A DNA stretch of 64,000 bases from Methylobacterium durans (GTDB taxonomy: Bacteria; Pseudomonadota; Alphaproteobacteria; Rhizobiales; Beijerinckiaceae). Below are positions 1 through 64,000 of the stretch, one piece after another (position 1 is the first letter of the stretch; the number at the start of each line of letters is the position of its first letter). The notes below the pieces were generated by a model, which did not search any database, was not told the origin of the DNA, and saw only the letters and a list, made by a program, of their open reading frames with translations. The stretch spans positions 5,441,501-5,505,500 of the forward strand of contig NZ_CP029550.1 of the NCBI RefSeq assembly GCF_003173715.1, given 5' to 3'. The position numbers and the translations under genes were made by a program.

Positions 1-358
1 GCTTCACCTGCGTGAATGCCCGCCAGGATCTGAGGATCATGCTGGCCGGGCTGAAGCGGAACCCTCCCGGGTACCCTTCAGCCCGGCTCCGCCGATCTAC
101 CAACCGTGCCCCCTAAGCTGGCGGCGGGGCCGCTCTTCAAACCGTACTGCTTTGCTCGGCACAGCCCTGCTGTCCCAGACGCCTGGGTTCCCTCTGAGGC
201 GCCTAATCTGGGTGAATGCCGCGGGCGGCTGATCAGGCACGGTGAACAGGCTGGAAGTGCACATCCAACACGGCCTTGCCGGCGCCTCTCAGGGATTCTC
301 CGCTGGCAGGGCCGTTTCGCCAGCAATCATCATGCTTAGGCCGGCCCCGCAGTCTCGG
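1..358. other. Intergenic, no supported gene
   Basis: The short open frames here overlap on both strands and show no domain or convincing start. I see no RNA gene or repeat. The stretch ends at the left copy (354-358) of the 5-bp target duplication of the following insertion sequence. Confidence 0.5.
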
Positions 359-420
359 TGAACTGCACCCCGTTTTGACCGGACAGGCGGCATAGCTCAC
401 GAAGGCATAGGCGCAAGCCT

Positions 421-840
421 ATGGGTAAGGCTATGTCACCTGATCCGACTGCCCCGCCGGTGCACGGCGAGATCCTGGCTGGCGTTCAGCGCCGACGTCG
501 TTGGTCCACGTCCGAGAAGATCCGCTTCATCGAGGAGAGCCAGCAGCCCGGCTCGTCCGTATCGTTCGTGGCCCGCCGCTACGGCATATCGCCGAGCCTG
601 CTGTTCTCGTGGAAGCGACGCATGTTGGAGGGCGGCCATCAGGCCGTGCAAGCCGACGAGGAGGTCGTCGGAACCAGCCGGGTGCGCGCGTTGGAACGGC
701 GCGTGCGCGATCTCGAACGCCTGCTCGGGCGCAAGACCATGGAAGTCGAGATCCTGAAGGAGGCGCTCGACCTCGCGCGCACAAAAAAACTGAGCTTGCC
801 GCTCGCCTCCTGGGGCGAGCCGACGGGCGGTTCGCGGTGA
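421..840 (+). CDS. IS3-family transposase OrfA (helix-turn-helix subunit)
   Basis: A 139-residue DNA-binding subunit of the transposase. Residues about 25-65 form an HTH_8-type helix-turn-helix (RRRWSTSEKIRFIEES, then VARRYGISPSLLFSWKRRM). Residues about 85-118 are a leucine-zipper-like helix (ALERRVRDLERLLGRKTMEV), as expected for OrfA of the IS2 group. Codons ACA AAA AAA at 781-789 contain the heptamer A AAA AAA. A -1 slip there would give AAA ACT GAG and fuse OrfA to OrfB, the normal route to active transposase in this family. Without slippage the frame ends at the TGA at 838-840. Confidence 0.88.
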   Translation: MGKAMSPDPTAPPVHGEILAGVQRRRRWSTSEKIRFIEESQQPGSSVSFVARRYGISPSLLFSWKRRMLEGGHQAVQADEEVVGTSRVRALERRVRDLERLLGRKTMEVEILKEALDLARTKKLSLPLASWGEPTGGSR

Positions 841-1658
841 AGGCGGTCGCCGACACGCTCGGCGTAGCCCGCTCTCATCTGACCGAGCGCCTGAGCCATT
901 CCTCCCGGCCGCGCGGCCCCTACCGCAAGCCCAAGGATGCGCTGCTGTTGCCGACGATCCGCGCGATCGTCGATGCGCGGCCGAGCTACGGCTACCGCCG
1001 CGTCACTGCGCTGGTGAACCGGGTGCTGCGCTCGCGCGGCGAGCCCGTCATCAACGCCAAGCGCGTGCTCCGCATCCTGCGGGCGAACGGGCTCACCCTC
1101 GCGCCGCACACTGCCCGCCGTCCCGGCCGGACCCACGACGGCGTCGTCGTCGCACTACACTCGAACGTGCGATGGTGCTCGGACCACCTCGAACTGCGCT
1201 GCCGGGACGGCGCAGTCGTGCGGGTGCTGTTTGCCATCGACGCCTGCGATCGCGAAATCATGGCTTGGTCAGCGACCACGGCGGGTGTCTCGGCCGAGAT
1301 GGTCTGCGACCTGATGCTTGCCTGCGCCGAGCGCCGGTTCAGCGCGACAAAGACACCGCATCCGGTCGAGTGGCTGTCCGACAACGGCTCCGCCTACATC
1401 GCCAAGCAGACTGCTCAAACGGCCGCTGCGCTCGGCCTGCGGTTGCTGTTCACGCCGGTGCGCTCGCCCCAGAGCAACGGCATCGCGGAGGCATTCGTGA
1501 AGACGCTCAAGCGCGACTACGCCCGCCTCACGATCCTGCCGGACGCCGAGACCGTGATGCGGCTTCTGCCCGGCTGGTTCGAGGACTACAACACCATCCA
1601 CCCGCACTCCGGCCTGCGCATGCTCTCGCCCCGAGAGTTCCTCAGCCGGAGTGCCTAA
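837..1658 (+). CDS. IS3-family transposase OrfB (DDE integrase core)
   Basis: The catalytic part of the transposase, in the -1 frame relative to OrfA. A GTG at 837 overlapping the OrfA stop could start it separately, but the frame is continuous from the A7 slippery run at 783-789, so the product is probably an OrfAB fusion. An HTH_21 segment (RPSYGYRRVTALVN) is followed by an integrase core. The acidic residues lie in WCSDHLELRC (D), WLSDNGSAYI (D) and SPQSNGIAEAFVKTLKRD (E), giving a complete DDE triad. The C-terminus YNTIHPHSGLRMLSPREF is typical of the family. The reading frame upstream of 783 is a shadow of OrfA. Confidence 0.9.
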   Translation: MKAVADTLGVARSHLTERLSHSSRPRGPYRKPKDALLLPTIRAIVDARPSYGYRRVTALVNRVLRSRGEPVINAKRVLRILRANGLTLAPHTARRPGRTHDGVVVALHSNVRWCSDHLELRCRDGAVVRVLFAIDACDREIMAWSATTAGVSAEMVCDLMLACAERRFSATKTPHPVEWLSDNGSAYIAKQTAQTAAALGLRLLFTPVRSPQSNGIAEAFVKTLKRDYARLTILPDAETVMRLLPGWFEDYNTIHPHSGLRMLSPREFLSRSA

Positions 1659-1848
1659 ACCCGCCCCGCCGCCTGTCCGCTCAGACAGGGTGCACTCCAC
1701 TCGGGGCTCGCGCGGCTTTCAATACGGCAATTATTTTGTTCACACATGCGCAAGCATGGCACCGTGCGGCCTCGCTTCCGATTGATTGTGCGCTATCTTC
1801 TTCGGCGGCTTCGATGCCAACGCAATCAACCATTCGAGGAAACGCCTT

Positions 1849-2322
1849 ATGTTCAGGTCGTTAGCGCTGACCGCTACTTTCGTTATGGCAGCCCTCAGCC
1901 CCGCCGCAGCCCTCGAAGTTACCAAGACCGCAGATGTCGCGGCCCCACCCCCAAAAGTCTGGAAGACCATCGGCGAGTTCTGTGGGATTGGGGATTGGCA
2001 CCCGGCAGTGGAGAAATGCACGCTCTCCGAGAAGGGCGGCAAGAAGATGCGCACCCTGAACCTTAAGGGCGGTGGCGAGATCGTCGAGGAGCAGGTCTCC
2101 CGCGACGAGAAGAAGATGGACTACACTTATACGATCTTACAGAGCCCGCTGCCGGTGTCGGACTACAAGTCGACGCTCTCTGTGGCACCGAATGGCGCGG
2201 GCTCGAAGCTTACCTGGACCGGCTCGTTCAAGGCCAAAGGTGCCCCTGATGCCAAGGCTCAGGAGGTGATTGGCGGCATCTACGAAGCTGGGCTCAAGGG
2301 AATCACCGAGAAGGCGAAGTAA
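1849..2322 (+). CDS. SRPBCC-family (polyketide cyclase/START-like) exported protein
   Basis: A 157-residue protein with a predicted signal peptide (MFRSLALTATFVMAALSPAAA) and then a START/Bet v1-like domain. The start of that domain, VTKTADVAAPPPKVWKTIGE, matches the opening strand and helix of SRPBCC proteins, and the end is a long C-terminal helix. The fold binds hydrophobic ligands; the ligand here cannot be read from sequence. I chose ATG 1849 because GAGGA precedes it at a suitable distance and the signal peptide starts there. The longer open frame from 1786 would add an unlikely N-terminus. A hairpin 12 bp downstream probably ends the transcript. Confidence 0.8.
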   Translation: MFRSLALTATFVMAALSPAAALEVTKTADVAAPPPKVWKTIGEFCGIGDWHPAVEKCTLSEKGGKKMRTLNLKGGGEIVEEQVSRDEKKMDYTYTILQSPLPVSDYKSTLSVAPNGAGSKLTWTGSFKAKGAPDAKAQEVIGGIYEAGLKGITEKAK

Positions 2323-2333
2323 GCCATCAATTC

Positions 2334-2362
2334 AGCAGGGGCCGGCAAGCCCTGCCCCTGCT
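2334..2362 (+). terminator. Hairpin after the SRPBCC gene
   Basis: A perfect 9-bp inverted repeat, AGCAGGGGC (2334-2342) and GCCCCTGCT (2354-2362), lies 12 bp after the stop codon. Only a weak T stretch follows, so it is terminator-like rather than a textbook intrinsic terminator. Confidence 0.5.
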
Positions 2363-2400
2363 TCATACGTGGCTGCAATGACAGCGAAGGGCTATTTGAA

Positions 2401-2664
2401 GTGAGCACGACCAATGGAAGCGGCTCTGAACGCCTCGGCGAGCTCATTCGCTTGGCTATCGATCTTTCCGATCGCGTGCTCATGGCTCGGCTCGCGGATC
2501 AGGAGATACCTACCCGACAGCTTCGTGCGCTCGTTGAGGCAGCCATGTTGCTTCACGAGCGAGGCGAGTCATGGCCGGCGCTGCTCAACCAAGCCTTGTA
2601 CGAATTGTCGGGGACGACAGAGGAAAGCTTCTCGGAGGGCGGTGGGCTTCAGATTGTGACTTGA
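2401..2664 (+). CDS. Small hypothetical protein
   Basis: A possible 87-residue protein starting at GTG 2401. Its middle is a well-formed amphipathic helix series (RLAIDLSDRVLMARLADQ, then ALVEAAMLLHERGESWPALL), which looks like real protein. I do not recognise a family. The ribosome binding site is weak, and an overlapping frame from ATG 2414 to 2659 cannot be excluded. It lies between the SRPBCC gene and a DUF6894 gene on the same strand. Confidence 0.4.
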   Translation: MSTTNGSGSERLGELIRLAIDLSDRVLMARLADQEIPTRQLRALVEAAMLLHERGESWPALLNQALYELSGTTEESFSEGGGLQIVT

Positions 2665-2826
2665 TCAATACCAAGCTGTCATCCGAGCCGCCCGTCCTGC
2701 CGATCTCACACCTTCCGCATGCGTGGCCGAGTTGCCAAGGTCGGGGGCGCTGGAGCGATCGGGCGAGCACCGCGCGCAAGCCCGTGCGTTGACGACGGCA
2801 GAGCCCATCTGCCGGCGGGAGCGCTC

Positions 2827-3081
2827 ATGCCCTGGTACTTCTTCGACGTGCTGCACGATGGGGATGACGTCACCCGGGATCACAAGGGTGTAGACCTCCC
2901 CGATATGGACGCGGCCCAGAGCCACGCGATCGGGATCTGGCACAGGATCATTGAGGAGCGTGCTGGCGGCGGCCGGGATCCTCAGCACTGGAATGTTGCC
3001 ATCCTAGACGTGCATGGAACCGTGCTGGCTCTCGTGCCGATGCCGACGGGGCCAGATGGTGGACCTCCCGCCATGGGCTGA
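2827..3081 (+). CDS. DUF6894-family protein
   Basis: An 84-residue protein beginning MPWYFFDVLHDGDDVTRD. The aromatic MPxYFFD start, the acidic turn and the following DLPDMDAAQSHAI helix are characteristic of the DUF6894 family, common as small stand-alone proteins in Methylobacterium and rhizobia. The function is unknown. The later segment NVAILDVHGTVLALVPM fits the second half of the domain. ATG 2827 gives the family-typical length; the open frame from 2719 would only add unrelated sequence. Confidence 0.75.
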   Translation: MPWYFFDVLHDGDDVTRDHKGVDLPDMDAAQSHAIGIWHRIIEERAGGGRDPQHWNVAILDVHGTVLALVPMPTGPDGGPPAMG

Positions 3082-3153
3082 TCGGAACACGATTCGAGGA
3101 AGCCGCTCGAAGGAGGTGAGTGCTCGCCCTTAGGAAGGGCGAGCCCGGCCGTA

Positions 3154-3621
3154 TCAGCCAGCCTTACGGCGCCCGCGGCCCTTCGGTGCCTCGGCAGCCT
3201 CCGCCATACCGCCTGTGCGCCCAAGGCCGATCGCCTTGGCGAGCTCGGAGCGCTGGGCGGCGTAGCTGGCCGCGACCATTGGGTAGTCGTTGGGCAGGCC
3301 GTAGCGCTGACGATACGTATGCGGATCAAGCCCCTGCGTCGTTAGGTGGCGCTTCAGGGTCTTGTAGGGCTTGCCGTCGATGAAGCTGATCAGCGCATCC
3401 GGCGTGATCGACTTGCGGATCTGCGAAGGCGTGGCCTTCTCGACCACTTCCTCAGCAGCCTGAGGCGCGCCGCTGGCGAGGCCGTTCAGCGCCACGTGCA
3501 CGCTGGCGAGCAGAGTCGGCAGCTCGGCGACCGGGAGAGAGTTGTTGCTCACGTAAGCCGAGACGATATCGGCTGCGAGTTGCACGAAGTCGGGGCTCTG
3601 CCCCTGCTCTTCTTCTGTCAT
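3154..3621 (-). CDS. MucR/Ros-family transcriptional regulator
   Basis: A 155-residue regulator. The C-terminal half carries the Ros/MucR signature: SITPDALISFIDGKPYK, then TLKRHLTTQGLDPHTYRQRY, then GLPNDYPMVAASYAAQRSEL. In zinc-containing Ros the region before DGK holds the metal-binding cysteine. Here it reads SFIDGKPYK with no cysteine, so this belongs with family members reported to fold without zinc. MucR proteins bind AT-rich DNA and act as H-NS-like silencers and regulators of surface and secretion genes. The gene faces away from an AT-richer spacer and the RTX gene at 4215, a plausible but unproven target. Confidence 0.88.
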   Translation of the reverse strand: MTEEEQGQSPDFVQLAADIVSAYVSNNSLPVAELPTLLASVHVALNGLASGAPQAAEEVVEKATPSQIRKSITPDALISFIDGKPYKTLKRHLTTQGLDPHTYRQRYGLPNDYPMVAASYAAQRSELAKAIGLGRTGGMAEAAEAPKGRGRRKAG

Positions 3622-4214
3622 GTTAATGTTCCGTAGCTTGCCCCTCGGCTCGCCTATGGAAGATCATTCCGCAAACATCAAGCGGGCCCGGGCATTGTTC
3701 TTCGATGCGTGGCGATCGTCGTGTGGAAGAGTAGCTTTCTGCTACGCTAGCTGTAGCCTCGTAGCTTGTGGTCGCCTTCGCATCTTCGCCACGTCGGCAG
3801 CGCCTTCGTCCCGCGCCGCTCAGCCCACCCGCGCCGCTCCAGCGGCTCACAGATCCGCGCGGCTGGCCCGGGGCATGAGAGTAAAACTAACTCTAAGGCT
3901 TTTCGCACCGCAGAAACAGTCAAGCATCTGCGATGCAACATGGTCGCCTTCGAAGGCGCCGCCTCAACAAACTCATGGTACGATAAAACCAAAGTAGAGA
4001 GGCATTCTCGTCATTAAAGCTTCGCCGTAAGTTGCGGCAGGTTGTCGCGTTAGTCGTCCAAAAAATGAATACCAAGAAGGCGTTTTGCCAATTTCTAGCT
4101 TGGCCTTTTCTGCACAAAAGCGTACTCGTTAATCTCTGTTAAGGATCTATTACTCCATGCCTCCGGTTGGCTCTGAAGCTGAATGCGCAATGCACAGCTT
4201 AGGGAGACGCTCCG
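3622..4214. other. AT-richer divergent spacer between mucR-like gene and RTX gene
   Basis: No convincing gene. Short open frames on both strands lack conserved features. The DNA is clearly less GC-rich than its surroundings, and it contains a local stem-loop near 3740-3770 (GCTACGCTAGCTGTAGC). It must hold the promoters of the divergent mucR-like and RTX genes. It is a candidate site for MucR binding, but I cannot point to an operator. Confidence 0.45.
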
Positions 4215-5309
4215 ATGGCGACGATTTCTGGCACCAACGGTCCAGACAACCTGACCGGCACAACTGCCGATGACATCATCCTCGGTCTTCTGGGCAATGA
4301 CATCATCACGGACCCAGGCGGCTTCAACCGGATAGACGGGCAGGACGGCAACGACACGATTACGGGCGGCAGCGACGTCGACTACATCGCGGCTGGGCCC
4401 GGCGACGACACGGTCTTCGGCCGCGGTGGCAATGACCAGATCATTGGCGAAGCCGGCAACGACCGCATCTTCACACAAGATGGTGATGACTATGCCGCCG
4501 GTAACCCAGGTGACGACTTCGTAGTCGGCGGGCTCGGCAATGACTTCCTTGTTGGCGAGGCAGGACGCGATCAAGTCTATGGCGAGCAGGGCGACGATTT
4601 TGTGGCTGGCGGCGACGATGACGATTACGTTGATGGAGGCCCCGGCAACGATTTAGTAGATGGCGATGCAGGCAATGATCTGTTGGACGGGCAAGCCGGA
4701 AATGATGTCATTTTCGGCGACTCTGGCGACGACGTCATGAACGGGCGCGCAGGTAACGACATCTTGGACGGAGGAATTGGCCGCGATACTGCCATCTTCA
4801 ATTTCGCGTTCCTGCAAGCGGGCATCGATTCTCGGGGGACCCTTGTATCCGTCAGTGGAACAGGGGAAAACGGCACAGACATTGTGAAAAATACTGAGGT
4901 CTTCCAGTTCGGTGACCGCACGATTGTTCAGGGCGACGGAAGCCCGCTCGTTGATGATCTATTCTATCTGAGCCGAAACCAAGATGTATTCAACTCAGGT
5001 TTAGACGCAGACTCGCACTACAATACGTTTGGTTGGCGCGAAGGCCGCAACCCGAACGCCTTTTTCGATACGCAGGGGTATCTGAATGCTTACGGAGATG
5101 TGCGAGCGGCAGGAGTGAATCCGCTGGAGCACTATCTCAATTTTGGCTGGAAAGAGGGACGCGACCCGTCCGCGAACTTTGACACGAGAGGATATCTTGC
5201 CGCAAACCCGGACGTTGCAGCGGCCGGCATCAATCCTCTGGTGCATTATTTGGAATTCGGCGCCGTGGAAGGACGCCAAGTTGTCAGTGATGGAGTTTTC
5301 TTCCATTAA
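4215..5309 (+). CDS. RTX calcium-binding secreted protein
   Basis: A 364-residue protein with no N-terminal signal peptide. Residues about 8-195 are continuous RTX nonapeptide repeats of the GGxGxDxUx type (for example GGLGNDFLVG, GGPGNDLVDGDAGNDLLDG), which bind calcium and fold outside the cell. Residues about 245-355 are three tandem repeats of roughly 45 residues built on YL.A.xDVxAAGxNPLxHY and FGWxEGRxP, seen in large surface proteins with RTX segments. Secretion would be by a type I ABC exporter, which is not in this window. The start is preceded by GGGAGACG. It lies next to a MucR-type regulator. Confidence 0.85.
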   Translation: MATISGTNGPDNLTGTTADDIILGLLGNDIITDPGGFNRIDGQDGNDTITGGSDVDYIAAGPGDDTVFGRGGNDQIIGEAGNDRIFTQDGDDYAAGNPGDDFVVGGLGNDFLVGEAGRDQVYGEQGDDFVAGGDDDDYVDGGPGNDLVDGDAGNDLLDGQAGNDVIFGDSGDDVMNGRAGNDILDGGIGRDTAIFNFAFLQAGIDSRGTLVSVSGTGENGTDIVKNTEVFQFGDRTIVQGDGSPLVDDLFYLSRNQDVFNSGLDADSHYNTFGWREGRNPNAFFDTQGYLNAYGDVRAAGVNPLEHYLNFGWKEGRDPSANFDTRGYLAANPDVAAAGINPLVHYLEFGAVEGRQVVSDGVFFH

Positions 5310-5368
5310 AGATGATTGAATGCCTGAAGTTTTGTTGACCAATTTCAGGCGTCTCAATACACCGCTAG

Positions 5369-6235
5369 CCCCTCGGCGCTTACGGCCTGTGATCGCTTGA
5401 ACCGTCTGATGCGGTGAGCGTTTCGCCTCTCCTGAACGAGGAGGAGCGATGCTGTCGGACGCACAATGGGCTGAGTTGGAGCCGCTGGTGGAAGCCTGCC
5501 GGCCGAAGGGCAAGACGCCACCACAGGATCTGCGTCGCACCGTCTCGGCTATCCTCTGGCGGCATCAGAATGGCGCCAAGTGGCGCGCCGTGCCAGCTGA
5601 ACTCGGACCCTGGTGGCGGGCCGCTCAGGTCTTCATCCGGTGGGCACGCGCTGGTGTCTGGGAGCGGCTCCTCAGCCTCGTTCAGGAGCGCGGCGTGCAG
5701 CTCGGCATGGTGTTCCTCGACGGCACCAGCGTGCGCGCTCACCAGAAGGCGGCGGGGGCTGCGCGAAGGGGGATCTCAAGCTGAGCGGAGCAAGCGTGAG
5801 GCGCTTGGCCGCTCTCGTGGCCTCTCAGGGACCAAGGCTTGCGTGATCGCTGATGGCGCTGGTCGCGCCATCGCGTTCCGGATCGCGCCTGGGCAAGCAC
5901 ATGAACTGCCTCAGGCCATCCCGCTGCTCGAGCAGCTGCCGGGCGTGCCCAAGTGGGTGGTGGCCGACCGGGGCTACACCAGCCATCGCTTCCGCGCGCA
6001 CATCTGGGGCATGGGTGCACGGCCTGCGATCCCGCCGCAGCGGCACGAGGCGCCTGTCGCCTGTCCGGATTGGATCTACACCAACCGCAACCGGGTCGAG
6101 CGTCTCTGGGCGCGGTTAAAGGAATGGCGCGCCGTCGCCACCCGCTACGAGAAGACCGCCACCAGCTTCGCCGGTGTCCTCTGCCTTGCCGCCGCACTCG
6201 ACTGGCTCAAGTCATAACAGGCCGTAGCCGGGTGG
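5369..6235 (+). mobile_element. IS5-family insertion sequence (IS427-like)
   Basis: Inverted repeats at both ends share TACGGCCTGT and CTTGA (left CGGCGCTTACGGCCTGT around 5375-5390; right, in reverse, CGGCTACGGCCTGT around 6217-6230). Each end is directly flanked by CTAG (5365-5368 and 6236-6239), matching the YTAR target duplication known for IS5-family elements. The element is about 867 bp and carries one transposase split into two overlapping frames. Confidence 0.82.
5449..6217 (+). CDS. IS5-family transposase, two frames
   Basis: The N-terminal frame, 5449-5784, encodes 111 residues (MLSDAQWAELEPLVEACR...) with the first catalytic aspartate in FLDGTSVRAHQKA. The rest lies in the +1 frame up to 6217, with KACVIADGAGRAIAFR, the second aspartate in VVADRGYTSHRF and the glutamate in NRNRVERLWARLKEW. 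The switch falls near 5765-5775 in the run AAGGGGGA. IS427-group elements often use programmed frameshifting, but a simple mutation would look the same. All three DDE residues are present across the two frames. A GAGGAGGAGCG ribosome binding site precedes the start. Confidence 0.82.
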
Positions 6236-6866
6236 CTAGTGCTGGTCTGTCGATCATCCTATTTGCGAAAATGAGCTATGCTCGTGGCAACAGCTAAACT
6301 GACAGCTTCGAATAGCAGATTTCGTATTGTCTATTGGTAAATTTTGCAACGCTCGCCTGAAGGATGAACTTAGACAAAAAATTTGTAGTATGATATTCCC
6401 TAAATATCAGTAAAAAGTGGCCCTGCCATTCCAGCTTAGGAGACTTTCGTGAAGCAGGGCCACGCCAATAGCCTAGACTACCAGCGCTTGCAGGCTATGC
6501 CAATGATGTGCTCGCGCGCACCTACCTAGGTTAATCAATAGTAACTTTATCTATGTCGCTCATCCCCCCGCAACTGTTACGCTCGAAGGTTCCGAGCCGT
6601 AAGATCCTGCAGCTTGTAGCCCCATAAAAGCCCGCCGCGGTGAGCTGGATGAGCTGAGGCGGTTCCCGAAGCGGGTGGATCGCGCTCAGGCGAGATTGCG
6701 GGACCGCGTAGCTCGTCCGCATCACCATCGCCGGTTCCCATTCACATTTTGCAGCACGCCTAACAGCCGTCGCCGCCTCATCTTTCTGGCCGCCGTCCAC
6801 AGGAGTGCACAGGCTTGAACGGCGGCGGGCAGACTCCGGATTGAACCGAGGCCGCCCATCCTGTTT
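6236..6866. other. AT-rich spacer, no supported gene
   Basis: About 630 bp between the IS5 element and the SOS box. It is AT-rich from 6290 to 6560. Short frames on either strand look non-coding. I see no repeat or RNA structure that I can name. Confidence 0.45.
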
Positions 6867-6881
6867 GTTCCTCGTATGTTC
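6867..6881 (+). promoter_or_regulatory. LexA (SOS) box
   Basis: The sequence reads GTTC, seven bases, GTTC (6867-6870 and 6878-6881), an exact match to the alphaproteobacterial LexA operator GTTC-N7-GTTC. It lies 16 bp upstream of the umuD start codon, where a bound repressor would block transcription. DNA-damage induction of the umuDC pair is the expected result. Confidence 0.85.
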
Positions 6882-6897
6882 TCACACGGGGAGGCGG

Positions 6898-7353
6898 ATG
6901 GGCGTCTATCGCATCAGCGATGGCGGCGATGGCGGTCGGGATCTCGTCCACATCCCGATCCTCGGCCAGTGCCTTTGCGCCGGCTTCCCGTCGCCCGCTG
7001 ACGACTTTCTGGAAGGGGCCCTGGAGTTGCCGCGCTGGCTCGCGCCGAACCCACCAGCGACCTTCGCCTGGAACATTTCGGGCGACTCGATGCGAGGTGC
7101 CGGCATCTTCGATCGCGATCTTGCGGTCGTCGATCGCAGCCTCAAGGCCGGTCACGGCAGCGTCGTCGTGGCGGCCGTTGACGGTGAGATGTCGATCAAG
7201 CGCCTTGTCATCGACGGGAACGTGGCACGCCTTGCCTTCGACAATTCGGAACTGCCGGTGTTCGCCGTCGAGGAGCTTGGAGAGGCTGAGATCTGGGGCG
7301 TCGTGCGCTTCTCGATCCGCTGGCACATCGCGCGGGCGGGCCTCGTGCGATGA
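6898..7353 (+). CDS. umuD: UmuD-type error-prone polymerase accessory protein
   Basis: A 151-residue S24-family protein. After RecA-stimulated self-cleavage, UmuD' joins UmuC to form DNA polymerase V. The cleavage region is [13 protein letters not shown] (expected cut at Ala28-Gly29). The catalytic serine is in SGDSM (Ser64) and the catalytic lysine in DGEMSIKRL (Lys101), so the protease dyad is intact. I chose ATG 6898, after GGGGAGGCGG and just downstream of the LexA box; the open frame extends upstream to 6805 but would run through the operator. The last codons overlap the umuC start in an ATGA, so the two are translationally coupled. Confidence 0.93.
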
Positions 7354-8639
7354 CGCGCGCCATCGCCCTGATCGACGGCAACAGCTTCTACTGCTCCTGC
7401 GAGCGTGTGTTCGATCCGAAGCTCGCCGGCGTGCCCGTCATCGTGCTCTCGAACAACGACGGCTGCGCGATCGCCCGCACGGCCGAGGCCAAGGCGCTCG
7501 GCATCCGCATGGGCGAGCCGTACTTCAAGATCCGGGACATCTGCCGCGCGCAAGGCGTGCGGGTCTTCTCCTCGAACTACACACTCTACGGCGACATGTC
7601 GGCGCGCACCAACGCGGTCTACCGCGACTTCGCGAAGGCCGTGGAGATCTACTCGATCGACGAGAGCTTCCTCGACCTGTCGGACGTGCGAGAGCGCGAC
7701 CGCCTCGAGCTCGCTCGGGATCTGCGTGCTACGGTGAAAGCTTGGACCGGCATCCCGACCTGTGTCGGCATCGGTCCAACGAAGACGCTGGCGAAGCTTG
7801 CCAATCACATCGCCAAGAGCATTCCCGATCTCGGCGGCGTCTGCGATCTCAGCGACGAGGATGAGCGGGCGGCCTGGCTCTGCCGGGTGCATGTCGGCGA
7901 GGTCTGGGGCATCGGCCGCGCCTCGCTCGCCAAGCTCGAGGCAATGGGCGTCGACAGCGTGGCCGATCTGCGCGATCTCGACCCACGGCCCGTCCGCAAG
8001 GCCATGACCGTGGTAGGCGAGCGCATCATTCACGAGCTGCGCGGCCTGTCCTGCTTGCCCCTCGAGCTGATGCCGGCCCAGCGCAAGGGCTGCGCCGTAA
8101 CGCGCTCCTTCTCATCCCGGATCAGCGATCGCGAGACGATGGAGCAGGCGGTGTCCGCCCACGCGACCCGGCTCGGGGAGAAGCTGCGGCGCGGTGGTCT
8201 CGGTACCTCGCATGTGACGGTCTTCTACCACACCAGCGAGCACGACCGCGGCGAGCCGATGCGGTCGGTCTCGACCACCGTGACGCTGCCGGAAGCGACG
8301 AACGACACCCTGGCCCTGATCAAGGCCGCGCGCCTCGGCGTCGCGAAGACGTGGCGCGAGCCCGGCGAGCGCGCCTGGCGTTACAGCAAGGCCGGCATCG
8401 TCACGACCGACCTGATGCTGCTGGAGGCGAGCCCGCGGGCGCTGATCGGCCGCCTCGATCGGGAGCACTCTGGGCCGCTGATGGCAGCGATAGATGCCTG
8501 CAACGCCCGCTTCGGCCGCGGCACAGTGGTCCCGGCGCGCGCGGGCCTTGAGGCGAAGCGCGACTGGAGCACCAAGTTCGAGATGCGGACCCCGCGCTAC
8601 ACGACACAGCTGTCTGAACTGCCGACCGCGAATGCGTGA
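7350..8639 (+). CDS. umuC: UmuC, Y-family DNA polymerase V catalytic subunit
   Basis: A 429-residue translesion polymerase, the usual UmuC length. The first catalytic motif is [17 protein letters not shown]. The second is [15 protein letters not shown] with the metal-binding Asp-Glu pair. Next comes a helix-hairpin-helix ([18 protein letters not shown]) and a little-finger domain starting near residue 230. The C-terminus has the UmuC-specific extension after [13 protein letters not shown]. It starts at ATG 7350 inside the umuD stop. Together with umuD and the LexA box it forms a compact SOS-mutagenesis cassette in an accessory region; such cassettes are often carried on plasmids and islands. 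Confidence 0.94.
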
Positions 8640-8733
8640 GCTGCTGGCGACTGGCGCCAGAGCTGACCACTTTCCGGCCGAGGCAGCAGCGTTGCTATGT
8701 ACAGCGAGGCTCTTACTGCCGGCGGCCACCATC

Positions 8734-9236
8734 GGCACCGCACAAAATCAGTCTGCCGCTCCCTAAGGAACTTCTGAGCAGCTGGATGATTCTCTCCGCG
8801 CCAATTAGACTTGGAGGAACGCACCATGAAAGCTTCAACCTTCATCAGCGCTGCTGCTGCGCTGGCCCTCTCGAGCAGCTTTGCGCTGGCCGCTCCGTGC
8901 AACACCGGCACGACCAAGGACAAGAACCCCGGGCAGCAAGCGGCGAACCCGAAGAGCTCGGATGTCGACACCTCCAGCAAGAACCTCGCGGGCGGCGAGC
9001 AGCCGGCCTCGCCGGGGACCGTCGGCGCCATGAACAACGTCGGCGCGAACCAGGCGGCGGGCGCGAACACGGGTTCGACGGCGCAGGCCAACAAGGGGGA
9101 TCGCACGGACCCAGGCGCCAAGAACCTCGCAGGCGGCGAGCAGCCGGCTTCGCCTGGTACGGTCGGTGCGATGAACAATGCAGGCGCGGACCAGAAGGTC
9201 GGCAAGAAGGACGACGATTGCTGATCACTGCGCCTA
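8734..9236 (+). repeat. 503-bp direct repeat, copy 1
   Basis: By direct reading, 8734-9236 is identical to 13217-13719 (offset 4483). The block begins GGCACCGCACAAAATCAG and ends CACTGCGCCTA, and it contains a complete gene with its ribosome binding site. The copies diverge immediately at both edges. In this copy the sequence continues into a probable terminator; in copy 2 it stops at an IS end. Confidence 0.9.
8826..9224 (+). CDS. Exported repeat protein of unknown function (copy 1)
   Basis: A 132-residue protein with a signal peptide (MKASTFISAAAALALSSSFALA, cleavage expected after ALA). The mature part has two nearly identical units, KNLAGGEQPASPGTVGAMNN starting at about residues 55 and 99, separated by an Ala/Gly/Asn linker. 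The C-terminus is charged (KKDDDC). The mature region has two cysteines, one near each end. Composition suggests a disordered periplasmic or secreted protein; I know no function. The start follows TTGGAGGAACGCACC. An identical copy lies at 13309. Confidence 0.75.
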   Translation: MKASTFISAAAALALSSSFALAAPCNTGTTKDKNPGQQAANPKSSDVDTSSKNLAGGEQPASPGTVGAMNNVGANQAAGANTGSTAQANKGDRTDPGAKNLAGGEQPASPGTVGAMNNAGADQKVGKKDDDC

Positions 9237-9242
9237 GAGATT

Positions 9243-9283
9243 GAGCCAGGGCCCGTCCAGCCAACGCTGCGGCGGGCTCTTTC
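9243..9283 (+). terminator. Possible terminator after exported repeat protein
   Basis: GAGCC (9243-9247) can pair with GGCTC (9275-9279), with an inner CAGC/GCTG stem, and TTTCGTT follows. The hairpin is imperfect. It lies just outside the duplicated block, so copy 2 lacks it. Confidence 0.35.
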
Positions 9284-9464
9284 GTTGTCGCTGTCAACTG
9301 TGGTGCAGTCGGGGGCTCGACGGGAAGAGCCGGTCGAAGGATGCTTGGCCATAGCCAAGCGCCTTCAAACCGGCTCCCCGTTAACGACCTAAAGGAACGC
9401 ACCAGAAGGTCATAGAAATAAGCCGTGATGGCGCAAAAAGTTCATACGTGAACTCTCAGCCTTG

Positions 9465-9737
9465 TCACCCTGCCCTTCGCTTCTCCGGCCGCGCTAGCCA
9501 GATCGCTGTACGGGCCGCCGCGCGCCTCAGCTCCTCGGTTGACGACACATCCGCCATCACCTGGGAGACCCAACGATTGCTCTTCAGGGCGCCAGTGAGA
9601 TCGAGCTCGTAACTTTCCCCTAGCCCGAACAGGCTCGTGCTCGGGTCAGCCATGTACGCATCGACGGCAGCGCGCACGTCGTCATCGGTGAGGATGTCCG
9701 CCTTTACCAGATCGCCGACTGTCGGGTCGTCAGACAC
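9465..9737 (-). CDS. Hypothetical protein, 90 residues
   Basis: A soluble, mostly helical protein (MSDDPTVGDLVKADILTDDD, then AVDAYMADPSTSLFGLGESY). The C-terminus AARTAIWLARPEKR resembles the tail encoded at 13146-13216 (VAILLARPEKR) and a more degenerate reverse-strand segment near 8660-8733. Several relatives of one gene may therefore have existed here. No family recognised. The coding bias and clean start at 9737 support it as real. Confidence 0.55.
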   Translation of the reverse strand: MSDDPTVGDLVKADILTDDDVRAAVDAYMADPSTSLFGLGESYELDLTGALKSNRWVSQVMADVSSTEELRRAAARTAIWLARPEKRRAG

Positions 9738-9905
9738 GTGCCCGCTCCCTGGCCAGCGCCCTCAGCGCCTTCAAGTAGGGCGGGACCGACGCTTGTGGCA
9801 CGATGAAGTCCCGCTCGCCACAGCCCTTGTCGCCTCGCCTGTCGGCACATCCACGATGAACTTGGCGAGCTAATTGGCGGCTCGGAGGCGTCTGGGGGCG
9901 ATCAT
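9730..9905 (-). pseudogene. Degenerate small gene (stop codon plus frameshift)
   Basis: Reading from ATG 9905 gives MIAPRRLRAAN, a TAG stop, then LAKFIVDVPTGEA in the same frame. Good coding sequence then continues in another frame as KGCGERDFIVPQASVPPYLK and ALRALARERARV down to 9730. The pattern NQLAKxIVDxATGE is familiar from small alphaproteobacterial proteins, so I read this as such a gene broken by a nonsense change (CAG to TAG) and an indel. It slightly overlaps its neighbours on both sides. Confidence 0.45.
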
Positions 9906-10174
9906 GCCGGCTTTCCTTGAAGGCCATTCATCGCCTTCTCTATCGCATCCTCGATGATAACGTGGCGGTCCTCAGCCTCGCCAGACAGATCGCGCGTCTT
10001 GCATTGATTGGCGAGAGCGAGGCGCAATTCATTCAGCGCCGCGATCTGAGCGGCCGGACCATCGATTTTGGCCACGAACGCGACAATCGTTCCTGCTGCG
10101 GCAGCGGCTTGGCTCGCGTCCCCGCCATCGATGAATTCCATGAGAAGACGCTGGGATTCTTCGCGGTCCGTCAT
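9902..10174 (-). CDS. Hypothetical protein, 90 residues
   Basis: An all-helical soluble protein (MTDREESQRLLMEFIDGGDA, then AAAAAGTIVAFVAKIDGPAA and QIAALNELRLALANQCKTRD). No domain recognised. It is the first of a leftward run of small genes (9902-10174, 9730-9905, 9465-9737) with short overlaps, consistent with a small operon of phage- or island-type genes. Confidence 0.55.
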   Translation of the reverse strand: MTDREESQRLLMEFIDGGDASQAAAAAGTIVAFVAKIDGPAAQIAALNELRLALANQCKTRDLSGEAEDRHVIIEDAIEKAMNGLQGKPA

Positions 10175-10479
10175 GCCTCACCATGCCATGCACACCCGCT
10201 GCGACCAAGACCGGGTCAACCGGGGTGGATTTTAACCGACCCGCTACCGTGCCAAGCGATCTCCATCAGCTCCGTCGTGGTGTGCCTGTCGGTAGGTCGG
10301 GACGGCGCCTTCGCGGTCAAGCGTCCGAGGATAGCGCCCACCACCTGAATTCCTAGATAGGGATGCCGACGGGCTCAGGTCGAGCTCCATCACCGCCTCC
10401 TCCACCGCCGAGTTGCCCAAGTCGAGGAAGCCGCAGCCTTGCCCTGGCAACGATGTCTGCTACGCCCTGTTGGGTCTGT
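10175..10479. other. Spacer with a repeated short motif
   Basis: No gene I can support. A leftward frame 10244-10450 is open but not convincing. The segment 10407-10430 (GCCGAGTTGCCCAAGTCGAG) recurs with small changes at 2726 and 10701. Confidence 0.35.
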
Positions 10480-10698
10480 ATGGTCACAATCTCCGTCATG
10501 ATCGCCACTCCGCGTGGGGCTCGCATCCTGGCTCACTCGCTGGAGAGGGAAGCTGCGCTTGCGGGGGAGTCGATCTTGCGCAACCTCGAACTCTGCGCCC
10601 TGCCTACCGCACTCTGGATCCAATGCGCAGATCTGGCTGTTGCCCTTAGGCTCACCGGCTATCTCAATGGGGTGCAGGAGGAGATGATCGCTGCGTGA
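10480..10698 (+). CDS. Small hypothetical protein
   Basis: A possible 72-residue protein from ATG 10480 (or ATG 10498). The segment RGARILAHSLEREAALAGES followed by ALWIQCADLAVALRLTGYLN reads like a helical soluble protein. No family recognised and no strong ribosome binding site. The open frame extends upstream to 10363, but that part is proline-rich and looks non-coding. Confidence 0.4.
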   Translation: MVTISVMIATPRGARILAHSLEREAALAGESILRNLELCALPTALWIQCADLAVALRLTGYLNGVQEEMIAA

Positions 10699-10736
10699 GC
10701 GGCCGAGTTGCCGAGATCGAGGAAGCAGGCGAACGG

Positions 10737-10937
10737 TCAGTGGACGGGGCGCTTCGGCTCATCGCGCATGCCGAGCAAGAAGGCGCCGCAGATGATCGCG
10801 TCGGCGCGAATTTCCCGACCCTCGATCTCGAAGCGAAATCCATCGCCAGCTTCGGCGATCTGCACCGGCAAGCCGCTGTCGACGAGAAAGCGGAACGCCT
10901 CGCTCAGGAGTTCATCGGACTGGTGCAACTCGGTCAT
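10737..10937 (-). CDS. Small hypothetical protein
   Basis: A 66-residue protein beginning MTELHQSDELLSEAFRFLVD. It appears to fold as one helix followed by strands (PVQIAEAGDGFRFEIEGREI). I do not recognise the family. The open frame starts further upstream at 11120, but that part lies inside the IS630 element, so the internal ATG at 10937 is preferred. The stop is followed, still on this strand, by the FLDLGNSA-coding motif. Confidence 0.5.
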   Translation of the reverse strand: MTELHQSDELLSEAFRFLVDSGLPVQIAEAGDGFRFEIEGREIRADAIICGAFLLGMRDEPKRPVH

Positions 10938-10977
10938 GGCGCAGGTTGAGACACGATGAGGAAAAACTCCACTCATA

Positions 10978-12133
10978 CCGGTCGACGGTGATAGCGACTC
11001 ACGAGGTTTCGTATCGGCGGCGGATCTGGTTCGATGAGGCAAACCGGGAGGGTTTGCCATGTCCGCTGCGGTTGCTCTGCGTGAGGATTTCAACGCCGAC
11101 GATCTTCGACGTCTGGCCAAGGCCAGCCGAGACGCGGGCCAGAGCCGCCGGCTGCTGGCGCTGGCCGAGATCTACGAGGGCGGCAGCCGCACGGATGCGG
11201 CTCGGATCGGGGTGGTAGGGTTGCAGACGGTGCGCGATTGGGTGCTCGCCTTCAACGCAGCTGGCCCGGCCGGGCTGATCAACCGCAAGGCCCCGGGCAA
11301 CCCAGCCAAGTTGAGCGATGCGCAGCGTCAAGCGCTGGCGCAGATCGTCGAGAGCGGGCCGGACCCGGATCGACACGGCGTGGTGCGCTGGCGGCTGAAG
11401 GATCTCGCCGCCTGGATCTACGCCAGCTTCGGCGTGAGCCTGGACGAGAGCACGGTGGGCCGCACGGTGAAACAACTCGGCTTCCGCAAGCTGTCGGCAC
11501 GCCCGCGCCATCATGAGCAGGACCCGGCCGCACTGGCAGCCTTCAAAAAAACTTGCCCGCCGAGGTGAGGGCGATCCGAACCCGGCTGCCGGCTGGCACG
11601 GCCATCGAGGTGTGGTGGTCAGACGAGGCTCGGGTCGGCCAGAAGAACACGCTGCCCCGCCGCTGGGCGCGCCGCGGCAGCCGGCCCTCGGCGCCCAAGG
11701 ACCAACGCACGGCCCACGCCTACATCTTCGGAGCGATCTGTCCCGAGAAGGGCAAGGGTGCCGGCCTCATCATGCCGAGATGCGATACCGCGGCGATGAA
11801 CGAGCACCTCAGGGAGATCAGCTGCAGCGTCGAGGAAGGCGCCCACGCCGTGCTGATCCTCGATGGGGCGGGCTGGCACGTCGCCCACGACCTCGTCGTG
11901 CCCGCCAACATCACCCTGCTGCCGCTGCCAGCCTGCGCCCCGGAACTCAACCCGGTCGAGAATGTCTGGCAGTTCCTGCGCGACAACTGGCTCGGCGACC
12001 GCGTCTTCTCGTCCTACGAGGACATTGTCGAGCAGTGCTGTCAGGTCTGGAACCGGTTCATCGACCAGCCTTGGAAGATCATGTCCATCGGCCTGCGTGA
12101 CTGGGCCTATCAGTTATGATCACCACCGATTGG
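10978..12133 (+). mobile_element. IS630-family insertion sequence
   Basis: Ends directly inside TA dinucleotides (10976-10977 and 12134-12135), the target duplicated by IS630/Tc1-type elements. The terminal repeats read CCGGTCGACGGTGAT on the left and CCAATCGGTGGTGAT on the right in reverse. The element is 1156 bp with one transposase in two frames. Confidence 0.85.
11059..12119 (+). CDS. IS630-family transposase, two frames joined by -1 slippage
   Basis: The first frame, 11059-11568, encodes a helix-turn-helix region (SRRLLALAEIYEGGSRTDAA) and the linker to the catalytic domain. The second frame, running to 12119, holds the DDE domain, with the first aspartate in EVWWSDEARVGQKN, the second in AVLILDGAGWHVA and the glutamate in PELNPVENVWQFLRDN. 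The frames meet at an A7 run (11545-11551); a -1 slip there gives KKNLPAEVRAIR, restoring the family sequence. IS630 elements commonly rely on such slippage, so the gene is probably functional. Confidence 0.85.
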
Positions 12134-12333
12134 TATCACGTCACCGCGAGGCAATCCGCTGCCACTTCGGCCGCACCTTCATCCCACCCCGCTCGGCCAG
12201 CCCGCGCCGTCGAGACGATACGCCGCGCATCGATCACAGCACCGCCCGCAGCCTGATATGTTGAACAGACGCGGCGAACCTTGCCCGGAGCGACGGGCGA
12301 TTGTTGGATGTACCTCACGGGTGGGGGCAGGCC

Positions 12334-12597
12334 ATGAGCGGGCTGAGCTGGCTCGGGTTAACGGTAGCTTTCCTTGCTCCCATTCCGCCGCGCCCCGAGC
12401 GGTCAGAGCCCCACGGACCTAACCGCCGCATAGCGTGCCTGCTCGCTGGGGCCGCAATCCTCCTGTCGGTCGCGCCGTTCCTCGTCGCTTGGAGCCATCA
12501 TCGGACCTACGACGCCCTTCGGGTAAGCTGTGCCGCTTCAGGCGGCCATATCACGAACGCGCGCGAGAGGAATCCGCCTTACCGATGTGAGCACTGA
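12334..12597 (+). CDS. Small membrane protein, hypothetical
   Basis: An 87-residue protein with two hydrophobic segments (SGLSWLGLTVAFLAPIP near the N-terminus and ACLLAGAAILLSVAPFLVAW in the middle). The tail is short and polar with two cysteines (SCAASGGHITNARERNPPYR). I chose ATG 12334 because the hydrophobic start follows directly. No family recognised. Its 3' end overlaps the 3' end of the opposite-strand gene at 12551. Confidence 0.45.
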   Translation: MSGLSWLGLTVAFLAPIPPRPERSEPHGPNRRIACLLAGAAILLSVAPFLVAWSHHRTYDALRVSCAASGGHITNARERNPPYRCEH

Positions 12598-12772
12598 GCG
12601 GTTGGATAGGAAGCAGTGTTCCGGCTTCCAGCGCCTCGCAGATCCGCGCGGCCGCCTCGGTGCGCGAGCGCGTAGGCAGCCCCGCCCGCCCAGCGATTGC
12701 GCCCGGCGTGGCGAACTCGTCGGTGAGCGCGGCCAGCACCTTGCGGGCCTGGATCGGGAGCGGACCCCGCAA
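12551..12772 (-). CDS. Small winged-helix-like protein
   Basis: A 73-residue protein. Residues 8-52 (ARKVLAALTDEFATPGAIAG, then RAGLPTRSRTEAAARICEAL) look like a compact winged helix-turn-helix that might bind DNA. The assignment rests only on helix pattern and spacing. It lies 3 bp after the 89-residue gene and belongs to the same leftward operon (13149 to 12551). Confidence 0.5.
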   Translation of the reverse strand: MRGPLPIQARKVLAALTDEFATPGAIAGRAGLPTRSRTEAAARICEALEAGTLLPIQPLSAHIGKADSSRARS

Positions 12773-12775
12773 GGA

Positions 12776-13045
12776 TCAGTGCTTCTTCTTCGCCGATAAG
12801 GCGAGCGCCTCGTCGCGCTCGTTCTCCAGTTCCATCATCGCGATCTGCATCTCCGGGATGGCGGCGATCCGGATTGCAATCCGCCGCGCTTCCTCGCGCG
12901 ACATGCGTTGGGCAGCGGAGCGACGCTGCTCGTCGTCGGCGAGGTAGACGTAGGCGACCGGGAAGCCCGAGGCGTCCTCAATGCGGATGGCTTCTTCGAG
13001 TTCAACGAGGCGCCAGGGCGGCTGGAAGCGGCGGGGTTCGGTCAT
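12776..13045 (-). CDS. Hypothetical protein, 89 residues
   Basis: It begins MTEPRRFQPPWRLVELEEAI and continues RIEDASGFPVAYVYLADDEQ and MSREEARRIAIRIAAIPEMQ. The pattern of a proline-tryptophan start, a beta hairpin with AYVYxxDD and an ARRIA helix matches a small-protein family common in rhizobia and methylobacteria; the function is unknown. Its ATG overlaps the stop of the 35-residue gene upstream (ATGA), so the two are translationally coupled. Confidence 0.7.
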   Translation of the reverse strand: MTEPRRFQPPWRLVELEEAIRIEDASGFPVAYVYLADDEQRRSAAQRMSREEARRIAIRIAAIPEMQIAMMELENERDEALALSAKKKH

Positions 13046-13149
13046 GCCAAGTGCCAGATGAGCAAGGCGCCGAGGACGAACAGGGCGGCGAGCAAAAGGC
13101 CGCCGACCAACATGCCACGGACATAGCGCTCTATTCGAGGGTCCGTCAT
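13042..13149 (-). CDS. 35-residue single-pass membrane protein
   Basis: ATG 13149 to TGA 13042 encodes a 35-residue peptide: a charged start (MTDPRIERYVRGM), one transmembrane helix (LVGGLLLAALFVLGALLIW) and the end HLA. The start overlaps the stop of the upstream remnant (ATGA) and the stop overlaps the start of the 89-residue gene (ATGA). This chain of overlaps supports real translation. Confidence 0.6.
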   Translation of the reverse strand: MTDPRIERYVRGMLVGGLLLAALFVLGALLIWHLA

Positions 13150-13216
13150 CGCTTCTCCGGCCGAGCCAACAAGATTGCCACGTGCACCGCGATTTCTGAA
13201 GGCAGCGAGCACCCTT
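13146..13216 (-). pseudogene. 3' remnant of a gene cut by the 503-bp duplication
   Basis: The leftward frame ends LPSEIAVHVAILLARPEKR with a TGA that overlaps the next start codon. The frame has no sensible beginning because the duplicated block (13217 onward) lies directly upstream. The tail resembles the end of the gene at 9465-9737 (AIWLARPEKR). I infer a gene truncated when the block arrived, leaving the downstream operon without its original promoter. Confidence 0.5.
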
Positions 13217-13719
13217 GGCACCGCACAAAATCAGTCTGCCGCTCCCTAAGGAACTTCTGAGCAGCTGGATGATTCTCTCCGCGCCAATTAGACTTGGAGG
13301 AACGCACCATGAAAGCTTCAACCTTCATCAGCGCTGCTGCTGCGCTGGCCCTCTCGAGCAGCTTTGCGCTGGCCGCTCCGTGCAACACCGGCACGACCAA
13401 GGACAAGAACCCCGGGCAGCAAGCGGCGAACCCGAAGAGCTCGGATGTCGACACCTCCAGCAAGAACCTCGCGGGCGGCGAGCAGCCGGCCTCGCCGGGG
13501 ACCGTCGGCGCCATGAACAACGTCGGCGCGAACCAGGCGGCGGGCGCGAACACGGGTTCGACGGCGCAGGCCAACAAGGGGGATCGCACGGACCCAGGCG
13601 CCAAGAACCTCGCAGGCGGCGAGCAGCCGGCTTCGCCTGGTACGGTCGGTGCGATGAACAATGCAGGCGCGGACCAGAAGGTCGGCAAGAAGGACGACGA
13701 TTGCTGATCACTGCGCCTA
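13217..13719 (+). repeat. 503-bp direct repeat, copy 2
   Basis: Identical by direct reading to 8734-9236. The left edge interrupts the gene remnant at 13146-13216. The right edge coincides exactly with the outer end of the IS3-family element (13720), so the original right border of this copy was replaced. Confidence 0.9.
13309..13707 (+). CDS. Exported repeat protein of unknown function (copy 2)
   Basis: Same 132-residue product as the gene at 8826, with the signal peptide, two KNLAGGEQPASPGTVGAMNN units and KKDDDC end. The upstream 90 bp and the GGAGGAAC ribosome binding site are duplicated too, so it may be expressed, but the downstream hairpin of copy 1 is missing. Transcription would run into the IS3 element in the antisense direction. 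Confidence 0.72.
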   Translation: MKASTFISAAAALALSSSFALAAPCNTGTTKDKNPGQQAANPKSSDVDTSSKNLAGGEQPASPGTVGAMNNVGANQAAGANTGSTAQANKGDRTDPGAKNLAGGEQPASPGTVGAMNNAGADQKVGKKDDDC

Positions 13720-13753
13720 TGATCTGCCCCCACGAGGTGGCCCAGGTTCGAAG

Positions 13754-14605
13754 TTAGTGCACGGTGGGCCGCTCCACCATGGACATCTTGGCCGAGGCGG
13801 CCGGCCAACTGATGAAGGCAGGGATGAACACCTCTGGGGCTGGTGGTCGGTAGCCCAATGAACCGTGCGGTCTGACCGTGTTGTAGTGGCGTCTCCAGCT
13901 CTCGATCACGGTCTGCGCCTCCTTGAGCGTGTAGAAGATCTCGCCATTGAGGAGCTCGTCCCGCAAGCATGCGTTGAAACTCTCGACGTACCCGTTTTCC
14001 CACGGTGAGCCCGGCGCGATGTAGGCCGTCTTGGCTCCGACACCTGTGATCCAAGTCTGAACAGACTTGGCGATGAACTCCGGCCCATTGTCCGAGCGGA
14101 TGTGAGCCGGCACGCCGCGCAGGATGAACAGGTCAGAGAGCACATCGATCACGTCCGCCGCCTTCAGTTTCCGGTCCACACGGATGGCCAGGCACTCGCG
14201 CGTGAACTCGTCGACCACGTTGAGCATCCGGAACTTACGTCCGTCGTGCGTGCGCGCCTCGACGAAATCATACGACCAGACGTGGTTGCGCTGTTCCGGC
14301 CGTAACCGGAGGCAGGAGCCGGCGCCGTCCCACACCCGGCCGCGCTTGGGTTGGCGCGCGGGCACCTTCAGCCCCTCGCGCCGCCAAATGCGCTCAACCC
14401 GCTTGTCGTTGACCAGCCAACCCGCCGCCTTCAGCAGCGCGCTGATCTTGCGATAGCCGTAGCGGCCGTACTTCTTTGCCAATTCGACAAGGTCGGCGGT
14501 CAGCGCTGCCTCATCATCGCGGCCCCGCGGCACCTTGCGCTGTGTCGAGCGATGCTGCCCGAGCGCACGGCAGGCGCGGCGCTCGGAGACGCTGAGTGCG
14601 TCCAT
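13754..14605 (-). CDS. IS3-family transposase OrfB
   Basis: A 283-residue catalytic subunit. An HTH_21 region (KKYGRYGYRKISALLKAAGW) precedes an integrase core with acidic residues in HVWSYDFVEARTHDGR, HIRSDNGPEFIA and SPWENGYVESFNACLRDELL, giving a complete DDE triad. The end YNTVRPHGSLGYRPPAPEVF is typical. The frame is open upstream to the end of orfA, and the junction GGGGAAAC near 14648 would allow a -1 shift producing an OrfAB fusion. Confidence 0.9.
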   Translation of the reverse strand: MDALSVSERRACRALGQHRSTQRKVPRGRDDEAALTADLVELAKKYGRYGYRKISALLKAAGWLVNDKRVERIWRREGLKVPARQPKRGRVWDGAGSCLRLRPEQRNHVWSYDFVEARTHDGRKFRMLNVVDEFTRECLAIRVDRKLKAADVIDVLSDLFILRGVPAHIRSDNGPEFIAKSVQTWITGVGAKTAYIAPGSPWENGYVESFNACLRDELLNGEIFYTLKEAQTVIESWRRHYNTVRPHGSLGYRPPAPEVFIPAFISWPAASAKMSMVERPTVH

Positions 14606-14640
14606 GACGTGCTCGACACAGGCGCGCCGGCGCGCGGGGC

Positions 14641-14916
14641 TCAGAAGTTTCCCCGGGCGGCCTCCTGCAGGATCAGCTTGTCCAGCGTCAGGTCCGCAAT
14701 GGCCTTGCGCAGCCGCTGGTTCTCCGCCTCCAGATCCTTCATGCGCCGGACCTGGCCCGACTTCAGCCCGCCGTACTCCTTGCGCCAGCGGTAGTACGTC
14801 ACTTCGGTCACGCCGATCGCGCGGATCGCCTCGGCCACGCTTTGACCTTGGGAGATCAACACGTCCGCCTGCCGCAGCTTGGCAACAATCTCCTCAGGCT
14901 TCGGTCGCTTCGCCAT
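14641..14916 (-). CDS. IS3-family transposase OrfA
   Basis: A 91-residue DNA-binding subunit: helix-turn-helix (EEIVAKLRQADVLISQGQSV, then GVTEVTYYRWRKEYGGLK) followed by a leucine-zipper helix (RRMKDLEAENQRLRKAIADL) and LQEAARGNF. This is the standard layout of the IS407/IS51-type subgroup. It ends at 14641, just upstream of orfB in the other frame. Confidence 0.9.
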   Translation of the reverse strand: MAKRPKPEEIVAKLRQADVLISQGQSVAEAIRAIGVTEVTYYRWRKEYGGLKSGQVRRMKDLEAENQRLRKAIADLTLDKLILQEAARGNF

Positions 14917-14981
14917 CTCGTCCGTCCTCCTGGCTCAAAAGCCATACCAAAAGGGCGGACCACTCCCATGGGGGTGGATCA

Positions 14982-17462
14982 GTCATTGCTTGGGCTATTA
15001 AAGGCGTCTCTGCTGCGGATATTGCTCAGCTTACTGGTCAAGCGACGTTCGGAGTAGGTGAAACCTCAAAAATAATTTCACTCCAGCTGAACGGCAACGA
15101 CAAGGTCGAGCCCGATCGCACGGTCACGTTCACTATCAATGGATCCGATCGCGACATTTCGATCAAAAAACCATCTGCTGACATTACTATTGCTGATGAT
15201 GACGAAGTACGTAGTTTTAAGGATATTTTTAAACAGTATCCCGAGCTGGCCAGCAAATCTGTTGGTGTTTTAGAAAACGTCGGAAGCTTGATGGTCGAGG
15301 GCTCCAAAAATGCTGCCGAATATGCAAGCGGATTAGCAAACGAACTTGCGAATGGAGTGCCATCTTACATCGATGATCTTAGTCTCGAACGTCTCGATGA
15401 TAGCCTTACCAACCTTGAGCTTATTGAGAAACGCCTCGGTAAGTTCGCGGACTCATTCAAAAAAATTGACGGGGCTCTTGACGATGCTGTGAACGCTCTT
15501 GGTTCTAAATCAGCCGATTTGATCGGCAAGGGGACCCACATCAGCGCGACAGCACTTGGAAAGTTGCTGCCTGTGATGGATGGTTTGAACGACGCAAATA
15601 AAGTGCTTGATCAGGGCGGCTCCGTTCAAGATGCAGCCCTTAGGGGTGTTCGCTCCGCCAGCGTTGCCATCTTGTCAGGTGAGATTGGCACGATCGCAGG
15701 CGGTATTGCGATTGGCGCTGCAGCAACGTTAGGCGCTGCCCCGATCGCCGCCGCGGTTATAGGAGCCACCGTTTCGATCGGTGCAGCATATGTCATCGGT
15801 GAGACAGTCAACGGCGCTCTCAACTATATCGAGCCTCTGGAGGGCAGGAAGCCCGTCCCTGTGAATGTGCACTCCTTCTCTCTTGGTAATAATGTAGACT
15901 CACTTGATCTCACTTCCATTAATGCGACTGCAGTCATCCCTGACAAAGAGTTGCTCGTATTTGATGAGTCTCAGATTGATAAGACTTTCAGTGGAGCTAA
16001 GTGGTCTTTCGATCCAAAAACCTATGAGTTCAAGTGGTTGGATGAGGCAACGCGCTACAAGTTCGAACAGACTGCCGCTGCTTTGGATCTGCAGCAAGAG
16101 GTATTGCAAAAAGTCCCCGATATTCAAGCTAACGTGACGCCAACTTCCGCTAAGTACGAGTTTTTTTCGGCAGGTGCTGGTAATGACATTATCGGTGGCT
16201 CCGATAAAACTGATATTCTGCTCGGCAAAGCCGGAAATGATCGTTTAGGTGGCGGCGGAGGTGACGACGTTATTTTCGGAGGTACCGGCGCTGACATTCT
16301 TATCGGCGGGTCAGGTAATGATCGTCTGCTGGGGCAAGAGGGGGCCGACACACTAATTGGCCAGGCTGGCGATGATCAACTTGATGGCGGTAGCGGTGCC
16401 GATTACATGTGGGGCGGGGAGGGTAATGATACTTACTTTGTTGATGATATCGGTGATAGAATTTCAGACGACACAGGTCAAGGGAATGATACAGTCTATA
16501 CTAGTATCGATTATTCCTTGAGTTCTGATGTATTATACAGCATTGATAGACAAGAAATCGAAAATTTGCATGCGAATGCTGGATCGAAAGGTCTCTCACT
16601 TCACGGTAATTGGCTCGCGAATAAAATTTACAGCGGAGCAGGTGACGACCAGATGATGGGTTTTGTTGGGAATGACACGTATTATGTCAACTCTCAAGGA
16701 GATCGCGTGTTTGAAGATGCGCATAGCGGATACGATACAGTGCGGACTGACGTTGACTACACCTTGCAGGCGGGCCAGGAAATCGAGCTTCTGACCTGTT
16801 CGGACTTAAGCAGCAGTATTGGCCTCAAACTTACTGGTAATGAATTCGACAATAAGTTTATTGGTGGCAGCGGTGCTAATGTCTTCGAGGGCGGTGAGGG
16901 CAATGATACTTATGTCGCGATGAATAATCTTGATGTAGTTATTGAGAAAGTTGACTCTGGTACAGATGCAGTTGAATCATACATTAGTTATGAATTGTCG
17001 GCCAATGTGGAAAATTTATTCCTTATGGGATCGGAGTCTAAAGAAGCTACTGGTAACAAAAGCGATAACGTGATCATTGGTAACGCAGGCTCCAACCTGA
17101 TCAATGGCAAATTAGGGAATGACATTCTTTCCGGCGGAGCTGGCAACGACACTTTTTGCTTTAGCAGTCAATTTGGTCCAAGCAATGTCGACCATATTTC
17201 CGATTTTGAAGTCAGAAGTGATACATTTCGACTGGACAAATCCGTGTTCTCCGGACTCACTTCGGGTGAATTTTCAGGCGAATTTTTTAAAGATATAACT
17301 TCGCAGGATTCTTCTATCGACGATAATGATAGGATCTTATACGATCACAACACTGGTAACTTGTATTTTGACTATGACGGTAAAGGTTCAATAGATGCGG
17401 TTCTGTTTGCTGTATTGGATAATCGTCCTACCTTACTTAGCCAGGACTTCTTCGTGATATAA
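14982..17462 (+). pseudogene. RTX protein lacking its N-terminus (truncated by IS3)
   Basis: 826 codons remain, opening directly at the IS border with no start codon; the first in-frame Met is near 15290. The first 75 residues are the end of a Calx-beta domain (VGETSKIISLQLNGNDKVEP, then VTFTINGSD and ADITIADDDE). A helical middle domain follows, with a glycine/alanine-rich hydrophobic stretch (about 15680-15810). RTX repeats such as GGSGNDRLLGQEGADTLIG occupy about 16160-17160. The end RPTLLSQDFFVI fits a type I secretion signal. Base composition is much AT-richer than the surroundings. The lost part could be several kilobases. Confidence 0.82.
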
Positions 17463-17562
17463 GGAAATCTCTTGCTCGGCGTGTGGAAAACCACTGTCCG
17501 GTTACTCCTGATCGAGCTAGGTGATAGGTGTAGAAACGGCCGTTTCTAAAATCCAAAAGCAG

Positions 17563-17600
17563 AGGGGCCTATGCGACGTCGCACAGGCCCCTTTCCCGTC
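17563..17600 (+). terminator. Terminator-like palindrome after the RTX remnant
   Basis: AGGGGCCTATGCGAC (17563-17577) pairs with GTCGCACAGGCCCCT (17578-17592) with one mismatch, giving a strong 15-bp stem followed by TTCCCGTCTC. A second small palindrome, AAACGGCCGTTT, lies at 17534-17545. It is 100 bp downstream of the RTX stop and could act in both directions. Confidence 0.5.
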
Positions 17601-17665
17601 TCAAAATCAGTCTTTAAATCTCAGTCTCATTATCTTTCCCGCACGACGAGAAACGATACTGCGGC

Positions 17666-17956
17666 GTGCGCATAGGCTACGCTACGGTATCAACCCTGGA
17701 CCAGAACCCCGACCTTCAACTCGAACAGCTGTGGGAGGCCGGATGCGAGCGCATCATAAACCTGTTCGACGGATCTGTCCTCCGCGCTGCGCTAGAGCGC
17801 GCCGACTTCATCCGTCCCGTCCTTCTGCATGGGAAAGGGGGAGGAAAGGCCGAACAGATCGGGCTGTCCGCGCTTGCTGTGCCTTGTGACCGTCGCATTG
17901 GCTCTACGATGGGGTGCGTCCCAAGTGTTGTGGCATCGCTGGCAAAGGGCGCGTAG
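17666..17956 (+). pseudogene. Serine recombinase (resolvase) N-terminal fragment
   Basis: From GTG 17666 the frame gives MRIGYATVSTLDQNPDLQLE and QLWEAGCERI, the classic start of a resolvase/invertase with the catalytic serine in the YxxVSTxDQ motif. After residue 30 the similarity stops: there is no DxxSG motif, no VWKLDRLxR motif and no C-terminal helix-turn-helix. The rest of the frame lies antisense to the HNH gene. I read this as the leftover end of a resolvase gene truncated by rearrangement. Confidence 0.65.
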
Positions 17957-18190
17957 ATTGCCGTCGTCGTTGTTGAGCGGGTTCTGGTCCAGGTGCGCCG
18001 TCGTCAGCACGACGGTGGCGCCGGTCTCTGGGTGCTTGTCGTTGTTGACGGCCCGGCACTCCGGGAACATCGGCGTGCCCTCGCAGCGGAACTCCGCGCG
18101 CTGCATGATCCGATAGCGGAGGTCTTGCCACTCGCGCGAGCGGATTGAGCCGCCCGGATAGAGTTTCATGCGGTCTGCGCTGATGGGCAT
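17792..18190 (-). CDS. HNH endonuclease-like protein
   Basis: A 132-residue protein. The N-terminal half has REWQDLRYRIMQRAEFRCEG with the first zinc-type cysteine, then FPECRAVNNDKHPETG. The core is TAHLDQNPLNNDDGNLRALC followed by QRCHNTWDAPHR, giving the His-Asn-His motif and paired cysteines of the HNH fold. The end RGQPDLF is typical of small phage-type HNH proteins. It probably makes DNA nicks; the target is unknown. It sits between a resolvase fragment and a tRNA fragment, the usual setting for the edge of an integrated element. Confidence 0.75.
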   Translation of the reverse strand: MPISADRMKLYPGGSIRSREWQDLRYRIMQRAEFRCEGTPMFPECRAVNNDKHPETGATVVLTTAHLDQNPLNNDDGNLRALCQRCHNTWDAPHRRANATVTRHSKRGQPDLFGLSSPFPMQKDGTDEVGAL

Positions 18191-18302
18191 GCCGCGGCCT
18201 CCGTCAGGTTTGACAAAAGAGACCTAAGTGGTTGATCGAAGGTGGCGGGTTTGACGCCTCCGGAGCAGCTAAGGCTTTATGAGCACAGGATAAACCGGGG
18301 CA

Positions 18303-18348
18303 TCATAATCCTTGTGTCGGGGGTTCAAATCCCTCCCTCGCTACCAAC
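18303..18348 (+). other. tRNA 3'-end fragment, probable attachment site of an island
   Basis: The segment contains a canonical T arm (stem GGGGG, loop TTCAAAT, stem CCCTC, about 18320-18336), then CCTCGCT as the 3' strand of an acceptor stem, discriminator A and an encoded CCA ending at 18348. The sequence before it (TCATAATCC) fits an anticodon arm with CAT. The 5' partner strand AGCGAGG, a D arm and a complementary anticodon stem are absent in the 80 bp upstream. A lone tRNA 3' half is the usual product of site-specific integration into a tRNA gene. It lies exactly where IS- and orphan-rich DNA gives way to ordinary chromosome. Confidence 0.6.
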
Positions 18349-18431
18349 TTTCTCGCGAACTTGGACGGACGCAGCCCTGGCCATCGCGGGGGCGATGTGC
18401 GTGAGGGCTCGACGGCGCGGATCGTGCGCGA

Positions 18432-19052
18432 TCACGGCTTCCCGCCAACCTCGTAGCTGAAGGTCGGTGCGGCTTCCAGCTCCGCCCGGGTCATGCGAAC
18501 TTCCCCCTCCACCGGCTCTCCGACCTCGATGGTGGCCCGCCCGCGCGACGCGTCCGCCCGTTCGGCCGACCCCGTGTTCTCGCCCGTGTTGGCGCTGGTC
18601 TCGGCACTCAGGGCGCTGTCGCTCGTCCGGGCGCCCGGCATGGTCTCCGGCCCCGCCGTCGCGGCGGTCTCCGCCGAGGGGGCGTTCTCCGCCTTGACGA
18701 TGGAGGGGTCGCGCCCCTTCCCCGCCCGGGCATCGGTATTCCAGGCGAACCTGTCGAAGGGCACCGCGACCCGCTTCGTCCCGATGCCGAGGAAGCCGCC
18801 GACATCGAGGATCACGGCCTGGATGCGGCCACCGCGATCGACCAGCACGTCCTCGATCTTGCCGACCTTCACGTGGTCCTGGCCGATGACGCCGAGCCCG
18901 ATCAGCGTCGAGGCCTTGAAGGTGCCGGGCGGGCGATGCGTCGGGAGGCCGCCCGGCTGGCCCGGCCCCGGTTGCGCCAGCGCCTGCGTTCCCGGGACGG
19001 TCCCGAGGACGATCGCGAGCAGGGGCACGATGAGGCAGGGCTGCTTCGGCAT
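18432..19052 (-). CDS. PRC-barrel domain exported protein
   Basis: A 206-residue protein with a signal peptide (PCLIVPLLAIVLGTVPGTQALA). Residues about 43-105 form a PRC barrel (ASTLIGLGVIGQDHVKVGKI, then VLVDRGGRIQAVILDVGGFL and KRVAVPFDRF). The following Ala/Thr/Ser-rich linker is low-complexity, and a short C-terminal segment (RMTRAELEAAPTFSYE) matches the end of similar proteins. PRC-barrel proteins are found at membranes and in RNA metabolism; its role here is unknown. ATG 19052 is chosen because the signal peptide begins there. Confidence 0.82.
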   Translation of the reverse strand: MPKQPCLIVPLLAIVLGTVPGTQALAQPGPGQPGGLPTHRPPGTFKASTLIGLGVIGQDHVKVGKIEDVLVDRGGRIQAVILDVGGFLGIGTKRVAVPFDRFAWNTDARAGKGRDPSIVKAENAPSAETAATAGPETMPGARTSDSALSAETSANTGENTGSAERADASRGRATIEVGEPVEGEVRMTRAELEAAPTFSYEVGGKP

Positions 19053-19461
19053 AGCCAAGATGATCCGCGTTGCCCCGCCGCCCGGTCCCGGGCGACGGAG
19101 AGGAGAGAGCCTCCTCACCTCGGCTTCCGGGCCGATGCGTCAACCCCCACGGGTCGAGATGCGGGGACGGCCAGGAAGGGACTGAGCCGGATCGCCGCCT
19201 GTTCAGGGATGGCGATCGCCTCGAGTTCGCTCGATGGCCTGCAGGGTGTCGGAACTCTTGAGATCGAGAGGACGAACCTTGGTATGATCGGCCGACGGAG
19301 GCTGCCGCGTCGGAACGACCGCCGCCGGCAGCCGGGGGAGGGGCCCTCCGGCCCGGCGCTCGACCAAGGTGCCCGGCGGGATCCCGCCACCGGCCAGCGC
19401 CGCAACCGAAGGTTCCGGCGCTGTCGCGGTGGGTCACGAAGCCCGTCGTTGACGGGGCCGA
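19053..19461. other. Intergenic, no supported gene
   Basis: Open frames here are long only because the DNA is GC-rich, and none shows conserved features. The upstream signals of the PRC-barrel gene must lie at its left end. The motif AACCTTGGTATG at 19276 recurs near 19940, meaning unknown. Confidence 0.4.
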
Positions 19462-19854
19462 TCAGTTCGGAATCCGCAGGCGGGCCGGGCCGCCGGTCTC
19501 CTGGCCCCTGCCGCGCTCGTAGCTCGGCAGAGCGGGGTTCTTGGCGTTGTCGTCGTCCTCGTCGCTCCCGTAGAGCGGGAGGTTCGGGCCGACCGGCGCG
19601 GAGGCGCGGGCGCCCGTCCAGCGCACCGGCCGGTTCGTGACCTGGAAGTCGGAGCCCCAGACCTCGATCGTGTGGGTGCCGGCGGGCCGGTTCACCCGCG
19701 GAGCGGCGGGCACCGGCGCCGCGAGCAGCGGCGCTGGCTCGTTCGGGACCTCGAAGTTCGAGCCCCAGGCCTGGATGGTGCGGGTCCCTTCGGCGAGGGC
19801 GGGCGTGACCATGCCGGCGAGGAGCGCCAGAGAGACGAAGAACTTCTTGGTCAT
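19462..19854 (-). CDS. Exported protein with two WGS(N/D)F repeats
   Basis: A 130-residue protein with a signal peptide (MTKKFFVSLALLAGMVTPALA). The mature N-terminal half has two copies of a short motif, GTRTIQAWGSNFEVPNEP and GTHTIEVWGSDFQVTNRP, about 38 residues apart. The rest is polar and probably flexible. No known family. The ATG is preceded by CAGGAGATAG, a good ribosome binding site. Confidence 0.7.
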   Translation of the reverse strand: MTKKFFVSLALLAGMVTPALAEGTRTIQAWGSNFEVPNEPAPLLAAPVPAAPRVNRPAGTHTIEVWGSDFQVTNRPVRWTGARASAPVGPNLPLYGSDEDDDNAKNPALPSYERGRGQETGGPARLRIPN

Positions 19855-20192
19855 GACTATCTCCTGTGCGCAGGATCAGTGCAATATTGCTTGCCTGCGA
19901 TGGGATATATTTTGACGCGACCAACGAAGATTGTAAGATAAACCTTGGTATGCACGGGAGATACGTGCGGATCGTCAGACATACGCAGGATTGGGCGATG
20001 CCGCCCCCCGCGGCGCGACCCTCACGCGCGACCGCTCCGGCCCGGGCCGGGTGCCCGGCACCGGCCGCCACTCATGCCCGCCGCTCATGCCCGCGCCGAG
20101 CGTACGAATGGTCCCGCTCCGTCGAGCGGCCTGATAGGGGAGCGGCAGCGGAGCGGATCGCCGCCCGGGGCGACGCCCGCAGGAGCCTCCCC
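19855..20192. other. Divergent intergenic region
   Basis: Separates the exported protein (leftward) from the alpha/beta hydrolase (rightward). The first 100 bp are AT-richer and probably hold the leftward promoter. No gene, RNA or repeat recognised. Confidence 0.4.
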
Positions 20193-21029
20193 ATGCCCTA
20201 CGTGACCACCCGCGACGGCGTCGAGATCTTCTACAAGGATTGGGGGCCGAAGGACGCCCGGCCGATCATGTTCCATCACGGCTGGCCGCTCTCGGCGGAC
20301 GATTGGGACGCCCAGCTCCTGTTCTTCCTGCAGCACGGCTACCGCGTCGTCGCCCACGACCGGCGCGGGCACGGGCGCTCGACCCAGTTCAGCGATGGCC
20401 ACGACATGGATCACTACGCGGCCGACGCCTCGGCTGTCGCCGAGCATCTCGACCTGCGCGAGGCGATCCACATCGGGCATTCCACGGGCGGCGGCGAGGT
20501 CGCGCGCTACGTGGCGCGGCACGGTCAACCGCAGGGCCGGGTCGCCAAGGCCGTGCTGGTCAGCGCCGTGCCGCCGCTGATGCTCAGGACCGAGGCCAAC
20601 CCCGCCGGCACGCCGATCGAAGTCTTCGACGGGTTCCGGGCCGCGCTCGCCGCCAACCGCGCGCAATTCTACCTCGACGTCGCCTCCGGGCCCTTCTACG
20701 GCTTCAACCGTCCGGGCGCCGAGGTCTCGCAGGGCATCGTCCAGAACTGGTGGCGCCAGGGCATGATCGGCAGCGCCAAGGCGCATCACGAGGGCATCAA
20801 GGCCTTCTCCGAGACCGACCAGACCGACGATCTGAAGGCGATCTCGGTGCCGACCCTCGTCCTGCACGGCGAGGACGATCAGGTGGTGCCGATCGATGCC
20901 GCCGGCCGCCTGTCCGTCAAGCTCGTCCAGAACGGCACCCTGAAGACCTATCCGGGCTTCCCGCACGGCATGCTCACCGTCCACGCCGACGTGCTCAACC
21001 CGGACCTCCTCGCCTTCGTGAAGGGCTGA
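20193..21029 (+). CDS. Alpha/beta hydrolase, non-heme chloroperoxidase/esterase type
   Basis: A 278-residue cytosolic enzyme. The oxyanion-hole motif is [16 protein letters not shown]. The nucleophile serine is in the elbow [11 protein letters not shown]. The acid is in [13 protein letters not shown] and the histidine in [15 protein letters not shown]. The DRRGHGRS motif and overall length fit the group annotated as cofactor-free haloperoxidases or arylesterases. Such enzymes hydrolyse small esters, and the haloperoxidase activity is usually a side reaction. The start follows AGGAGCCTCCCC. It appears monocistronic; its physiological substrate cannot be inferred. Confidence 0.88.
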
Positions 21030-21089
21030 AGGCCACTGGCTCCGCCGCGGGCCGCGACCCATCGGTCCCGGCGGGGCCGACGGATCGCC

Positions 21090-21470
21090 TCAATGCAGCG
21101 AACGGCCGCCGAGGGCCTCCTCGATGCAGCGGATGATGGTGTCGCCGTCGGGCGGCTTGCTCAGGAAGCACTGCGCCCCGGCATCCAGGACGCGCCGCCG
21201 CACGGAATCGGTCGGGAAGGCCGTCAGGAAGATGATCGGAAACCGGCGCCCGGCCGCGTGGAGGCGCGCCTGCAGCTCGTCTCCGGTCATGGCCGGCATC
21301 TGGACGTCCGAGATCAGGCAGGCCGGCTCCCGGTCGAAGGCGTCGCGCAGGAAATCCGGCCCCGACCCGTAGGTGCGGACGCGGTAGCCGAGCGAGCGCA
21401 CGAGGCTCGCCAGGGACGAGCGGACGGCCTCGTCGTCGTCGACGATCGCGATCATGGGCGCCTCCGTCAT
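21090..21470 (-). CDS. Single-domain response regulator (CheY-like receiver)
   Basis: A 126-residue receiver domain without an output domain. The acidic pocket is IAIVDDDEAV, the phosphoacceptor aspartate is in LISDVQMPAMTG, the conserved threonine is in IIFLTAFPTD and the lysine in CFLSKPPDGD. The longer open frame to 21563 is unlikely; ATG 21470 or 21455 gives the normal domain length. It lies about 110 bp downstream of the FixJ-like regulator and histidine kinase on the same strand, so it may be phosphorylated by that kinase. Confidence 0.85.
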   Translation of the reverse strand: MTEAPMIAIVDDDEAVRSSLASLVRSLGYRVRTYGSGPDFLRDAFDREPACLISDVQMPAMTGDELQARLHAAGRRFPIIFLTAFPTDSVRRRVLDAGAQCFLSKPPDGDTIIRCIEEALGGRSLH

Positions 21471-21582
21471 CGCTCCTGCCTCACCGCACCGCGTCTCGCA
21501 GCGAGAACGCAGGGCGCGGCATCGGGGTTCTGCATAGCGGCCGGCCGGTATCCCCGGAACCATACGGAGGTTTGTCCGGCCC

Positions 21583-22236
21583 CTACCGTCGAGACGAGAT
21601 CCCGAGCGCCCCGGCCTGCCGCACGAGGTCTGCCAGGGACTTGGCCTTCATCTTCCGCATGACGTTGCCGCGGTGGATCTTCACCGTGATCTCGCTCAGC
21701 CCGAGATTGCCCGCGACCTGCTTGTTCATCAGCCCCGCCGTGACCTGGGCCATGATCTCCTGCTCGCGCGGGGTGAGGGCGGCGTAGAGCGCCCTCAGGT
21801 CGTCCTGCGCGCCCTGCTCGCTCCGGCGCTTGGCATCGCGCGCGATGGCCGCCGTCACGGCGTCCAGCATGTCCTGATCGCGGAACGGCTTCGCGAGGAA
21901 ATCGACCGCGCCGGCCTTCATCGCCCGGACCGACATCGGGATGTCGCCGTGGCCGGTCATGAAGACGACGGGCAGCCGTATGCCGAGCCGCACCAGCTCG
22001 CCCTGGAAGTCGAGGCCGCTGACACCGGGCAGCCGCACGTCGAGGACGATGCATCCGGGCGCGTCCGGAAGGGCCTCGGCCAGGAACTCCGCCCCCGAGC
22101 CGAAGAGCCGCGCCTCCAGATCGACCGAGCGGAACAGGCTGCCGAGGGAGTCGCGCACGCCCGCATCGTCCTCCACGATGGCGACGAAGGGCTTCGGGGA
22201 CGCGTACGGGGCTGCACGCGCGACGGGCTCGATCAT
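21583..22236 (-). CDS. FixJ/NarL-type response regulator
   Basis: A 217-residue regulator. The receiver domain has VAIVEDDAGV, the phosphoacceptor in IVLDVRLPGVSG, VVFMTGHGDIPM and the lysine in DFLAKPFRDQD. The LuxR-type helix-turn-helix is LTPREQEIMAQVTAGLMNKQ, then LGLSEITVKIHRGNVMRKM. Wording such as TGHGDIPMSVRAMKAGAVDF is characteristic of the FixJ group. The start overlaps the stop of the histidine kinase by 4 bp, so the kinase and this regulator form a coupled two-component pair. Confidence 0.92.
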   Translation of the reverse strand: MIEPVARAAPYASPKPFVAIVEDDAGVRDSLGSLFRSVDLEARLFGSGAEFLAEALPDAPGCIVLDVRLPGVSGLDFQGELVRLGIRLPVVFMTGHGDIPMSVRAMKAGAVDFLAKPFRDQDMLDAVTAAIARDAKRRSEQGAQDDLRALYAALTPREQEIMAQVTAGLMNKQVAGNLGLSEITVKIHRGNVMRKMKAKSLADLVRQAGALGISSRR

Positions 22237-24193
22237 GGCGGGTCCCCTCCTGCGACGGGAAGCGTGAACGCGAAGGTGGCCCCCGCGCCGGGTCGCGTCT
22301 CGACGGTGAGCCGGCCGCCATGGGCCTCGACGGTGGAGCGGCAGATCGCGAGGCCCATGCCCATGCCCTCGCTTCGCGTCGTGAAGAAGGGCTCGAACAG
22401 GCGCGCGCGATGGTCCTCGGCGATGCCCGGACCGGTATCGCCGACCGAGAAGGCGACCGCACCGGCCGCCCGCCGCGCCCCGAGCGTCAGCTGCCGGGTC
22501 CCGGATGTCGCGTTCATGGCCTGGACGCCGTTCACCATCAGGTTGACCAGCACCTGCTGGACCTGGACGCGGTCGGCCAGGATGGCGGGCAGATCCGGAT
22601 CGATCCGCAGGCGCAGGCTGACGCCGTTGCGGGCGAGCTCGTGCTCGACGAGGAGCATTGCGTCCTCGACGATCTCGGCGGGATCGAGCTTGTCCTGCCT
22701 GAGTGGCCCCTTCGCCAGGAAGCTCCGGATGCGGGTCACGATGGCGCTCGCGCGCTTGCCCTCGGCGATGGTCCGCGTCAGCGCGCTGGAGACTTCGCCG
22801 AGATCCGGCACGTCCCGGCGCAGCCAGCGGAGCGCCGCCTCGCCGCTCGTCACGATGGCGGCGAGCGGCTGGTTCACCTCGTGGGCGATGGAGGCGGTCA
22901 GCTCGCCGAGCGTCGCCACGCGAGCGGCGCGGGCGAGATCCGCCTGCGCGGCGATGAGCGCGTTCCGGGCCCTGTCGCGCTCGCTCACGTCGACGACGAA
23001 GACGAGGACCTCGCCGTCCGATCCCTCCTCCGCGCCCGGGAAGGTCAGGCCGAAGAGCACCGGGACGCGCCGTCCGTCGACGGTCCGCACCTCCGTCTCG
23101 CCCTCGAAGAAGCGGTCGCCGCGGGCGAAGGCGAGGACCGCGTCGGCGAAGGTCCCGTCCGTCTCGCTCAGGATGTCCTTGAGGGAGCCGGGGGCGCCCG
23201 CGACGCCGCCGGCGCCGGTCATCGCGAGCATGGCGGGGTTGGCGTCCACGATCCGCACCGACGCCTTGGCCCGGTCGAGGAAATCGGTGTCGTCGGCGAG
23301 ATGGGCGGCGAGGTCCCGGACGCCGCGCCCCTCGAGCCTGCCGAGCTCCGAGCGGATCTGCGACCAGTCCTGCCGCAGCAGGCCGGCGCGGTTCGCGTCG
23401 AACATGCGCCGGTAGCGCCGCTCGCTCCGCCTCAGCGCGGCGTCAGAGGCTTCCCGCTCGGTGACGTCGCGGTGGGTCTCGAGGACGCCGGAGGGACGGC
23501 CGCGCGCGTCCCGCCGGATCGCCCACCGGCTCTCGACCACGATCTCGGATCCGCTCCGCGTGCGCTGCCGGAGCACGCCCTCCCACCGGCCCCGGCGGAG
23601 GAGTTCCGCCTCGACCTCCGCCCGGTCGGACGGGTAGCGGGTCCGCAGGAGGTCGTCCGCCCCGCGCCCGATGGCCTCGCTCCCGGTCCAGCCGTAGCAT
23701 TCCTCCGCCCCGCGGCTCCAGAAGGTGATCGGGCCGGCGGGATCGCGCACGACGATCATGTCGTGCGACAGGTCGAGAAGCTCGGCCTGCGCGCGGAGCT
23801 TCTCGGCGGCCTGCTGGTTCTGGAGCGCCAGGAAGGTCACGATGCCGATGGCCGCGAGGCTCACCGCCGCCCGGATCGTCGGCGAGCCGACCGCGCCGAG
23901 CCCGTGCGAGGACAGGTAGGCGAGGCTCGTCAGCACGACGCTGGCGGCCGCTGCGAGCAGGAGGTCGCGCCGCGAGATCTTGGCGGCGAGGAGCACCACG
24001 ACGACGTAGAGTACGGCCACCGCGCCCTCGAGCGGTGTCAACGTGTCGACGACGAAGATCGCGAGCGCCAGGAGGCCGGCGGCGAGCCCCAGGGGGATCC
24101 GCCCTCCGGGGGAGCACCGGGGCCGACCGGCATCGCGAGGGCTGCGGAAGGTGCCATGCGTGCCGCTCCGAGAGACCGATCCGGATCGGTCAT
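22233..24193 (-). CDS. Membrane-associated PAS sensor histidine kinase, probably frameshifted near the N-terminus
   Basis: The product has several N-terminal transmembrane helices (LAAGLLALAIFVVDTLTPLE, VAVLYVVVVLLAA and others). Two PAS-type domains follow (SHDMIVVRDPAGPITFWSRG, then a second before DVSERDRARN). The kinase core has the phosphoacceptor histidine in ELTASIAHEVNQPLAAIV, an N box LMVNGVQAM and G boxes DTGPGIAEDH and MGMGLAICRS. The open frame reaches 24332 but reads as nonsense before residue 80. A better N-terminus (MTDPDRSLGAARMAPSAALA, ATG 24193) lies in another frame, and adding one G in a GGG run near 24105 would join them. Confidence 0.82.
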
Positions 24194-24462
24194 GCGATAG
24201 CCATACCGCCGGCGCCGCGACACGCGAACCGGCCGAACGAGCCTGCGGGCGACCCGCAGGTCGCGCCGCGAAGAAGGCGCCGGCGCGCTCGGTCAGGCAG
24301 GCCCGCTCCGGCGGTTCGGACAGGGGCGACATCGGCGGCGAGCCCGGCCCTCCGGCCCATGATCGCGATCAACGTCTCGAGGTCCGGATCGTGATCGCTG
24401 GACGCACGCCCTGTGCGCGTCACGGCACGCGGCGCCCTTGGCTGACCGCACGGTCCCGGCCC

Positions 24463-25047
24463 TCAGGACCCGGCGGGATCGACGCGGGCTTCGGGGAGCG
24501 CGGCCTCGGCGCGCCTCCGGGCGTCGCGCCAGCGCTCCAGCTCGCCCCGGGCATCGGCCAGGGCGCGATGGGCCGGCGGTCCCGCCCCCGCGGCGTCCCG
24601 TTCGACCGCCGCCAGGATCCCGTCCGCGAGGCCGCCGACCCGGTCCGCTGCGGCGCCGCCCGCGCGGAGGATCTGCACGACGGCACGCCGCTGCGCCTCC
24701 CCGGTGTCCCGCAGGCGCAGGGCGTGCCGCGGAAGGCCGGCCGCGCGCAGGAGCCGGCTCAGCCACTGCCCGTCCCAGGACGGCGCGGAGGCGTACAGCT
24801 CCGCGCCCCGCAGGACGGTCAGCATGTGCAGGGCGACCCAGTCGTGCGCCGTGCCCTCGGCGAGGAGGCGCGGGCGCGGGATGCGGTGGACCGCCTCGGC
24901 TTCCGGGGCCCAGTCCGTCCAGCCGGGCGCGGGCCGGATCAGGAAGCTCTCCGCCTCGCCGGTGCCGAACACCCACGCCACCTCGATCGGGTAGCTGCGC
25001 TTGCCGAGGGAGGAGGCCTCGAAATCCACGAAGGCGATGCGGGTCAC
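24463..25047 (-). CDS. DEDDh-type 3'-5' exonuclease-like protein
   Basis: A 194-residue protein starting at GTG 25047, overlapping the stop of the acetyltransferase gene (GTGA). The first motif is TRIAFVDFEASSLGKRSYPI, with the Asp-x-Glu of DnaQ-fold exonucleases and the SYPIEVAW signature of a small subfamily. The middle contains a conserved HRI (PEAEAVHRIPRPRLL) and a later SWDGQWLSRLL. The C-terminal helices are charged. It may degrade short nucleic acids. The final DEDDh histidine-aspartate motif is not obvious, so catalysis is uncertain. Confidence 0.72.
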   Translation of the reverse strand: MTRIAFVDFEASSLGKRSYPIEVAWVFGTGEAESFLIRPAPGWTDWAPEAEAVHRIPRPRLLAEGTAHDWVALHMLTVLRGAELYASAPSWDGQWLSRLLRAAGLPRHALRLRDTGEAQRRAVVQILRAGGAAADRVGGLADGILAAVERDAAGAGPPAHRALADARGELERWRDARRRAEAALPEARVDPAGS

Positions 25048-25541
25048 GGGTCGGCCGAGCCTCTCTTGCGCAGGGGCCTGGCGAAGCCGGCCGCCGCCTC
25101 CACGAACCCGGTCGCGGCGCAGAAGGCCCGCAGGTCCGGCCGGTCCGGCGCGGCGAGGAGGTGCAGCGTGCCGCAGCCCGCCATCCGCGCCGCCTGGGAG
25201 GCCGCCTTCAGCAACTGGCGGCCGATCCCGCGGCGACGCTCGTCCGGCCCGACCAGCAGCAGCGTCACCTGCGCGACGGGCGAGGCCTGCTCCAGGGCGG
25301 GGTACCAGTGCAGCACGACGATCCCGCTCGGCGGCCCCCATTCGAGGGCGACGAGGGCGGTCCCGTGACCGTAGCGGAGGAGGTCCAGCCGGTCGGCGAG
25401 GTCGTGCGCGGGCACCGGGTGGCCGGCCGTGCGCATCAGGTCGGCGAGGCCGGGGGCGTCCGCCGCGACGGCGGTGCGGATCTCCAATCCGTAGCGGCTC
25501 CCCAACGGCGTCTCCGGCTCTCCGACATCCGCCCGGGGCAT
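25044..25541 (-). CDS. GNAT-family N-acetyltransferase
   Basis: A 165-residue protein. The GNAT core runs from LEIRTAVAADAPGLADLMRT through TALVALEWGPPSGIVVLHWY to VTLLLVGPDERRRGIGRQLL, with the acetyl-CoA pyrophosphate-binding motif RRRGIG, and ends FCAATGFVEAAAGFARPL. The substrate is unknown. The start is ATG 25541, giving a normal family length; the open frame upstream (to 25949) is antisense to the DUF2171 gene. It is translationally coupled to the downstream exonuclease gene. Confidence 0.85.
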   Translation of the reverse strand: MPRADVGEPETPLGSRYGLEIRTAVAADAPGLADLMRTAGHPVPAHDLADRLDLLRYGHGTALVALEWGPPSGIVVLHWYPALEQASPVAQVTLLLVGPDERRRGIGRQLLKAASQAARMAGCGTLHLLAAPDRPDLRAFCAATGFVEAAAGFARPLRKRGSADP

Positions 25542-25640
25542 GGCGCGCCACGAATCGGGCGGAACGGGAGATAGGGCAGGTGGCGGCGGCCGGAACCGCC
25601 TCGTCCGGTCCCCGTTGGCTGGCGGACAGGGAGTGAAACG

Positions 25641-25874
25641 ATGGTCGATGTCTCTCAGATCAAGGAACACGCGGAGGTGGTCGGCTCCGACGGAGCCCAT
25701 GTCGGCACGGTCGATCACGTCGAGAACGGCGAGATCAAGCTGACGAAGACGGATCCGGCCGCCGGCGGCCTGCACCATTTCATTCCCGTCGATTTCGTCC
25801 ACGCGGTCGAGAGCGGTACGGTGCGACTCGACAGACCGACCGAGGAAGTCCGGCGCGAGTGGTCGACCTCGTAG
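25641..25874 (+). CDS. DUF2171-family protein
   Basis: A 77-residue protein: MVDVSQIKEHAEVVGSDGAH, then VGTVDHVENGEIKLTKTD and HHFIPVDFVHAVESGTVRL. The order of a GxxVGTVDxVEG-type strand pair, KLTKxD and HxxIPxxxV is that of DUF2171, a small PRC-barrel-like domain common in alphaproteobacteria. Function unknown, possibly stress-related. The start is preceded by GGGAGTGAAACG. Confidence 0.85.
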   Translation: MVDVSQIKEHAEVVGSDGAHVGTVDHVENGEIKLTKTDPAAGGLHHFIPVDFVHAVESGTVRLDRPTEEVRREWSTS

Positions 25875-25947
25875 CCGGTGCGCGTCTTGGACGCGGGGGT
25901 GGCGCGCCGCATTGCGGAGGGCGGGGTCGACCCGCCACATCCTACCC

Positions 25948-26145
25948 ATGGGCGCGAATCTGCGGCACCTCTACACGCTCGAGATCAGGCCCAGCCGGGA
26001 ACACGCCGGCCATTATTGCTGGGCCATCCGCGAGCGGGGCAAGCTCTACCGGCGCTCGGACAAGCCGCACCCGTCCGAGGCCGAGGCCCGGGCCGTGGCC
26101 GAGGCTGAGATCGAGCGCCTGCTCGACGCCCCGGAGCGCCGCTGA
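25948..26145 (+). CDS. Small hypothetical protein
   Basis: A 65-residue protein beginning MGANLRHLYTLEIRPSREHA and ending in a charged helix (HPSEAEARAVAEAEIERLLD). The pattern of a strand, W-x-IRERGKLYRRS and a helix looks like a compact alpha/beta fold. I recognise no family. It follows the DUF2171 gene by 73 bp on the same strand. ATG 25948 gives the better N-terminus than the frame start at 25912. Confidence 0.55.
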   Translation: MGANLRHLYTLEIRPSREHAGHYCWAIRERGKLYRRSDKPHPSEAEARAVAEAEIERLLDAPERR

Positions 26146-26373
26146 GCCCTGCCGGTGGCGGCGAACCGGCGCGGCCCGTCGCGCATTGATCCGGAGCCGG
26201 GCGCAAACCGGCGCATGACCGCATCGTCTTAACCAGCCGGAGGGGTTGCCGTGAGCCTCGTGTTCGCACTGTTCCTGATCGGGGTCCCGCTCGTTCTCGC
26301 CGTCCTCGAGCTTCGTCGGATGCGGGGACGCGCCCGCTCTGAATGGGCCAAGCCCCCGGTCCCCGCGCATTCG

Positions 26374-27147
26374 CTAGCCGGGGGTGTGTTCGACCGTTTG
26401 GTTCGCGTCGAGGTGACGTCCCTCGCGGTCGAGATGCAGGTAGTTGGGGTTGAACAGCGCCACGTCCTGAAGGGCTTCGAGGTCCGGGATCGTCAGGCGC
26501 TTGCCCTTGAGAGCGATCTGCCCGGCGGCGCGCAGTTCCTGCAGCACGCGGTTGACGTGCACGTTCGACAGGCCCGTCGCGTCGCCGAGATCGACCTGCG
26601 TGACCGGCAGGAGGCAGCTGTCGCCGTCCGTCAGCCCGACCGCCCGCAGGCGGATGAACAATTCGCACAGGAGATGCGCCAGGCGTTCGAGCGCCGTGCG
26701 CTGGCCGAGATTGACCGTCCATTCCCGCTGGATCGCGGCCGTCACCAGCGTCTCCCACCAGAGGGCGCGGGTGACCCGGGGATGCCGGTCCGTGAGCCGC
26801 ATCATCGCCGCCCGGGAGATCTCGGCGAAGCGCACCGGGGTGATGGCGCCGATCGAGTGGTCCATCTCGCGCAGCACGAAGATGTGCGGATCGCAGAGGT
26901 CGCCCGGCATGAAGAAGGAGATGATCTGGCGGCGACCGTTCTCCAGCGTCTTGTAGCGGCAGGCCCAGCCGTCGAGGATCAGGTTGACGTGCTCCGGCGT
27001 GTCGCCCTCGCGGATGATGTCCTGGTGGGCGCCGTAGAGGCGCGGGCGCTGGTTGGCGGTCTCAACGAGGGCGCACCTGTCCTCGTGGCACAGGCGCGTG
27101 AATTGCTCGAGCTTTCGAATCAGGTGCTGCGGCATGCCTGCCTCCAT
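26374..27147 (-). CDS. Crp/Fnr-family transcriptional regulator
   Basis: A 257-residue regulator. Residues about 25-140 form a cyclic-nucleotide-binding-type beta barrel (QDIIREGDTPEHVNLILDGW, then ISFFMPGDLCDPHIF). The C-terminal winged helix-turn-helix has VTQVDLGDATGLSNVHVNRV and LQELRAAGQIALKGKRL. No cluster of cysteines for an iron-sulfur centre is present, so it is not a classic Fnr. Related proteins in Methylobacterium and rhizobia are numerous and mostly uncharacterised. ATG 27135 (MPQHLIRK) is an alternative start. Confidence 0.88.
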   Translation of the reverse strand: MEAGMPQHLIRKLEQFTRLCHEDRCALVETANQRPRLYGAHQDIIREGDTPEHVNLILDGWACRYKTLENGRRQIISFFMPGDLCDPHIFVLREMDHSIGAITPVRFAEISRAAMMRLTDRHPRVTRALWWETLVTAAIQREWTVNLGQRTALERLAHLLCELFIRLRAVGLTDGDSCLLPVTQVDLGDATGLSNVHVNRVLQELRAAGQIALKGKRLTIPDLEALQDVALFNPNYLHLDREGRHLDANQTVEHTPG

Positions 27148-27289
27148 GACGCGCTGGCGGCAGGTTAGGCGGATGCGGGCCGCCGAAACTTCACCTGTGT
27201 GAAATTCCGCACCGGGATCACGGGAGCGCGCGAGCGATCACGGAGACGCGCGAGCGATCACCGCGCGGACACGGACGCGTAGATCGCGA

Positions 27290-27847
27290 TCATCCGGCCT
27301 CTCCCGCCCGCTGCCCGATCCAGGCCCGGGTTTCCGCCAGCACCTCGTCCGACAGGCGGGGGTCGTCGCTCAGCCGGGCGAGGACCAGAGCGCCGACCAT
27401 CGCCGCCCAGCTGCCGATCGCCGCCCGCCGGGCCGCCTCGGGATCCGTGCCGGGTGCCCCCGCGCCCAGCCGCGCGATCTGCCGGCGCAGGCCCTCGGTC
27501 ATCGCCGCCCGCGCCTCGGGCGATTGCCGGATCGTCTCGGCGCCGAGCGCCGCGACGGGACAGCCCCCCGCGCAATCGTCCCGGTGCGCGGGGGTCAGGT
27601 AGTGCCCGGCATAATCCGCGACCGCGACGGGCTCGATCGCGGGCACCACCACGAGTTCCGCGAGCGCGGCGGCGATCAGCGCCTCCTTCGACGGGAAGTA
27701 GCCGTAGAAGCCGCCGTGGGTGAGCCCGGCGGCCCGCATCACCTCGGCGACGGTGACGGCCTCGAAGCCGCGTGCGCGGAAGAGGCGCCCGGCGGCCTCC
27801 AGGATCCGGCGACGGTTCTCCACCACCTGCTCGCGGCTGACCTTCAT
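27290..27847 (-). CDS. TetR-family repressor, divergent to the SDR gene
   Basis: A 185-residue regulator starting MKVSREQVVENRRRILEAAG. The helix-turn-helix is VTVAEVMRAAGLTHGGFYGY, then FPSKEALIAAAL. The ligand domain includes CAGGCPVAALGAETIRQSPE, placing it with TetR proteins that have a TetR_C_16-like core and conserved cysteines. ATG 27847 is preferred to 27892, which would place the start codon inside the operator region. It very likely represses itself and the SDR gene through the double palindrome at 27888-27941. Confidence 0.88.
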   Translation of the reverse strand: MKVSREQVVENRRRILEAAGRLFRARGFEAVTVAEVMRAAGLTHGGFYGYFPSKEALIAAALAELVVVPAIEPVAVADYAGHYLTPAHRDDCAGGCPVAALGAETIRQSPEARAAMTEGLRRQIARLGAGAPGTDPEAARRAAIGSWAAMVGALVLARLSDDPRLSDEVLAETRAWIGQRAGEAG

Positions 27848-27887
27848 GTGCGCAACCTCACCTCGACGGGACCGATCCCTGCTTGAC

Positions 27888-27941
27888 CTCAATCATGATG
27901 GTCATCATGATTGTTTTTACATGATGACCATCATGATTGAG
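27888..27941. promoter_or_regulatory. Double palindromic operator between tetR-like and SDR genes
   Basis: Two 22-bp arms (27888-27909 and 27920-27941) are perfect inverted repeats of each other around a 10-bp AT-rich spacer. Each arm is itself a near-perfect palindrome on ATGATGG-TCATCAT. This gives two TetR-type half-site pairs between the divergent start codons. The region must overlap both promoters, so binding would control both genes. Confidence 0.82.
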
Positions 27942-27956
27942 ATAGGGAGTTCCACC

Positions 27957-28745
27957 ATGAGCAGCAAGCCCGCCGTCCTCGTCACCGGGGCCTCGTCCGG
28001 CATCGGCGCCGTCTACGCCGACCGCTTCGCCCGGCGCGGCCACGACCTCGTTCTCGTCGCCCGCGACGGGGAGCGCCTGGAGGCGCTGGCCGCGCGGCTG
28101 CGCGCCGAGACCGGAATCGCCGTCGACGTCGTCCGCGCCGACCTCACCGACGCGGCCGACATCGCCCGCGTCGAGGCGCGCCTGCGCGAGGATGCCCGCA
28201 TCGGCGTCCTCGTGAACAATGCGGGTGCGGCCGGCCACGGCGGCTTCCTCGACCAGGGGCCCGAGCAGGTCGCCCGGCTGATCGAGCTCAACGTCACGGC
28301 GGTCGCGCGGCTCGCGAGCGCGGTCGCGCCCCGCTTCGCCGCCGCGGGCGCGGGCGCCATCGTCAATATCGGCTCGGTCGTCGGCCTCGCGCCCGAATTC
28401 GGCATGGCGGTCTACGGCGCGACCAAGGCCTTCGTGCTGTTCCTGAGCCAGGGCTTGCAGGGCGAGCTCGGCCCGAAGGGGGTCTACGTCCAGGCCGTGC
28501 TGCCGGCGGCGACCCGCACCGAGATCTGGGAGCGCTCCGGGCGCGACGTGAACGCGCTGACCGGCGTCATGGAGGTCGGCGAACTGGTCGATGCGGCCCT
28601 GGTCGGCTTCGACCGGCGCGAGGCGGTGACGATCCCGCCCCTGCCGGACGCCGCCCAGTGGAGCGCCTACGACGCGGCGCGCGCCGCCATGGTCCCGAAT
28701 TTCGGGCAGGCCCACGCCGCCGCGCGCTACCGAGCCGCCGCGTGA
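27957..28745 (+). CDS. Short-chain dehydrogenase/reductase (SDR)
   Basis: A 262-residue classical SDR. The cofactor motif is VLVTGASSGIGAVYADRFAR, then NAG (VLVNNAGAAGHGG). The catalytic serine is in IVNIGSVVGLAP and the Tyr-x-x-x-Lys in AVYGATKAFVLF. The arginine pair after strand 2 (VARDGERLEAL) suggests NADP preference. The substrate is unknown. The start follows GGGAGTTCCACC and lies 16 bp after the operator, so control by the divergent TetR protein is likely. Such TetR/SDR pairs often respond to an electrophile or aldehyde. Confidence 0.9.
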   Translation: MSSKPAVLVTGASSGIGAVYADRFARRGHDLVLVARDGERLEALAARLRAETGIAVDVVRADLTDAADIARVEARLREDARIGVLVNNAGAAGHGGFLDQGPEQVARLIELNVTAVARLASAVAPRFAAAGAGAIVNIGSVVGLAPEFGMAVYGATKAFVLFLSQGLQGELGPKGVYVQAVLPAATRTEIWERSGRDVNALTGVMEVGELVDAALVGFDRREAVTIPPLPDAAQWSAYDAARAAMVPNFGQAHAAARYRAAA

Positions 28746-28752
28746 ACGCCAC

Positions 28753-28866
28753 ACCTCTCCCGTTCGGGAGAGGTCGAGTCGGCGTCGGCCGACCGGGTGA
28801 GGGGTGCGCGTTATCCGGAGAGGTCGCACCCCTCACCCTGTCCCTCTCCCGAACGGGAGAGGGGAC
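28753..28866. repeat. Palindromic intergenic repeat, copy A
   Basis: It begins CCTCTCCCGTTCGGGAGAGG, has GGGTGAGGGGTGCG in the middle paired with CGCACCCCTCACCC, and ends CTCTCCCGAACGGGAGAG. Nested hairpins cover its full length. It lies between the convergent SDR and ABC-F genes and could act as a bidirectional terminator or a REP-like element. Confidence 0.85.
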
Positions 28867-28873
28867 CTGTGCC

Positions 28874-30496
28874 TCAGCTCCTCAGGCCCGGCGCCTCCTG
28901 GCCGGTGCGCGCCACGTATTCCGTGTAGCCGCCGCCGTACTGGTGGATGCCGTCGGGCGTCAGTTCGAGGAGGCGGTTCGAGAGGGCGGCCAGGAAGTGC
29001 CGGTCGTGGCTGACGAACAGCATCGTCCCCTCGTACTGCGCGAGCGCGCCGATCAGCATCTCCTTGGTGCCCATGTCGAGATGGTTGGTGGGCTCGTCGA
29101 GCACCAGGAAGTTCGGCGGGTCGTAGAACATCTTGGCCATCGCGAGCCGCGCCTTCTCGCCGCCCGACAGCACCCGGCAGCGCTTCTCGACGTCGTCCCC
29201 CGAGAAGCCGAAGCAGCCGGCCAGCGCCCGCAGCGAGCCCTGGCCGGCCTGCGGGAACGAGCGCTCCAGATCCTCGAAGATGGTGAGGTCGCCCTCGAGC
29301 ATCTCCATCGCGTGCTGGGCGAAGTAGCCGAGCTTGACGCTCGCGCCGATCGCCACCGTGCCGTCGTCGGGCGCGGCCGTGCCGGTCACGAGCTTCAGGA
29401 GGGTCGACTTGCCGGCGCCGTTGACGCCCATCACGCACCAGCGCTCCTTGCGGCGGATCGCGAAGTCGAGGCCCGCGTAGATGCTGCGGCTGCCGTAGCT
29501 CTTGTGCACGTTCCTCAGCATCGCGACGTCGTCGCCGGAGCGGGGCGCCGGCTGGAAGTCGAAGGCCACCGACTGGCGGCGCCGGGGCGGCTCCACCCGC
29601 TCGATCTTGTCGAGCTTCTTCACCCGGCTCTGCACCTGGGCGGCGTGGCTGGCCCGCGCCTTGAAGCGCTCGATGAACTTGATCTCCTTGGCGAGCATCG
29701 CCTGCTGGCGCTCGAACTGCGCCTGCTGCTGCGACTCGTTCAAGGCCCGCTGCTGCTCGTAGAAGGCGTAGTCGCCCGAGTAGGTGGTGAGCTGGCCGCC
29801 GTCGATCTCCACGATCTTGGTGACGATGCGGTTCATGAACTCGCGGTCGTGCGAGGTCATCAGCAGGGCACCGTCGTAGTTCTGCAGGAAATCCTCGAGC
29901 CAGATCAGGCTCTCGAGATCGAGATGGTTGCTCGGCTCGTCGAGCAGCATCACGTCCGGGCGCATCAGGAGGATGCGGGCGAGCGCCACCCGCATCTTCC
30001 AGCCGCCGGACAGCTTGCCGACGTCGCCGTCCATCATCTCCTGGCTGAAGCCGAGGCCGGCCAGCACCTCGTAGGCCCGGCCTTCGAGGGCGTAGCCGCC
30101 GAGTTCCTCGAAGCGGCCCTGAACCTCGCCGTAGCGGGTGATGAGGGCCTCCATCTCGTCGGCCCGCTCCGGGTCGGCGAGGGCGTGCTCCAAGTCCCGC
30201 AACTCGGCCGCGACCGTGCTCACCGGACCAGCGCCGTCCATGACCTCCGCGACGACGGAGCGGCCGGACATCTCGCCGACATCCTGGCTGAAATAGCCGA
30301 TGGTGATGCCCCGGTCGGAAGAGACCTGGCCCTCGTCCGGCGCCTCCTCGCCGGTCATCATCCGGAAGAGGGTGGTCTTGCCCGCGCCGTTCGGGCCCAC
30401 GAGACCGACCTTCTCGCCCTTCTGGAGGGCGGCGGACGCCTCGATGAAGACGATCTGCCGGCCGTTCTGCTTGCCGATCTTCTCGAGGCGTATCAT
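28874..30496 (-). CDS. ABC-F family ATPase (ribosome-associated)
   Basis: A 540-residue soluble protein with two ATP-binding cassettes and no membrane domain. Cassette 1 has GPNGAGKTTL, LSGGWKMRVALARIL and LLDEPSNHLD. Cassette 2 has GVNGAGKSTL, LSGGEKARLAMAK and VLDEPTNHLD. The charged linker between them (EQQRALNESQQQAQFERQQA onward) is the tRNA-interaction arm of ABC-F proteins. Family members act on stalled or antibiotic-bound ribosomes. ATG 30496 gives a standard length, and the open frame upstream is antisense to no known gene but reads as nonsense. Confidence 0.93.
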   Translation of the reverse strand: MIRLEKIGKQNGRQIVFIEASAALQKGEKVGLVGPNGAGKTTLFRMMTGEEAPDEGQVSSDRGITIGYFSQDVGEMSGRSVVAEVMDGAGPVSTVAAELRDLEHALADPERADEMEALITRYGEVQGRFEELGGYALEGRAYEVLAGLGFSQEMMDGDVGKLSGGWKMRVALARILLMRPDVMLLDEPSNHLDLESLIWLEDFLQNYDGALLMTSHDREFMNRIVTKIVEIDGGQLTTYSGDYAFYEQQRALNESQQQAQFERQQAMLAKEIKFIERFKARASHAAQVQSRVKKLDKIERVEPPRRRQSVAFDFQPAPRSGDDVAMLRNVHKSYGSRSIYAGLDFAIRRKERWCVMGVNGAGKSTLLKLVTGTAAPDDGTVAIGASVKLGYFAQHAMEMLEGDLTIFEDLERSFPQAGQGSLRALAGCFGFSGDDVEKRCRVLSGGEKARLAMAKMFYDPPNFLVLDEPTNHLDMGTKEMLIGALAQYEGTMLFVSHDRHFLAALSNRLLELTPDGIHQYGGGYTEYVARTGQEAPGLRS

Positions 30497-30609
30497 GCGG
30501 TCTCGCGCGGTCCTGGGGAATGCTGCCGGGGCCTTACGGCAAGGATCGCGCGAGGGGAAGGCGAGGGGGGCGGGGCGGCCATGCGGCGGCGGGCGCGCCG
30601 CCGCCGGGG

Positions 30610-32372
30610 CTATAGCGCCTCCGGCCCGGGCTGCTCGCCGCCGAACCAGCTCCGCTCCAGGGATGTTCGCGCCTGCGCCTCGGCCGCGGCGTCGCCGCTT
30701 GCCTGCGCCGCACGCAGCAGCCCGGAGGCGGCCCAGCCGTTGTTGGGGACGCGGGCCAGCGCCTCCCGGAAGGCGGCGGCCGCCTCCTCGGGCCGCCCCT
30801 GGGCGAGCAGGACCGCGCCGAGGGACTGGCGCACCGGGTAGTACCAGAAGGGCGGCTCCATGTAGGGCAATCGGTCCTGGATCGCCGCGGCGGCGGTGAG
30901 CAGTTCGATCGCCCCCGGGTCGTCCCCCTTCGCCCGCGCCGCGCGCGCCCGCACCACCCGCGCGGCGACGGCGAGGATGTCGGGCGCCGGCACGCCAGCC
31001 TCGGGCATCGCCCCGATGGCGGGAAGCTGCGCCAGCGCGTCGATCGCCGCGGCCTCCGCCAGCGCCGCGTCGACGCGGCCGAGCCGGACCAGCGCCTCGC
31101 CGCGGGCGTAGTGCCAGTGGGCCCGCACCAGGGGGAAGGCGGCGCCGGGATCCGGCAGGGCGAGGATGGTCTCGGGCGCCGAGAATCGGGCATGGGCGAC
31201 GTAGGGCGCGGCCGCGATCGGCTGCGTCCAGGGGATTTCGGCCTGCGCCCGCTCGGTCACGATTCCGGCGAGCTTCTCGGCCGCCTGCACGGCGGTCGCG
31301 CCGTCCCCGCCCATCAGGGCCGAGACCAGCACGAAGTGGACGTTGTGGGCGTAATAGGCCTGGGCGTAGAGGAGGCTCGCCCCGCCGCCCGCGATGAAGC
31401 TCTCGTCGGCCGCGACCGCCTGCCGGTTCGCCGCCAGGCTCTCCCGCCACAGCCCGAGCCGGTACCAGATGTGGCTCGGCATGTGCACGATGTGGCCGGT
31501 GCCGGGCATCAGGGCGGCGAGCCGGGCCGCGTGGGGGCTGCCCGCTCCGGCCGGTCGGAAGCCTCGACCATGTGGATGTAGAGGTGGATCGCCCCCGGAT
31601 GGTCGGGGTTCGGCCGGACGGGCGCGTCCGCGCGCTGCCCGAGCACGCCCTCGATCAGCGCGAGGATCCGCTCGGTGGCGCCCTTCGGGGTCCGTCCTCC
31701 GTCCACCCAGTAATCCCAGGGCGAGAGGTTCATGAGCGCGTCGGCGGTGAGGAGCGCGATCTCGGTGTGCTCGGGAAAGCGCGCCTGCACCTGCTCCATC
31801 GCGTCGGCGAAGGCGCGGTCGAGGGCCTTGCGGTCGGCCTGGCCCGGGTCGGCCGGATCCGAGGCCGCGTAGCGGCGCGAGAGGGCCTCGATCAGCGCCG
31901 CCTGCTCGGGGGCGGCCTGCCCCGCGAGGTCGCGGGCGCGGGCGAGAACCGCGAGCGCCCGCGGGATGGCGTCCGCATCCATCGGGTAGTTGATGTGGGG
32001 GCCGAGCACCCAGGCCTCGCCCCACAGGCACATCGCGCAGGCGGGGTCGAGGGCCTGCGCCGCCCGGAAGGCACGGGCCGCCTCGGCGTGGTTGAAGCCC
32101 CAGGCGAGCCGGTAGCCCTGGTCGAAATAAGCCTGCGCCTCCGCGCTCGGCGTCTCGACGGGCCAGCTCAGGGTGCCGAGATCGGCATAGAGCGGCGGCC
32201 GCGCCGCGCTCGTCGGGGCGGCGGCGCCGCGCGGCAGATCGCGGGCGTAGGGACCGACCTCGGTGCGGCCGGGCTGGGCGGCGCCGGGATGGACGTGGAC
32301 GGGGCCCACCCCGCCGGCCGCGGCCGGCGCGCAGGCGAGGAGACCGAGGATGAAGAGCGTTCCCGGGCGCAT
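30610..32372 (-). pseudogene. Exported TPR-repeat protein, frameshifted
   Basis: The N-terminal 280 codons from ATG 32372 encode a signal peptide (MRPGTLFILGLLACAPAAA) and TPR-like helices (AYFDQGYRLAWGFNHAEAAR, then ALDPACAMCLWGEAWVLG). The C-terminal part continues in another frame (AARLAALMPGTGHIVHMPSH, later LAQGRPEEAAAAFREALARV). Adding one base to the G5 run at 31533-31537 (C5 on the coding strand) would join them as ERAAPHAARLAAL. Both halves are well conserved and otherwise uninterrupted, so a sequencing error is likely. The family is large periplasmic TPR proteins of unknown role. Confidence 0.8.
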
Positions 32373-32684
32373 CGGCCCCTCCCGCCGGACCGACCGGCCT
32401 CGCGAAGGCCGTCCGGCGCTTCGCGCGGACCGATGCTGGGCCGGGGCCGGTGCAGGCGGCGCTAACGAATGCTGGTTCCGATCCGCACGCGGACGGCTGG
32501 AGAAGCGCCGCGCCCTCTCTCTCGTTCGGGAGAGGTGGGCGGTCGCCTCGATCAGCCCCCGCCGCACGCCGCGGCACGACTCGCCGCTAGGTCAGGGCGC
32601 AAGCATTGCCTCGGGCAGCCACGGCTCGCTACTGTGTCGGCATCGCCCCCGCCAATGCCCGCGGCGAGTTTGGTTAACGATCCG
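32373..32684. other. Divergent intergenic region with a partial palindromic repeat
   Basis: No gene. The stretch 32513-32540 (CTCTCTCTCGTTCGGGAGAGG) resembles one arm pair of the dispersed intergenic repeat, without the rest. The remainder must contain promoters for the divergent TPR and TonB-like genes. Confidence 0.45.
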
Positions 32685-33068
32685 ATGATGCGCGCCCTGT
32701 TGATTGCTGCGGCTTGCAGTTGTGTCTCCATCACGACCGCGCCAGTCCACGCTCAAACCGTTCCCGGACACCGATTTTCTGAATCGCTCGAACAGTACAA
32801 GTTCGCCGTGTCCCGGATCATCCACAATCGCATGCAAACGAGCTTCTATCGAAGCTCGCTCGGTGGAATCTCCATCGTCACGTTCGATCTGGATCGACAT
32901 GGAACGGTCAAGAAGGCGTCGCTGCGGACGAGCTCGGGGTCTTCCAACATCGACAGCATGGCTCTGAAGGCCGTCCCCGTCGGCTTTCAGTTTCCTCCGA
33001 TTCCCGAACATCTGGGCATCACGGACATCAGGGTCACGGTCCCTCTGCGCTACGGCTCGAACCCTTAA
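32685..33068 (+). CDS. TonB C-terminal-domain exported protein
   Basis: A 127-residue protein with a signal peptide (MMRALLIAAACSCVSITTAPVHA). The mature part is one TonB C-terminal-like domain: GGISIVTFDLDRHGTVKKAS, then RTSSGSSNIDSMALKAV and FQFPPIPEHL. It has no N-terminal ExbB/D-interacting helix with the SHLS motif and no proline-rich spacer, so it is not a full energy transducer. Similar short TonB/TolA-like proteins are periplasmic. ATG 32685 or 32688 are equivalent. Confidence 0.78.
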   Translation: MMRALLIAAACSCVSITTAPVHAQTVPGHRFSESLEQYKFAVSRIIHNRMQTSFYRSSLGGISIVTFDLDRHGTVKKASLRTSSGSSNIDSMALKAVPVGFQFPPIPEHLGITDIRVTVPLRYGSNP

Positions 33069-33182
33069 GAGTCGGGGGCCGCGGTCCCCAGGCGGCGGCC
33101 ATCGTCCCGGAACGCGCGATCATCGCCGCGCCGCCGGTCCGGGACCGTCGCCGGGATGCGGCACTCCCGGCATCGGCACACC

Positions 33183-36100
33183 CTAACGGGCGCCCTCCGC
33201 AGCCGCCTGGGGCAGGGGCGCCTCGCCCGGCTCGTCCCGCTCGCCGACGAAGCGGCCGAAGATGCGCCCGAGCCGGCGCGACAGGCCGTCCATCAGCAGG
33301 AACACGGCCGGCACGAAGACGAGCGAGAGCAGGGTCGAGACGATCAGCCCCGCGATCACCGCCACCGCCATCGGCGCGCGGAACTCGCCGCCGACGCCGA
33401 GGGCCATCGCGGAGGGCACCATGCCGGCGGCCATGGCGATCGTCGTCATCACGATCGGCCGCGCCCGCTTTCGGCCCGCATCGACGATGGCGGTGACCGG
33501 ATCGACGCCGCGGGCCATCTCCTCGACGGCGAAATCGACCAGCATGATCGCGTTCTTCGTCACGAGGCCCATCAGCATCAGGATGCCGATGACGACGGGC
33601 ATCGAGATCGGCATGTTGAGGAGGAGGAGGCCGAGGATCGCGCCGCCGATCGAGAGCGGCAGCGAGAACAGGATGGTGAGCGGCTGCAGGAACGAGCCGA
33701 ACAGGAGCACCAGCACCGCGTAGACCATCATGATCCCGGCGCCCATCGCCATCAGGAAGCCGGAGAAGACCTCGGCCATGATCTCGGCATCGCCCGTCTG
33801 GCGGATGGTGACGCCGGGCGGCAGGCTCTTCGCGGTCGGCGTTGCGAGCGCCTGGGCGATCAGCGAGCCGAGCGCGTCCGAGCCCTCCATGTTGGCCTCG
33901 ACGGCGACGCGCACGGCGCGGTCGTAGCGGTCGATGGCGCCCGGTCCCTTGTCGAGCTCGATCTCGGCCACCGCCGCGAGCGGCACCGCCGCGCCGTTCT
34001 TGGCCGGGACCTTAAGGGTCTCGAGCCGCGAGACGGCGCCGCGGGCGCTCTCGGGAAGCTGCACCCGGATCGGCACCTGCCGATCCTTGGCGTTGAACTT
34101 CGGCAGGTTCAGGCCGATGTCGCCGATCGTGCCGACCCGGACCGTCTCGGCGATGGCGTCCGTCGTCACGCCGAGATCGGCCGCCGCGCCCTCCTTCGGG
34201 CGGATGCGCACCTCGGTCCGGTCGAGCGGCGCGGTCGACATCACGGCGACGAGATGCGGGATCTCCGCCATGTCGCGCTGGAGCCGCGCGGCGACCTCGG
34301 TGACCTCCGCGGCGTCGGGCCCGCTCACCACGAGGGCGAGGTCGCGCTGGCCGCTGTCGCGCAGGGTCCAGGAACGGATGTCGGGCTCCTCGGCGACGAG
34401 GCCCGCGATCTCGGTCTCGATCGCCGCCTGCTTCTTCCGCCGCGCGCTCTTCGGCACGAGGTTCACGGTCAGCGTCGCGAGCCGCGTCTCCATCTTGCCG
34501 CCGGCTTGGCGCCCGCCGTCGACGAAGACTGAGGTCACCTCGGGCAGCGCCCGGATGCGGGCGGCGACGCGGTCGGACACGGCCACGGTGTCGGCGAGCT
34601 TCGCGCCCGGCGCCAGCTCGACCATGACCAGCGTGCGGGCATTGTCCTGCTTCGGCACGAAGCCGGAGGGCAGCAGCGCCGTCGAGGCGAGCGAGCCGGC
34701 AAACAGCGCGAGGCCGACGAGGAGCGTGATCACCCGGTGGCGCACCGACCAGCCGACGAGGCGCCCGTAGGCGCGCATCACCCATCCCTCGCGCTCCTCG
34801 GCATGGCCGTGGTCGCGCAGGAAGTAGGCGGCGAGCATCGGGGTGATCAGGCGCGCGACGAGGAGCGACATGAACACCGAGACCGCGATGGTGAGCCCGA
34901 ACTGGATGAAGTAGCGCCCCGCGATCCCGCCCATGAAGGAGACAGGCGCGAACACCGCGATCAGGGTCGCCGTGATGGCGATGACGGCAAGCCCGATCTC
35001 GTCCGCGCCCTCGATCGCGGCCCGGTAGGGCGATTTGCCGAGCCGCATGTGGCGGACGATGTTCTCGATCTCGACGATGGCGTCGTCGACGAGGATGCCG
35101 GTCACGAGCGTGATCGCGAGCAGGCTGATGCCGTTGAGCGTGAAGCCCAGCGCGTCCATCGCCCAGAAGGTCGGGAAGACCGAGAGCGGCAGCGCCACCG
35201 CCGCGATCAGCGTCGCCCGCCAGTCGCGCAGGAACAGCAGCACCACCACGACCGCGAGCGCCGCGCCCTCGATGAGGGTGTGCATGGCCGAATCGTAGCT
35301 GCCGATCGTGGCCGAGACCGAGGAATCGATCGTCTCGAAGGCGATGTCCGGGTGGCTCGCCCGGAACTCGGCGATGCGCTTCTCGACGCCGGCCGCGACC
35401 TCGGCGTCGCTCGCGCCCGAGCCCCGCGAGACCGCGAAGGCGACGACGGGCTCGCCGTTGAAGCGGGCGAAGGTGCGCGGCTCCTCGATCCCGTCCTCGA
35501 TCGTCGCGAGGTCGTCGAGCCGTACCTTGCGGCCGCCGGGCAGCACGATCGAGGTGGCCTTGAGGTCGCGCACGCTGCGCGAGGCGGCCAGGGTCCGGAT
35601 CGACTGCTCGCGCCCGCCGACCTCGCCGCGCCCGCCCGCCATGTCGGCGGAGGTGAGGCGCAATTGCCGGTTCACGTCGGCCGCCGTGATGCCGAGCGCC
35701 AGCAGCCGGTCGGGCTGGAGCGTGACCCGCACCTCGCGGGCGACGCCTCCGACGCGCTCGACGCCGCCGACGCCCTTCACCCCCTGCAGACTGCGCGCGA
35801 CGGTATCCTCGACGAACCACGACAGTTCGGCCGGCGTCATGGCGGGCGCCTTCACCCCGTAGACGAGGATCGGCAGGCCCGCGATCTCGACCCGGCTGAT
35901 CACCGGCTCGTCGATGGTGCGGGGCAGGTTGATGCGGATCTTCGAGACCGCGTCCTTGACGTCGTTCACCGCCCGGTCGGTGTTCACCTCCAGCCGGAAC
36001 TCGACCGTCGTCACGGACGACCCTTCGGTGATCGCCGAGGTGATGTGCTTGACGCCGCGCACGCCCGCGATCGAATCCTCGACCCACTTGGTGACCTGGG

Positions 36101-36287
36101 TCTGAAGCTCCGAGGGCGCGGCGCCGGATTGCGTGATCGCCACCGAGACGATCGGCACGTCGACATTCGGCATCCGCGTGACGGCGAGGCCGCGGAAGCT
36201 GACGAGGCCGAGCACCACCAGCACGAGGAACAGGACGAGCGGCGCGATCGGGTTGCGGATCGCCCAGGCGGAGACGTTGAGGCGCAT
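33183..36287 (-). CDS. RND efflux pump inner-membrane subunit (AcrB/HAE1 type)
   Basis: A 1034-residue proton-driven multidrug exporter, the usual length of the family. It begins MRLNVSAWAIRNPIAPLVLF, with the first transmembrane helix and a large periplasmic porter loop. The proton-relay region of transmembrane helix 4 has GILVDDAIVEIENIVRHMRL, and the second repeat has SMPVVIGILMLMGLVTKNAI and MLVDFAVEEMARG. The adaptor gene lies immediately upstream (46 bp) on the same strand, with the TetR regulator before it. No outer-membrane channel gene is in the window. Confidence 0.95.
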   Translation of the reverse strand: MRLNVSAWAIRNPIAPLVLFLVLVVLGLVSFRGLAVTRMPNVDVPIVSVAITQSGAAPSELQTQVTKWVEDSIAGVRGVKHITSAITEGSSVTTVEFRLEVNTDRAVNDVKDAVSKIRINLPRTIDEPVISRVEIAGLPILVYGVKAPAMTPAELSWFVEDTVARSLQGVKGVGGVERVGGVAREVRVTLQPDRLLALGITAADVNRQLRLTSADMAGGRGEVGGREQSIRTLAASRSVRDLKATSIVLPGGRKVRLDDLATIEDGIEEPRTFARFNGEPVVAFAVSRGSGASDAEVAAGVEKRIAEFRASHPDIAFETIDSSVSATIGSYDSAMHTLIEGAALAVVVVLLFLRDWRATLIAAVALPLSVFPTFWAMDALGFTLNGISLLAITLVTGILVDDAIVEIENIVRHMRLGKSPYRAAIEGADEIGLAVIAITATLIAVFAPVSFMGGIAGRYFIQFGLTIAVSVFMSLLVARLITPMLAAYFLRDHGHAEEREGWVMRAYGRLVGWSVRHRVITLLVGLALFAGSLASTALLPSGFVPKQDNARTLVMVELAPGAKLADTVAVSDRVAARIRALPEVTSVFVDGGRQAGGKMETRLATLTVNLVPKSARRKKQAAIETEIAGLVAEEPDIRSWTLRDSGQRDLALVVSGPDAAEVTEVAARLQRDMAEIPHLVAVMSTAPLDRTEVRIRPKEGAAADLGVTTDAIAETVRVGTIGDIGLNLPKFNAKDRQVPIRVQLPESARGAVSRLETLKVPAKNGAAVPLAAVAEIELDKGPGAIDRYDRAVRVAVEANMEGSDALGSLIAQALATPTAKSLPPGVTIRQTGDAEIMAEVFSGFLMAMGAGIMMVYAVLVLLFGSFLQPLTILFSLPLSIGGAILGLLLLNMPISMPVVIGILMLMGLVTKNAIMLVDFAVEEMARGVDPVTAIVDAGRKRARPIVMTTIAMAAGMVPSAMALGVGGEFRAPMAVAVIAGLIVSTLLSLVFVPAVFLLMDGLSRRLGRIFGRFVGERDEPGEAPLPQAAAEGAR

Positions 36288-36332
36288 GGCGCGATCCGTC
36301 GGTTGCGAGGAGGATGGGGGAGGCGGGCCGCC

Positions 36333-37565
36333 TTACGGCAGGCCGGCCTCCGCGGTGTCGCGCGGCGCGGGCGTCGCGGCGACGGCGGGCGCCGGCGTCG
36401 CGGTGAGGACGGGGCGCACGCGGTCGCCCTCGCGCAGGAAGCTGCCGGCGCGGGCCACCACGCGCTCGCCCGCGTCGAGGCCGGCGCGGACCTCGACATC
36501 GTCGGCGTCGGAGAGCCCGGTCCGGACCTCGCGGGCCTCGACCCTGTCGCCCGAGACCACGAGCACGCTGCTGCGCTTGGCCCCGCCGTAGAGCACGGCG
36601 GCTTGCGGCACGGTCACGCCGCGGGTGCGGGCGAGCTCGACGCCGCCGCGCACGAAGGTGCCGATGCGCAGGCGCGGGTCGGCGTCGAGGCGGACGCGGA
36701 CCTTGCCGAGGCGGGTGGACTTGTCGACCTCCGGATAGACCGCGCGGATGCTGCCCGCGACGCGCTCGCCGTCGCCGATCTCGATCCAGGCGGCCTTGCC
36801 CTCGCGCAGGAGCGGGAGCTTGGTCTCGATGACCTCGCCCTCGAGCTCGATCTCCCCGCGGGCGATCATCCGGAACAGGGGCTCGGCCGAGGCCGAGGCG
36901 GCGAGGCCGACGCGGGCGGTGCGGCGGCTGACGATGCCGGCCTCCGGCGCCCGGATCTCGGTGCGGGCGAGCCGCAATTCGAGTTCGGCGCGCAAGGCCT
37001 CGGCCTGCGCCAGATCGGCTCTCGCGATGACGAGCCCGTTGCGGGCGAAGGCGAGCTTGCCCTCGGCCTGGCGGAGCGCGGCCGTGCGACCCTCCATCAC
37101 CGCCGCGGTGGCGTTGCCGGTCTGGAGGAGCTGCCTCGCGCGGTCGTGGGCGAGACGGGCCTCGAGCTCGGCGGCCTCAGCCTGCTCGATCGTGCTCTGC
37201 GCCTGGGGGATCGCGGCCCTGGCCTTGTCGACGAGGGCGTTCTGCTGGGCGAGCTGCCGGTCGATCAGGTCGCGGGAGAGGCGCGCCAGGACCTGCCCGC
37301 GCTCGACGCGCAGGCCTTCTTCCGCGAGCACCTCGGTGACGCGGTAGCCCTCGATCTCGGGGCTGACCAGGATCTCGTCGCGCGGCACCAGCGTGCCGGT
37401 GACGACGACGGTCTCGACGATCTCGCGGCGGGCCGCCTCGACCACGCTGATGGCGGGCGCGGGCCGGATTCCGGCCGGGGCCGGGCCGGTCTCCGCCAGG
37501 GCGGGCGCCGCCGAGAACCCGAGGGCGAGGAGCGCGGGACCGACGCGGGAGAGGATGGAGGTCAT
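36333..37565 (-). CDS. RND efflux periplasmic adaptor (membrane fusion protein)
   Basis: A 410-residue adaptor with a signal peptide (ILSRVGPALLALGFSAAPALA). It has the biotinyl-lipoyl-like half motif (VETVVVTGTLVPRDEILVSP, later EIRAPEAGIVSRRTARVG) flanking a long alpha-hairpin (QNALVDKARAAIPQAQSTIE, and onward). Beta-barrel and membrane-proximal domains end near VVARAGSFLREGDRVRPVL. It bridges the RND pump to an outer-membrane channel. It is in the operon with the pump gene downstream and a TetR gene 16 bp upstream. Confidence 0.93.
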   Translation of the reverse strand: MTSILSRVGPALLALGFSAAPALAETGPAPAGIRPAPAISVVEAARREIVETVVVTGTLVPRDEILVSPEIEGYRVTEVLAEEGLRVERGQVLARLSRDLIDRQLAQQNALVDKARAAIPQAQSTIEQAEAAELEARLAHDRARQLLQTGNATAAVMEGRTAALRQAEGKLAFARNGLVIARADLAQAEALRAELELRLARTEIRAPEAGIVSRRTARVGLAASASAEPLFRMIARGEIELEGEVIETKLPLLREGKAAWIEIGDGERVAGSIRAVYPEVDKSTRLGKVRVRLDADPRLRIGTFVRGGVELARTRGVTVPQAAVLYGGAKRSSVLVVSGDRVEAREVRTGLSDADDVEVRAGLDAGERVVARAGSFLREGDRVRPVLTATPAPAVAATPAPRDTAEAGLP

Positions 37566-37581
37566 GGGCTTTTTCGTCCCG

Positions 37582-38193
37582 TCAGCGGTCGATCGGGCGG
37601 CCTGCGAGGCCGGTCTCGATCAGCGCGAGGAGGTGGGCGACGGCCGGAGCCGGGTCGTAATCGTCGGCCACCGCGCGGTTCACGATGATGCCCTTCATCA
37701 GGGGGTTCATCGCCTCGTAGAGCGCGGCGGCGTCGCGACCGGGCCCGGTCGCGAGGGCCGCCAGCGTCTCCACGAACCAGGCGCGGGCCTCCGCCTCGCC
37801 CCGTGTCACCATGGCGGCGATGTCCGGGTTGCGGGTGGCCTCCGACCAGATGTCGACGCGCAGGATCGCGGTCTCGCGGGTGATCGCCAGGAAGTAGCGC
37901 TCGATGATGCCGATGAGCGCGCCGTGCCGGTCGCCCGCGCGCTCCATCGCCTCGACGAGGGCCATGCCGCGCTGGCGCTCGCGCTCCGCGAGGCCGAGGA
38001 CGAGGGCCTCCTTCGACTGGAAATAGCGGTAGAAATTGCCCGGGCTCATGGCGGCCTCGCGGGCGAGGTCCTGCATGGTCGTGCGATGGAAGCCGTTGCG
38101 CACGAAGCAGGCCTCGGCGGCGTCGAGGATGTGCTCGCGGCGCGCCGCCTGGCTGCTGCGGGCGTCGAGAAGGGTGCCGGCGGCGGCGCTCAC
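37582..38193 (-). CDS. TetR/AcrR-family regulator of the efflux operon
   Basis: A 203-residue repressor starting at GTG 38193, overlapping the stop of the preceding small gene (GTGA). The helix-turn-helix is HRTTMQDLAREAAMSPGNFY, then RYFQSKEALVLGLAE, and the ligand domain is TetR_C-like. It is the second gene of the operon 38489 to 33183 and probably binds the two identical palindromes upstream of 38489, giving autoregulated control of the pump. The frame is open to 38337, but the GTG fits the overlap. Confidence 0.88.
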   Translation of the reverse strand: MSAAAGTLLDARSSQAARREHILDAAEACFVRNGFHRTTMQDLAREAAMSPGNFYRYFQSKEALVLGLAERERQRGMALVEAMERAGDRHGALIGIIERYFLAITRETAILRVDIWSEATRNPDIAAMVTRGEAEARAWFVETLAALATGPGRDAAALYEAMNPLMKGIIVNRAVADDYDPAPAVAHLLALIETGLAGRPIDR

Positions 38194-38489
38194 GACAGGC
38201 GGCTCCCGAGCCGGCGGACCGCCTCGTCCCGCGTCCGGACGGGGCCGCAGGCTTGAGGCCGCAGGTCGAGGCCGCCGCAGACGCGCGCCTGCCACCCCGT
38301 CGGCCCGGCGCCGGTCCAGCCGACGAACGCGAGCCATCCGAGCACCAGGAGGCCCCCGAGGAGGACGTTCATCGGCGAGGCGAGGACGCGGAGCTGCGCC
38401 CGGATGCGCAAGCGGCGCGGCAGAACACGCCGAAGGGCGCCTCCGCGCTGGGGCGGCAGGGATCGGACGACGCGGCTCGACAGGTGCAT
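38190..38489 (-). CDS. Small membrane protein, first gene of the efflux operon
   Basis: A 99-residue protein with a basic N-terminus (RSLPPQRGGALRRVLPRRLR), one transmembrane helix (MNVLLGGLLVLGWLAFVGW) and a short cysteine-containing tail that probably faces the periplasm (ARVCGGLDLRPQACGPVRTR). It is unlike known pump subunits. It lies between the operators and tetR, and its stop overlaps the tetR start, so it should be co-regulated. ATG 38489 follows AGGAGCCAGC; the next upstream ATG (38531) would place the operator inside the gene. Confidence 0.6.
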   Translation of the reverse strand: MHLSSRVVRSLPPQRGGALRRVLPRRLRIRAQLRVLASPMNVLLGGLLVLGWLAFVGWTGAGPTGWQARVCGGLDLRPQACGPVRTRDEAVRRLGSRLS

Positions 38490-38512
38490 GCTGGCTCCTC
38501 CGACACCCGTGT

Positions 38513-38548
38513 AATGAACGTTCATTCTCACGTCAATGAACGTTCATT
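38513..38548. promoter_or_regulatory. Two identical 14-bp palindromes, TetR operators
   Basis: AATGAACGTTCATT is a perfect palindrome present twice, at 38513-38526 and 38535-38548, with centres 22 bp apart (two helical turns). The core TGAACGTTCA is the style of site bound by AcrR-type TetR repressors. It lies 24 bp before the first gene of the tetR-efflux operon. Confidence 0.85.
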
Positions 38549-38580
38549 CTCATGCGTGCGCGGCGTCCGGCCGCTCACCC

Positions 38581-38698
38581 CATCTCTCCCGTCCGGGAGA
38601 GGTCGAGTCCGCGGAATGCGAACCGGGTGAGGGGTGCGACCTCTCCGGAAAGACCTGGATCCCTCCCCCTGTCCCTCTCCCGAACGGGAAAGGGGATC
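38581..38698. repeat. Palindromic intergenic repeat, copy B1
   Basis: It begins CTCTCCCGTCCGGGAGAGG, has GGGTGAGGGGTGCGACCTCT in the middle and ends CTCTCCCGAACGGG. It shares the insert AAAGACCTGGATCCCTCCCC with copy D2. Confidence 0.85.
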
Positions 38699-38765
38699 CG
38701 CGCCCGGCCCAGAACCGTGGCGATGTCCTCACTTCCGTCGCGCTCCGCAGGACGAGCCGGGCGCC

Positions 38766-38880
38766 CACCTCTCCCGTCCGGAAGGTCTGAGTCGGCGTCA
38801 GCCGACCGGGTGAGGGGTGCGACCATTCCGGAGAGGTCGCATCCCTCACCCCAACCCTCTCCCGAACGAGAGAGGGAGCC
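38766..38880. repeat. Palindromic intergenic repeat, copy B2
   Basis: Same layout as copy A: CCTCTCCCGTCCGG, GTCGGCGTCAGCCGACCGGG, GTGAGGGGTGCGAC, GTCGCATCCCTCACCC and CTCTCCCGAACGAGAGAG. It is in tandem with B1, 68 bp apart. Confidence 0.85.
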
Positions 38881-39042
38881 GCGCTCGCCCCTCCGCGTCG
38901 CATCATCCCGGCACCGGAACGCTTCGCTTACCTCCGCGGGGGGCTTGCCTAGACGCCGACGAATCCGCATGGCACGTCGGAGCGGCCAAGGTCGCGCGCC
39001 GTGGGCCGCGGTTCCCGGACCCGTCGCATACAGGAGTTCTGG

Positions 39043-39843
39043 ATGATCACGAGTCGGTACAGGAGATCCGCGGCGGCGGCCGCCCTCGCGGCCCTCGTCG
39101 GCCTCGCCGGCCGCGCGGAGGCCGCGCAATGCGGGAATTCCGCCGCCGGGTACGAGGCGTGGAAGCGGGAATTCGCCGACGAGGCGCGCGGGCGCGCCAG
39201 CGCCGCGAGCCTCGCCGCCCTGATGCAGACCTCCTACTCGTCCCCAACCATCTCGGCCGACCGCGGCCAGAAGAGCTTCAAGCTCTCCCTCGACCAGTTC
39301 CTGGCCAAGCGCGGCGGCCCGGCCATCGTCTCGCGCGGGCGCGCGCTCAAGCAGCAGAACGCCGCCCTGTTCGCCTCGATCGAGCAGCGCTACGGCGTGC
39401 CTCCGGGCCCGCTTCTGGCCATCTGGGGCATGGAGACGGGCTTCGGGGCCGTGCGCGGCAACATCAACACGCTCTCGGCCGTGGCGACGCTGGCCTACGA
39501 TTGCCGCCGCTCCGCCTATTTCACGGACCAGCTCTACGCTGCCCTGACCCTCGTCGACCGCGGGCTCCTGACGGCGAACACGCGCGGCGCCGCGCACGGC
39601 GAGGTCGGCCACACGCAGTTCCTGCCGAAGAACGTGCTGAATTACGGCACGGGCGGCAGCCTCGACAGCGCCCCGAACGCGCTCAACGCCACCGCGAACT
39701 TCCTCAAGGCCCATGGCTGGCGGGCGGGCGCCGGCTACCAGCCGGGCGAGCCGAACTTCGCGGCGATCCAGGGCTGGAACGCGGCCTCCGTCTACCAGAA
39801 GGCCATCGCGCTGCTCGGCCAGCGCATCGACGGCGGCCAGTAG
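39043..39843 (+). CDS. Lytic murein transglycosylase (MltB/SLT_2 type)
   Basis: A 266-residue exported enzyme that cleaves the glycan strand of peptidoglycan, forming 1,6-anhydro ends. It has a signal peptide (residues about 1-28, SAAAAALAALVGLAGRAEA). The catalytic glutamate is in LLAIWGMETGFGAVRGN, and the substrate groove has GEVGHTQFLPKNVLNYG. The later LNATANFLKAHGWRAG matches the family. The C-terminal peptidoglycan-binding domain found in many homologues is absent. The start follows CAGGAGTTCTGG. Confidence 0.9.
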   Translation: MITSRYRRSAAAAALAALVGLAGRAEAAQCGNSAAGYEAWKREFADEARGRASAASLAALMQTSYSSPTISADRGQKSFKLSLDQFLAKRGGPAIVSRGRALKQQNAALFASIEQRYGVPPGPLLAIWGMETGFGAVRGNINTLSAVATLAYDCRRSAYFTDQLYAALTLVDRGLLTANTRGAAHGEVGHTQFLPKNVLNYGTGGSLDSAPNALNATANFLKAHGWRAGAGYQPGEPNFAAIQGWNAASVYQKAIALLGQRIDGGQ

Positions 39844-39852
39844 GCCCCGCCC

Positions 39853-39956
39853 GCCTCTCGCGCTCGGGCGGTCTCAGTCCGCGGAACGCGGACCGGGTGA
39901 GGGGCACGCGTCATCCGGAGAGGTCGCCCCCCTCTCCCGAACGGGCGAGGGAGCCC
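39853..39956. repeat. Palindromic intergenic repeat, copy C
   Basis: A degenerate copy: CCTCTCGCGCTCGGGCGG, CGGACCGGGTGAGGGGC, CCGGAGAGGTCGCCCCCC and CTCTCCCGAACGGGCGAG. It lies directly after the transglycosylase stop codon and before the convergent DUF2778 gene. Confidence 0.75.
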
Positions 39957-39987
39957 GTCGCGCCCGGCTGAGACCGGAGATCTCGTC

Positions 39988-41094
39988 TCAGCCGCCCGCC
40001 CGTCCGGTCAGGCGGTCCCACAGGCCGATGCGGCTGCCGCCGGCCGGGGGACCGTCCTGCCTGGAGCCCGCCACCACGACGAGGCGGCGGACCTCGCCGC
40101 GCAGGAACGCCTGCAGGAAGCGGTCGTATTGCCGGAAGACCACGCAGCCGTTCGAGGCGCCGCTCGGGCCGAGCATGTAGGTGTGGGCGAGGATGCCGTC
40201 GCGCCCGTGGATGGCGGCGCTGCCGCCGACCGGGTTGAGGCGGATCGCCCGCACGCCGTGGAACAGCCGCTCGCGCTCGGTCAGGTCGTAGGTGCCGGGC
40301 GGCGTCGAGCCGCGCATGCGCAGATGGACGTGGCGCGGGTTGTCGAGGCTCGCCCCGAGGCCGGAATGCGCCTCCAGCACCTCGCCGCCCGGCAGGTAAA
40401 CCCGCGCGGCGCTGATGTCGTAGATGGCGGTGCCGGCCCCGGGCGACGGGGCCGGGCTGAGGCGGGCGCGGGGCGAGTCGTCGATGCCGTCGCGCTGCGG
40501 CGCCGCGTAGGCCAGGGCCGGGGCGGCGGGCGGCTCGTCCGCTCCGCCGAGCATGCGCTCGAAGAAGGGGCGCTCCGCAGTCGCGGCGCTGAAGACGCTG
40601 CGGGTCGAGGGCATCGGCGTGCGGCCCGCTTGGCGCGGCGTCATCGCGGCTTCGAGGCGCCGGAATTCCGGAGGGCGCGGCACCGGCAGGGGCACGGTCG
40701 GGGCAGGGCGGGGCGCCTCGACGGCCGCGAGCAGCGGGGCCGGCTCGACGCGCCGGGGCTCCCGGGGCGGCGGCGGGATCAGGCCGGCCTCGGCCCGCCG
40801 CGCGGGGGCGAAGGCGGCGGCCTCTGCGGACAGGGGTTTCGGGTCGAGCATCCAGGCGGCGGCGCCGGGCGCCGCGAGGGCGAGCGTCGCGCGGATGGGG
40901 GCCTCGGCCGGGGCGGGAGCGGCCGGGCGCGGCTCGGCGGCCGCCGATTCGGTTGGCCTTTCCCCCTCCGGAAGAACGGAGGCGAGGGAGGCCGCGACGC
41001 CGATGCCGACGAAGGCGAGGCTTAAGGCGCGGCTGAGGCGGCGCCGGCGGAGGGACGCGGCGGAACGGCCGGACGGGTACGCAACGTGGACCAT
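39988..41094 (-). CDS. DUF2778 (L,D-transpeptidase-like) membrane-anchored protein
   Basis: A 368-residue protein with an N-terminal transmembrane segment (RALSLAFVGIGVAASLASVL). A long proline/alanine-rich periplasmic linker follows, then a C-terminal domain from about residue 225. That domain has EAHSGLGASLDNPRHVHLRM, STPPGTYDLTERERLF and a catalytic-looking GRDGILAHTYMLGPSGASNG with Cys about 317 in NGCVVF. The His-to-SxGC arrangement is the YkuD/DUF2778 active site, suggesting peptidoglycan cross-link editing. The neighbouring gene is a lytic transglycosylase. Confidence 0.82.
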   Translation of the reverse strand: MVHVAYPSGRSAASLRRRRLSRALSLAFVGIGVAASLASVLPEGERPTESAAAEPRPAAPAPAEAPIRATLALAAPGAAAWMLDPKPLSAEAAAFAPARRAEAGLIPPPPREPRRVEPAPLLAAVEAPRPAPTVPLPVPRPPEFRRLEAAMTPRQAGRTPMPSTRSVFSAATAERPFFERMLGGADEPPAAPALAYAAPQRDGIDDSPRARLSPAPSPGAGTAIYDISAARVYLPGGEVLEAHSGLGASLDNPRHVHLRMRGSTPPGTYDLTERERLFHGVRAIRLNPVGGSAAIHGRDGILAHTYMLGPSGASNGCVVFRQYDRFLQAFLRGEVRRLVVVAGSRQDGPPAGGSRIGLWDRLTGRAGG

Positions 41095-41409
41095 GCGGGG
41101 CAGACTCGGGGTACGTGCTTCCCGCTCAGGCCGGCCGCGCGGGCACGCTCCGGATCCATCCGCGCGCCAGCGCGAATGCCGTCCGGTCCGTGGTCACCGA
41201 TGCGGGGATGATCGACCTTGAGCCTCGCCCATTGAGCGCTGGTTTGGTTAATTTTGGCTCAATCGGATGATTCTTGCGGTCGGATCCCGCCTTCGGCGGT
41301 CGGAAACCCCCGGATCGGCCGGCCGGCCCAGCGGGCGCGCGGGGCGATATGCTATGAGGCGCAGCGATGGTCCCGCCGGGGCCGGATGCGGGTGGGGGCG
41401 ACGCGCGAC
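41095..41409. other. Divergent intergenic region
   Basis: No gene supported. It separates the leftward DUF2778 gene from the rightward ModE-like regulator. A short AT-richer patch at 41235-41275 (TTTGGTTAATTTTGGCTCAA) is the likely promoter area. Confidence 0.4.
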
Positions 41410-42432
41410 ATGACGGAACCGGCCCGCGCCGACATTGCGGTGGAACTCGGGCTCGGCGGCGTGCTGCGTCTCGGCACCCGGTGCGTTCCCGTGGCGGACA
41501 CGCTCGCGCTCCTCGCCGCCATCGAGGCGACGGGATCGGTGCAGGGCGTCGCGACCGCCCTCGATCTGTCCTATCGCGCCGCCTGGGACCGCCTGCGCAG
41601 CCTGGAATCGGCGCTCGGCCAGCAGCTCGTGCGCAAGACGCGCGGCCACGGCACCGCCCTCACGCCCGTCGGCCTCGCCCTGGCGCGCGCCCTGTCGGAG
41701 GCGGCGGCGGGGCTGTCCGCGCCGCTCGCCCGGGAGGCCCGCGCGATCGAGGCGCGGCTCGCGAGCCTGATCGGCGGCGCGCCCCGCCCGCTCGCGATCG
41801 CGGCGAGCCACGACCTCGTGCTGATGGACACGCTCGCCGCGCTGGGGGATTGCGACATCGCCGTCGTCGGCAGCAGCCAGGCCGTGCAGCGGCTCCTCGA
41901 CGGCCGGGCCGACGTGGCGGGCTTCCATTGCGGATCGCTCGGCCTCGCCGGGGCGGGGGCGCCCTTCGTCGAGCTCGTCGACAATCCGGGCCTGCGGGTG
42001 CGGCCGCTGTTTCACCGCGAGCAGGGCCTGCTCCTGGCCTCCGGCAACCCGCTCGGCGTCCGCTCCCTGCGCGACCTCGCGACGGGGCGGGTGCGCTACG
42101 TCAACCGCCAGAAGGGTTCGGGCACCCGGGTCTGGTTCGACCGGATGCTGGCGGAGCTGGGTCTCGCGCCGGCCGCGATCGCCGGCTACGGCGTCGAGGA
42201 ATTCACCCACCAGGCGGTCGCCGCCGTGATCGCCACCGGCACCGCCGATGCGGGCCTCGGCGCCCGTTCGGCCGCCGAGCGGTTCGGCCTCGATTTCCTC
42301 AGCATCGGCTGGGAGACCTACCATCTCGCGGCGAGCGCGGCCCTGCCGGAGGAGCGCCTCGATCGGCTCGTCGCGGCGGTCGCGGCGCGGGCGGGGCGCG
42401 CCGCCGGCTATCGGCTCCCGGAGCCCGCCTGA
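41410..42432 (+). CDS. ModE-like helix-turn-helix regulator with periplasmic-binding-type domain
   Basis: A 340-residue one-component regulator. Residues about 20-110 are a ModE-N-type winged helix (LLAAIEATGSVQGVATALDL, then SYRAAWDRLRSLESALGQQL). Residues about 125-335 match the PBP-like domain found in molybdate-related regulators and substrate-binding proteins (DIAVVGSSQAVQRLLDGRAD, then GVRSLRDLATGRVRYVNRQK and GSGTRVWFD). The TOBE sensor of classic ModE is absent. It probably responds to a metal oxyanion or molybdopterin-related ligand and regulates transport or enzyme genes outside the window. ATG 41410 is favoured by length. Confidence 0.85.
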   Translation: MTEPARADIAVELGLGGVLRLGTRCVPVADTLALLAAIEATGSVQGVATALDLSYRAAWDRLRSLESALGQQLVRKTRGHGTALTPVGLALARALSEAAAGLSAPLAREARAIEARLASLIGGAPRPLAIAASHDLVLMDTLAALGDCDIAVVGSSQAVQRLLDGRADVAGFHCGSLGLAGAGAPFVELVDNPGLRVRPLFHREQGLLLASGNPLGVRSLRDLATGRVRYVNRQKGSGTRVWFDRMLAELGLAPAAIAGYGVEEFTHQAVAAVIATGTADAGLGARSAAERFGLDFLSIGWETYHLAASAALPEERLDRLVAAVAARAGRAAGYRLPEPA

Positions 42433-42459
42433 GGCGGCGGGCCGCCGGTGTTCGCGATC

Positions 42460-42730
42460 TCAGTAGGGATAGCCGTAATAGGGCCCCGGTCCGGGCTCGC
42501 GGGGGTAGCGGGCCGGGTAATCGTAGCGCCCGCCATAGGCCCGGATGTAGGGGTCTAGGCGGGGTTGCGGTAATTGCCGTTGTTCACGCCCGCCGAGCGG
42601 TCGTTGCCGGATTCCGCCGCGTAGGGCGAGAGGCCGCTGCCCGAGCTTCCGCCCCCCGCGCCGAGGCGGCGCCGGTGAGCGCGATGAGAAGGGCGGCCGC
42701 CAGAGCGGTGCGGGTCGTCGTCGTGCCCAT
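42460..42730 (-). pseudogene. Small exported Gly/Tyr-rich protein, two frameshifts
   Basis: ATG 42730 starts a signal peptide (TRTALAAALLIALTGAASA). The sequence then moves to a second frame (GGSSGSGLSPYAAESGNDRS, then AGVNNGNYRNP) and a third (LDPYIRAYGGRYDYPARYPR, ending GPYYGYPY with a TGA at 42460). Adding one G in a G6 run near 42660 and one C in a CCCC run near 42560 restores one continuous protein of about 88 residues. The pattern argues for sequencing errors in an intact gene. Confidence 0.65.
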
Positions 42731-42823
42731 GGTGATCTCCGATGTCGGTCCCCGAGCCAACGGGGCGGCGAAGGCCGCAGTTCCGCGGCCGCGCCTCCCC
42801 TCGCGAGCCGCCCGGGCCGATCC

Positions 42824-43021
42824 TCAGAAATCCGTGCGCCGCTTCGTGTCGGCCTTGCCCGCTTCCTCTTCCTCGGCCTCGGTTCCGGGGCGCTCCAGGG
42901 GGCCGCCCTGGGCCTGCACGCGGCCGGTCGCGGTGTCCTGCGGGGTGTTCGCCAGCCCCGCGCTCTCGGGCTTGCCGTGCGGCATGCGCTCGGCCTGCGT
43001 GTCGGTGCCGTCCTTCGTCAT
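42824..43021 (-). CDS. Small charged hypothetical protein
   Basis: A 65-residue hydrophilic protein beginning MTKDGTDTQAERMPHGKPES and ending AEEEEAGKADTKRRTDF. It is probably disordered, and no function is known. ATG 43021 follows AGGAGAGGTCCCG, a good ribosome binding site. Similar short acidic proteins occur widely in Methylobacterium. Confidence 0.6.
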   Translation of the reverse strand: MTKDGTDTQAERMPHGKPESAGLANTPQDTATGRVQAQGGPLERPGTEAEEEEAGKADTKRRTDF

Positions 43022-43113
43022 CGGGACCTCTCCTGCGTTGCGCATCGTCTGCGCCAACGCCGGGAGGCGCCCCGCGGTGCCCGAGGCACCCGGGGCAAGG
43101 ATCAGGGGCGGGA

Positions 43114-43377
43114 TCAGGCCGCGAGCCGCGCGGGGCCGAGGAACCGGACCCAGAGCTCGGCGCCGTTCCCGCCCTGCTTCCGGCAGGTCACCCGCGCGAG
43201 CCGCTCGTCGCCGGCGCCGACGGCCAGGACGAAATGCTCGGGAATGCCGGCGGCGCTGATCAGCTCGAGGCGGGCCTCCTCGGCACCGGCCTCGCGGAGG
43301 CGGCAGCCGATGATCTCGTTTCCGAGCAGGATCTTGGCGGTCTTGGGGGCGTCGTCGCGCGCGTGGGACTTCTGCAA
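43114..43377 (-). CDS. PilZ-like small protein
   Basis: An 87-residue protein with a strand-rich pattern: KTAKILLGNEIIGCRLREAG, then EEARLELISAAGIPEHFVLA and RVTCRKQGGNGAELWVRFLG. The order of a short acidic turn, PxxFxLxV and a final RVTWRxxxxxGxxF-like strand resembles a PilZ domain. The N-terminal RxxxR motif needed to bind cyclic di-GMP is not seen, so it would be a non-binding variant. The assignment rests on the strand pattern only. Confidence 0.5.
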   Translation of the reverse strand: MQKSHARDDAPKTAKILLGNEIIGCRLREAGAEEARLELISAAGIPEHFVLAVGAGDERLARVTCRKQGGNGAELWVRFLGPARLAA

Positions 43378-43695
43378 GGGCAGGCTCCTCCGGTTCGTGT
43401 TGACGGCCCCCGTCCTCGCGGGGAAGCGTGACGAAAGCTTGACCGTTCGGGCACGTGTCCCGCTCCGTACGCTCGCGTTCCGTCCCCGCTCCGGAGATCG
43501 CGCGCCCGGCCGATCCGGTCCGGACGCGCGCCGTCAGGATGGCTCTCCCTCGTCTTCGTGTCCGGCCCCGACGGAACGACGCGGCGCCGGCGGAATTGCG
43601 AGAGGAGCCGGCCCGTCCGCGGCGCACTTCGGCGCGGACGGGCCCCATCGGGCGGTTCGGGGGCGCGTCCGCGCCCGAGCGGGAGGTTCGGGAGC
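43378..43695. other. Divergent intergenic region
   Basis: GC-rich spacer between a leftward and a rightward small gene. Open frames on both strands are long only through lack of AT-rich stops. Nothing else recognised. Confidence 0.4.
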
Positions 43696-43968
43696 ATGTC
43701 CGACGTGGATGGGAAGCGGGCCGAGATCGTCGCCCGCATCGCGCAGGAATTCGGGCTCGGCGATCCGGCCGCGCTCCCGGCCGAGGACCGGGCGCGGGTC
43801 GAGGCCGCGACCGGGGCGATCCTCGAGGCCGAGGCGGTGCCGCCCGCCAGCCCGGAGTTGCGCCGGCTGATCGCGGAGTACCGCCGGCTCCAGGATCTGC
43901 GGGCCGGCGAGGACAACGTCCGCCTCGCGGAAGCCGGCGAGGTGTTCGCGCCGGAGGACGACGCCTGA
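43696..43968 (+). CDS. Small helical hypothetical protein
   Basis: A 90-residue acidic, fully helical protein: MSDVDGKRAEIVARIAQEFG, then RVEAATGAILEAEAVPPASP and LRRLIAEYRRLQDLRAGEDN. No family recognised. ATG 43696 follows GGGAGGTTCGGGAGC, a good ribosome binding site; the open frame upstream is not needed. Confidence 0.6.
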   Translation: MSDVDGKRAEIVARIAQEFGLGDPAALPAEDRARVEAATGAILEAEAVPPASPELRRLIAEYRRLQDLRAGEDNVRLAEAGEVFAPEDDA

Positions 43969-44112
43969 GCGTGGATCCGCGCACGAACCGTGCGCCCGCG
44001 CCCATCCAGTCATCCCTGGCATACCAGCCCAGCGTGCATGGGAATTGCCACGGTTGCGAAACGGCTTAACCTGACTCCATCGCTGTTCCGACGGCGTTCC
44101 TCCCAAGGCTTC

Positions 44113-44148
44113 GCCCGCCCGGTCTCCCGACCGCGGCGGGCTCTTTCT
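44113..44148 (+). terminator. Intrinsic terminator
   Basis: GCCCGCC (44113-44119) pairs with GGCGGGC (44135-44141) around a 15-base loop and is followed by TCTTTCTT. It lies 145 bp downstream of the preceding small gene and could end its transcript. Confidence 0.55.
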
Positions 44149-44275
44149 TGCGCGGGCTCGGCCGCTTGCGGCGGGCCGCCGCGACCATACCTACCTGTCG
44201 GAAGGCGAGCCGAAGTTCCGCCCGCCACCGCGGCGCGTCCCGCCGCGGCTGCCACAGACCCGTGAGAACCCTGAG

Positions 44276-44551
44276 ATGATGCGCGCGCTCCTCGCCGGCC
44301 TCGCCCTCGTGACGGCGGGCCCCGCCCTGGCCCAGATCCTCCCGGGCCCGCTTCCGGGAGCCCGGCCGCCCGGCGTGGTGATCCAGAACCAGCCGAACAC
44401 GACCGGAAACAGCCGGGACGTCGTCATCGCCCCGGGCGCTACGGGCGCCGAGACCATCACCACGAACTCCGCCGCGGGCGGCAATGCCAGCTTCCCCGAG
44501 CGGGCGATCCCGAACGGCAGCGCCAATGGCGGCGGCGGCGGGAGCCGCTGA
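44276..44551 (+). CDS. Small exported hypothetical protein
   Basis: A 91-residue protein with a signal peptide (MMRALLAGLALVTAGPALAQ). The mature part is rich in Pro, Gly, Asn and Ser (GVVIQNQPNTTGNSRDVVIA, then a GGGGGSR tail), suggesting a flexible periplasmic protein. No family recognised. It ends 27 bp before the end of the convergent autotransporter gene. Confidence 0.6.
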   Translation: MMRALLAGLALVTAGPALAQILPGPLPGARPPGVVIQNQPNTTGNSRDVVIAPGATGAETITTNSAAGGNASFPERAIPNGSANGGGGGSR

Positions 44552-44578
44552 GCGCGGCCCCCACCGCCCGTTACCCCG

Positions 44579-47500
44579 TCAGAAGTTGTAGCGGAGCCCG
44601 CCCCGCACGGCCTGGATCGAGTCGGTCGAAGCCACCTCGGCGTCGTAATTGACGAAGCCGGTCAGCCCGGGCGCCAGCAGCGTGCCGATGCCGAGGCCGA
44701 TCAGGGCCCGGTCCCGGTCCAGGCGGCGGCCCGTGACCGCGAAGGGCACGGCCGGGGCAAGCGCGAAGGCCGCGCTGATCGTCCGGCTCACATCGGCGAA
44801 GTCGTGCACATAGGCGGCCTTGAACGCCACGGTCACGACGCGCCCGCCGAGCGTGGCGGAGGATTCGAGCCGGCCGCCGACGAGGGTGCGGGCCGAGAGG
44901 AAGTCCTGCGCCGCCACGTTCAGGTTGAACAGGCCGCCGCCGACCTCCCGCCCCCGGTCCTGGTCGAAGGTCGAGACCTGGAACCCGACGAAGGGCGCGA
45001 CGACCTGTCCCGGCGCGTAGGCGACGCGGTAGCCCGCCTCGCCCGCCGACAGGAACTGGTTGCCGCTGATGGTGCCCCGCCCCCCGTTGCCCTGTAGCGC
45101 CGCGAAGACGGGCGCGCGGTCGAGGCGTCCCTCGGCGCGGGCGTAGCCGAGGGCCGCGTTCGCGTAGAGCGCGCCGTTGGTGAGGCCGCCGTAGACGCCG
45201 ACCTGGCCGTTGTCGGTGTGCGCCCGCTCGCCGGTGCGGCCGAGGCTGACATCGACCGAGCCGTAGCCCGCCGAGATGCCGAGCACGGTGCCGACCTGCG
45301 GATGCAGGTCGATGCCGCCCGCGAATCCCGCGATGGTCTCGGCGCGGCCGGCGGCGTTGGGAGTGCTCTCCACCCGGCCGAACTGCCCGTAGCCGGTCGC
45401 CCAGACGCCGTAGCCGCGGCTCGTCTCGATCACCCTCGGCTCCGGCACCGGCGCCCGCCGCGGCAGGTCGGCGGCGTAGACGGTGGGCGGCAGGGTGAAC
45501 TGCGTCGGGCCCGGCTCGAAGGTCGCGGTGTAGGCGCGCGAGACGAGCTGGTCGGTGAAGGCGCGGCCGGCGCGCAGCTGCGGGTCGGCCATCGAGGCAT
45601 AGCCCTGGCCCGCGGCGCGGTCGAGGATTCCCGCCAGCGCCGCGTTGCTCTGGCTGTCGAGGGCGAGCAAAGCCGTCGGGTTGCTCGCGAGCGCCGCGTC
45701 GAGGCCGCGGGCGGCCGAGGCCTGGTTCGGCGTCTGTGCCACCAGCGCGAAGCTCTGCTGGGTGAGCGTGACGTAGGCGTTGTTGGCGTCCTGCGAGGCG
45801 ACCGGCCGGATCAGGAAGGGCAGGGTCCCGTCGCTGGTCGCCGCGGCGAAGGCGCCGCGCACGCCGCCCTGGGCCGTCAGCACCGTGTAGCGGGTGCCCG
45901 GCAGGATGCCGCCGGCGGTCGGCTTGACCTGGACCGTGCCGTCGAGGGTGGCCGTGCCCGACACCGCGAGCCGCGCGGCCTGGCCGGCGGGCGCGATCGC
46001 GCTCTGGAGCGTGCCGCCGGCCGCCTGGACGTAGGTGCCGGTCACGGTGAGCGTGCCTGTCGGCGCGGCGGCGCTGCCCGGGGCGACGGTGCCCGCATTC
46101 GTCAGGTTGCCGCCGATCGTGCCAGTGCCCCCGAGCGTACCGGCCGCACCGACCCGCGTCGCGGCGTTGAGGGTCGCGTTCACGGTCAGGCTGCCGCTGG
46201 TGACGGAGGCTCCGCCCGAGAAGGTCTGCGTCGTCCCCGCGGCGAGCGTGTAGGCGCCCCCCGCCTGCGACAGGCTGGTGAAGCCGACGACGTTGCTCGC
46301 GAGCGTGCCGGTGCCCGACAGGTTCAGGGCGTTGGTGCCGCGGCCTTGCGCGGTGATGGCGCCGCCGATCACCGAGCCGGCGCCGAGATTGACCGTGTTC
46401 ACGCTGGCGGCGACGTCGTTGAGGGTGATGCCGCCGGTGATCGTGCCGGTGTTGGTCAGCGTGTGGCTGCCCGCGCCGAGGACGACATTGCCCGCGATGC
46501 GGCCGGCGTTGAGCGTGGTGCTGTTGCGTCGATTGTTGGTGGGGTTCGCCGAATCGGCGTCGACGAGGCGGACGTCGCCGGTGATCGTGCCCGAGGCCGC
46601 GTTGGTGAGGCTGGCGTTGCCCGCGCCGTAGATCACGATCGCTTGGCCCCCCGCGGGGCCGGTGATGGTGCCCTCGTTGACCAGCGTGTAGCTGCGCGCC
46701 CGGCCCTGCACGGCGCGCGCACCCGTGCCGGTACCGGTGATCTGGCCGCCGGTCCGGTTGGTCACGGTGAGCGCGACGACGTCGTCGTCCGAATCGACCG
46801 CCGCGACCGCGGCGGTCCCGGTGCTGGTGGCCGACCGCGTCGCCGAGATCCGGCCGTTGTTGGTCAGCGTCATCGAGGCGATGTCCTCGCCCGCGTAGAC
46901 GCCGCGCGAGATGCCGACCCCGTTCTCGGTGACGCCGATCGTGCCGTTGTTGACGACCGCGACGTTCGCGATGTCCCCGGAGGAGGAATCGGCGAGCACG
47001 CCGTAGACGCGGGTGCCCGCGTTGTTCGCCCGGCCCGCGGCGCCGGTGCCGGTGAGCGTGCCGTTGTTGACCACCGTGGTGTTGGAGCCTGACAGGAGCA
47101 CGGTCTTGTCGGTGATCGTGGTGTTGACGGTGAGCTGCGCGCCCGAGCCCGTCACCTGGATCCGGCCGCCGACATTCTGGGTCGAGCCCGCCGCGAGGGT
47201 CAGGGTCCCACCCGCCACCGTGAGGTTGCCCGACAGGTTCTGGGTCGAGCCGCCGCCGAGCGTCCAGGCCCCGGCCGTCTGGGTCAGGCTCGTGAAGCCG
47301 GTGACCGTGCCGGTGAGCGTTCCGGTGCCGGAGAGGTTGATGGCGTTGGTGCCGAGGCCCCTGGCGGTGATGTCGCCGCCGATCGAGGAGCCGGTGCCGA
47401 GGTTGATTGTGTTGACGCTGCCCGCGACCGCGCCGGCGGTGGCGACGTCGAGGAACGTGATGGTGCCGGAGATGCGGCCGGTGTTGGTGATCGTCTGGTC

Positions 47501-48517
47501 GCCGTGGCCGAAGATCAGGTTGCCGTTGATCGTGCCGGCATTGGCGATCGTGCCGGAGCGGCGGTTGTCGATGGGACTCGCCGCATTCTGGTTGTCGACG
47601 TCGGTGTTGCGCACGTCGCCGGTGATCACGCCCGTCGCCGTGTTGGTGATGGTGCTTGTGTAGCGCTGCGCGAAGTCGTCGGCGTAGAGGGCGATCGCGG
47701 CCGAGCCGGCGGTCGTGTCGGTGCTGGTGATCGCGCCGCTGTTGTTGATGACGAAGGACGAGGCGCGACCTCTGATGGCCTGGGTGTTGGCGCCCGCAGC
47801 GGTGATGCGGCCGCCGGCGGCGTTGTTCACCGTGACGGACTTCACGTTGTCGTCCGAGTCGATCGCGGCGACGGCGCTGGTGGAGGCGGTGGCGGTGGTA
47901 CCGCGCGTGGCGGAGATCAGGCCCGTCGCGGTGTTGCTGACTGTGAGCGCCCCGATCGTCTCGCCCGCATAGATGCCGCGGGCGATGCCGTTGCCATTCT
48001 GCTCGACCCGGATCGTGCCGCTGTTCACGATGGCCAGGTTGTCGAAGGTCGTGTTGGCCGGCTGACCCTGCACGCTCGTGAAGGCCCCGTAGATTCGGAG
48101 CGTCGTGCTGCCGGCCGGCGAAGTGAGCGCGATCGTGCCGCTGTTGTTGAGGGTGATGCCGCTGCCGTAGAGGTTCACCCCAAAATTGTCGCGGTTCACC
48201 GGCGCCGTGTTGGTGATCGTGCCGGCATTGTTGACCGTGCTCGTGCCGTTGACCCGCACGGTCGAATTGCCGGGATTGTTGCCGCCGCTCGTCTGCTGCG
48301 AACCGCTGACGGTGGCGCCGGACTGGATATTCACGATCACGCCCGTGGCGCCGGCCGGCGCGACGAAGCCGCCGGTCTGCGTGCCCGTGCAGGTGACGGT
48401 CTGCCCGCTCGCGGGCACGGCCGGCTGGCAATCGGCGCGGCCATCCGCCACGAGGACTGCCCAGACCGGCACGCTCATCAGAAGAGACCGGCGCAGAGAC
48501 GATCCGACCGTCGACAT
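44579..48517 (-). CDS. Autotransporter (type Va secretion) with a repetitive beta-helix passenger
   Basis: A 1312-residue protein. A signal peptide (RRSLLMSVPVWAVLVADGRA) is followed by a passenger of Asn/Thr/Gly-rich beta-helix repeats up to about residue 960. It includes two long internal repeats of roughly 300 residues, both having GIxRGxYAGExI, AVAAxDSDDxV and GTNAxNLSGTGTL. A linker leads to a C-terminal beta-barrel of about 280 residues (GVWATGYGQFGRVESTPNAA to GGLRYNF, ending in the phenylalanine needed for outer-membrane insertion). It is probably an adhesin or surface protein. It appears monocistronic. Confidence 0.92.
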   Translation of the reverse strand: MSTVGSSLRRSLLMSVPVWAVLVADGRADCQPAVPASGQTVTCTGTQTGGFVAPAGATGVIVNIQSGATVSGSQQTSGGNNPGNSTVRVNGTSTVNNAGTITNTAPVNRDNFGVNLYGSGITLNNSGTIALTSPAGSTTLRIYGAFTSVQGQPANTTFDNLAIVNSGTIRVEQNGNGIARGIYAGETIGALTVSNTATGLISATRGTTATASTSAVAAIDSDDNVKSVTVNNAAGGRITAAGANTQAIRGRASSFVINNSGAITSTDTTAGSAAIALYADDFAQRYTSTITNTATGVITGDVRNTDVDNQNAASPIDNRRSGTIANAGTINGNLIFGHGDQTITNTGRISGTITFLDVATAGAVAGSVNTINLGTGSSIGGDITARGLGTNAINLSGTGTLTGTVTGFTSLTQTAGAWTLGGGSTQNLSGNLTVAGGTLTLAAGSTQNVGGRIQVTGSGAQLTVNTTITDKTVLLSGSNTTVVNNGTLTGTGAAGRANNAGTRVYGVLADSSSGDIANVAVVNNGTIGVTENGVGISRGVYAGEDIASMTLTNNGRISATRSATSTGTAAVAAVDSDDDVVALTVTNRTGGQITGTGTGARAVQGRARSYTLVNEGTITGPAGGQAIVIYGAGNASLTNAASGTITGDVRLVDADSANPTNNRRNSTTLNAGRIAGNVVLGAGSHTLTNTGTITGGITLNDVAASVNTVNLGAGSVIGGAITAQGRGTNALNLSGTGTLASNVVGFTSLSQAGGAYTLAAGTTQTFSGGASVTSGSLTVNATLNAATRVGAAGTLGGTGTIGGNLTNAGTVAPGSAAAPTGTLTVTGTYVQAAGGTLQSAIAPAGQAARLAVSGTATLDGTVQVKPTAGGILPGTRYTVLTAQGGVRGAFAAATSDGTLPFLIRPVASQDANNAYVTLTQQSFALVAQTPNQASAARGLDAALASNPTALLALDSQSNAALAGILDRAAGQGYASMADPQLRAGRAFTDQLVSRAYTATFEPGPTQFTLPPTVYAADLPRRAPVPEPRVIETSRGYGVWATGYGQFGRVESTPNAAGRAETIAGFAGGIDLHPQVGTVLGISAGYGSVDVSLGRTGERAHTDNGQVGVYGGLTNGALYANAALGYARAEGRLDRAPVFAALQGNGGRGTISGNQFLSAGEAGYRVAYAPGQVVAPFVGFQVSTFDQDRGREVGGGLFNLNVAAQDFLSARTLVGGRLESSATLGGRVVTVAFKAAYVHDFADVSRTISAAFALAPAVPFAVTGRRLDRDRALIGLGIGTLLAPGLTGFVNYDAEVASTDSIQAVRGGLRYNF

Positions 48518-48904
48518 GATACCCCCAAAACTGTCAGTTGTCTTATTGAGACCCGGGCGCGCGGGCGCGCAGCACGTTCAAGCATCAGCGAATGGTGGGG
48601 CAGGGGAGTCAATTCTTATCCCGGAGACTCATCCGGGACGCGATGACTTTCATCCCATAGATGCAATTATGGCATTCTTTCGTGCGGAGCTTGCCATTCT
48701 GATCGATATACTTATGATGAAAAGGAAATTGGACTGGGAAATTCAGGACGTCAGCGTCAGGATGATTTGGCAATAGCGGCCATCGGCGCGAACGTCGTGT
48801 GCCGCGCCCGCCGCACCTTCCACCTCCCTGGAAGTTGTAATTTTCGGCCGAACCGGCGGGCGGGCTCGCGGGTCGCGCGCAACGGCGAGGCCGCGCCCCA
48901 CTTC
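48518..48904. other. Intergenic, upstream of the autotransporter
   Basis: No supported gene. The part 48600-48780 is AT-richer than the surroundings and must contain the promoter of the leftward autotransporter gene. No operator recognised. Confidence 0.4.
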
Positions 48905-49012
48905 CTCCGTCAGGGAGAGGCCGAGGCCCTGTGAGCGTATCGGGCGAGGGGTGCGACATCTCCGGACAGGTCGCACCCCTCGCCCTGCCCCTCTCCCGAA
49001 CGGGAGAGGGGA
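48905..49012. repeat. Palindromic intergenic repeat, copy D1
   Basis: CTCCGTCAGGGAGAGG, GCGAGGGGTGCGAC paired with GTCGCACCCCTCGC, and CTCTCCCGAACGGGAGAG. Degenerate at its left end. Confidence 0.8.
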
Positions 49013-49076
49013 CTTGCGCCCGATGTGTTGACGTCCCCGATGTGTCGGCGTCGGGGTTGAAGGGGGCCGGCGCCCC

Positions 49077-49191
49077 ACCTCTCCCGTTCGGGAGAGGTCG
49101 AGTGCGCGTCAGCGCACCGGGTGAGGGGTGCGACCTCTCCGGAAAGACCTGGATCCCTCCCCCTGTCCCTCTCCCGAACAGGAGAGGGGAC
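49077..49191. repeat. Palindromic intergenic repeat, copy D2
   Basis: CCTCTCCCGTTCGGGAGAGG, GCGTCAGCGCACCGGGTGAG, the insert AAAGACCTGGATCCCTCCCC also seen in copy B1, and CTCTCCCGAACAGGAGAG. Confidence 0.85.
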
Positions 49192-49364
49192 CCGCGCCCG
49201 GTCCGGTCGAGATTGAAGGCTCCGCCGCGCCCCTTGCCGAGCGGAACCCGCGCGGGACGGGGCGATGAAAATCAGACTTCGGAAATTTCAGGCTTGACCG
49301 TTGCGGGATTGCATCATGCAATGTGGCCGCGATTCGCTGGGAACGCGGTTATTCGGAGGCAGGC

Positions 49365-49577
49365 ATGACGCTGGCTGAGATCGCCCGGATCATCGAGGCC
49401 AACGGCGCCGAGTTTGCGGACCGGGTCTTCGCCTCGCTCGGCAAGGCCCATCCGGCGGAATTGTTCGAGGCGAGCCCCGCGGCTCAGGACGCCATCGAGA
49501 TGCTCCGCCGCCGGCGGGACCTGATGATATCCCTCGACATGTGGCCGGCCGCGCAGGCCCTCGACGGGCCCTGTTGA
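49365..49577 (+). CDS. Small helical hypothetical protein
   Basis: A 70-residue protein (MTLAEIARIIEANGAEFADR, then VFASLGKAHPAELFEASPAA, ending SLDMWPAAQALDGPC). It is all-helical and soluble; no family recognised. ATG 49365 follows GGAGGCAGGC. Confidence 0.55.
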   Translation: MTLAEIARIIEANGAEFADRVFASLGKAHPAELFEASPAAQDAIEMLRRRRDLMISLDMWPAAQALDGPC

Positions 49578-49593
49578 GACGCGGGCCGCAGGC

Positions 49594-49809
49594 TCACGAA
49601 CGGTAATCCGGGTAGACGACGCGGACGCGGCGGGGCTCGGGCCGCGCCGATGCGGCCGTCTCGGGCAGAGGAGCGGCCGCGGGCTTGGCCGGCGCAGGCG
49701 CAGCTTGGCCCGCCGGCCCGGCAGCCGAAGGGCTCGGCAGCGACAGCATGACCGCGCAGGCTCCCAGGAACGAGACGGTCAGCAAGGCCAGGATGTCGTT
49801 CTCGCGCAT
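49594..49809 (-). CDS. Small membrane-anchored hypothetical protein
   Basis: A 71-residue protein with one N-terminal hydrophobic helix (ILALLTVSFLGACAVMLSL) including a cysteine, then an Ala/Pro-rich tail ending RVRVVYPDYRS. It may be a lipoprotein or single-pass protein. Function unknown. It converges with the gene at 49365. Confidence 0.5.
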   Translation of the reverse strand: MRENDILALLTVSFLGACAVMLSLPSPSAAGPAGQAAPAPAKPAAAPLPETAASARPEPRRVRVVYPDYRS

Positions 49810-50015
49810 GTCGGCTCCCCATTGTCCGAAATCAGCACCGCCCCCTTCTCGATGAGGGACGGATTGTCTTCGCGTGAGATCCGTCAGCAGTTCCGGTGCC
49901 CGGACCTGGGACAGGCGACAGCGTTCGACAGTATTGGTTAAATCGGCATCCGGAACCCCGCGGCTTCCCCGGACCTCGCCCAGGCTCTAGGCAGAGCGGG
50001 GCAGGAGAGGCTTCC

Positions 50016-51049
50016 ATGCGGATCGTCCACGACGCGCGCTCGGTTCGGCACGACCCCACGCAGTTCTTCCGGCGCGGCAGCCTGATCCCGCATCCGGAGC
50101 AGGCGGAGCGCTACCGGGTCCTGCGCGACGCCGCGGCCGGGGCGGGGCACCGGCTGACCGGGGCGGCGGATCACGGCCTCGACCCCATCCGCGCCGTGCA
50201 CGAGGCCGCGTATGTCGACTTCCTGCGCACCGCCTGGGAGCGGCGCGGGGAGATACCGGATGTCGGCGAGGAGATCCTGACGGGGCATTTCGCGCGGCCC
50301 CACATGCACCGCGCGCCGACGGGGCTGCTCGGGCGCCTCGGCCTCCACCTCGCCGACACCTCGACGCCGATCCGTGCCGGGACCTGGGAGGCGGTCTACG
50401 CCGCGGCGCAGGCGGCGATCGGCGGCGCCGATTGCGCCCTCGCCGAGGGGTGCGCCTACGCCCTGTGCCGGCCGCCGGGGCACCACGCCTACGCGGATTC
50501 CGCGGGCGGCTTCTGCTTCCTCAACAATGCGGCGATCGCCGCCGAGCGCCTGCGCGCGGCGACCGGCGGCCCCGTCGCGATCCTCGACATCGACGTGCAT
50601 CACGGCAACGGCACGCAGGGCATCTTCTACCGGCGGGCGGACGTGCTCACGCTCTCGGTCCACGCCGACCCGGCCGATTACTTCCCGTTCTTCGCCGGCT
50701 ACGCCGACGAGACCGGGGCCGGGGAGGGGGTGGGCCGCAACCGCAACCGGCCGCTCCCCACGGCTCCGGCGACCGCCCCTGGCTCGGCGCGATCGGCGCG
50801 GCGCTCGACGAGGTCGCCGCCGCGCGGCCGGCCGCGCTCGTGGTGGCGCTCGGCCTCGACGCGTCCGAGGCCGACCCGATCGGGGTGCTCCGGGTGACCG
50901 GCGCGGGCTTCGGGCAGGCGGCCCGGATGATCGCCGGGCTCGGGCTGCCGACGCTCCTCGTCCAGGAGGGCGGCTACCTCTGCGAGGCGCTGCCGCGCAA
51001 TCTCGTGGCGTTCCTCGGCGCCTTCGACGCGGGCCGCAGCGGGTTCTGA
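50016..51049 (+). pseudogene. Histone deacetylase-family hydrolase, frameshifted
   Basis: ATG 50016 (after CAGGAGAGG) starts a class II-like deacetylase/acetylpolyamine amidohydrolase. The catalytic region is CRPPGHHAYADSAGGFCFLN, then ILDIDVHHGNGTQGIFY with the zinc ligands Asp and His. The first frame runs to NRNRPLP near 50757. The rest (GSGDRPWLGAIGAALDEVAA, then GLDASEADPIGVLRV with the third ligand, and LLVQEGGYLCEALPRNL) is in another frame. One C missing in the CCCC run of GCTCCCCACGG explains the shift, so the gene may be intact in the organism. These enzymes deacetylate small amines or proteins. Confidence 0.82.
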
Positions 51050-51208
51050 GAGCTCATCCGACCGAGAAAGACAAAACTTCTCTCCATCTCGCGCCGATGG
51101 AGAAGAAACGTCTCGTTCAGAGCGGAAATTTGCAAAACACCACCATTGCTTTGGGGCCCGCCTCCACGACATGAATCCGCGTGATTGCTTGTCGGTATCG
51201 CGGCTTCC

Positions 51209-51454
51209 ATGCGCCAGATTCAGTTTGATCCCTTCGGCGAGGCGGTGACGCAGGATCTGCGCGCCGTCGGCCGCGGCGAGGCCCGGCAGGGCCCGGTCTC
51301 ACGCGCCGTGCTGCGCTCGGGCGTCGGGCTGTTCTGGATCCTGGTGATCGGGATCGTCGCCGCCCGCGTGGCCTATTTCGACCCGGACTTCGCCGAGAAG
51401 TTCGGCTCCGTCGCCGCCGTCACGACCTACATCCAGGCCCTGTTCAGCGCCTGA
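51209..51454 (+). CDS. Small single-pass membrane protein
   Basis: An 81-residue protein with a polar N-terminal half (MRQIQFDPFGEAVTQDLRAV) and one transmembrane helix (SGVGLFWILVIGIVAARVAY). No family recognised. It converges with the CoA-ligase operon on its right, so it is probably not part of it. Confidence 0.5.
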   Translation: MRQIQFDPFGEAVTQDLRAVGRGEARQGPVSRAVLRSGVGLFWILVIGIVAARVAYFDPDFAEKFGSVAAVTTYIQALFSA

Positions 51455-51503
51455 GGCGCGCCCGGGCCCCACGACGGGACCCGGGATCCGCGAGAACACC
51501 CGA

Positions 51504-52412
51504 TCACGCGTGCAGGGTGACGCCCTCCGCCGTCCGCGGCAGGCCGAACGCCGCCCGCAGCAGGTGTGGGATCTCGCCCGGCGTGTCGGCGACGGCGACG
51601 CCCGCCGCCTCCAGCGCCCGGCGCTTGCCCGCGTAGCTCCCGAAGGCGCCCGAGACGATGGCGCCGGCATGGCCCATCTTCTTGCCGGGCGGCGAGGCGC
51701 GGCCCGCGATGAAGGAGACGACGGGCTTGCTCATCCCGGCCGCGTAGGCCGCGGCCTCCTCCTCCATCGATCCGCCGATCTCCCCGACCATCACGATGGC
51801 GCGGGTGCCGGCGTCCCGGTCGAGGGCTTCGAGCGCGTCGCGGGTCGTCGTGCCGATCATCGGGTCGCCGCCGATGCCGAGGAAGGCCGACTGGCCGATC
51901 CCCGCCCGGGTCAGGTTGAGGCAGATCAGCGTGCCGAGGCTGCCGCTGCGCGAGATGACGCCGACCTCGCCCGGCTGGAAGATGTTGCCGTTGTGCCCCG
52001 GCATGATGCCGACGAAGCCCTCGCCCGGCGTCACGATCCCGGCCGTGTTCGGGCCGACGATCCGCGTGCCGCGGCGCGCGGCCGCGTGGTGGATCGCGAT
52101 CACGTCGCGGGCCGGGATGTGCTCGGTGAGGATCACGACGGTCTTCGCCCCCGCCTCGATCGCGTCGAGGGCGGCCTCGCGCGCCGCTGCCGGCGGGATG
52201 AACATCACCGCCCAGTCGAACGGCGTCTCGGCCATCGCGGCCCGGGCCGTCGCGTAGACGGGCAGGCCGAGATGGCGCTCGCCCGCCCGCTTCGGGTTGA
52301 CGCCGGCCACCACCTGCGTGCCGCAGGCGAGCATCTTCTCGGTCCAGAAGCTCCCCTGCTTGCCCGTCATGCCCTGGACGAGGACGCGGGCGTGCTGGCG
52401 ATAGATGATCAT
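51504..52412 (-). CDS. ADP-forming acyl-CoA ligase alpha subunit (SucD-like), candidate sulfoacetate-CoA ligase subunit
   Basis: A 302-residue succinyl-CoA-synthetase-alpha homologue. It has a CoA-binding Rossmann domain (RVLVQGMTGKQGSFWTEKML, and onward), GPNTAGIVTPGEGFVGIMPG and the phosphohistidine in KKMGHAGAIVSG (His248). The enzyme makes an acyl-CoA from an acid and CoA using ATP. Paralogues include malate-CoA ligase of the serine cycle, but these genes sit with an acylating aldehyde dehydrogenase and near xsc. That makes sulfoacetate a better substrate guess, as in the SauCD route described for sulfoacetate users. The start overlaps the beta-subunit stop by 4 bp. Last gene of the operon. 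Confidence 0.85.
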   Translation of the reverse strand: MIIYRQHARVLVQGMTGKQGSFWTEKMLACGTQVVAGVNPKRAGERHLGLPVYATARAAMAETPFDWAVMFIPPAAAREAALDAIEAGAKTVVILTEHIPARDVIAIHHAAARRGTRIVGPNTAGIVTPGEGFVGIMPGHNGNIFQPGEVGVISRSGSLGTLICLNLTRAGIGQSAFLGIGGDPMIGTTTRDALEALDRDAGTRAIVMVGEIGGSMEEEAAAYAAGMSKPVVSFIAGRASPPGKKMGHAGAIVSGAFGSYAGKRRALEAAGVAVADTPGEIPHLLRAAFGLPRTAEGVTLHA

Positions 52413-53536
52413 CGGGCTGCCTCCACCGCGGCCTGGACCGCGTCTTCCATCAGGTCGTAGGGCTCGACGCCGAGCCCGTCGCGCACGAGGCGCACCGCCT
52501 CGTCCTCACCGGTCCCGTGGATCGAGAAGAACACCGGCACACTCGGGGCGAGCCGCTTCCAGGCGGTCACGACGCCCTCCGCCATCACGTCGGTGCGGGC
52601 GAAGGCGCCGCAGAAATTGACGACGAGGCTCTTCACGCCGGGATTGGCCAGCACGAGGCGGAGCGCCGCCTCCGACTTCGTGTAGGCCTCGCCGCCGATC
52701 TCCAGAAAGTTGGCGGGCCGGCCGCCGCAATGGCTGATCACGTCCATCGTAGTCATGGTGAGCCCGGCCCCGTTCGCCAGCACCCCGACATTGCCGTCGA
52801 GCTGGATGAACTTGAGCCCCTGGGCGAGCCCCTCGCGCTCCAGGTCCGTCATCGGCTCGGCCGCGGCTTGGCCCGCGAGGTCCGCCTGCCGGAAGGAAGC
52901 GGCATCGTCGAGTGTGAGCTTGCAATCGAGGGCGACGACGCGCCCGTCGGCGAGGAGCGCCAGCGGATTGATCTCGATCAGCTCCGCATCGACCGCGCCG
53001 GAGATCCGGTAGAGGCCGGCGAGGATGGACGGGATCGCCTCCGCCGCGGCGCCGAGGTCGAGACCCGCGACGAGGGCGCGGGCCTCCGCCTCGCCGAAGC
53101 CCCGGTCGAGGTCGACCGCGTGGCGGCGCAGGGCCTCGGGGCGGGTCTCCGCCACCTCCTCGATGTCCATGCCCCCTTCCGTCGAGAACAGGACGAGGGG
53201 GCGGCGGCTGCCCGTGTCGTTGAGGATCGCGGCGTAGAACTCGCGGGCGATCTCGGCCCGCTCCTCCAGGAGCACCGAGCCGACGGGATGCCCGTCGATC
53301 GTCATGCCGAGGATGGCGCGGGCGGCCTCCGCCGCCTCCTCGGATGAGCGGGCGGCCCTGATGCCGCCGGCCTTGCCCCGCTTGCCCGTCGGCACCTGCG
53401 CCTTGACCATGCAGGGGCCGAGATCGGCGAAGGCGCCTTCCGCCTCCTCGGGCGTCCGGCAGAGCACCGAGCGGGGCACCGGGATTCCGGCCGGCGCGAG
53501 CACCCGCGCCTTGGCGACGTGTTCCAGGAAGTTCAT
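52409..53536 (-). CDS. ADP-forming acyl-CoA ligase beta subunit (SucC-like), candidate sulfoacetate-CoA ligase subunit
   Basis: A 375-residue ATP-grasp subunit. The N-terminal ATP-grasp region has MVKAQVPTGKRGKAGGIRAA, then TEGGMDIEEVAE and LIEINPLALLADGRVVALDC for nucleotide and metal binding. The C-terminal flavodoxin-like domain has GNVGVLANGAGLTMTTMDVI and GGRPANFLEIGGEAYT. It is shorter and more divergent at the N-terminus (MNFLEHVAKARVLAPAGIPV) than housekeeping SucC, suggesting a specialised substrate. Start and stop overlap both neighbours by 4 bp, indicating a tightly coupled operon with the aldehyde dehydrogenase. Confidence 0.85.
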   Translation of the reverse strand: MNFLEHVAKARVLAPAGIPVPRSVLCRTPEEAEGAFADLGPCMVKAQVPTGKRGKAGGIRAARSSEEAAEAARAILGMTIDGHPVGSVLLEERAEIAREFYAAILNDTGSRRPLVLFSTEGGMDIEEVAETRPEALRRHAVDLDRGFGEAEARALVAGLDLGAAAEAIPSILAGLYRISGAVDAELIEINPLALLADGRVVALDCKLTLDDAASFRQADLAGQAAAEPMTDLEREGLAQGLKFIQLDGNVGVLANGAGLTMTTMDVISHCGGRPANFLEIGGEAYTKSEAALRLVLANPGVKSLVVNFCGAFARTDVMAEGVVTAWKRLAPSVPVFFSIHGTGEDEAVRLVRDGLGVEPYDLMEDAVQAAVEAAR

Positions 53537-55029
53537 CGGCCGGCCTCCGCTGCGGTGTCCTCGACGTATCCGATCCGCTCCCAGTGCGGCCCGAACAGGT
53601 CGCGCGGGCTCGGCCGGTCCTCGGGGATCGGGGTGACGAGGTGGGTGATGTTGAGGAAGTGGCGGTAGCTCAGGTTCTCGGAGATGCTGTTCTTCTGCCA
53701 GGAGCCGCAGCCCATGCTGAGCGTGAAGCCGAGCCCCGAATTGAAGCCGCCGCCGTTGCCGAAGGTGTGGGCGAAGTTCACGAGCACCCGCACCACGTCG
53801 AGGTCGGCGGCAAGTTCCCGGGCGCGGGCCATGTCGGTGGTGTGGATGCCGCAGGAATGGCCCTTGCCCTGGTGCTCCAGGATCTCGGCCACCCGCGCCT
53901 TCGCGGCGGCGAAGTCCGCCGCCCGGTAGACGGTGAGGACGAGGGCGAGCTTCTCGCCGGAAAACGGGTGGGCGCGCCCGACCCCGTCCTCCTCCACGAG
54001 GAAGTACTTCCTGTCCGCGGCCTCCGGCGGCAGCCCGAAGGCCTCCGCGAGGACCGGGGCGTCGCGGGCGATCAGGTCGCGGTTGAGCTTGCCCTTGACC
54101 CAGAGCCGCTCGCGGATCCGCTCCTTCTCCGCCGGCGTGCAGAGATAGGCGCCGGCCCGCTCGAGCGCCGCGATCGCCTGGTCGTAGACCGCATCGACGA
54201 TGACGACGCTGTTCTCCGACGAGCAGGAGGTCGAATTGTCGAAGATCTTCGAGTCCCGGATCTTCTGCGCCGCCGCGTCGAGGTCGGCGGTCTCGTCGAT
54301 CATCACCGGCACGTTGCCGGCGCCGACGCCGATCGCGGGCGTGCCGCTCGAATAGGCGCGCCGGACGTTGTCCTGCGAGCCCGTCACCACGACGAGGTCG
54401 CAGGCTCGCATCAGGGCCTCGGTCGAGTCCTTCGTCACGGGATCGGGCAGGATCTGCACGAGATCGGCCGGCAGCCCGATCCGCTCAAGCTCCTCGCGCA
54501 TCAGGGTCACGATGCGGGCGGTGGTCCGGTAGCCCAGCGGCGAGGGGGCGATGACGATGGCGTTGCGGCCCTTGACCGCCATCATCGCCTTGTTGACCGG
54601 CGTGGCGCCGGGATTGGTCGAGGGCGTCACCGCGCCGATCACGCCCATGGGCTTGGCGTATTTCACGAGGCCCTTGGCGTGGTCCTGCTCGATGACGCCG
54701 ACGGAGCGCCCGCGCAGCAGGTCGCGGAGCGTCCCGAAGGTCTTGCGCTGCTTCTTGACGATTTTGTCGGCGACGTTGCCGAGGCCCGTATCGGCGACCG
54801 CGAGCTCGGCGAGTTCGCGGGCGTTCTCGGGCTTGTAGAGGGACCAGGCGAGCGCCCGCACCGCGGCGTCGGCCCCCTCCTGGTCGACCTCGGAAAAGAG
54901 CTTCTGAGCGGCGCGCGCCCGCCGCATCACCGCCTCGACGGGAGCGGGATCGAACGTTCTCTCCGCGGTCTTCGGGGGGATCGGCAGCGGCTCGGACCGG
55001 CCGATCGTCGGGGCGACGGCGACGGACAT
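53533..55029 (-). CDS. sauS: CoA-acylating aldehyde dehydrogenase, probable sulfoacetaldehyde dehydrogenase
   Basis: A 498-residue member of the acylating branch of the aldehyde dehydrogenase superfamily. The catalytic cysteine is Cys269 in FDNSTSCSSENSVVIV. The nucleotide region includes GVIGAVTPSTNPGATPVNKA and VVVTGSQDNVRRAYSSGTPA, and the C-terminal part has FGNGGGFNSGLGFTLSMGCG. This matches the SauS/EutE-like group. Next to a CoA ligase and an MFS importer, the expected step is reduction of sulfoacetyl-CoA to sulfoacetaldehyde, which Xsc (63.9 kb) would consume. The symbol rests on family plus context. Confidence 0.82.
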   Translation of the reverse strand: MSVAVAPTIGRSEPLPIPPKTAERTFDPAPVEAVMRRARAAQKLFSEVDQEGADAAVRALAWSLYKPENARELAELAVADTGLGNVADKIVKKQRKTFGTLRDLLRGRSVGVIEQDHAKGLVKYAKPMGVIGAVTPSTNPGATPVNKAMMAVKGRNAIVIAPSPLGYRTTARIVTLMREELERIGLPADLVQILPDPVTKDSTEALMRACDLVVVTGSQDNVRRAYSSGTPAIGVGAGNVPVMIDETADLDAAAQKIRDSKIFDNSTSCSSENSVVIVDAVYDQAIAALERAGAYLCTPAEKERIRERLWVKGKLNRDLIARDAPVLAEAFGLPPEAADRKYFLVEEDGVGRAHPFSGEKLALVLTVYRAADFAAAKARVAEILEHQGKGHSCGIHTTDMARARELAADLDVVRVLVNFAHTFGNGGGFNSGLGFTLSMGCGSWQKNSISENLSYRHFLNITHLVTPIPEDRPSPRDLFGPHWERIGYVEDTAAEAGR

Positions 55030-55095
55030 GGGCGACTCCTGGGAACGAGGGGAAAGGGTTGCGGTCGTGAGCGGGCCCCCGCGGGCCCTTCCCGG

Positions 55096-56400
55096 TCAGG
55101 CGGTGGGCCTGACCGGCACGGGACGGGCGAGGGGGGACTCCGGCTCGACGTCGTCGACGAAGGGCTCGTCCGGGCGCATCCGCAGCGCCAGGACCGCGCC
55201 GAGGAGCAGGAGGCCGAGGGAGGCCACGAAGGGCAGGTCCCAGCGGCCGGTCGCGTCGATGATGGCGCCGAAGACGACGGGCGAGATCATGCCGGCGAGC
55301 CCGAAGCCGAAGTTCATGAAGCCGCTCGCGGTGCCCGCGTGCTGGGGCGCGATGTCCATCGGCACCGCCCAGATCGGGGCGACGATCAGCTCGGCGAAGA
55401 AGAACGCGCCGCTGAGGCAGAGGGCGATGGTGACGAGGTCCGTCACGAACAGCACCGGCAGCATGAACAGGAAGGCGCCGAGGAAGCCCACCACGATGAC
55501 GCTGACGCGGGCCTTCGAGACGCTGCCCGTCCGGCGCAGGATGCGGTCGCTGACGATGCCGCCCACCGTGTCGCCGACGACGCCGGCGAAGAACACGCCC
55601 GAGGCGAAGATGGCCGACTTCTTGATGTCGAGGTTGTACTGGTGGAGGAAGTACGAGGGGATCCAGTTGAGGAACAGCCACAGGGTCCAGCCATAGCAGA
55701 AGTCGGTCAGCGTCACCGGCATCATCCGGCGGAGGAGGCGGCGCCACGGCACGGCCTTGCGCTCGGAGGCGATCCTTCTCGCTGGCAGCACGTCGAGCTC
55801 GGCCTGGGTGATGTGCTTGTGGTCGCGCGGATCGTCCCGGAAGTAGAACCACCACAGGGCGACCCAGGCGAAGCTGATCAGGCCGATGATGATGAAGGAA
55901 TCGCGCCAGGAGAGCGCGACGATCAGGAAGGCGATGATCGGCGGCGTCACCGCGTTGCCGAAGCGGGCGAAGGCGTGGGTGATCCCCTGCGCGAAGCCGC
56001 GCCGGTCGGCCGCCATCCAGTTGGAGAGGGCGCGCGTCGCGGTCGGGAAGGCCGAGCCCTCGCCGATGCCGAGGAGGAAGCGGGCCGCGACGAGGGACAT
56101 CGCGCCCTCGACGAAGCCGATCATCACGGTCGCGGCCGACCAGATCGCGCCGCAGATCAGCAGGGTCAGCCGGGGCCCGAGGCGGTCGCCGAGCCAGCCG
56201 CCGGCGATCTGGAAGAAGGCGTAGGGGTAGGCGAAGGCCGAGAAGGCGAGGCCGAGCTCGGTGTTGGTGAGGCCGAGTTCCTTCTGCATCGCGGGCGCGG
56301 CGGTGCCGATGTTCACCCGGTCGATGTAGGTGACCAGGTACATCAGGCAGATGATGAACAGGACGCGGTCCGTGGCCTTGAAACGACTGAGCCCAAGCAT
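55096..56400 (-). CDS. MFS anion importer (SauU-like), first gene of the ligase operon
   Basis: A 434-residue major-facilitator protein of the anion:cation symporter group, with 12 predicted helices. It begins MLGLSRFKATDRVLFIICLM. The signature YIDRVNIGTAAPAMQKELGL in helix 1 and GDRLGPRLTLLICGAIWSA after helix 2 are typical of transporters for organic acid anions. SauU of Cupriavidus, a proposed sulfoacetate importer, belongs to the same superfamily. It is transcribed first in the operon 56400 to 51504, divergent from a LysR gene. ATG 56400 is chosen by family N-terminus and the ribosome binding site AGGAGGGCAGC; the frame is open to 56520. Confidence 0.87.
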   Translation of the reverse strand: MLGLSRFKATDRVLFIICLMYLVTYIDRVNIGTAAPAMQKELGLTNTELGLAFSAFAYPYAFFQIAGGWLGDRLGPRLTLLICGAIWSAATVMIGFVEGAMSLVAARFLLGIGEGSAFPTATRALSNWMAADRRGFAQGITHAFARFGNAVTPPIIAFLIVALSWRDSFIIIGLISFAWVALWWFYFRDDPRDHKHITQAELDVLPARRIASERKAVPWRRLLRRMMPVTLTDFCYGWTLWLFLNWIPSYFLHQYNLDIKKSAIFASGVFFAGVVGDTVGGIVSDRILRRTGSVSKARVSVIVVGFLGAFLFMLPVLFVTDLVTIALCLSGAFFFAELIVAPIWAVPMDIAPQHAGTASGFMNFGFGLAGMISPVVFGAIIDATGRWDLPFVASLGLLLLGAVLALRMRPDEPFVDDVEPESPLARPVPVRPTA

Positions 56401-56638
56401 GCTGCCCTCCTGACAGGGTCCGCGAAGTCGAGCTGGGTCGGCGCACAAGATCAGGCACCTTCCGAGACTGTCCTCGACGGCCGTTCGGCGTTCCTCAACC
56501 TTCGCGGCGCGGTCTTCCATCAGGTCTTGGATGCCTGAATCGGGGGTGGGACCGTGCCACGGGATGACACGCTAGCCATTGCCAACGGTCACGGGAAATT
56601 TATTGTCTGCATCGCGATCATTCAGGAAATTGATCGGA
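56401..56638. promoter_or_regulatory. Divergent control region of the ligase operon and LysR gene
   Basis: 238 bp between the importer start (leftward) and the LysR start (rightward). The right part, 56575-56640, is AT-richer (GAAATTTATTGTCTGCATCG). LysR proteins usually bind such a shared region and activate the divergent operon in response to the substrate. I cannot name the exact T-N11-A site with confidence. Confidence 0.55.
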
Positions 56639-57502
56639 ATGATTCCGGATCTTGAGATTCCGCTGCTGCGCACCTTCGTGGCGGTCAACGACACCGGGAG
56701 CATCACCCTGGCGGGCAAGCAGGTCGGCCGGACCCAGCCCGCGGTGACCCACCAGATGCATCGCCTGGAGAAGGCGCTCGGCAAGCCGCTCTTCGAGGGC
56801 GACCGCCGCCACCTCACGCTCACCCGCGAGGGCGAGATGCTGCTCGCCTATGCCCGCACCCTCCTCGGCCTCAACGACGAGATCCGCGAACGCTTCCAGG
56901 CGCCCGACATCGCGGGCCATGTCCGCCTCGGCGTGCCGGATCTCTACGCGGCCTTCCTGCTGCCCGCCGTGCTCGGCGGCTTCGCCCGCGCCTATCCGCA
57001 GATCGAGATCGAGTTGCGCTGCTCGCGCAGCATCCACCTCCACGCGGCCCTGGAGCGGGAGGAGATCGACATCGCCCTGATGACGCGCCAGCCCGAATTC
57101 GAGGGCGGCACCACGGTCCGGGAGGAGCCGCTGATCTGGGTCGCGGCCCGCGACTGCACGATCAGCGCGAGCGAGCCGCTGCCGCTGGCGCTCCTGCCCG
57201 CGGGCAGCCTCTACCGCCAGCGGGCGCTGGACGCGCTCGGCCATGTGGGGCGGTCCTGGACCGTGACCGCCGTGAGCGACAGCATCGCCGGCCTGCAGGC
57301 GGCGGTCCATGCGGGGCTCGCGGTCTCGATCTTCCCGCTCTGCGCGCTCAGCCCGCATGTCCGCCGCCTCGGGCGGGCCGACGGCCTGCCGGACCTGCCG
57401 GCCCTGGAGATCGTACTGCAACGCAAACCGAGCGGCATCGCGCCGGCGGCCGAGCATCTCGCCCAGTACATCGTGGCCGAACTCAGCAACGCGCCGTCCT
57501 GA
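56639..57502 (+). CDS. LysR-family regulator, probable activator of the divergent operon
   Basis: A 287-residue protein. The N-terminal winged helix is LEIPLLRTFVAVNDTGSITL, then AGKQVGRTQPAVTHQMHRLE and KALGKPLFEGDRRHLTLTRE. The inducer-binding domain starts near HVRLGVPDLYAAFLLPAVLG. It lies back to back with the importer-dehydrogenase-ligase operon, the classic arrangement in which LysR activates the divergent genes with their substrate as inducer. ATG 56639 matches the family start (MIPDLEIPLLRTF). The sulfoacetate operons known to me use other regulators, so this would be a variant. Confidence 0.9.
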   Translation: MIPDLEIPLLRTFVAVNDTGSITLAGKQVGRTQPAVTHQMHRLEKALGKPLFEGDRRHLTLTREGEMLLAYARTLLGLNDEIRERFQAPDIAGHVRLGVPDLYAAFLLPAVLGGFARAYPQIEIELRCSRSIHLHAALEREEIDIALMTRQPEFEGGTTVREEPLIWVAARDCTISASEPLPLALLPAGSLYRQRALDALGHVGRSWTVTAVSDSIAGLQAAVHAGLAVSIFPLCALSPHVRRLGRADGLPDLPALEIVLQRKPSGIAPAAEHLAQYIVAELSNAPS

Positions 57503-57600
57503 CATTGCTGCCATGCAGCGTCGTCGGCCGGATATTTTTGCACTGCACAAGAGGCTGTGATAATTCGAGGGCGTCCCGCAGCCTCGATTTCCGCGCCCCT

Positions 57601-57813
57601 ATGAACGACCTCGACCGCCTGCAGAAGATCCTTCCCTTCGCCGTGGCGCTCTACCTCGCGACGAGCCTGGCGCAGCTTCAAGCGACGCAGGCCACCGCCC
57701 CGCATGCGAGCTCGGGGGTCTCGGTGGAGCGGGTGGCCGCGAGCGTGAAGTGGCACATGCTCCAGATCGCCCGCAACGAGCAGAACGAGGCGCTGGTCTT
57801 CCCCGGCAACTGA
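57601..57813 (+). CDS. Small hypothetical protein
   Basis: A 70-residue protein (MNDLDRLQKILPFAVALYLA, then a weakly hydrophobic helix, and SSGVSVERVAASVKWHMLQI). It may have one amphipathic or membrane-associated helix near residues 10-25. No family recognised. It lies between the LysR gene and the GMC dehydrogenase. Confidence 0.45.
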   Translation: MNDLDRLQKILPFAVALYLATSLAQLQATQATAPHASSGVSVERVAASVKWHMLQIARNEQNEALVFPGN

Positions 57814-58011
57814 GCGTCCCGCACCCGGCCCGCAGACAGAACGTAGCCGGAGCCCGACCCCTCCGGAACGCGGACGGCCCGCGCGATCGGCCGCCTCGCG
57901 CATTGACACATGCGCCATTTCCTCATCTAATCGAACGCAACGTACCGTTTTTCGAGATTTAATCGCAAAACGGCTGCGACGGGGAACCGCGATCGGGCGA
58001 GGGCGTCGGCG

Positions 58012-59762
58012 ATGGAGCGCGACCACTTCGACTACGTCGTCGTCGGGGGCGGCACCGCCGGATGCGTTCTCGCCAACCGCCTCTCCGCGGAGGGCCGGCA
58101 CCGCGTGCTCCTGCTGGAGGCGGGCCCGCGCGACCGCTCGCCCTGGATCCATCTTCCCATCGGCTACGGGAAGACGATGTTCCACAAGACCCTGAACTGG
58201 GGTTTCTACACCGAGCCCGAGCCGACCATGAAGGATCGGCGGATCTACTGGCCGCGCGGGCGCACGCTCGGCGGGTCGAGCTCCATCAACGGCCTGATCT
58301 ACATCCGCGGGCAGGCCGCGGATTACGATCACTGGGCCGCCCTCGGCAATCCGGGCTGGTCGTGGAAGGACGTCCTGCCCTACTTCATCCGCTCCGAGCA
58401 CAACAGCCGCGGTCCGAGCCCGGCCCACGGTGCGGAGGGGCCGCTCTGGTGCTCCGACATCGGGCCCCCCACCCGCTGATCGAGGCCATCATCGCGGGTG
58501 CGCAGGATCTCGGCGTCCCCCGCACCGGGGATTTCAACGGCGGCGACCAGGAAGGCGTCGGCTACTACCAGCTCTTCACCCGGCGCGGCTGGCGCTGCAG
58601 CACGGCGGTGGCCTATCTGCGCCCGGCCGCCCGACGCCCGAACCTGCGGGTCGAGGTGGAGGCCCACGCGACGGACCTGATCCTCGACGGGCGACGCGCC
58701 GCCGGCATCCGCTACCGGCAGGGCGGGGCGATCCGCGAGGCGCGGGCCGCCCGCGCGGTGATCCTCGCCGCCGGCGCCCTGCAGAGCCCGCAGCTCCTGC
58801 TCCTCTCCGGCATCGGTCCGCCGGACGAACTCGCCCGCCACGGCATCCCGGTCCGGCACGCCCTGCCGGGCGTCGGGCAGAACCTGCAGGACCATCTCCA
58901 GGTCCGGCTGATGTACCGGGTGGCAAGGGCGATCACCACGAACGACGACCTCGCCACGCTGCGGGGCCGGGCCCGCATCGGCCTACAATGGCTCCTCTCC
59001 CGGAGCGGCCCCCTCGCCGTCGGGATCAACCAGGGCGGCCTGTTCACCCGCGTCATGCCGGGCGCGGGCGGCCCCGACATCCAGTTCCACTTCGCGACGC
59101 TCTCGGCCGATCTCGCCGGCGCCAAGCCCCATCCCTGGTCCGGCTGCACCTTCTCGGTCTGCCAGCTCCGGCCGGAATCGCGCGGCAGCGTCACCTTGCG
59201 CAGCGCCGACCCGTTCGCGGCGCCGGTGATGCGGGCGAACTACCTCACCACCGAGACCGACCGGGCCTGCACCGTCGAAGGCATCAAGTTCGCCCGGCGC
59301 CTCGCCGCCACGCGGGCGCTGAGGGACCTTCTCGCGGAAGAGCACAAGCCCGGCCCCGCGGTCGCGGGCGACGCGGCGCTGCTCGACTTCGCCCGGGAGG
59401 CCGGCGCCACGATCTTCCACCCGGCCGGCACTTGCCGGATGGGCGACGACCCGATGGCGGTGACGGATGCCCGGCTGCGGGTGCACGGTCTCGACGGGCT
59501 GCGGGTCGTCGACTGCTCGATCATGCCGACCCTCATCTCCGGCAACACCAGCGCCCCGGTGGTGATGATCGCCGAGAAGGCCTCCGACATGATCCTGGCG
59601 GAGGCGCGGGACGAGGCTATCCGGGGGACGGATCACCGCGTCCGTTCGGGAGCGGTCGAGGGCGCGTCAGCGCACCGGGTGAGGGATCCAGCGTCATCCG
59701 GACCAGTCGCACCCCTCACCCCGCCCCTCTCCCGAACGGGAGAGGGAGCCCGGTGCGGATAA
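58012..59762 (+). pseudogene. GMC-family dehydrogenase (candidate isethionate dehydrogenase), frameshifted
   Basis: A choline-dehydrogenase-like flavoenzyme. The FAD motif is YVVVGGGTAGCVLANRLS, the GMC signature 1 is GGSSSINGLIYIRGQAADYD, signature 2 is AGALQSPQLLLLSGIGPPDE, and the active-site end is FHPAGTCRMGDD then ISGNTSAPVVMIAEKASDMI. The first 150 codons end in DIGPPTR at 58479; the rest is in another frame. One C missing from the C6 run at 58465-58470 explains this (GPPHPLIEAII). IseJ, the isethionate dehydrogenase known to form sulfoacetaldehyde, is of this family. The last 42 codons run into a palindromic repeat, a likely replaced C-terminus. Confidence 0.82.
59641..59750. repeat. 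Palindromic intergenic repeat, copy E (overlaps a gene end)
   Basis: GTTCGGGAGCGGTCGAGG, GCGTCAGCGCACCGGGTGAG, AGTCGCACCCCTCACCCC and CTCTCCCGAACGGGAGAG. The reading frame of the GMC dehydrogenase continues through it to 59762, so this copy encodes the end of a protein. Confidence 0.82.
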
Positions 59763-59850
59763 CCACCCGCTGCCTCCGCCGGCACGCCCCGGCGCGGAGG
59801 GAGCGGGGGCACGTCGACGTAATCCGAGCGGGTCGATCAGGGAGACGGGC

Positions 59851-61200
59851 ATGGCGGAGATCGGGAGAGGCACCGGGGAGGCCGGGCGGCCGGGCGGCCT
59901 CCGGCGGGTCGTCGCGGCGGCGCTGATCGGCGCGACGATCGAGTGGTATGACTTCTTCCTCTATGGGGTCGTGGCCGGCATCGTCCTGAACAAGCTCTAT
60001 TTCCCGGCGAGCGACCCCCTCGTCTCGACGCTTCTGGCCTACGCGACCTTCGCCGTCGGCTTCGTGGCGCGCCCCCTCGGCGGCATCGTGTTCGGGCATT
60101 TCGGCGACCGGATCGGCCGCAAGAGCATGCTGGTCATCACCCTGATGCTGATGGGCGTGGCGACCTTCCTGATCGGCCTCGTGCCGACCTACGCGCAGAT
60201 CGGGGTGGCCGCACCCGTGCTCCTGCTGGTCCTGCGCGTCGTCCAGGGCATCGGCCTCGGGGGCGAGTGGGGCGGGGCGGTGCTGATGGCTTTCGAGTAC
60301 GCGCCGCCGGAGCGCCGGGGGCTCTACGCCAGCATCCCGCAGATCGGCCTCGCCCTCGGCCTCTGCCTCGCCTCGGGCGTCGTCGCGCTGCTCTCCTACA
60401 GCTTGAGCGAGGAGCAGTTCCTGGCCTACGGCTGGCGGCTCGCCTTCCTGCTCAGCGTCGCCCTCGTCGCCGTCGGCGCCTATATCCGCCTCAACGTGAT
60501 GGAGACGCCGGAATTCGCGGCCGTGAAGGAGGAGAACCGCGAGGCCGCGATCCCCTTCGTCGCGATGATCCGCGGCTACCCGAAGAACGTCCTCGCCGGC
60601 ATGGGCGCGCGCACTGTCGACGGCGTCCTGTTCAACATCTTCGCGGTCTTCTCGATCGGCTACCTGACCCAGACCCTGCACGTGCCGCGCACGCAAGCGC
60701 TGCTCGGGGTCGCGGTCGCCGCGATCGTCCTGTGCGGGACGATCCCCCTGTTCGGCTGGCTCTCGGACCGCCTCGGGCGCACGCGGGTCTACGCCTGGGG
60801 CTCGCTCGCCACGGGGTTCTCCGCCTTCCCGGCCTTCTGGGTCTTCCTGACCTTCCCGGAGAGCATTGCGGCGATCTGGCTCGCCCTGATCGTGCCCTTC
60901 GGCATCCTCTATGCTTCGGTCTACGGGCCGGAGGCGGCCCTGTTCTCGGAGCTGTTCCCGGCGCGGGTGCGCTACACGGGGATCTCGTTCGTCTACCAAT
61001 TCTCCGGCATCTTCGCGAGCGGGCTCACGCCGATCGTCGCCACCGCGCTCCTGCAGGTCTCGGGGGCGGACCGGCCCTGGCTGGTCTGCGCCTACTGCGC
61101 GCTGGCCGGCCTGATCAGCGCGGGCTCCGCGATCTGGATCGGCCGGGCCGGGCGGCGGGAAGCGGAGGCGGCGCCGGCCGGCAGGACCCTGCCGGCCTGA
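59851..61200 (+). CDS. MFS transporter of the metabolite:proton symporter (MHS) type, candidate isethionate importer
   Basis: A 449-residue, 12-helix transporter. The family signature is AALIGATIEWYDFFLYGVVA at helix 1 and GHFGDRIGRKSMLVITLMLM between helices 2 and 3. GLGGEWGGAVLMAFEYAPPE and RGLYASIPQIGLALG complete the MHS pattern. Members import small acids such as alpha-ketoglutarate, shikimate and proline. Placed between a GMC dehydrogenase and a YeiH-type exporter, and near xsc, isethionate (an alcohol sulfonate) is a reasonable substrate, like the MFS protein of the iseUJKR clusters. The start follows CAGGGAGACGGGC. Confidence 0.85.
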   Translation: MAEIGRGTGEAGRPGGLRRVVAAALIGATIEWYDFFLYGVVAGIVLNKLYFPASDPLVSTLLAYATFAVGFVARPLGGIVFGHFGDRIGRKSMLVITLMLMGVATFLIGLVPTYAQIGVAAPVLLLVLRVVQGIGLGGEWGGAVLMAFEYAPPERRGLYASIPQIGLALGLCLASGVVALLSYSLSEEQFLAYGWRLAFLLSVALVAVGAYIRLNVMETPEFAAVKEENREAAIPFVAMIRGYPKNVLAGMGARTVDGVLFNIFAVFSIGYLTQTLHVPRTQALLGVAVAAIVLCGTIPLFGWLSDRLGRTRVYAWGSLATGFSAFPAFWVFLTFPESIAAIWLALIVPFGILYASVYGPEAALFSELFPARVRYTGISFVYQFSGIFASGLTPIVATALLQVSGADRPWLVCAYCALAGLISAGSAIWIGRAGRREAEAAPAGRTLPA

Positions 61201-61208
61201 GGCGTCGG

Positions 61209-62312
61209 GTGTCGGAAGCCAAGGGGAGCGGATCGTTGCTGCAGGACAACAGGCCGGTGCGGGCGCCCTCGGGCCTGCAGCGCTGGCGCGCCCGCCTCGG
61301 CGAGCTCGGCCCGGGCGTCGGGCTCTGCGCCGCCGTCACCGCACTCTCCATCGCCCTGCAGGAGGGCGAGGAGCGGGCCTTCGGGCATCCCTACGTGGAG
61401 GCCCTGGTCATCGCGATTCTCACCGGCATGGCGCTGCGCACCCTCTGGGAGCCGAGCCCGCGCTGGCGGCCGGGCATCGCCTTCAGCGCCAAGCAGCTCC
61501 TCGAGGTGGCGGTCATGCTGCTCGGCGCCTCGATCAGCCTCGGAGCGATCATCGCCTCGGGCCCGCTCCTGTTGAGCGCGATCATCGCCGCCGTCTTCGT
61601 AACCATCGGAGCGAGCTACGGAATCAGCCGCCTGCTCGGCCTGCCGCCGCGAATCTCGATCCTGATCGCCTGCGGCAACGCGATCTGCGGCAACTCGGCG
61701 ATCGCCGCGGTGGCGCCGGTGATCGGGGCCGACAGCGACGACGTCGCCTCCTCGATCTCGTTCACGGCGATCCTCGGCGTCGTCATGGTGCTCGGCCTGC
61801 CGCTGCTGATCCCGTTCCTCGGGCTCAGCGCCACCCAGTACGGGGTCCTGGCGGGGCTCACCGTCTACGCGGTGCCGCAGGTGCTGGCGGCCACCGTCCC
61901 GGCCGGGCTCGTCAGCACGCAGATCGGCACGCTGGTCAAGCTCGTGCGGGTGCTGATGCTCGGCCCCGTCGTCGTCACCCTGTCGCTGATGGCCGCCCGC
62001 TTCCGGGACGCGGGCCCGGCGGAAACCGGCCGGCGCCGTTTCGACCTGTTCAAGCTGGTCCCCTGGTTCATCCTCGGCTTCCTCGGGCTCGCGGGGCTGC
62101 GCTCCCTCGGCCTCGTGCCGGACGCCGCGATCTGGCCGATCACCCGGACGGCGGGCCTCCTCACCGTGGTCTCGATGGCGGCGCTGGGCCTCGGCGTCGA
62201 CGTGCGGGTGATCGGCCGCGTCGGCGGCCGGGTGACGGCCGCCGTGACCCTCTCCCTCGCCCTGCTCCTGCTGATCAGCCTCGGGCTGATCCACGGGCTG
62301 CGGCTGGGCTGA
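61209..62312 (+). CDS. YeiH/PSE-family putative sulfate or sulfite exporter
   Basis: A 367-residue membrane protein with about 10 helices, of the putative sulfate exporter family (UPF0324, YeiH). Signatures: EVAVMLLGASISLGAIIASG, then ILIACGNAICGNSAIAAVAP and TAILGVVMVLGLPLLIPFLG. The most likely task is export of sulfite or sulfate released by Xsc. It begins at GTG 61209, 8 bp after the MFS stop, so the two form one operon. A later TTG start is possible; the first 20 residues are polar and not conserved in pattern. Confidence 0.85.
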   Translation: MSEAKGSGSLLQDNRPVRAPSGLQRWRARLGELGPGVGLCAAVTALSIALQEGEERAFGHPYVEALVIAILTGMALRTLWEPSPRWRPGIAFSAKQLLEVAVMLLGASISLGAIIASGPLLLSAIIAAVFVTIGASYGISRLLGLPPRISILIACGNAICGNSAIAAVAPVIGADSDDVASSISFTAILGVVMVLGLPLLIPFLGLSATQYGVLAGLTVYAVPQVLAATVPAGLVSTQIGTLVKLVRVLMLGPVVVTLSLMAARFRDAGPAETGRRRFDLFKLVPWFILGFLGLAGLRSLGLVPDAAIWPITRTAGLLTVVSMAALGLGVDVRVIGRVGGRVTAAVTLSLALLLLISLGLIHGLRLG

Positions 62313-62387
62313 GGGGCCGAGCGCCCACCTCTCCCGGGCGTCGGCACGCGGGCGGGCGCAAGGGGGCGGCCTTGATCGGGCGCGGGT

Positions 62388-62502
62388 CCCCTCTCCCGTT
62401 CGGGAGAGGGACAGGGTGAGGGACCTGGGTCTTTCCGGAGAGGTCGCACCCCTCACCCGGTCGGCTGACGCCGACTCGACCTCTTCCGGACGGGAGAGGT
62501 GG
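62388..62502. repeat. Palindromic intergenic repeat, copy F (reverse orientation)
   Basis: CCTCTCCCGTTCGGGAGAGG, then GGTCGCACCCCTCACCCGGT, CGGCTGACGCCGACTCGACC and CGGACGGGAGAGG. It is the reverse complement of the usual layout and lies between the convergent exporter gene and xsc. Confidence 0.82.
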
Positions 62503-62521
62503 GCGCGACGGACCGCCGAAC

Positions 62522-62556
62522 GAAAACGGGCCCCCTCCCGGCCGGGAGGGGGCCCG
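62522..62556 (-). terminator. Intrinsic terminator of xsc
   Basis: CGGGCCCCCTCCCGG and its exact complement CCGGGAGGGGGCCCG form a perfect 30-bp palindrome (62527-62556). Read leftward it is followed by TTTT (62526-62523). It lies 25 bp after the xsc stop. Confidence 0.8.
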
Positions 62557-62580
62557 CGATCGCGTCCTGGCCTCGGCCCG

Positions 62581-64000
62581 TCACATCGGCGGGCGCTGCG
62601 GGCGCATGTCGGCGGCCTCGATCCCGGCGACCCGCACCGGCTTCTTCATCGCGTCCCGGCGGAAGGGCTCGCCGAGTTCCTGGTTGAGGAGGACCTCGAT
62701 GAAGGTCGTGACGCCCTGCGCCTGCGCCTCGCCGGCCTGCCGGATGGCGTGGGTCAGCTCGGCCGTCGTCTCGACCCGCACGCCCTTGAAGCCGCAGCCC
62801 TCCGCGATCTTAGCGTAGCTCAATTTCGGGTCGAGCTCGGTGCCGACGAAGTTGTTGTCGTACCAGAGGGTCGTGTTCCGCTTCTCCGCCCCCCACTGGT
62901 AATTGCGGAAGATCACCATCGTGATGGCGGGCCATTCCGCGCGGCCGATCGAGGTCATCTCGTTCATCGAGATGCCGAAGGCGCCGTCGCCGGCGAAGCC
63001 GAAGACGGGGGTGTCCGGGCAGCCGATCTTGGCGCCGACGATCGCCGGGAAGCCGTAGCCGCAGGGGCCGAACATGCCGGGCGCGAGGTATTTCCGGCCG
63101 CTCTCAAAGGTCGGGTAGGCGTTGCCGATCGCGCAATTGTTGCCGATGTCGGTGGAGAGGATCGCCTCCCGCGGCAGGCCGGCCTGGATCGCCCGCCACG
63201 CCTGGCGCGGGGACATCCGCTCGCCGTCCCGCTCCCGCGCCTCGACGTTCCAGCGCGTGCCCGGATCGTCGTCCTCGTGGTCCATCGAGGAGAGGGTCTG
63301 GAGCCAGGCCGACTTGGTCTGGTGGATCAGCGCCCTGCGCTCGGCCCGGCCGGCATCGCCGGCCTTGGCCGAGAGCTGCTCCAGGAGCTGGCGGGCCACC
63401 TGCTTGGCGTCGCCGCAGATGCCCACCGTGATCGGCTTCGTCAGCCCGATCCGGTCCGGGTTGATGTCAACCTGGATGATCCGGGCGCCCTTGGGCCAGT
63501 AATCGATCCCGTAGCCGGGCAGGGTCGAGAACGGGTTGAGCCGGGTGCCGAGCGCCAGCACCACGTCGGCCTTGGCGATCAGCTCCATCGCGGCCTTCGA
63601 GCCGTTGTAGCCGAGGGGGCCGACGGCCAGCGGGTGGCTGCCGGGGAAGGCGTCGTTGTGCTGGTAGCCGGAGCAGACGGGGGCGTCGAGACGCTCGGCG
63701 AGCGCGGCCGACTCGGCCACGGCGTCGCCGATCACGACGCCCGCCCCGTTCAGGATCACCGGGAACTTCGCCTCGGAGAGGAGCTCGGCGGCCTCGGCGA
63801 TGGCGGCGCGCCCGCCGCCCGGGCGCTCCAGGCGCACGATCTGGGGCAGCGCGATGTCGATCTCGTGGGTCCAGAAGTCGCGCGGCACATTGATCTGCGC
63901 GGGCGCGCAGCCGCGCCACGCCTTCTCGATCACCCGGTTGAGGACCTCGGCGATGCGGACGGGATCGCGCACCTCCTCCTGGTAGCAGACCATGTCCTTG
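62581..64000 (-). CDS. xsc: Sulfoacetaldehyde acetyltransferase, C-terminal part (cut by window end)
   Basis: The last 472 or so codons of a thiamine-diphosphate enzyme of roughly 600 residues; the 5' end lies beyond 64000. Xsc converts sulfoacetaldehyde and phosphate into acetyl phosphate and sulfite. The visible part starts KDMVCYQEEVRDPVRIAEVL. It has the central domain (DAPVCSGYQHNDAFPGSHPL) and the thiamine motif GDGAFGISMNEMTSIGRAEW onward to IFRNYQWGAEKRNTTLWYDN. The Xsc-specific end is KKPVRVAGIEAADMRPQ. These features separate it from acetolactate synthase. It converges with the exporter operon, and a strong terminator follows. A phosphotransacetylase gene, usual next to xsc, would be outside the window. 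Confidence 0.95.
   Translation of the reverse strand, partial: KDMVCYQEEVRDPVRIAEVLNRVIEKAWRGCAPAQINVPRDFWTHEIDIALPQIVRLERPGGGRAAIAEAAELLSEAKFPVILNGAGVVIGDAVAESAALAERLDAPVCSGYQHNDAFPGSHPLAVGPLGYNGSKAAMELIAKADVVLALGTRLNPFSTLPGYGIDYWPKGARIIQVDINPDRIGLTKPITVGICGDAKQVARQLLEQLSAKAGDAGRAERRALIHQTKSAWLQTLSSMDHEDDDPGTRWNVEARERDGERMSPRQAWRAIQAGLPREAILSTDIGNNCAIGNAYPTFESGRKYLAPGMFGPCGYGFPAIVGAKIGCPDTPVFGFAGDGAFGISMNEMTSIGRAEWPAITMVIFRNYQWGAEKRNTTLWYDNNFVGTELDPKLSYAKIAEGCGFKGVRVETTAELTHAIRQAGEAQAQGVTTFIEVLLNQELGEPFRRDAMKKPVRVAGIEAADMRPQRPPM

Follow-up and report, generated by a model that had tools for sequence, protein, structure and literature searches.

A gene cluster most likely serving C2-sulfonate catabolism in Methylobacterium durans

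Gene content of the locus

Which compounds are handled by the genes at the right-hand end of this stretch, and do they all drain into one aldehyde pool? In the window (the whole stretch of 64,000 nucleotides of Methylobacterium durans that was analysed), an original prediction had placed a two-branch locus in which sulfoacetate and isethionate would converge on sulfoacetaldehyde acetyltransferase (Xsc). Our analyses indicate that the stretch most likely carries a C2-sulfonate catabolic locus, the chemistry of which is known and the gene mix of which is a variant. The open reading frames and their strands were recovered as predicted. On the minus strand lie a sauU-like MFS importer gene (55096..56520; TIGR00893 250 bits against a cut-off of 395, PF07690), sauS (53533..55029), sauC (52409..53536), and sauD (51504..52412). 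Overlaps of 4 bp, which had been proposed throughout this operon, exist between sauS and sauC (53533-53536) and between sauC and sauD (52409-52412), whereas the importer gene and sauS are separated by a 66-bp gap. Judging from the alignment upstream, the sauU-like gene probably starts near 56400. A LysR-type regulator gene (56579..57502, plus strand; PF00126, PF03466) does diverge from the sau operon, and its true start is probably the ATG at 56639, which is conserved in 13 aligned rows.

Three further genes follow on the plus strand, namely a GMC flavoprotein dehydrogenase, candidate IseJ-like (58012..59762; PF00732 and PF05199 in two frames), an MHS-type MFS importer, its partner and a candidate isethionate importer (59851..61200), and a YeiH/PF03601-type membrane protein with a putative GTG start, a candidate sulfite or sulfate exporter (61209..62312). 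Both transporter types agreed with the prediction: the former scored 413 bits with TIGR00883 (under the cut-off of 443), and the latter 216 bits with PF03601 (over the cut-off) and 135 bits with TIGR00698 (below the cut-off of 232.6). The xsc gene (62581..64000, on to window-equivalent 64359) is truncated by the window end, its full product being 592 aa. As foreseen, it lies on the minus strand, opposite to the rightward genes, with its own terminator-like hairpin (62526..62557, minus strand; 14-pair stem and T-rich tail). The stem is above chance (fold z-score = -3.74), and the number of terminator-like sites in 51000-64000 is not (2 observed, 3.6 expected). Directly after xsc, just outside the window, are IclR and phosphotransacetylase (Pta) genes, which complete the route to acetyl-CoA.

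A two-subunit ligase apart from SucCD and MtkAB

The products of sauD and sauC resemble the alpha and beta (ATP-grasp; PF08442 and PF00549) subunits of one ADP-forming acid-CoA ligase. Alignment revealed SucCD-type motifs in both subunits, namely GHAGA (phospho-His) and GEIGGS in alpha and EINPL in beta. The sauD product scored just over the cut-off of PRK05678 (339 against 336 bits) and under that of TIGR01019 (336 against 353 bits), and the sauC product stayed below those of the SucC model NF001913 (355 against 370 bits) and the malate-CoA ligase model NF010647 (263 against 604 bits; 764 for the genome's own MtkA). The genome separately encodes two SucC and one MtkA. A tree of 90 rows (89 different: 80 named loci, L195, L136, L137, L218, the window, and five references) split 85 SauC rows from the five SucC/MtkA rows by a 100/100 branch, with the placement of Rhodococcus L137, on a long branch, being unsure. 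Housekeeping SucCD and MtkAB were rejected as the identity of the ligase by these scores and this tree; the original prediction, which was to fall if the ligase grouped inside either, survived its own test.

From these features, we propose that the two-subunit ligase is SauCD, a sulfoacetate-CoA ligase. In the best 80 of 118 confirmed loci, SauS was directly upstream of SauC in 78 and SauD directly downstream in 79, the three misses (L039 and L084 without SauS, L087 without SauD) being loci cut by contig ends. The alignment also showed two motifs specific to the SauC clade, NFCGAFARTD and FFSIHGTG. Succinate binds the beta C-terminal domain of SucC, and on this basis both motifs presumably touch the acid site. 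As many SauC proteins are labelled succinate--CoA ligase in their source names, these motifs could help correct annotation if the activity is proved.

SauS and Xsc occur together

SauS, assigned as a CoA-acylating sulfoacetaldehyde dehydrogenase, scored 788 bits with the NCBIfam equivalog NF047625 (cut-off 600), and the TPP enzyme Xsc scored 760 bits with TIGR03457 on its in-window part and 982 bits as a whole (cut-off 676). Among 99 relatives, SauS was over its cut-off in 17, Xsc in 22, and both in 15 (Fisher 9e-11, relatedness ignored). Of 59 same-genus genomes, 7 hold SauS, and these 7 are also the ones with Xsc and with a close GMC homologue; sauS and xsc lie 3-11 kb apart in the genus as judged by eye. 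G069 and G088 have SauS and no Xsc over the cut-off, and in same-genus G014, which has no Xsc, a SauS-like protein stays under the cut-off (403 against 600 bits). Within the sequence examined, 42 of the 80 loci (best 80 of 118 confirmed) had an Xsc at 40% identity or more near SauC. Of the 45 loci for which 21 kb or more was available, 20 showed no Xsc; three of these 20 (L016, L013, and L017, the same organisms as G004, G024, and G045 in the genome sample) have xsc 9-11 kb from sauS, beyond the stretch examined. Further, the analysis covered five plasmid records (H3, H4, H6, H7, and H59) among the 60 matches listed; clusters on plasmids of Azospirillum, Rhodococcus, and Indioceanicola carry xsc and a Pta gene together with genes for an aldehyde dehydrogenase and a ligase resembling SauCD. 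The arrangement, which the original prediction did not know to be described for a methylotroph-type bacterium, recurs across Methylobacterium and beyond.

The sulfoacetate branch of the original prediction (SauS, SucCD-like ligase, and Xsc) is upheld by the curated models, the tree, the gene order in relatives, and the co-occurrence, and sulfoacetate catabolism via SauCD, SauS, and Xsc appears highly probable. Xsc acts on the C2 aldehyde made by SauS. This fact, the match of SauS to the curated sulfoacetaldehyde model, and the parallel distribution of SauS and Xsc among genomes all argue against a very improbable reading in which the ligase and dehydrogenase act on another acid, e.g., 3-sulfopropionate, and Xsc serves taurine or isethionate only. 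That reading draws on the assignment of the SauCD substrate from sequence, and on HpfX and HpfYZ, which are of the same enzyme types according to the available text of PMC12890257.

The GMC dehydrogenase and the isethionate branch

The GMC gene had been predicted as a single open reading frame. In this assembly, it changes frame near 58464, inside a C-run, and the same two pieces are in one frame in L195, L009, L010, and P0121; the frame change in this strain may be a sequencing error. A neighbouring histone-deacetylase-like gene is likewise split between frames here and not in L195, L009, or L010.

The GMC protein has general similarity to choline dehydrogenase (PRK02106). BetA was nevertheless rejected as its identity, since the intact homologues P0121 and P0129 scored 496 and 502 with the BetA model TIGR01810 against a cut-off of 732 (E. 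coli BetA control, 1036). According to inspection by eye, 12 of the 22 Xsc-bearing relatives have a GMC gene no more than 10 kb from xsc; in G075 and G098 this is so even though no SauS is over the cut-off. In the window and six same-genus genomes, the GMC gene adjoins an importer gene, with xsc close by, and within the genus the genomes with a close GMC are exactly those that have Xsc. GMC-MHS-IclR sets are also present in P. phymatum and S. meliloti, whose MHS proteins are 68.4 and 66.5% identical to that of the window. On the other hand, a class-wide search gave a GMC match in 79 of 240 genomes, and among the best 20 places (own excluded) only 2 combined sau genes with an Xsc at 40% identity or more and 1 had an MHS gene; the other 18 had no such Xsc within ~8 kb of GMC. 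In NT-25 (H7), the GMC gene adjoins TRAP and GntR genes, not MHS. A quick tree without bootstrap yielded a GMC clade with 20 of 24 members near sau, a proportion which is not an unbiased share because the rows (of which L052 and L175 are identical) were mostly taken from sau loci; one sau-linked GMC (L181) fell outside the clade.

The predicted isethionate branch is the weaker of the two and is kept in part: the genomic context speaks for it, while the frameshift in this gene and the 2 of 20 class-wide places near Xsc do not. We consider it likely, from sequence context, that in intact relatives the GMC-MHS pair feeds isethionate into sulfoacetaldehyde. Alternatively, the pair might handle choline or another alcohol as a mere neighbour, which would leave the sulfoacetate branch unaffected. 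The PRK02106 similarity, a GMC of this clade that adjoins a choline-sulfatase gene in Cupriavidus campinensis, and the 18 class-wide places away from xsc would fit this alternative; the failure of intact homologues on the BetA equivalog, the sau-linked clade (with its sampling as above), and the exact match of close GMC to Xsc-holding genus genomes make it unlikely.

A second cluster and shared tracts

The locus is not single-copy. A second sau-xsc cluster lies ~0.99 Mb away on the same chromosome and brings a second Xsc gene over the TIGR03457 cut-off, so that the convergence of both branches on "one Xsc" was mistaken at the genome level. Three tracts (3.4, 1.4, and 2.5 kb), identical or nearly so, are common to both clusters and span most of the enzyme genes. 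The first (51568..54954, 3387 bp) has 0 mismatches, the second (55227..56670) has one, at 56515, and the third (62813..64000, on to equivalent 65333) is identical in the window, its one difference, in a run length, lying near 64445. Between the first two is an island with about 76 mismatches, and at the tract ends the identity gives way abruptly to highly dissimilar sequence. Over most of their length, LysR, the exporter, and Pta are strongly divergent between the clusters; for LysR and the exporter, the copies differ more from each other than from the neighbouring species G021. The second cluster has sau and xsc without GMC. It encodes a SorA (NF052245 equivalog, 680 against 600 bits; closest PDB entry 2blf) beside YeiH, and a SorB-like CxxCH protein.

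The identical tracts suggest recent gene conversion, or else an assembly effect. It is close to an even chance, if slightly below it, that recent gene conversion homogenised most of sauC, sauD, sauS, sauU, xsc, and iclR between clusters ~1 Mb apart, that LysR, the exporter, and Pta diverged over most of their length, and that the side branches came to differ (GMC-MHS or SorAB); a single pathway would then evolve in concert with its control and export wired in two different ways. Run-length errors and copy-to-copy polishing could instead account for the frameshift in the GMC gene and for the tract identity, and for these two features only. The position of the frame change in a C-run, the split in the adjacent histone-deacetylase-like gene, and run length as the sole difference within the 2.5-kb tract favour such an assembly effect; the mismatch island and the sharp tract ends, which simple repeat collapse would not produce, count against it, and we hold it to be possible at somewhat less than even odds.

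Proposed pathway and comparison with known systems

Building on the observed family memberships, gene order, co-occurrence, and separate ligase clade, we reconstructed a pathway in which the substrates, direction, regulation, and transport are predicted. SauU would import sulfoacetate, which SauCD, with ATP and CoA, would convert into sulfoacetyl-CoA by an ADP-forming, phospho-histidine mechanism. SauS would reduce this to sulfoacetaldehyde, which Xsc, with phosphate, would cleave into sulfite and acetyl phosphate, and the neighbouring Pta would form acetyl-CoA. Export of sulfite or sulfate might fall to YeiH, and oxidation of sulfite to the SorAB of the second cluster. The sau genes are most likely under the control of LysR, and xsc and pta under that of IclR. 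In intact relatives, GMC-MHS would most likely supply isethionate to the same sulfoacetaldehyde pool.

The direction of SauSCD deserves scrutiny, as ADP-forming ligases are near-reversible. The enzymes might run oxidatively, with GMC making sulfoacetaldehyde from isethionate and part of it yielding sulfoacetate and one ATP, or the sulfoacetaldehyde pool might be a two-way hub. In all 7 genus genomes (of 59) that have SauS, GMC does share the locus, and SqwD with SqwKL forms sulfoacetate and ATP in anaerobes, as given in the available text of PMC12890257. However, an importer-type MFS gene (direction predicted) heads the sau operon, the second cluster, having sau and xsc without GMC, indicates that sau needs no isethionate input, and only 20 of the best 80 of 118 SauC loci have a GMC at 55% identity or more, against 42 with Xsc. 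We regard oxidative operation as improbable and retain the direction from sulfoacetate to Xsc.

In the sau cluster of Cupriavidus necator H16, SauT is reportedly one AMP-forming ligase, and the regulator is said to be divergent. Relative to SauT, activation by an ADP-forming ligase should save one high-energy phosphate. C. necator also has iseJ and iseU. Its sau cluster resembles the present one in SauS, the MFS importer, the reportedly divergent regulator, and the sulfoacetaldehyde product, and differs in the single SauT, where M. durans has a two-subunit SauCD with Pta, IclR, and GMC-MHS nearby. The names sauST and SauU were given for that strain, as the available text of PMC12625764 has it.

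The ADP-forming ligase in place of SauT, which the original prediction set apart from the Cupriavidus cluster, has precedents in the accessible portions of two reports: Bilophila wadsworthia has a sauSCD pathway with ADP-forming SauCD and SauS as here (PMC12890257), and sauSCD is predicted for the sponge-associated OTU3, whose genome, as here, also has xsc and pta (PMC12625764). The likeness to Bilophila SauCD is drawn from its description. ADP-forming SauCD is thus already known, and the gene mix here is a variant. In the same texts, Bilophila reduces sulfoacetaldehyde to isethionate, which a glycyl-radical enzyme splits (PMC12890257), in contrast to the Xsc exit here; its importer is of the TTT type (PMC12625764) and ours MFS. 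OTU3 likewise has a TTT importer, and no isethionate branch is described for it in the available text (PMC12625764). The locus points to sulfonate mineralisation in Methylobacterium; a literature search on the genus with sulfoacetaldehyde acetyltransferase or sulfoacetate (matches for the latter by title) returned no such report. For the isethionate side, Ruegeria pomeroyi has iseJ, iseKLM, and iseR in the accessible text of PMC4334477. The ise genes of R. pomeroyi and C. necator, likened to ours by context, similarly comprise a dehydrogenase, an importer, and a regulator feeding sulfoacetaldehyde, the importer of R. pomeroyi being of the TRAP type (PMC4334477) and that of M. durans of the MHS type.

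Gene content of the locus and the predicted sulfoacetate route

The source genome (6.79 Mb, one contig) carries the window at bases 5441501-5505500. Judged by the ligase beta subunit and by the GMC protein, the closest named relatives were Methylobacterium species; across its C-terminal piece, the GMC protein shares 97% identity with one from M. durans. All genes of the original prediction were found on the strands it had assigned. SauS scored 788 bits on NF047625, the curated model for sulfoacetaldehyde dehydrogenase (cut-off 600), and the whole Xsc protein passed TIGR03457 (982 bits, cut-off 676). The proposed 4-bp overlaps held for sauS/sauC and sauC/sauD but not for the MFS gene, which lies 66 bp upstream of sauS. 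The terminator proposed for xsc was borne out: 3' of the gene, a strong hairpin leads into a T-rich tail (62557-62526). Immediately past xsc, outside the window, lie an IclR regulator gene (window-equivalent 64588-65349) and a PRK08190/PRK11890-type phosphate acetyltransferase gene (Pta; 65379-66353).

Based on family membership and linkage in the sequence, the most likely route for sulfoacetate is SauU, SauCD, SauS, Xsc and Pta. SauU would bring sulfoacetate into the cell, SauCD would activate it with conversion of ATP to ADP, and SauS would then reduce the activated form. Cleavage by Xsc would yield acetyl phosphate and sulfite, with Pta beyond the window edge converting acetyl phosphate into acetyl-CoA, and sulfite would be oxidized by SorAB or exported. 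Substrates, reaction direction, transport and regulation are all predicted here. SauCD together with SauS is already known from Bilophila (PMC12890257), and a sponge-associated bacterium that has xsc and pta was predicted to carry sauSCD (PMC12625764). Compared with these systems, the present locus is a variant in which SauCD is combined with an importer of the MFS type and with Xsc as the exit, and it further has a likely isethionate branch and a duplicated cluster.

Separation of the ligase from SucC and malate-CoA ligase

Elsewhere, the genome encodes SucC twice and the beta subunit of malate-CoA ligase once (764 bits, cut-off 604); the window beta subunit is 38-39% identical to these. Both SucC genes (L201 and L202, at approximately 2.25 and 2.71 Mb) encode an identical protein sequence. 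As candidate identities for the window beta subunit, SucC failed (355 bits, cut-off 370) and malate-CoA ligase fell far short (263 bits, cut-off 604). In a ligase tree of 90 rows, a fully supported branch parted 85 SauC rows from five SucC/MtkA rows, in keeping with the ligase assignment proposed from sequence alone. The SauC rows carry two motifs absent from the SucC and MtkA rows, NFCGAFARTD in place of NIFGGIVRCD or NIFAGINRCD, and FFSIHGTG in place of VVRLEGNN or VVRLAGTN, most positions of these motifs being kept in at least 75 of the 85 rows. The altered motifs presumably touch the acid site. The catalytic motifs GHAGA and GEIGGS (alpha) and EINPL (beta) are retained; the roles of His246, Glu208 and Glu197 follow PMC10342173.

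Linkage and co-occurrence with Xsc

Among the best 80 of 118 SauC loci, all named, SauS was immediately upstream of SauC in 78 and SauD immediately downstream in 79. Xsc (at least 40% identity) lay inside the flanking DNA compared in 42 of the 80; where 21 kb or more could be compared (45 loci), the count was 25. Of the 20 such loci without Xsc, three from Methylobacterium (L016, L013 and L017) were scored so because the flank ended; in the corresponding genomes (G004, G024 and G045), xsc is 9-11 kb from sauS. Across 99 relatives, 17 had SauS above cut-off, 22 had Xsc and 15 had both (Fisher 9e-11, uncorrected for relatedness). Two of these relatives (G069 and G088) had SauS and no Xsc above cut-off, and G014, of the same genus, lacked Xsc and had a SauS-like protein that scored 403 bits, under the cut-off. 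Of the 59 genomes of the genus, one and the same set of 7 carried SauS and Xsc above cut-off, spaced 3-11 kb apart, as well as a GMC with 78-100% identity to P0129, the intact homologue used as query (100% being its own genome, G032). At an E-value of 1e-150, six further genus genomes had 48-49% GMC homologues and the remaining 46 had none. On plasmids from Azospirillum, Rhodococcus and Indioceanicola, xsc and a Pta gene occur together with genes for a SauCD-like ligase and an aldehyde dehydrogenase.

The GMC gene and a probable isethionate branch

The GMC gene lies in two frames, with the break near 58464 inside a C-run. The pieces share one frame in L195 (genome G021), L009 and L010, and the frame is open in six same-genus genomes. 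No second close GMC was found in the source genome (next matches 29-33% identity), and the isethionate branch would therefore be lost in this assembly. The histone-deacetylase-like gene adjoining sauD (49896-51049) is also split between frames, and is in a single frame in the same three loci. This second split makes sequencing error a serious possibility for the GMC break.

In relatives with an intact gene, the GMC-MHS pair probably forms an isethionate branch, through which isethionate would enter at sulfoacetaldehyde. The pair occurs with an IclR gene in P. phymatum and S. meliloti (identities of 63.5 and 57.6% for GMC, 68.4 and 66.5% for MHS, and 40.3 and 39.4% for IclR, respectively), and none of the ORFs compared at those loci matched xsc or sau. 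In 12 of the 22 Xsc genomes, a GMC homologue and xsc were no more than 10 kb apart (distances read by eye); two of these 12 (G075 and G098) lacked SauS above cut-off. Two findings count against isethionate. A Cupriavidus campinensis member of the GMC clade adjoins a gene for choline sulfatase, and nothing there matched MHS. Of the 20 best GMC places across the class, not counting the one in the source genome (mostly 50-58% identity), only 2 had Xsc (at least 40%) nearby and 1 had the MHS gene. BetA was rejected as an identity for GMC, the intact homologues scoring 496 and 502 bits (cut-off 732; E. coli BetA 1036).

A second cluster and its identical tracts

The original prediction had both branches feeding a single Xsc. 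A second cluster approximately 0.99 Mb away comprises YeiH, SauD, SauC, SauS, SauU, a divergent LysR, an opposed Xsc, IclR and Pta, and the genome thus carries two Xsc copies. This cluster has no GMC or MHS genes. Beside its YeiH, at 1564-3135 of L007 (the region of copy 2; genome approximately 6479563-6481134), are encoded a small CxxCH protein and a SorA sulfite dehydrogenase, which scored 680 bits against a cut-off of 600 and has 2blf as its closest PDB entry. SorA homologues with 67-76% identity adjoin YeiH in L011, L012, L013, L015 and L016. The source genome alone, against the 99 relatives searched, had two SauS matches above cut-off.

The two clusters share three identical or near-identical tracts, which may be an assembly effect: 51568-54954 (3387 bp) without any difference, 55227-56670 with a single mismatch, and 62813 to equivalent 65333 with a single difference in run length. 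Between the copies, dS was high for LysR (0.49), YeiH (0.70) and Pta (0.74), low for SauC (0) and IclR (0.005), and 0.03-0.05 for SauD, SauS, SauU and Xsc, whose ends extend outside the tracts. LysR of copy 1 is 93.1% identical to that of G021 and 89.2% to copy 2; for YeiH, the values are 88.7 and 80.1%. As judged from these sequence comparisons, the mosaic is consistent with an old pair of copies that recently underwent gene conversion across most enzyme genes.

Copy 2 has an IS110-type transposase gene in its vicinity (L007 17707-18768), which may hint at mobility of this copy. A repeat of approximately 130 bases, resembling a dispersed repeat element, occurs in the window at 28747-28873, 38579-38887, 48892-49203, 59634-59752 and 62374-62514, its copies having 77-89% identity to the one adjoining xsc. 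The leader 5' of the LysR gene (56600-56660) is strongly conserved across 13 aligned rows, of which L196 and L016 are one organism and the window and L007 are nearly identical. This leader, which has a GATCA...TTGATC repeat near the start, may be an operator or ribosome-binding region.
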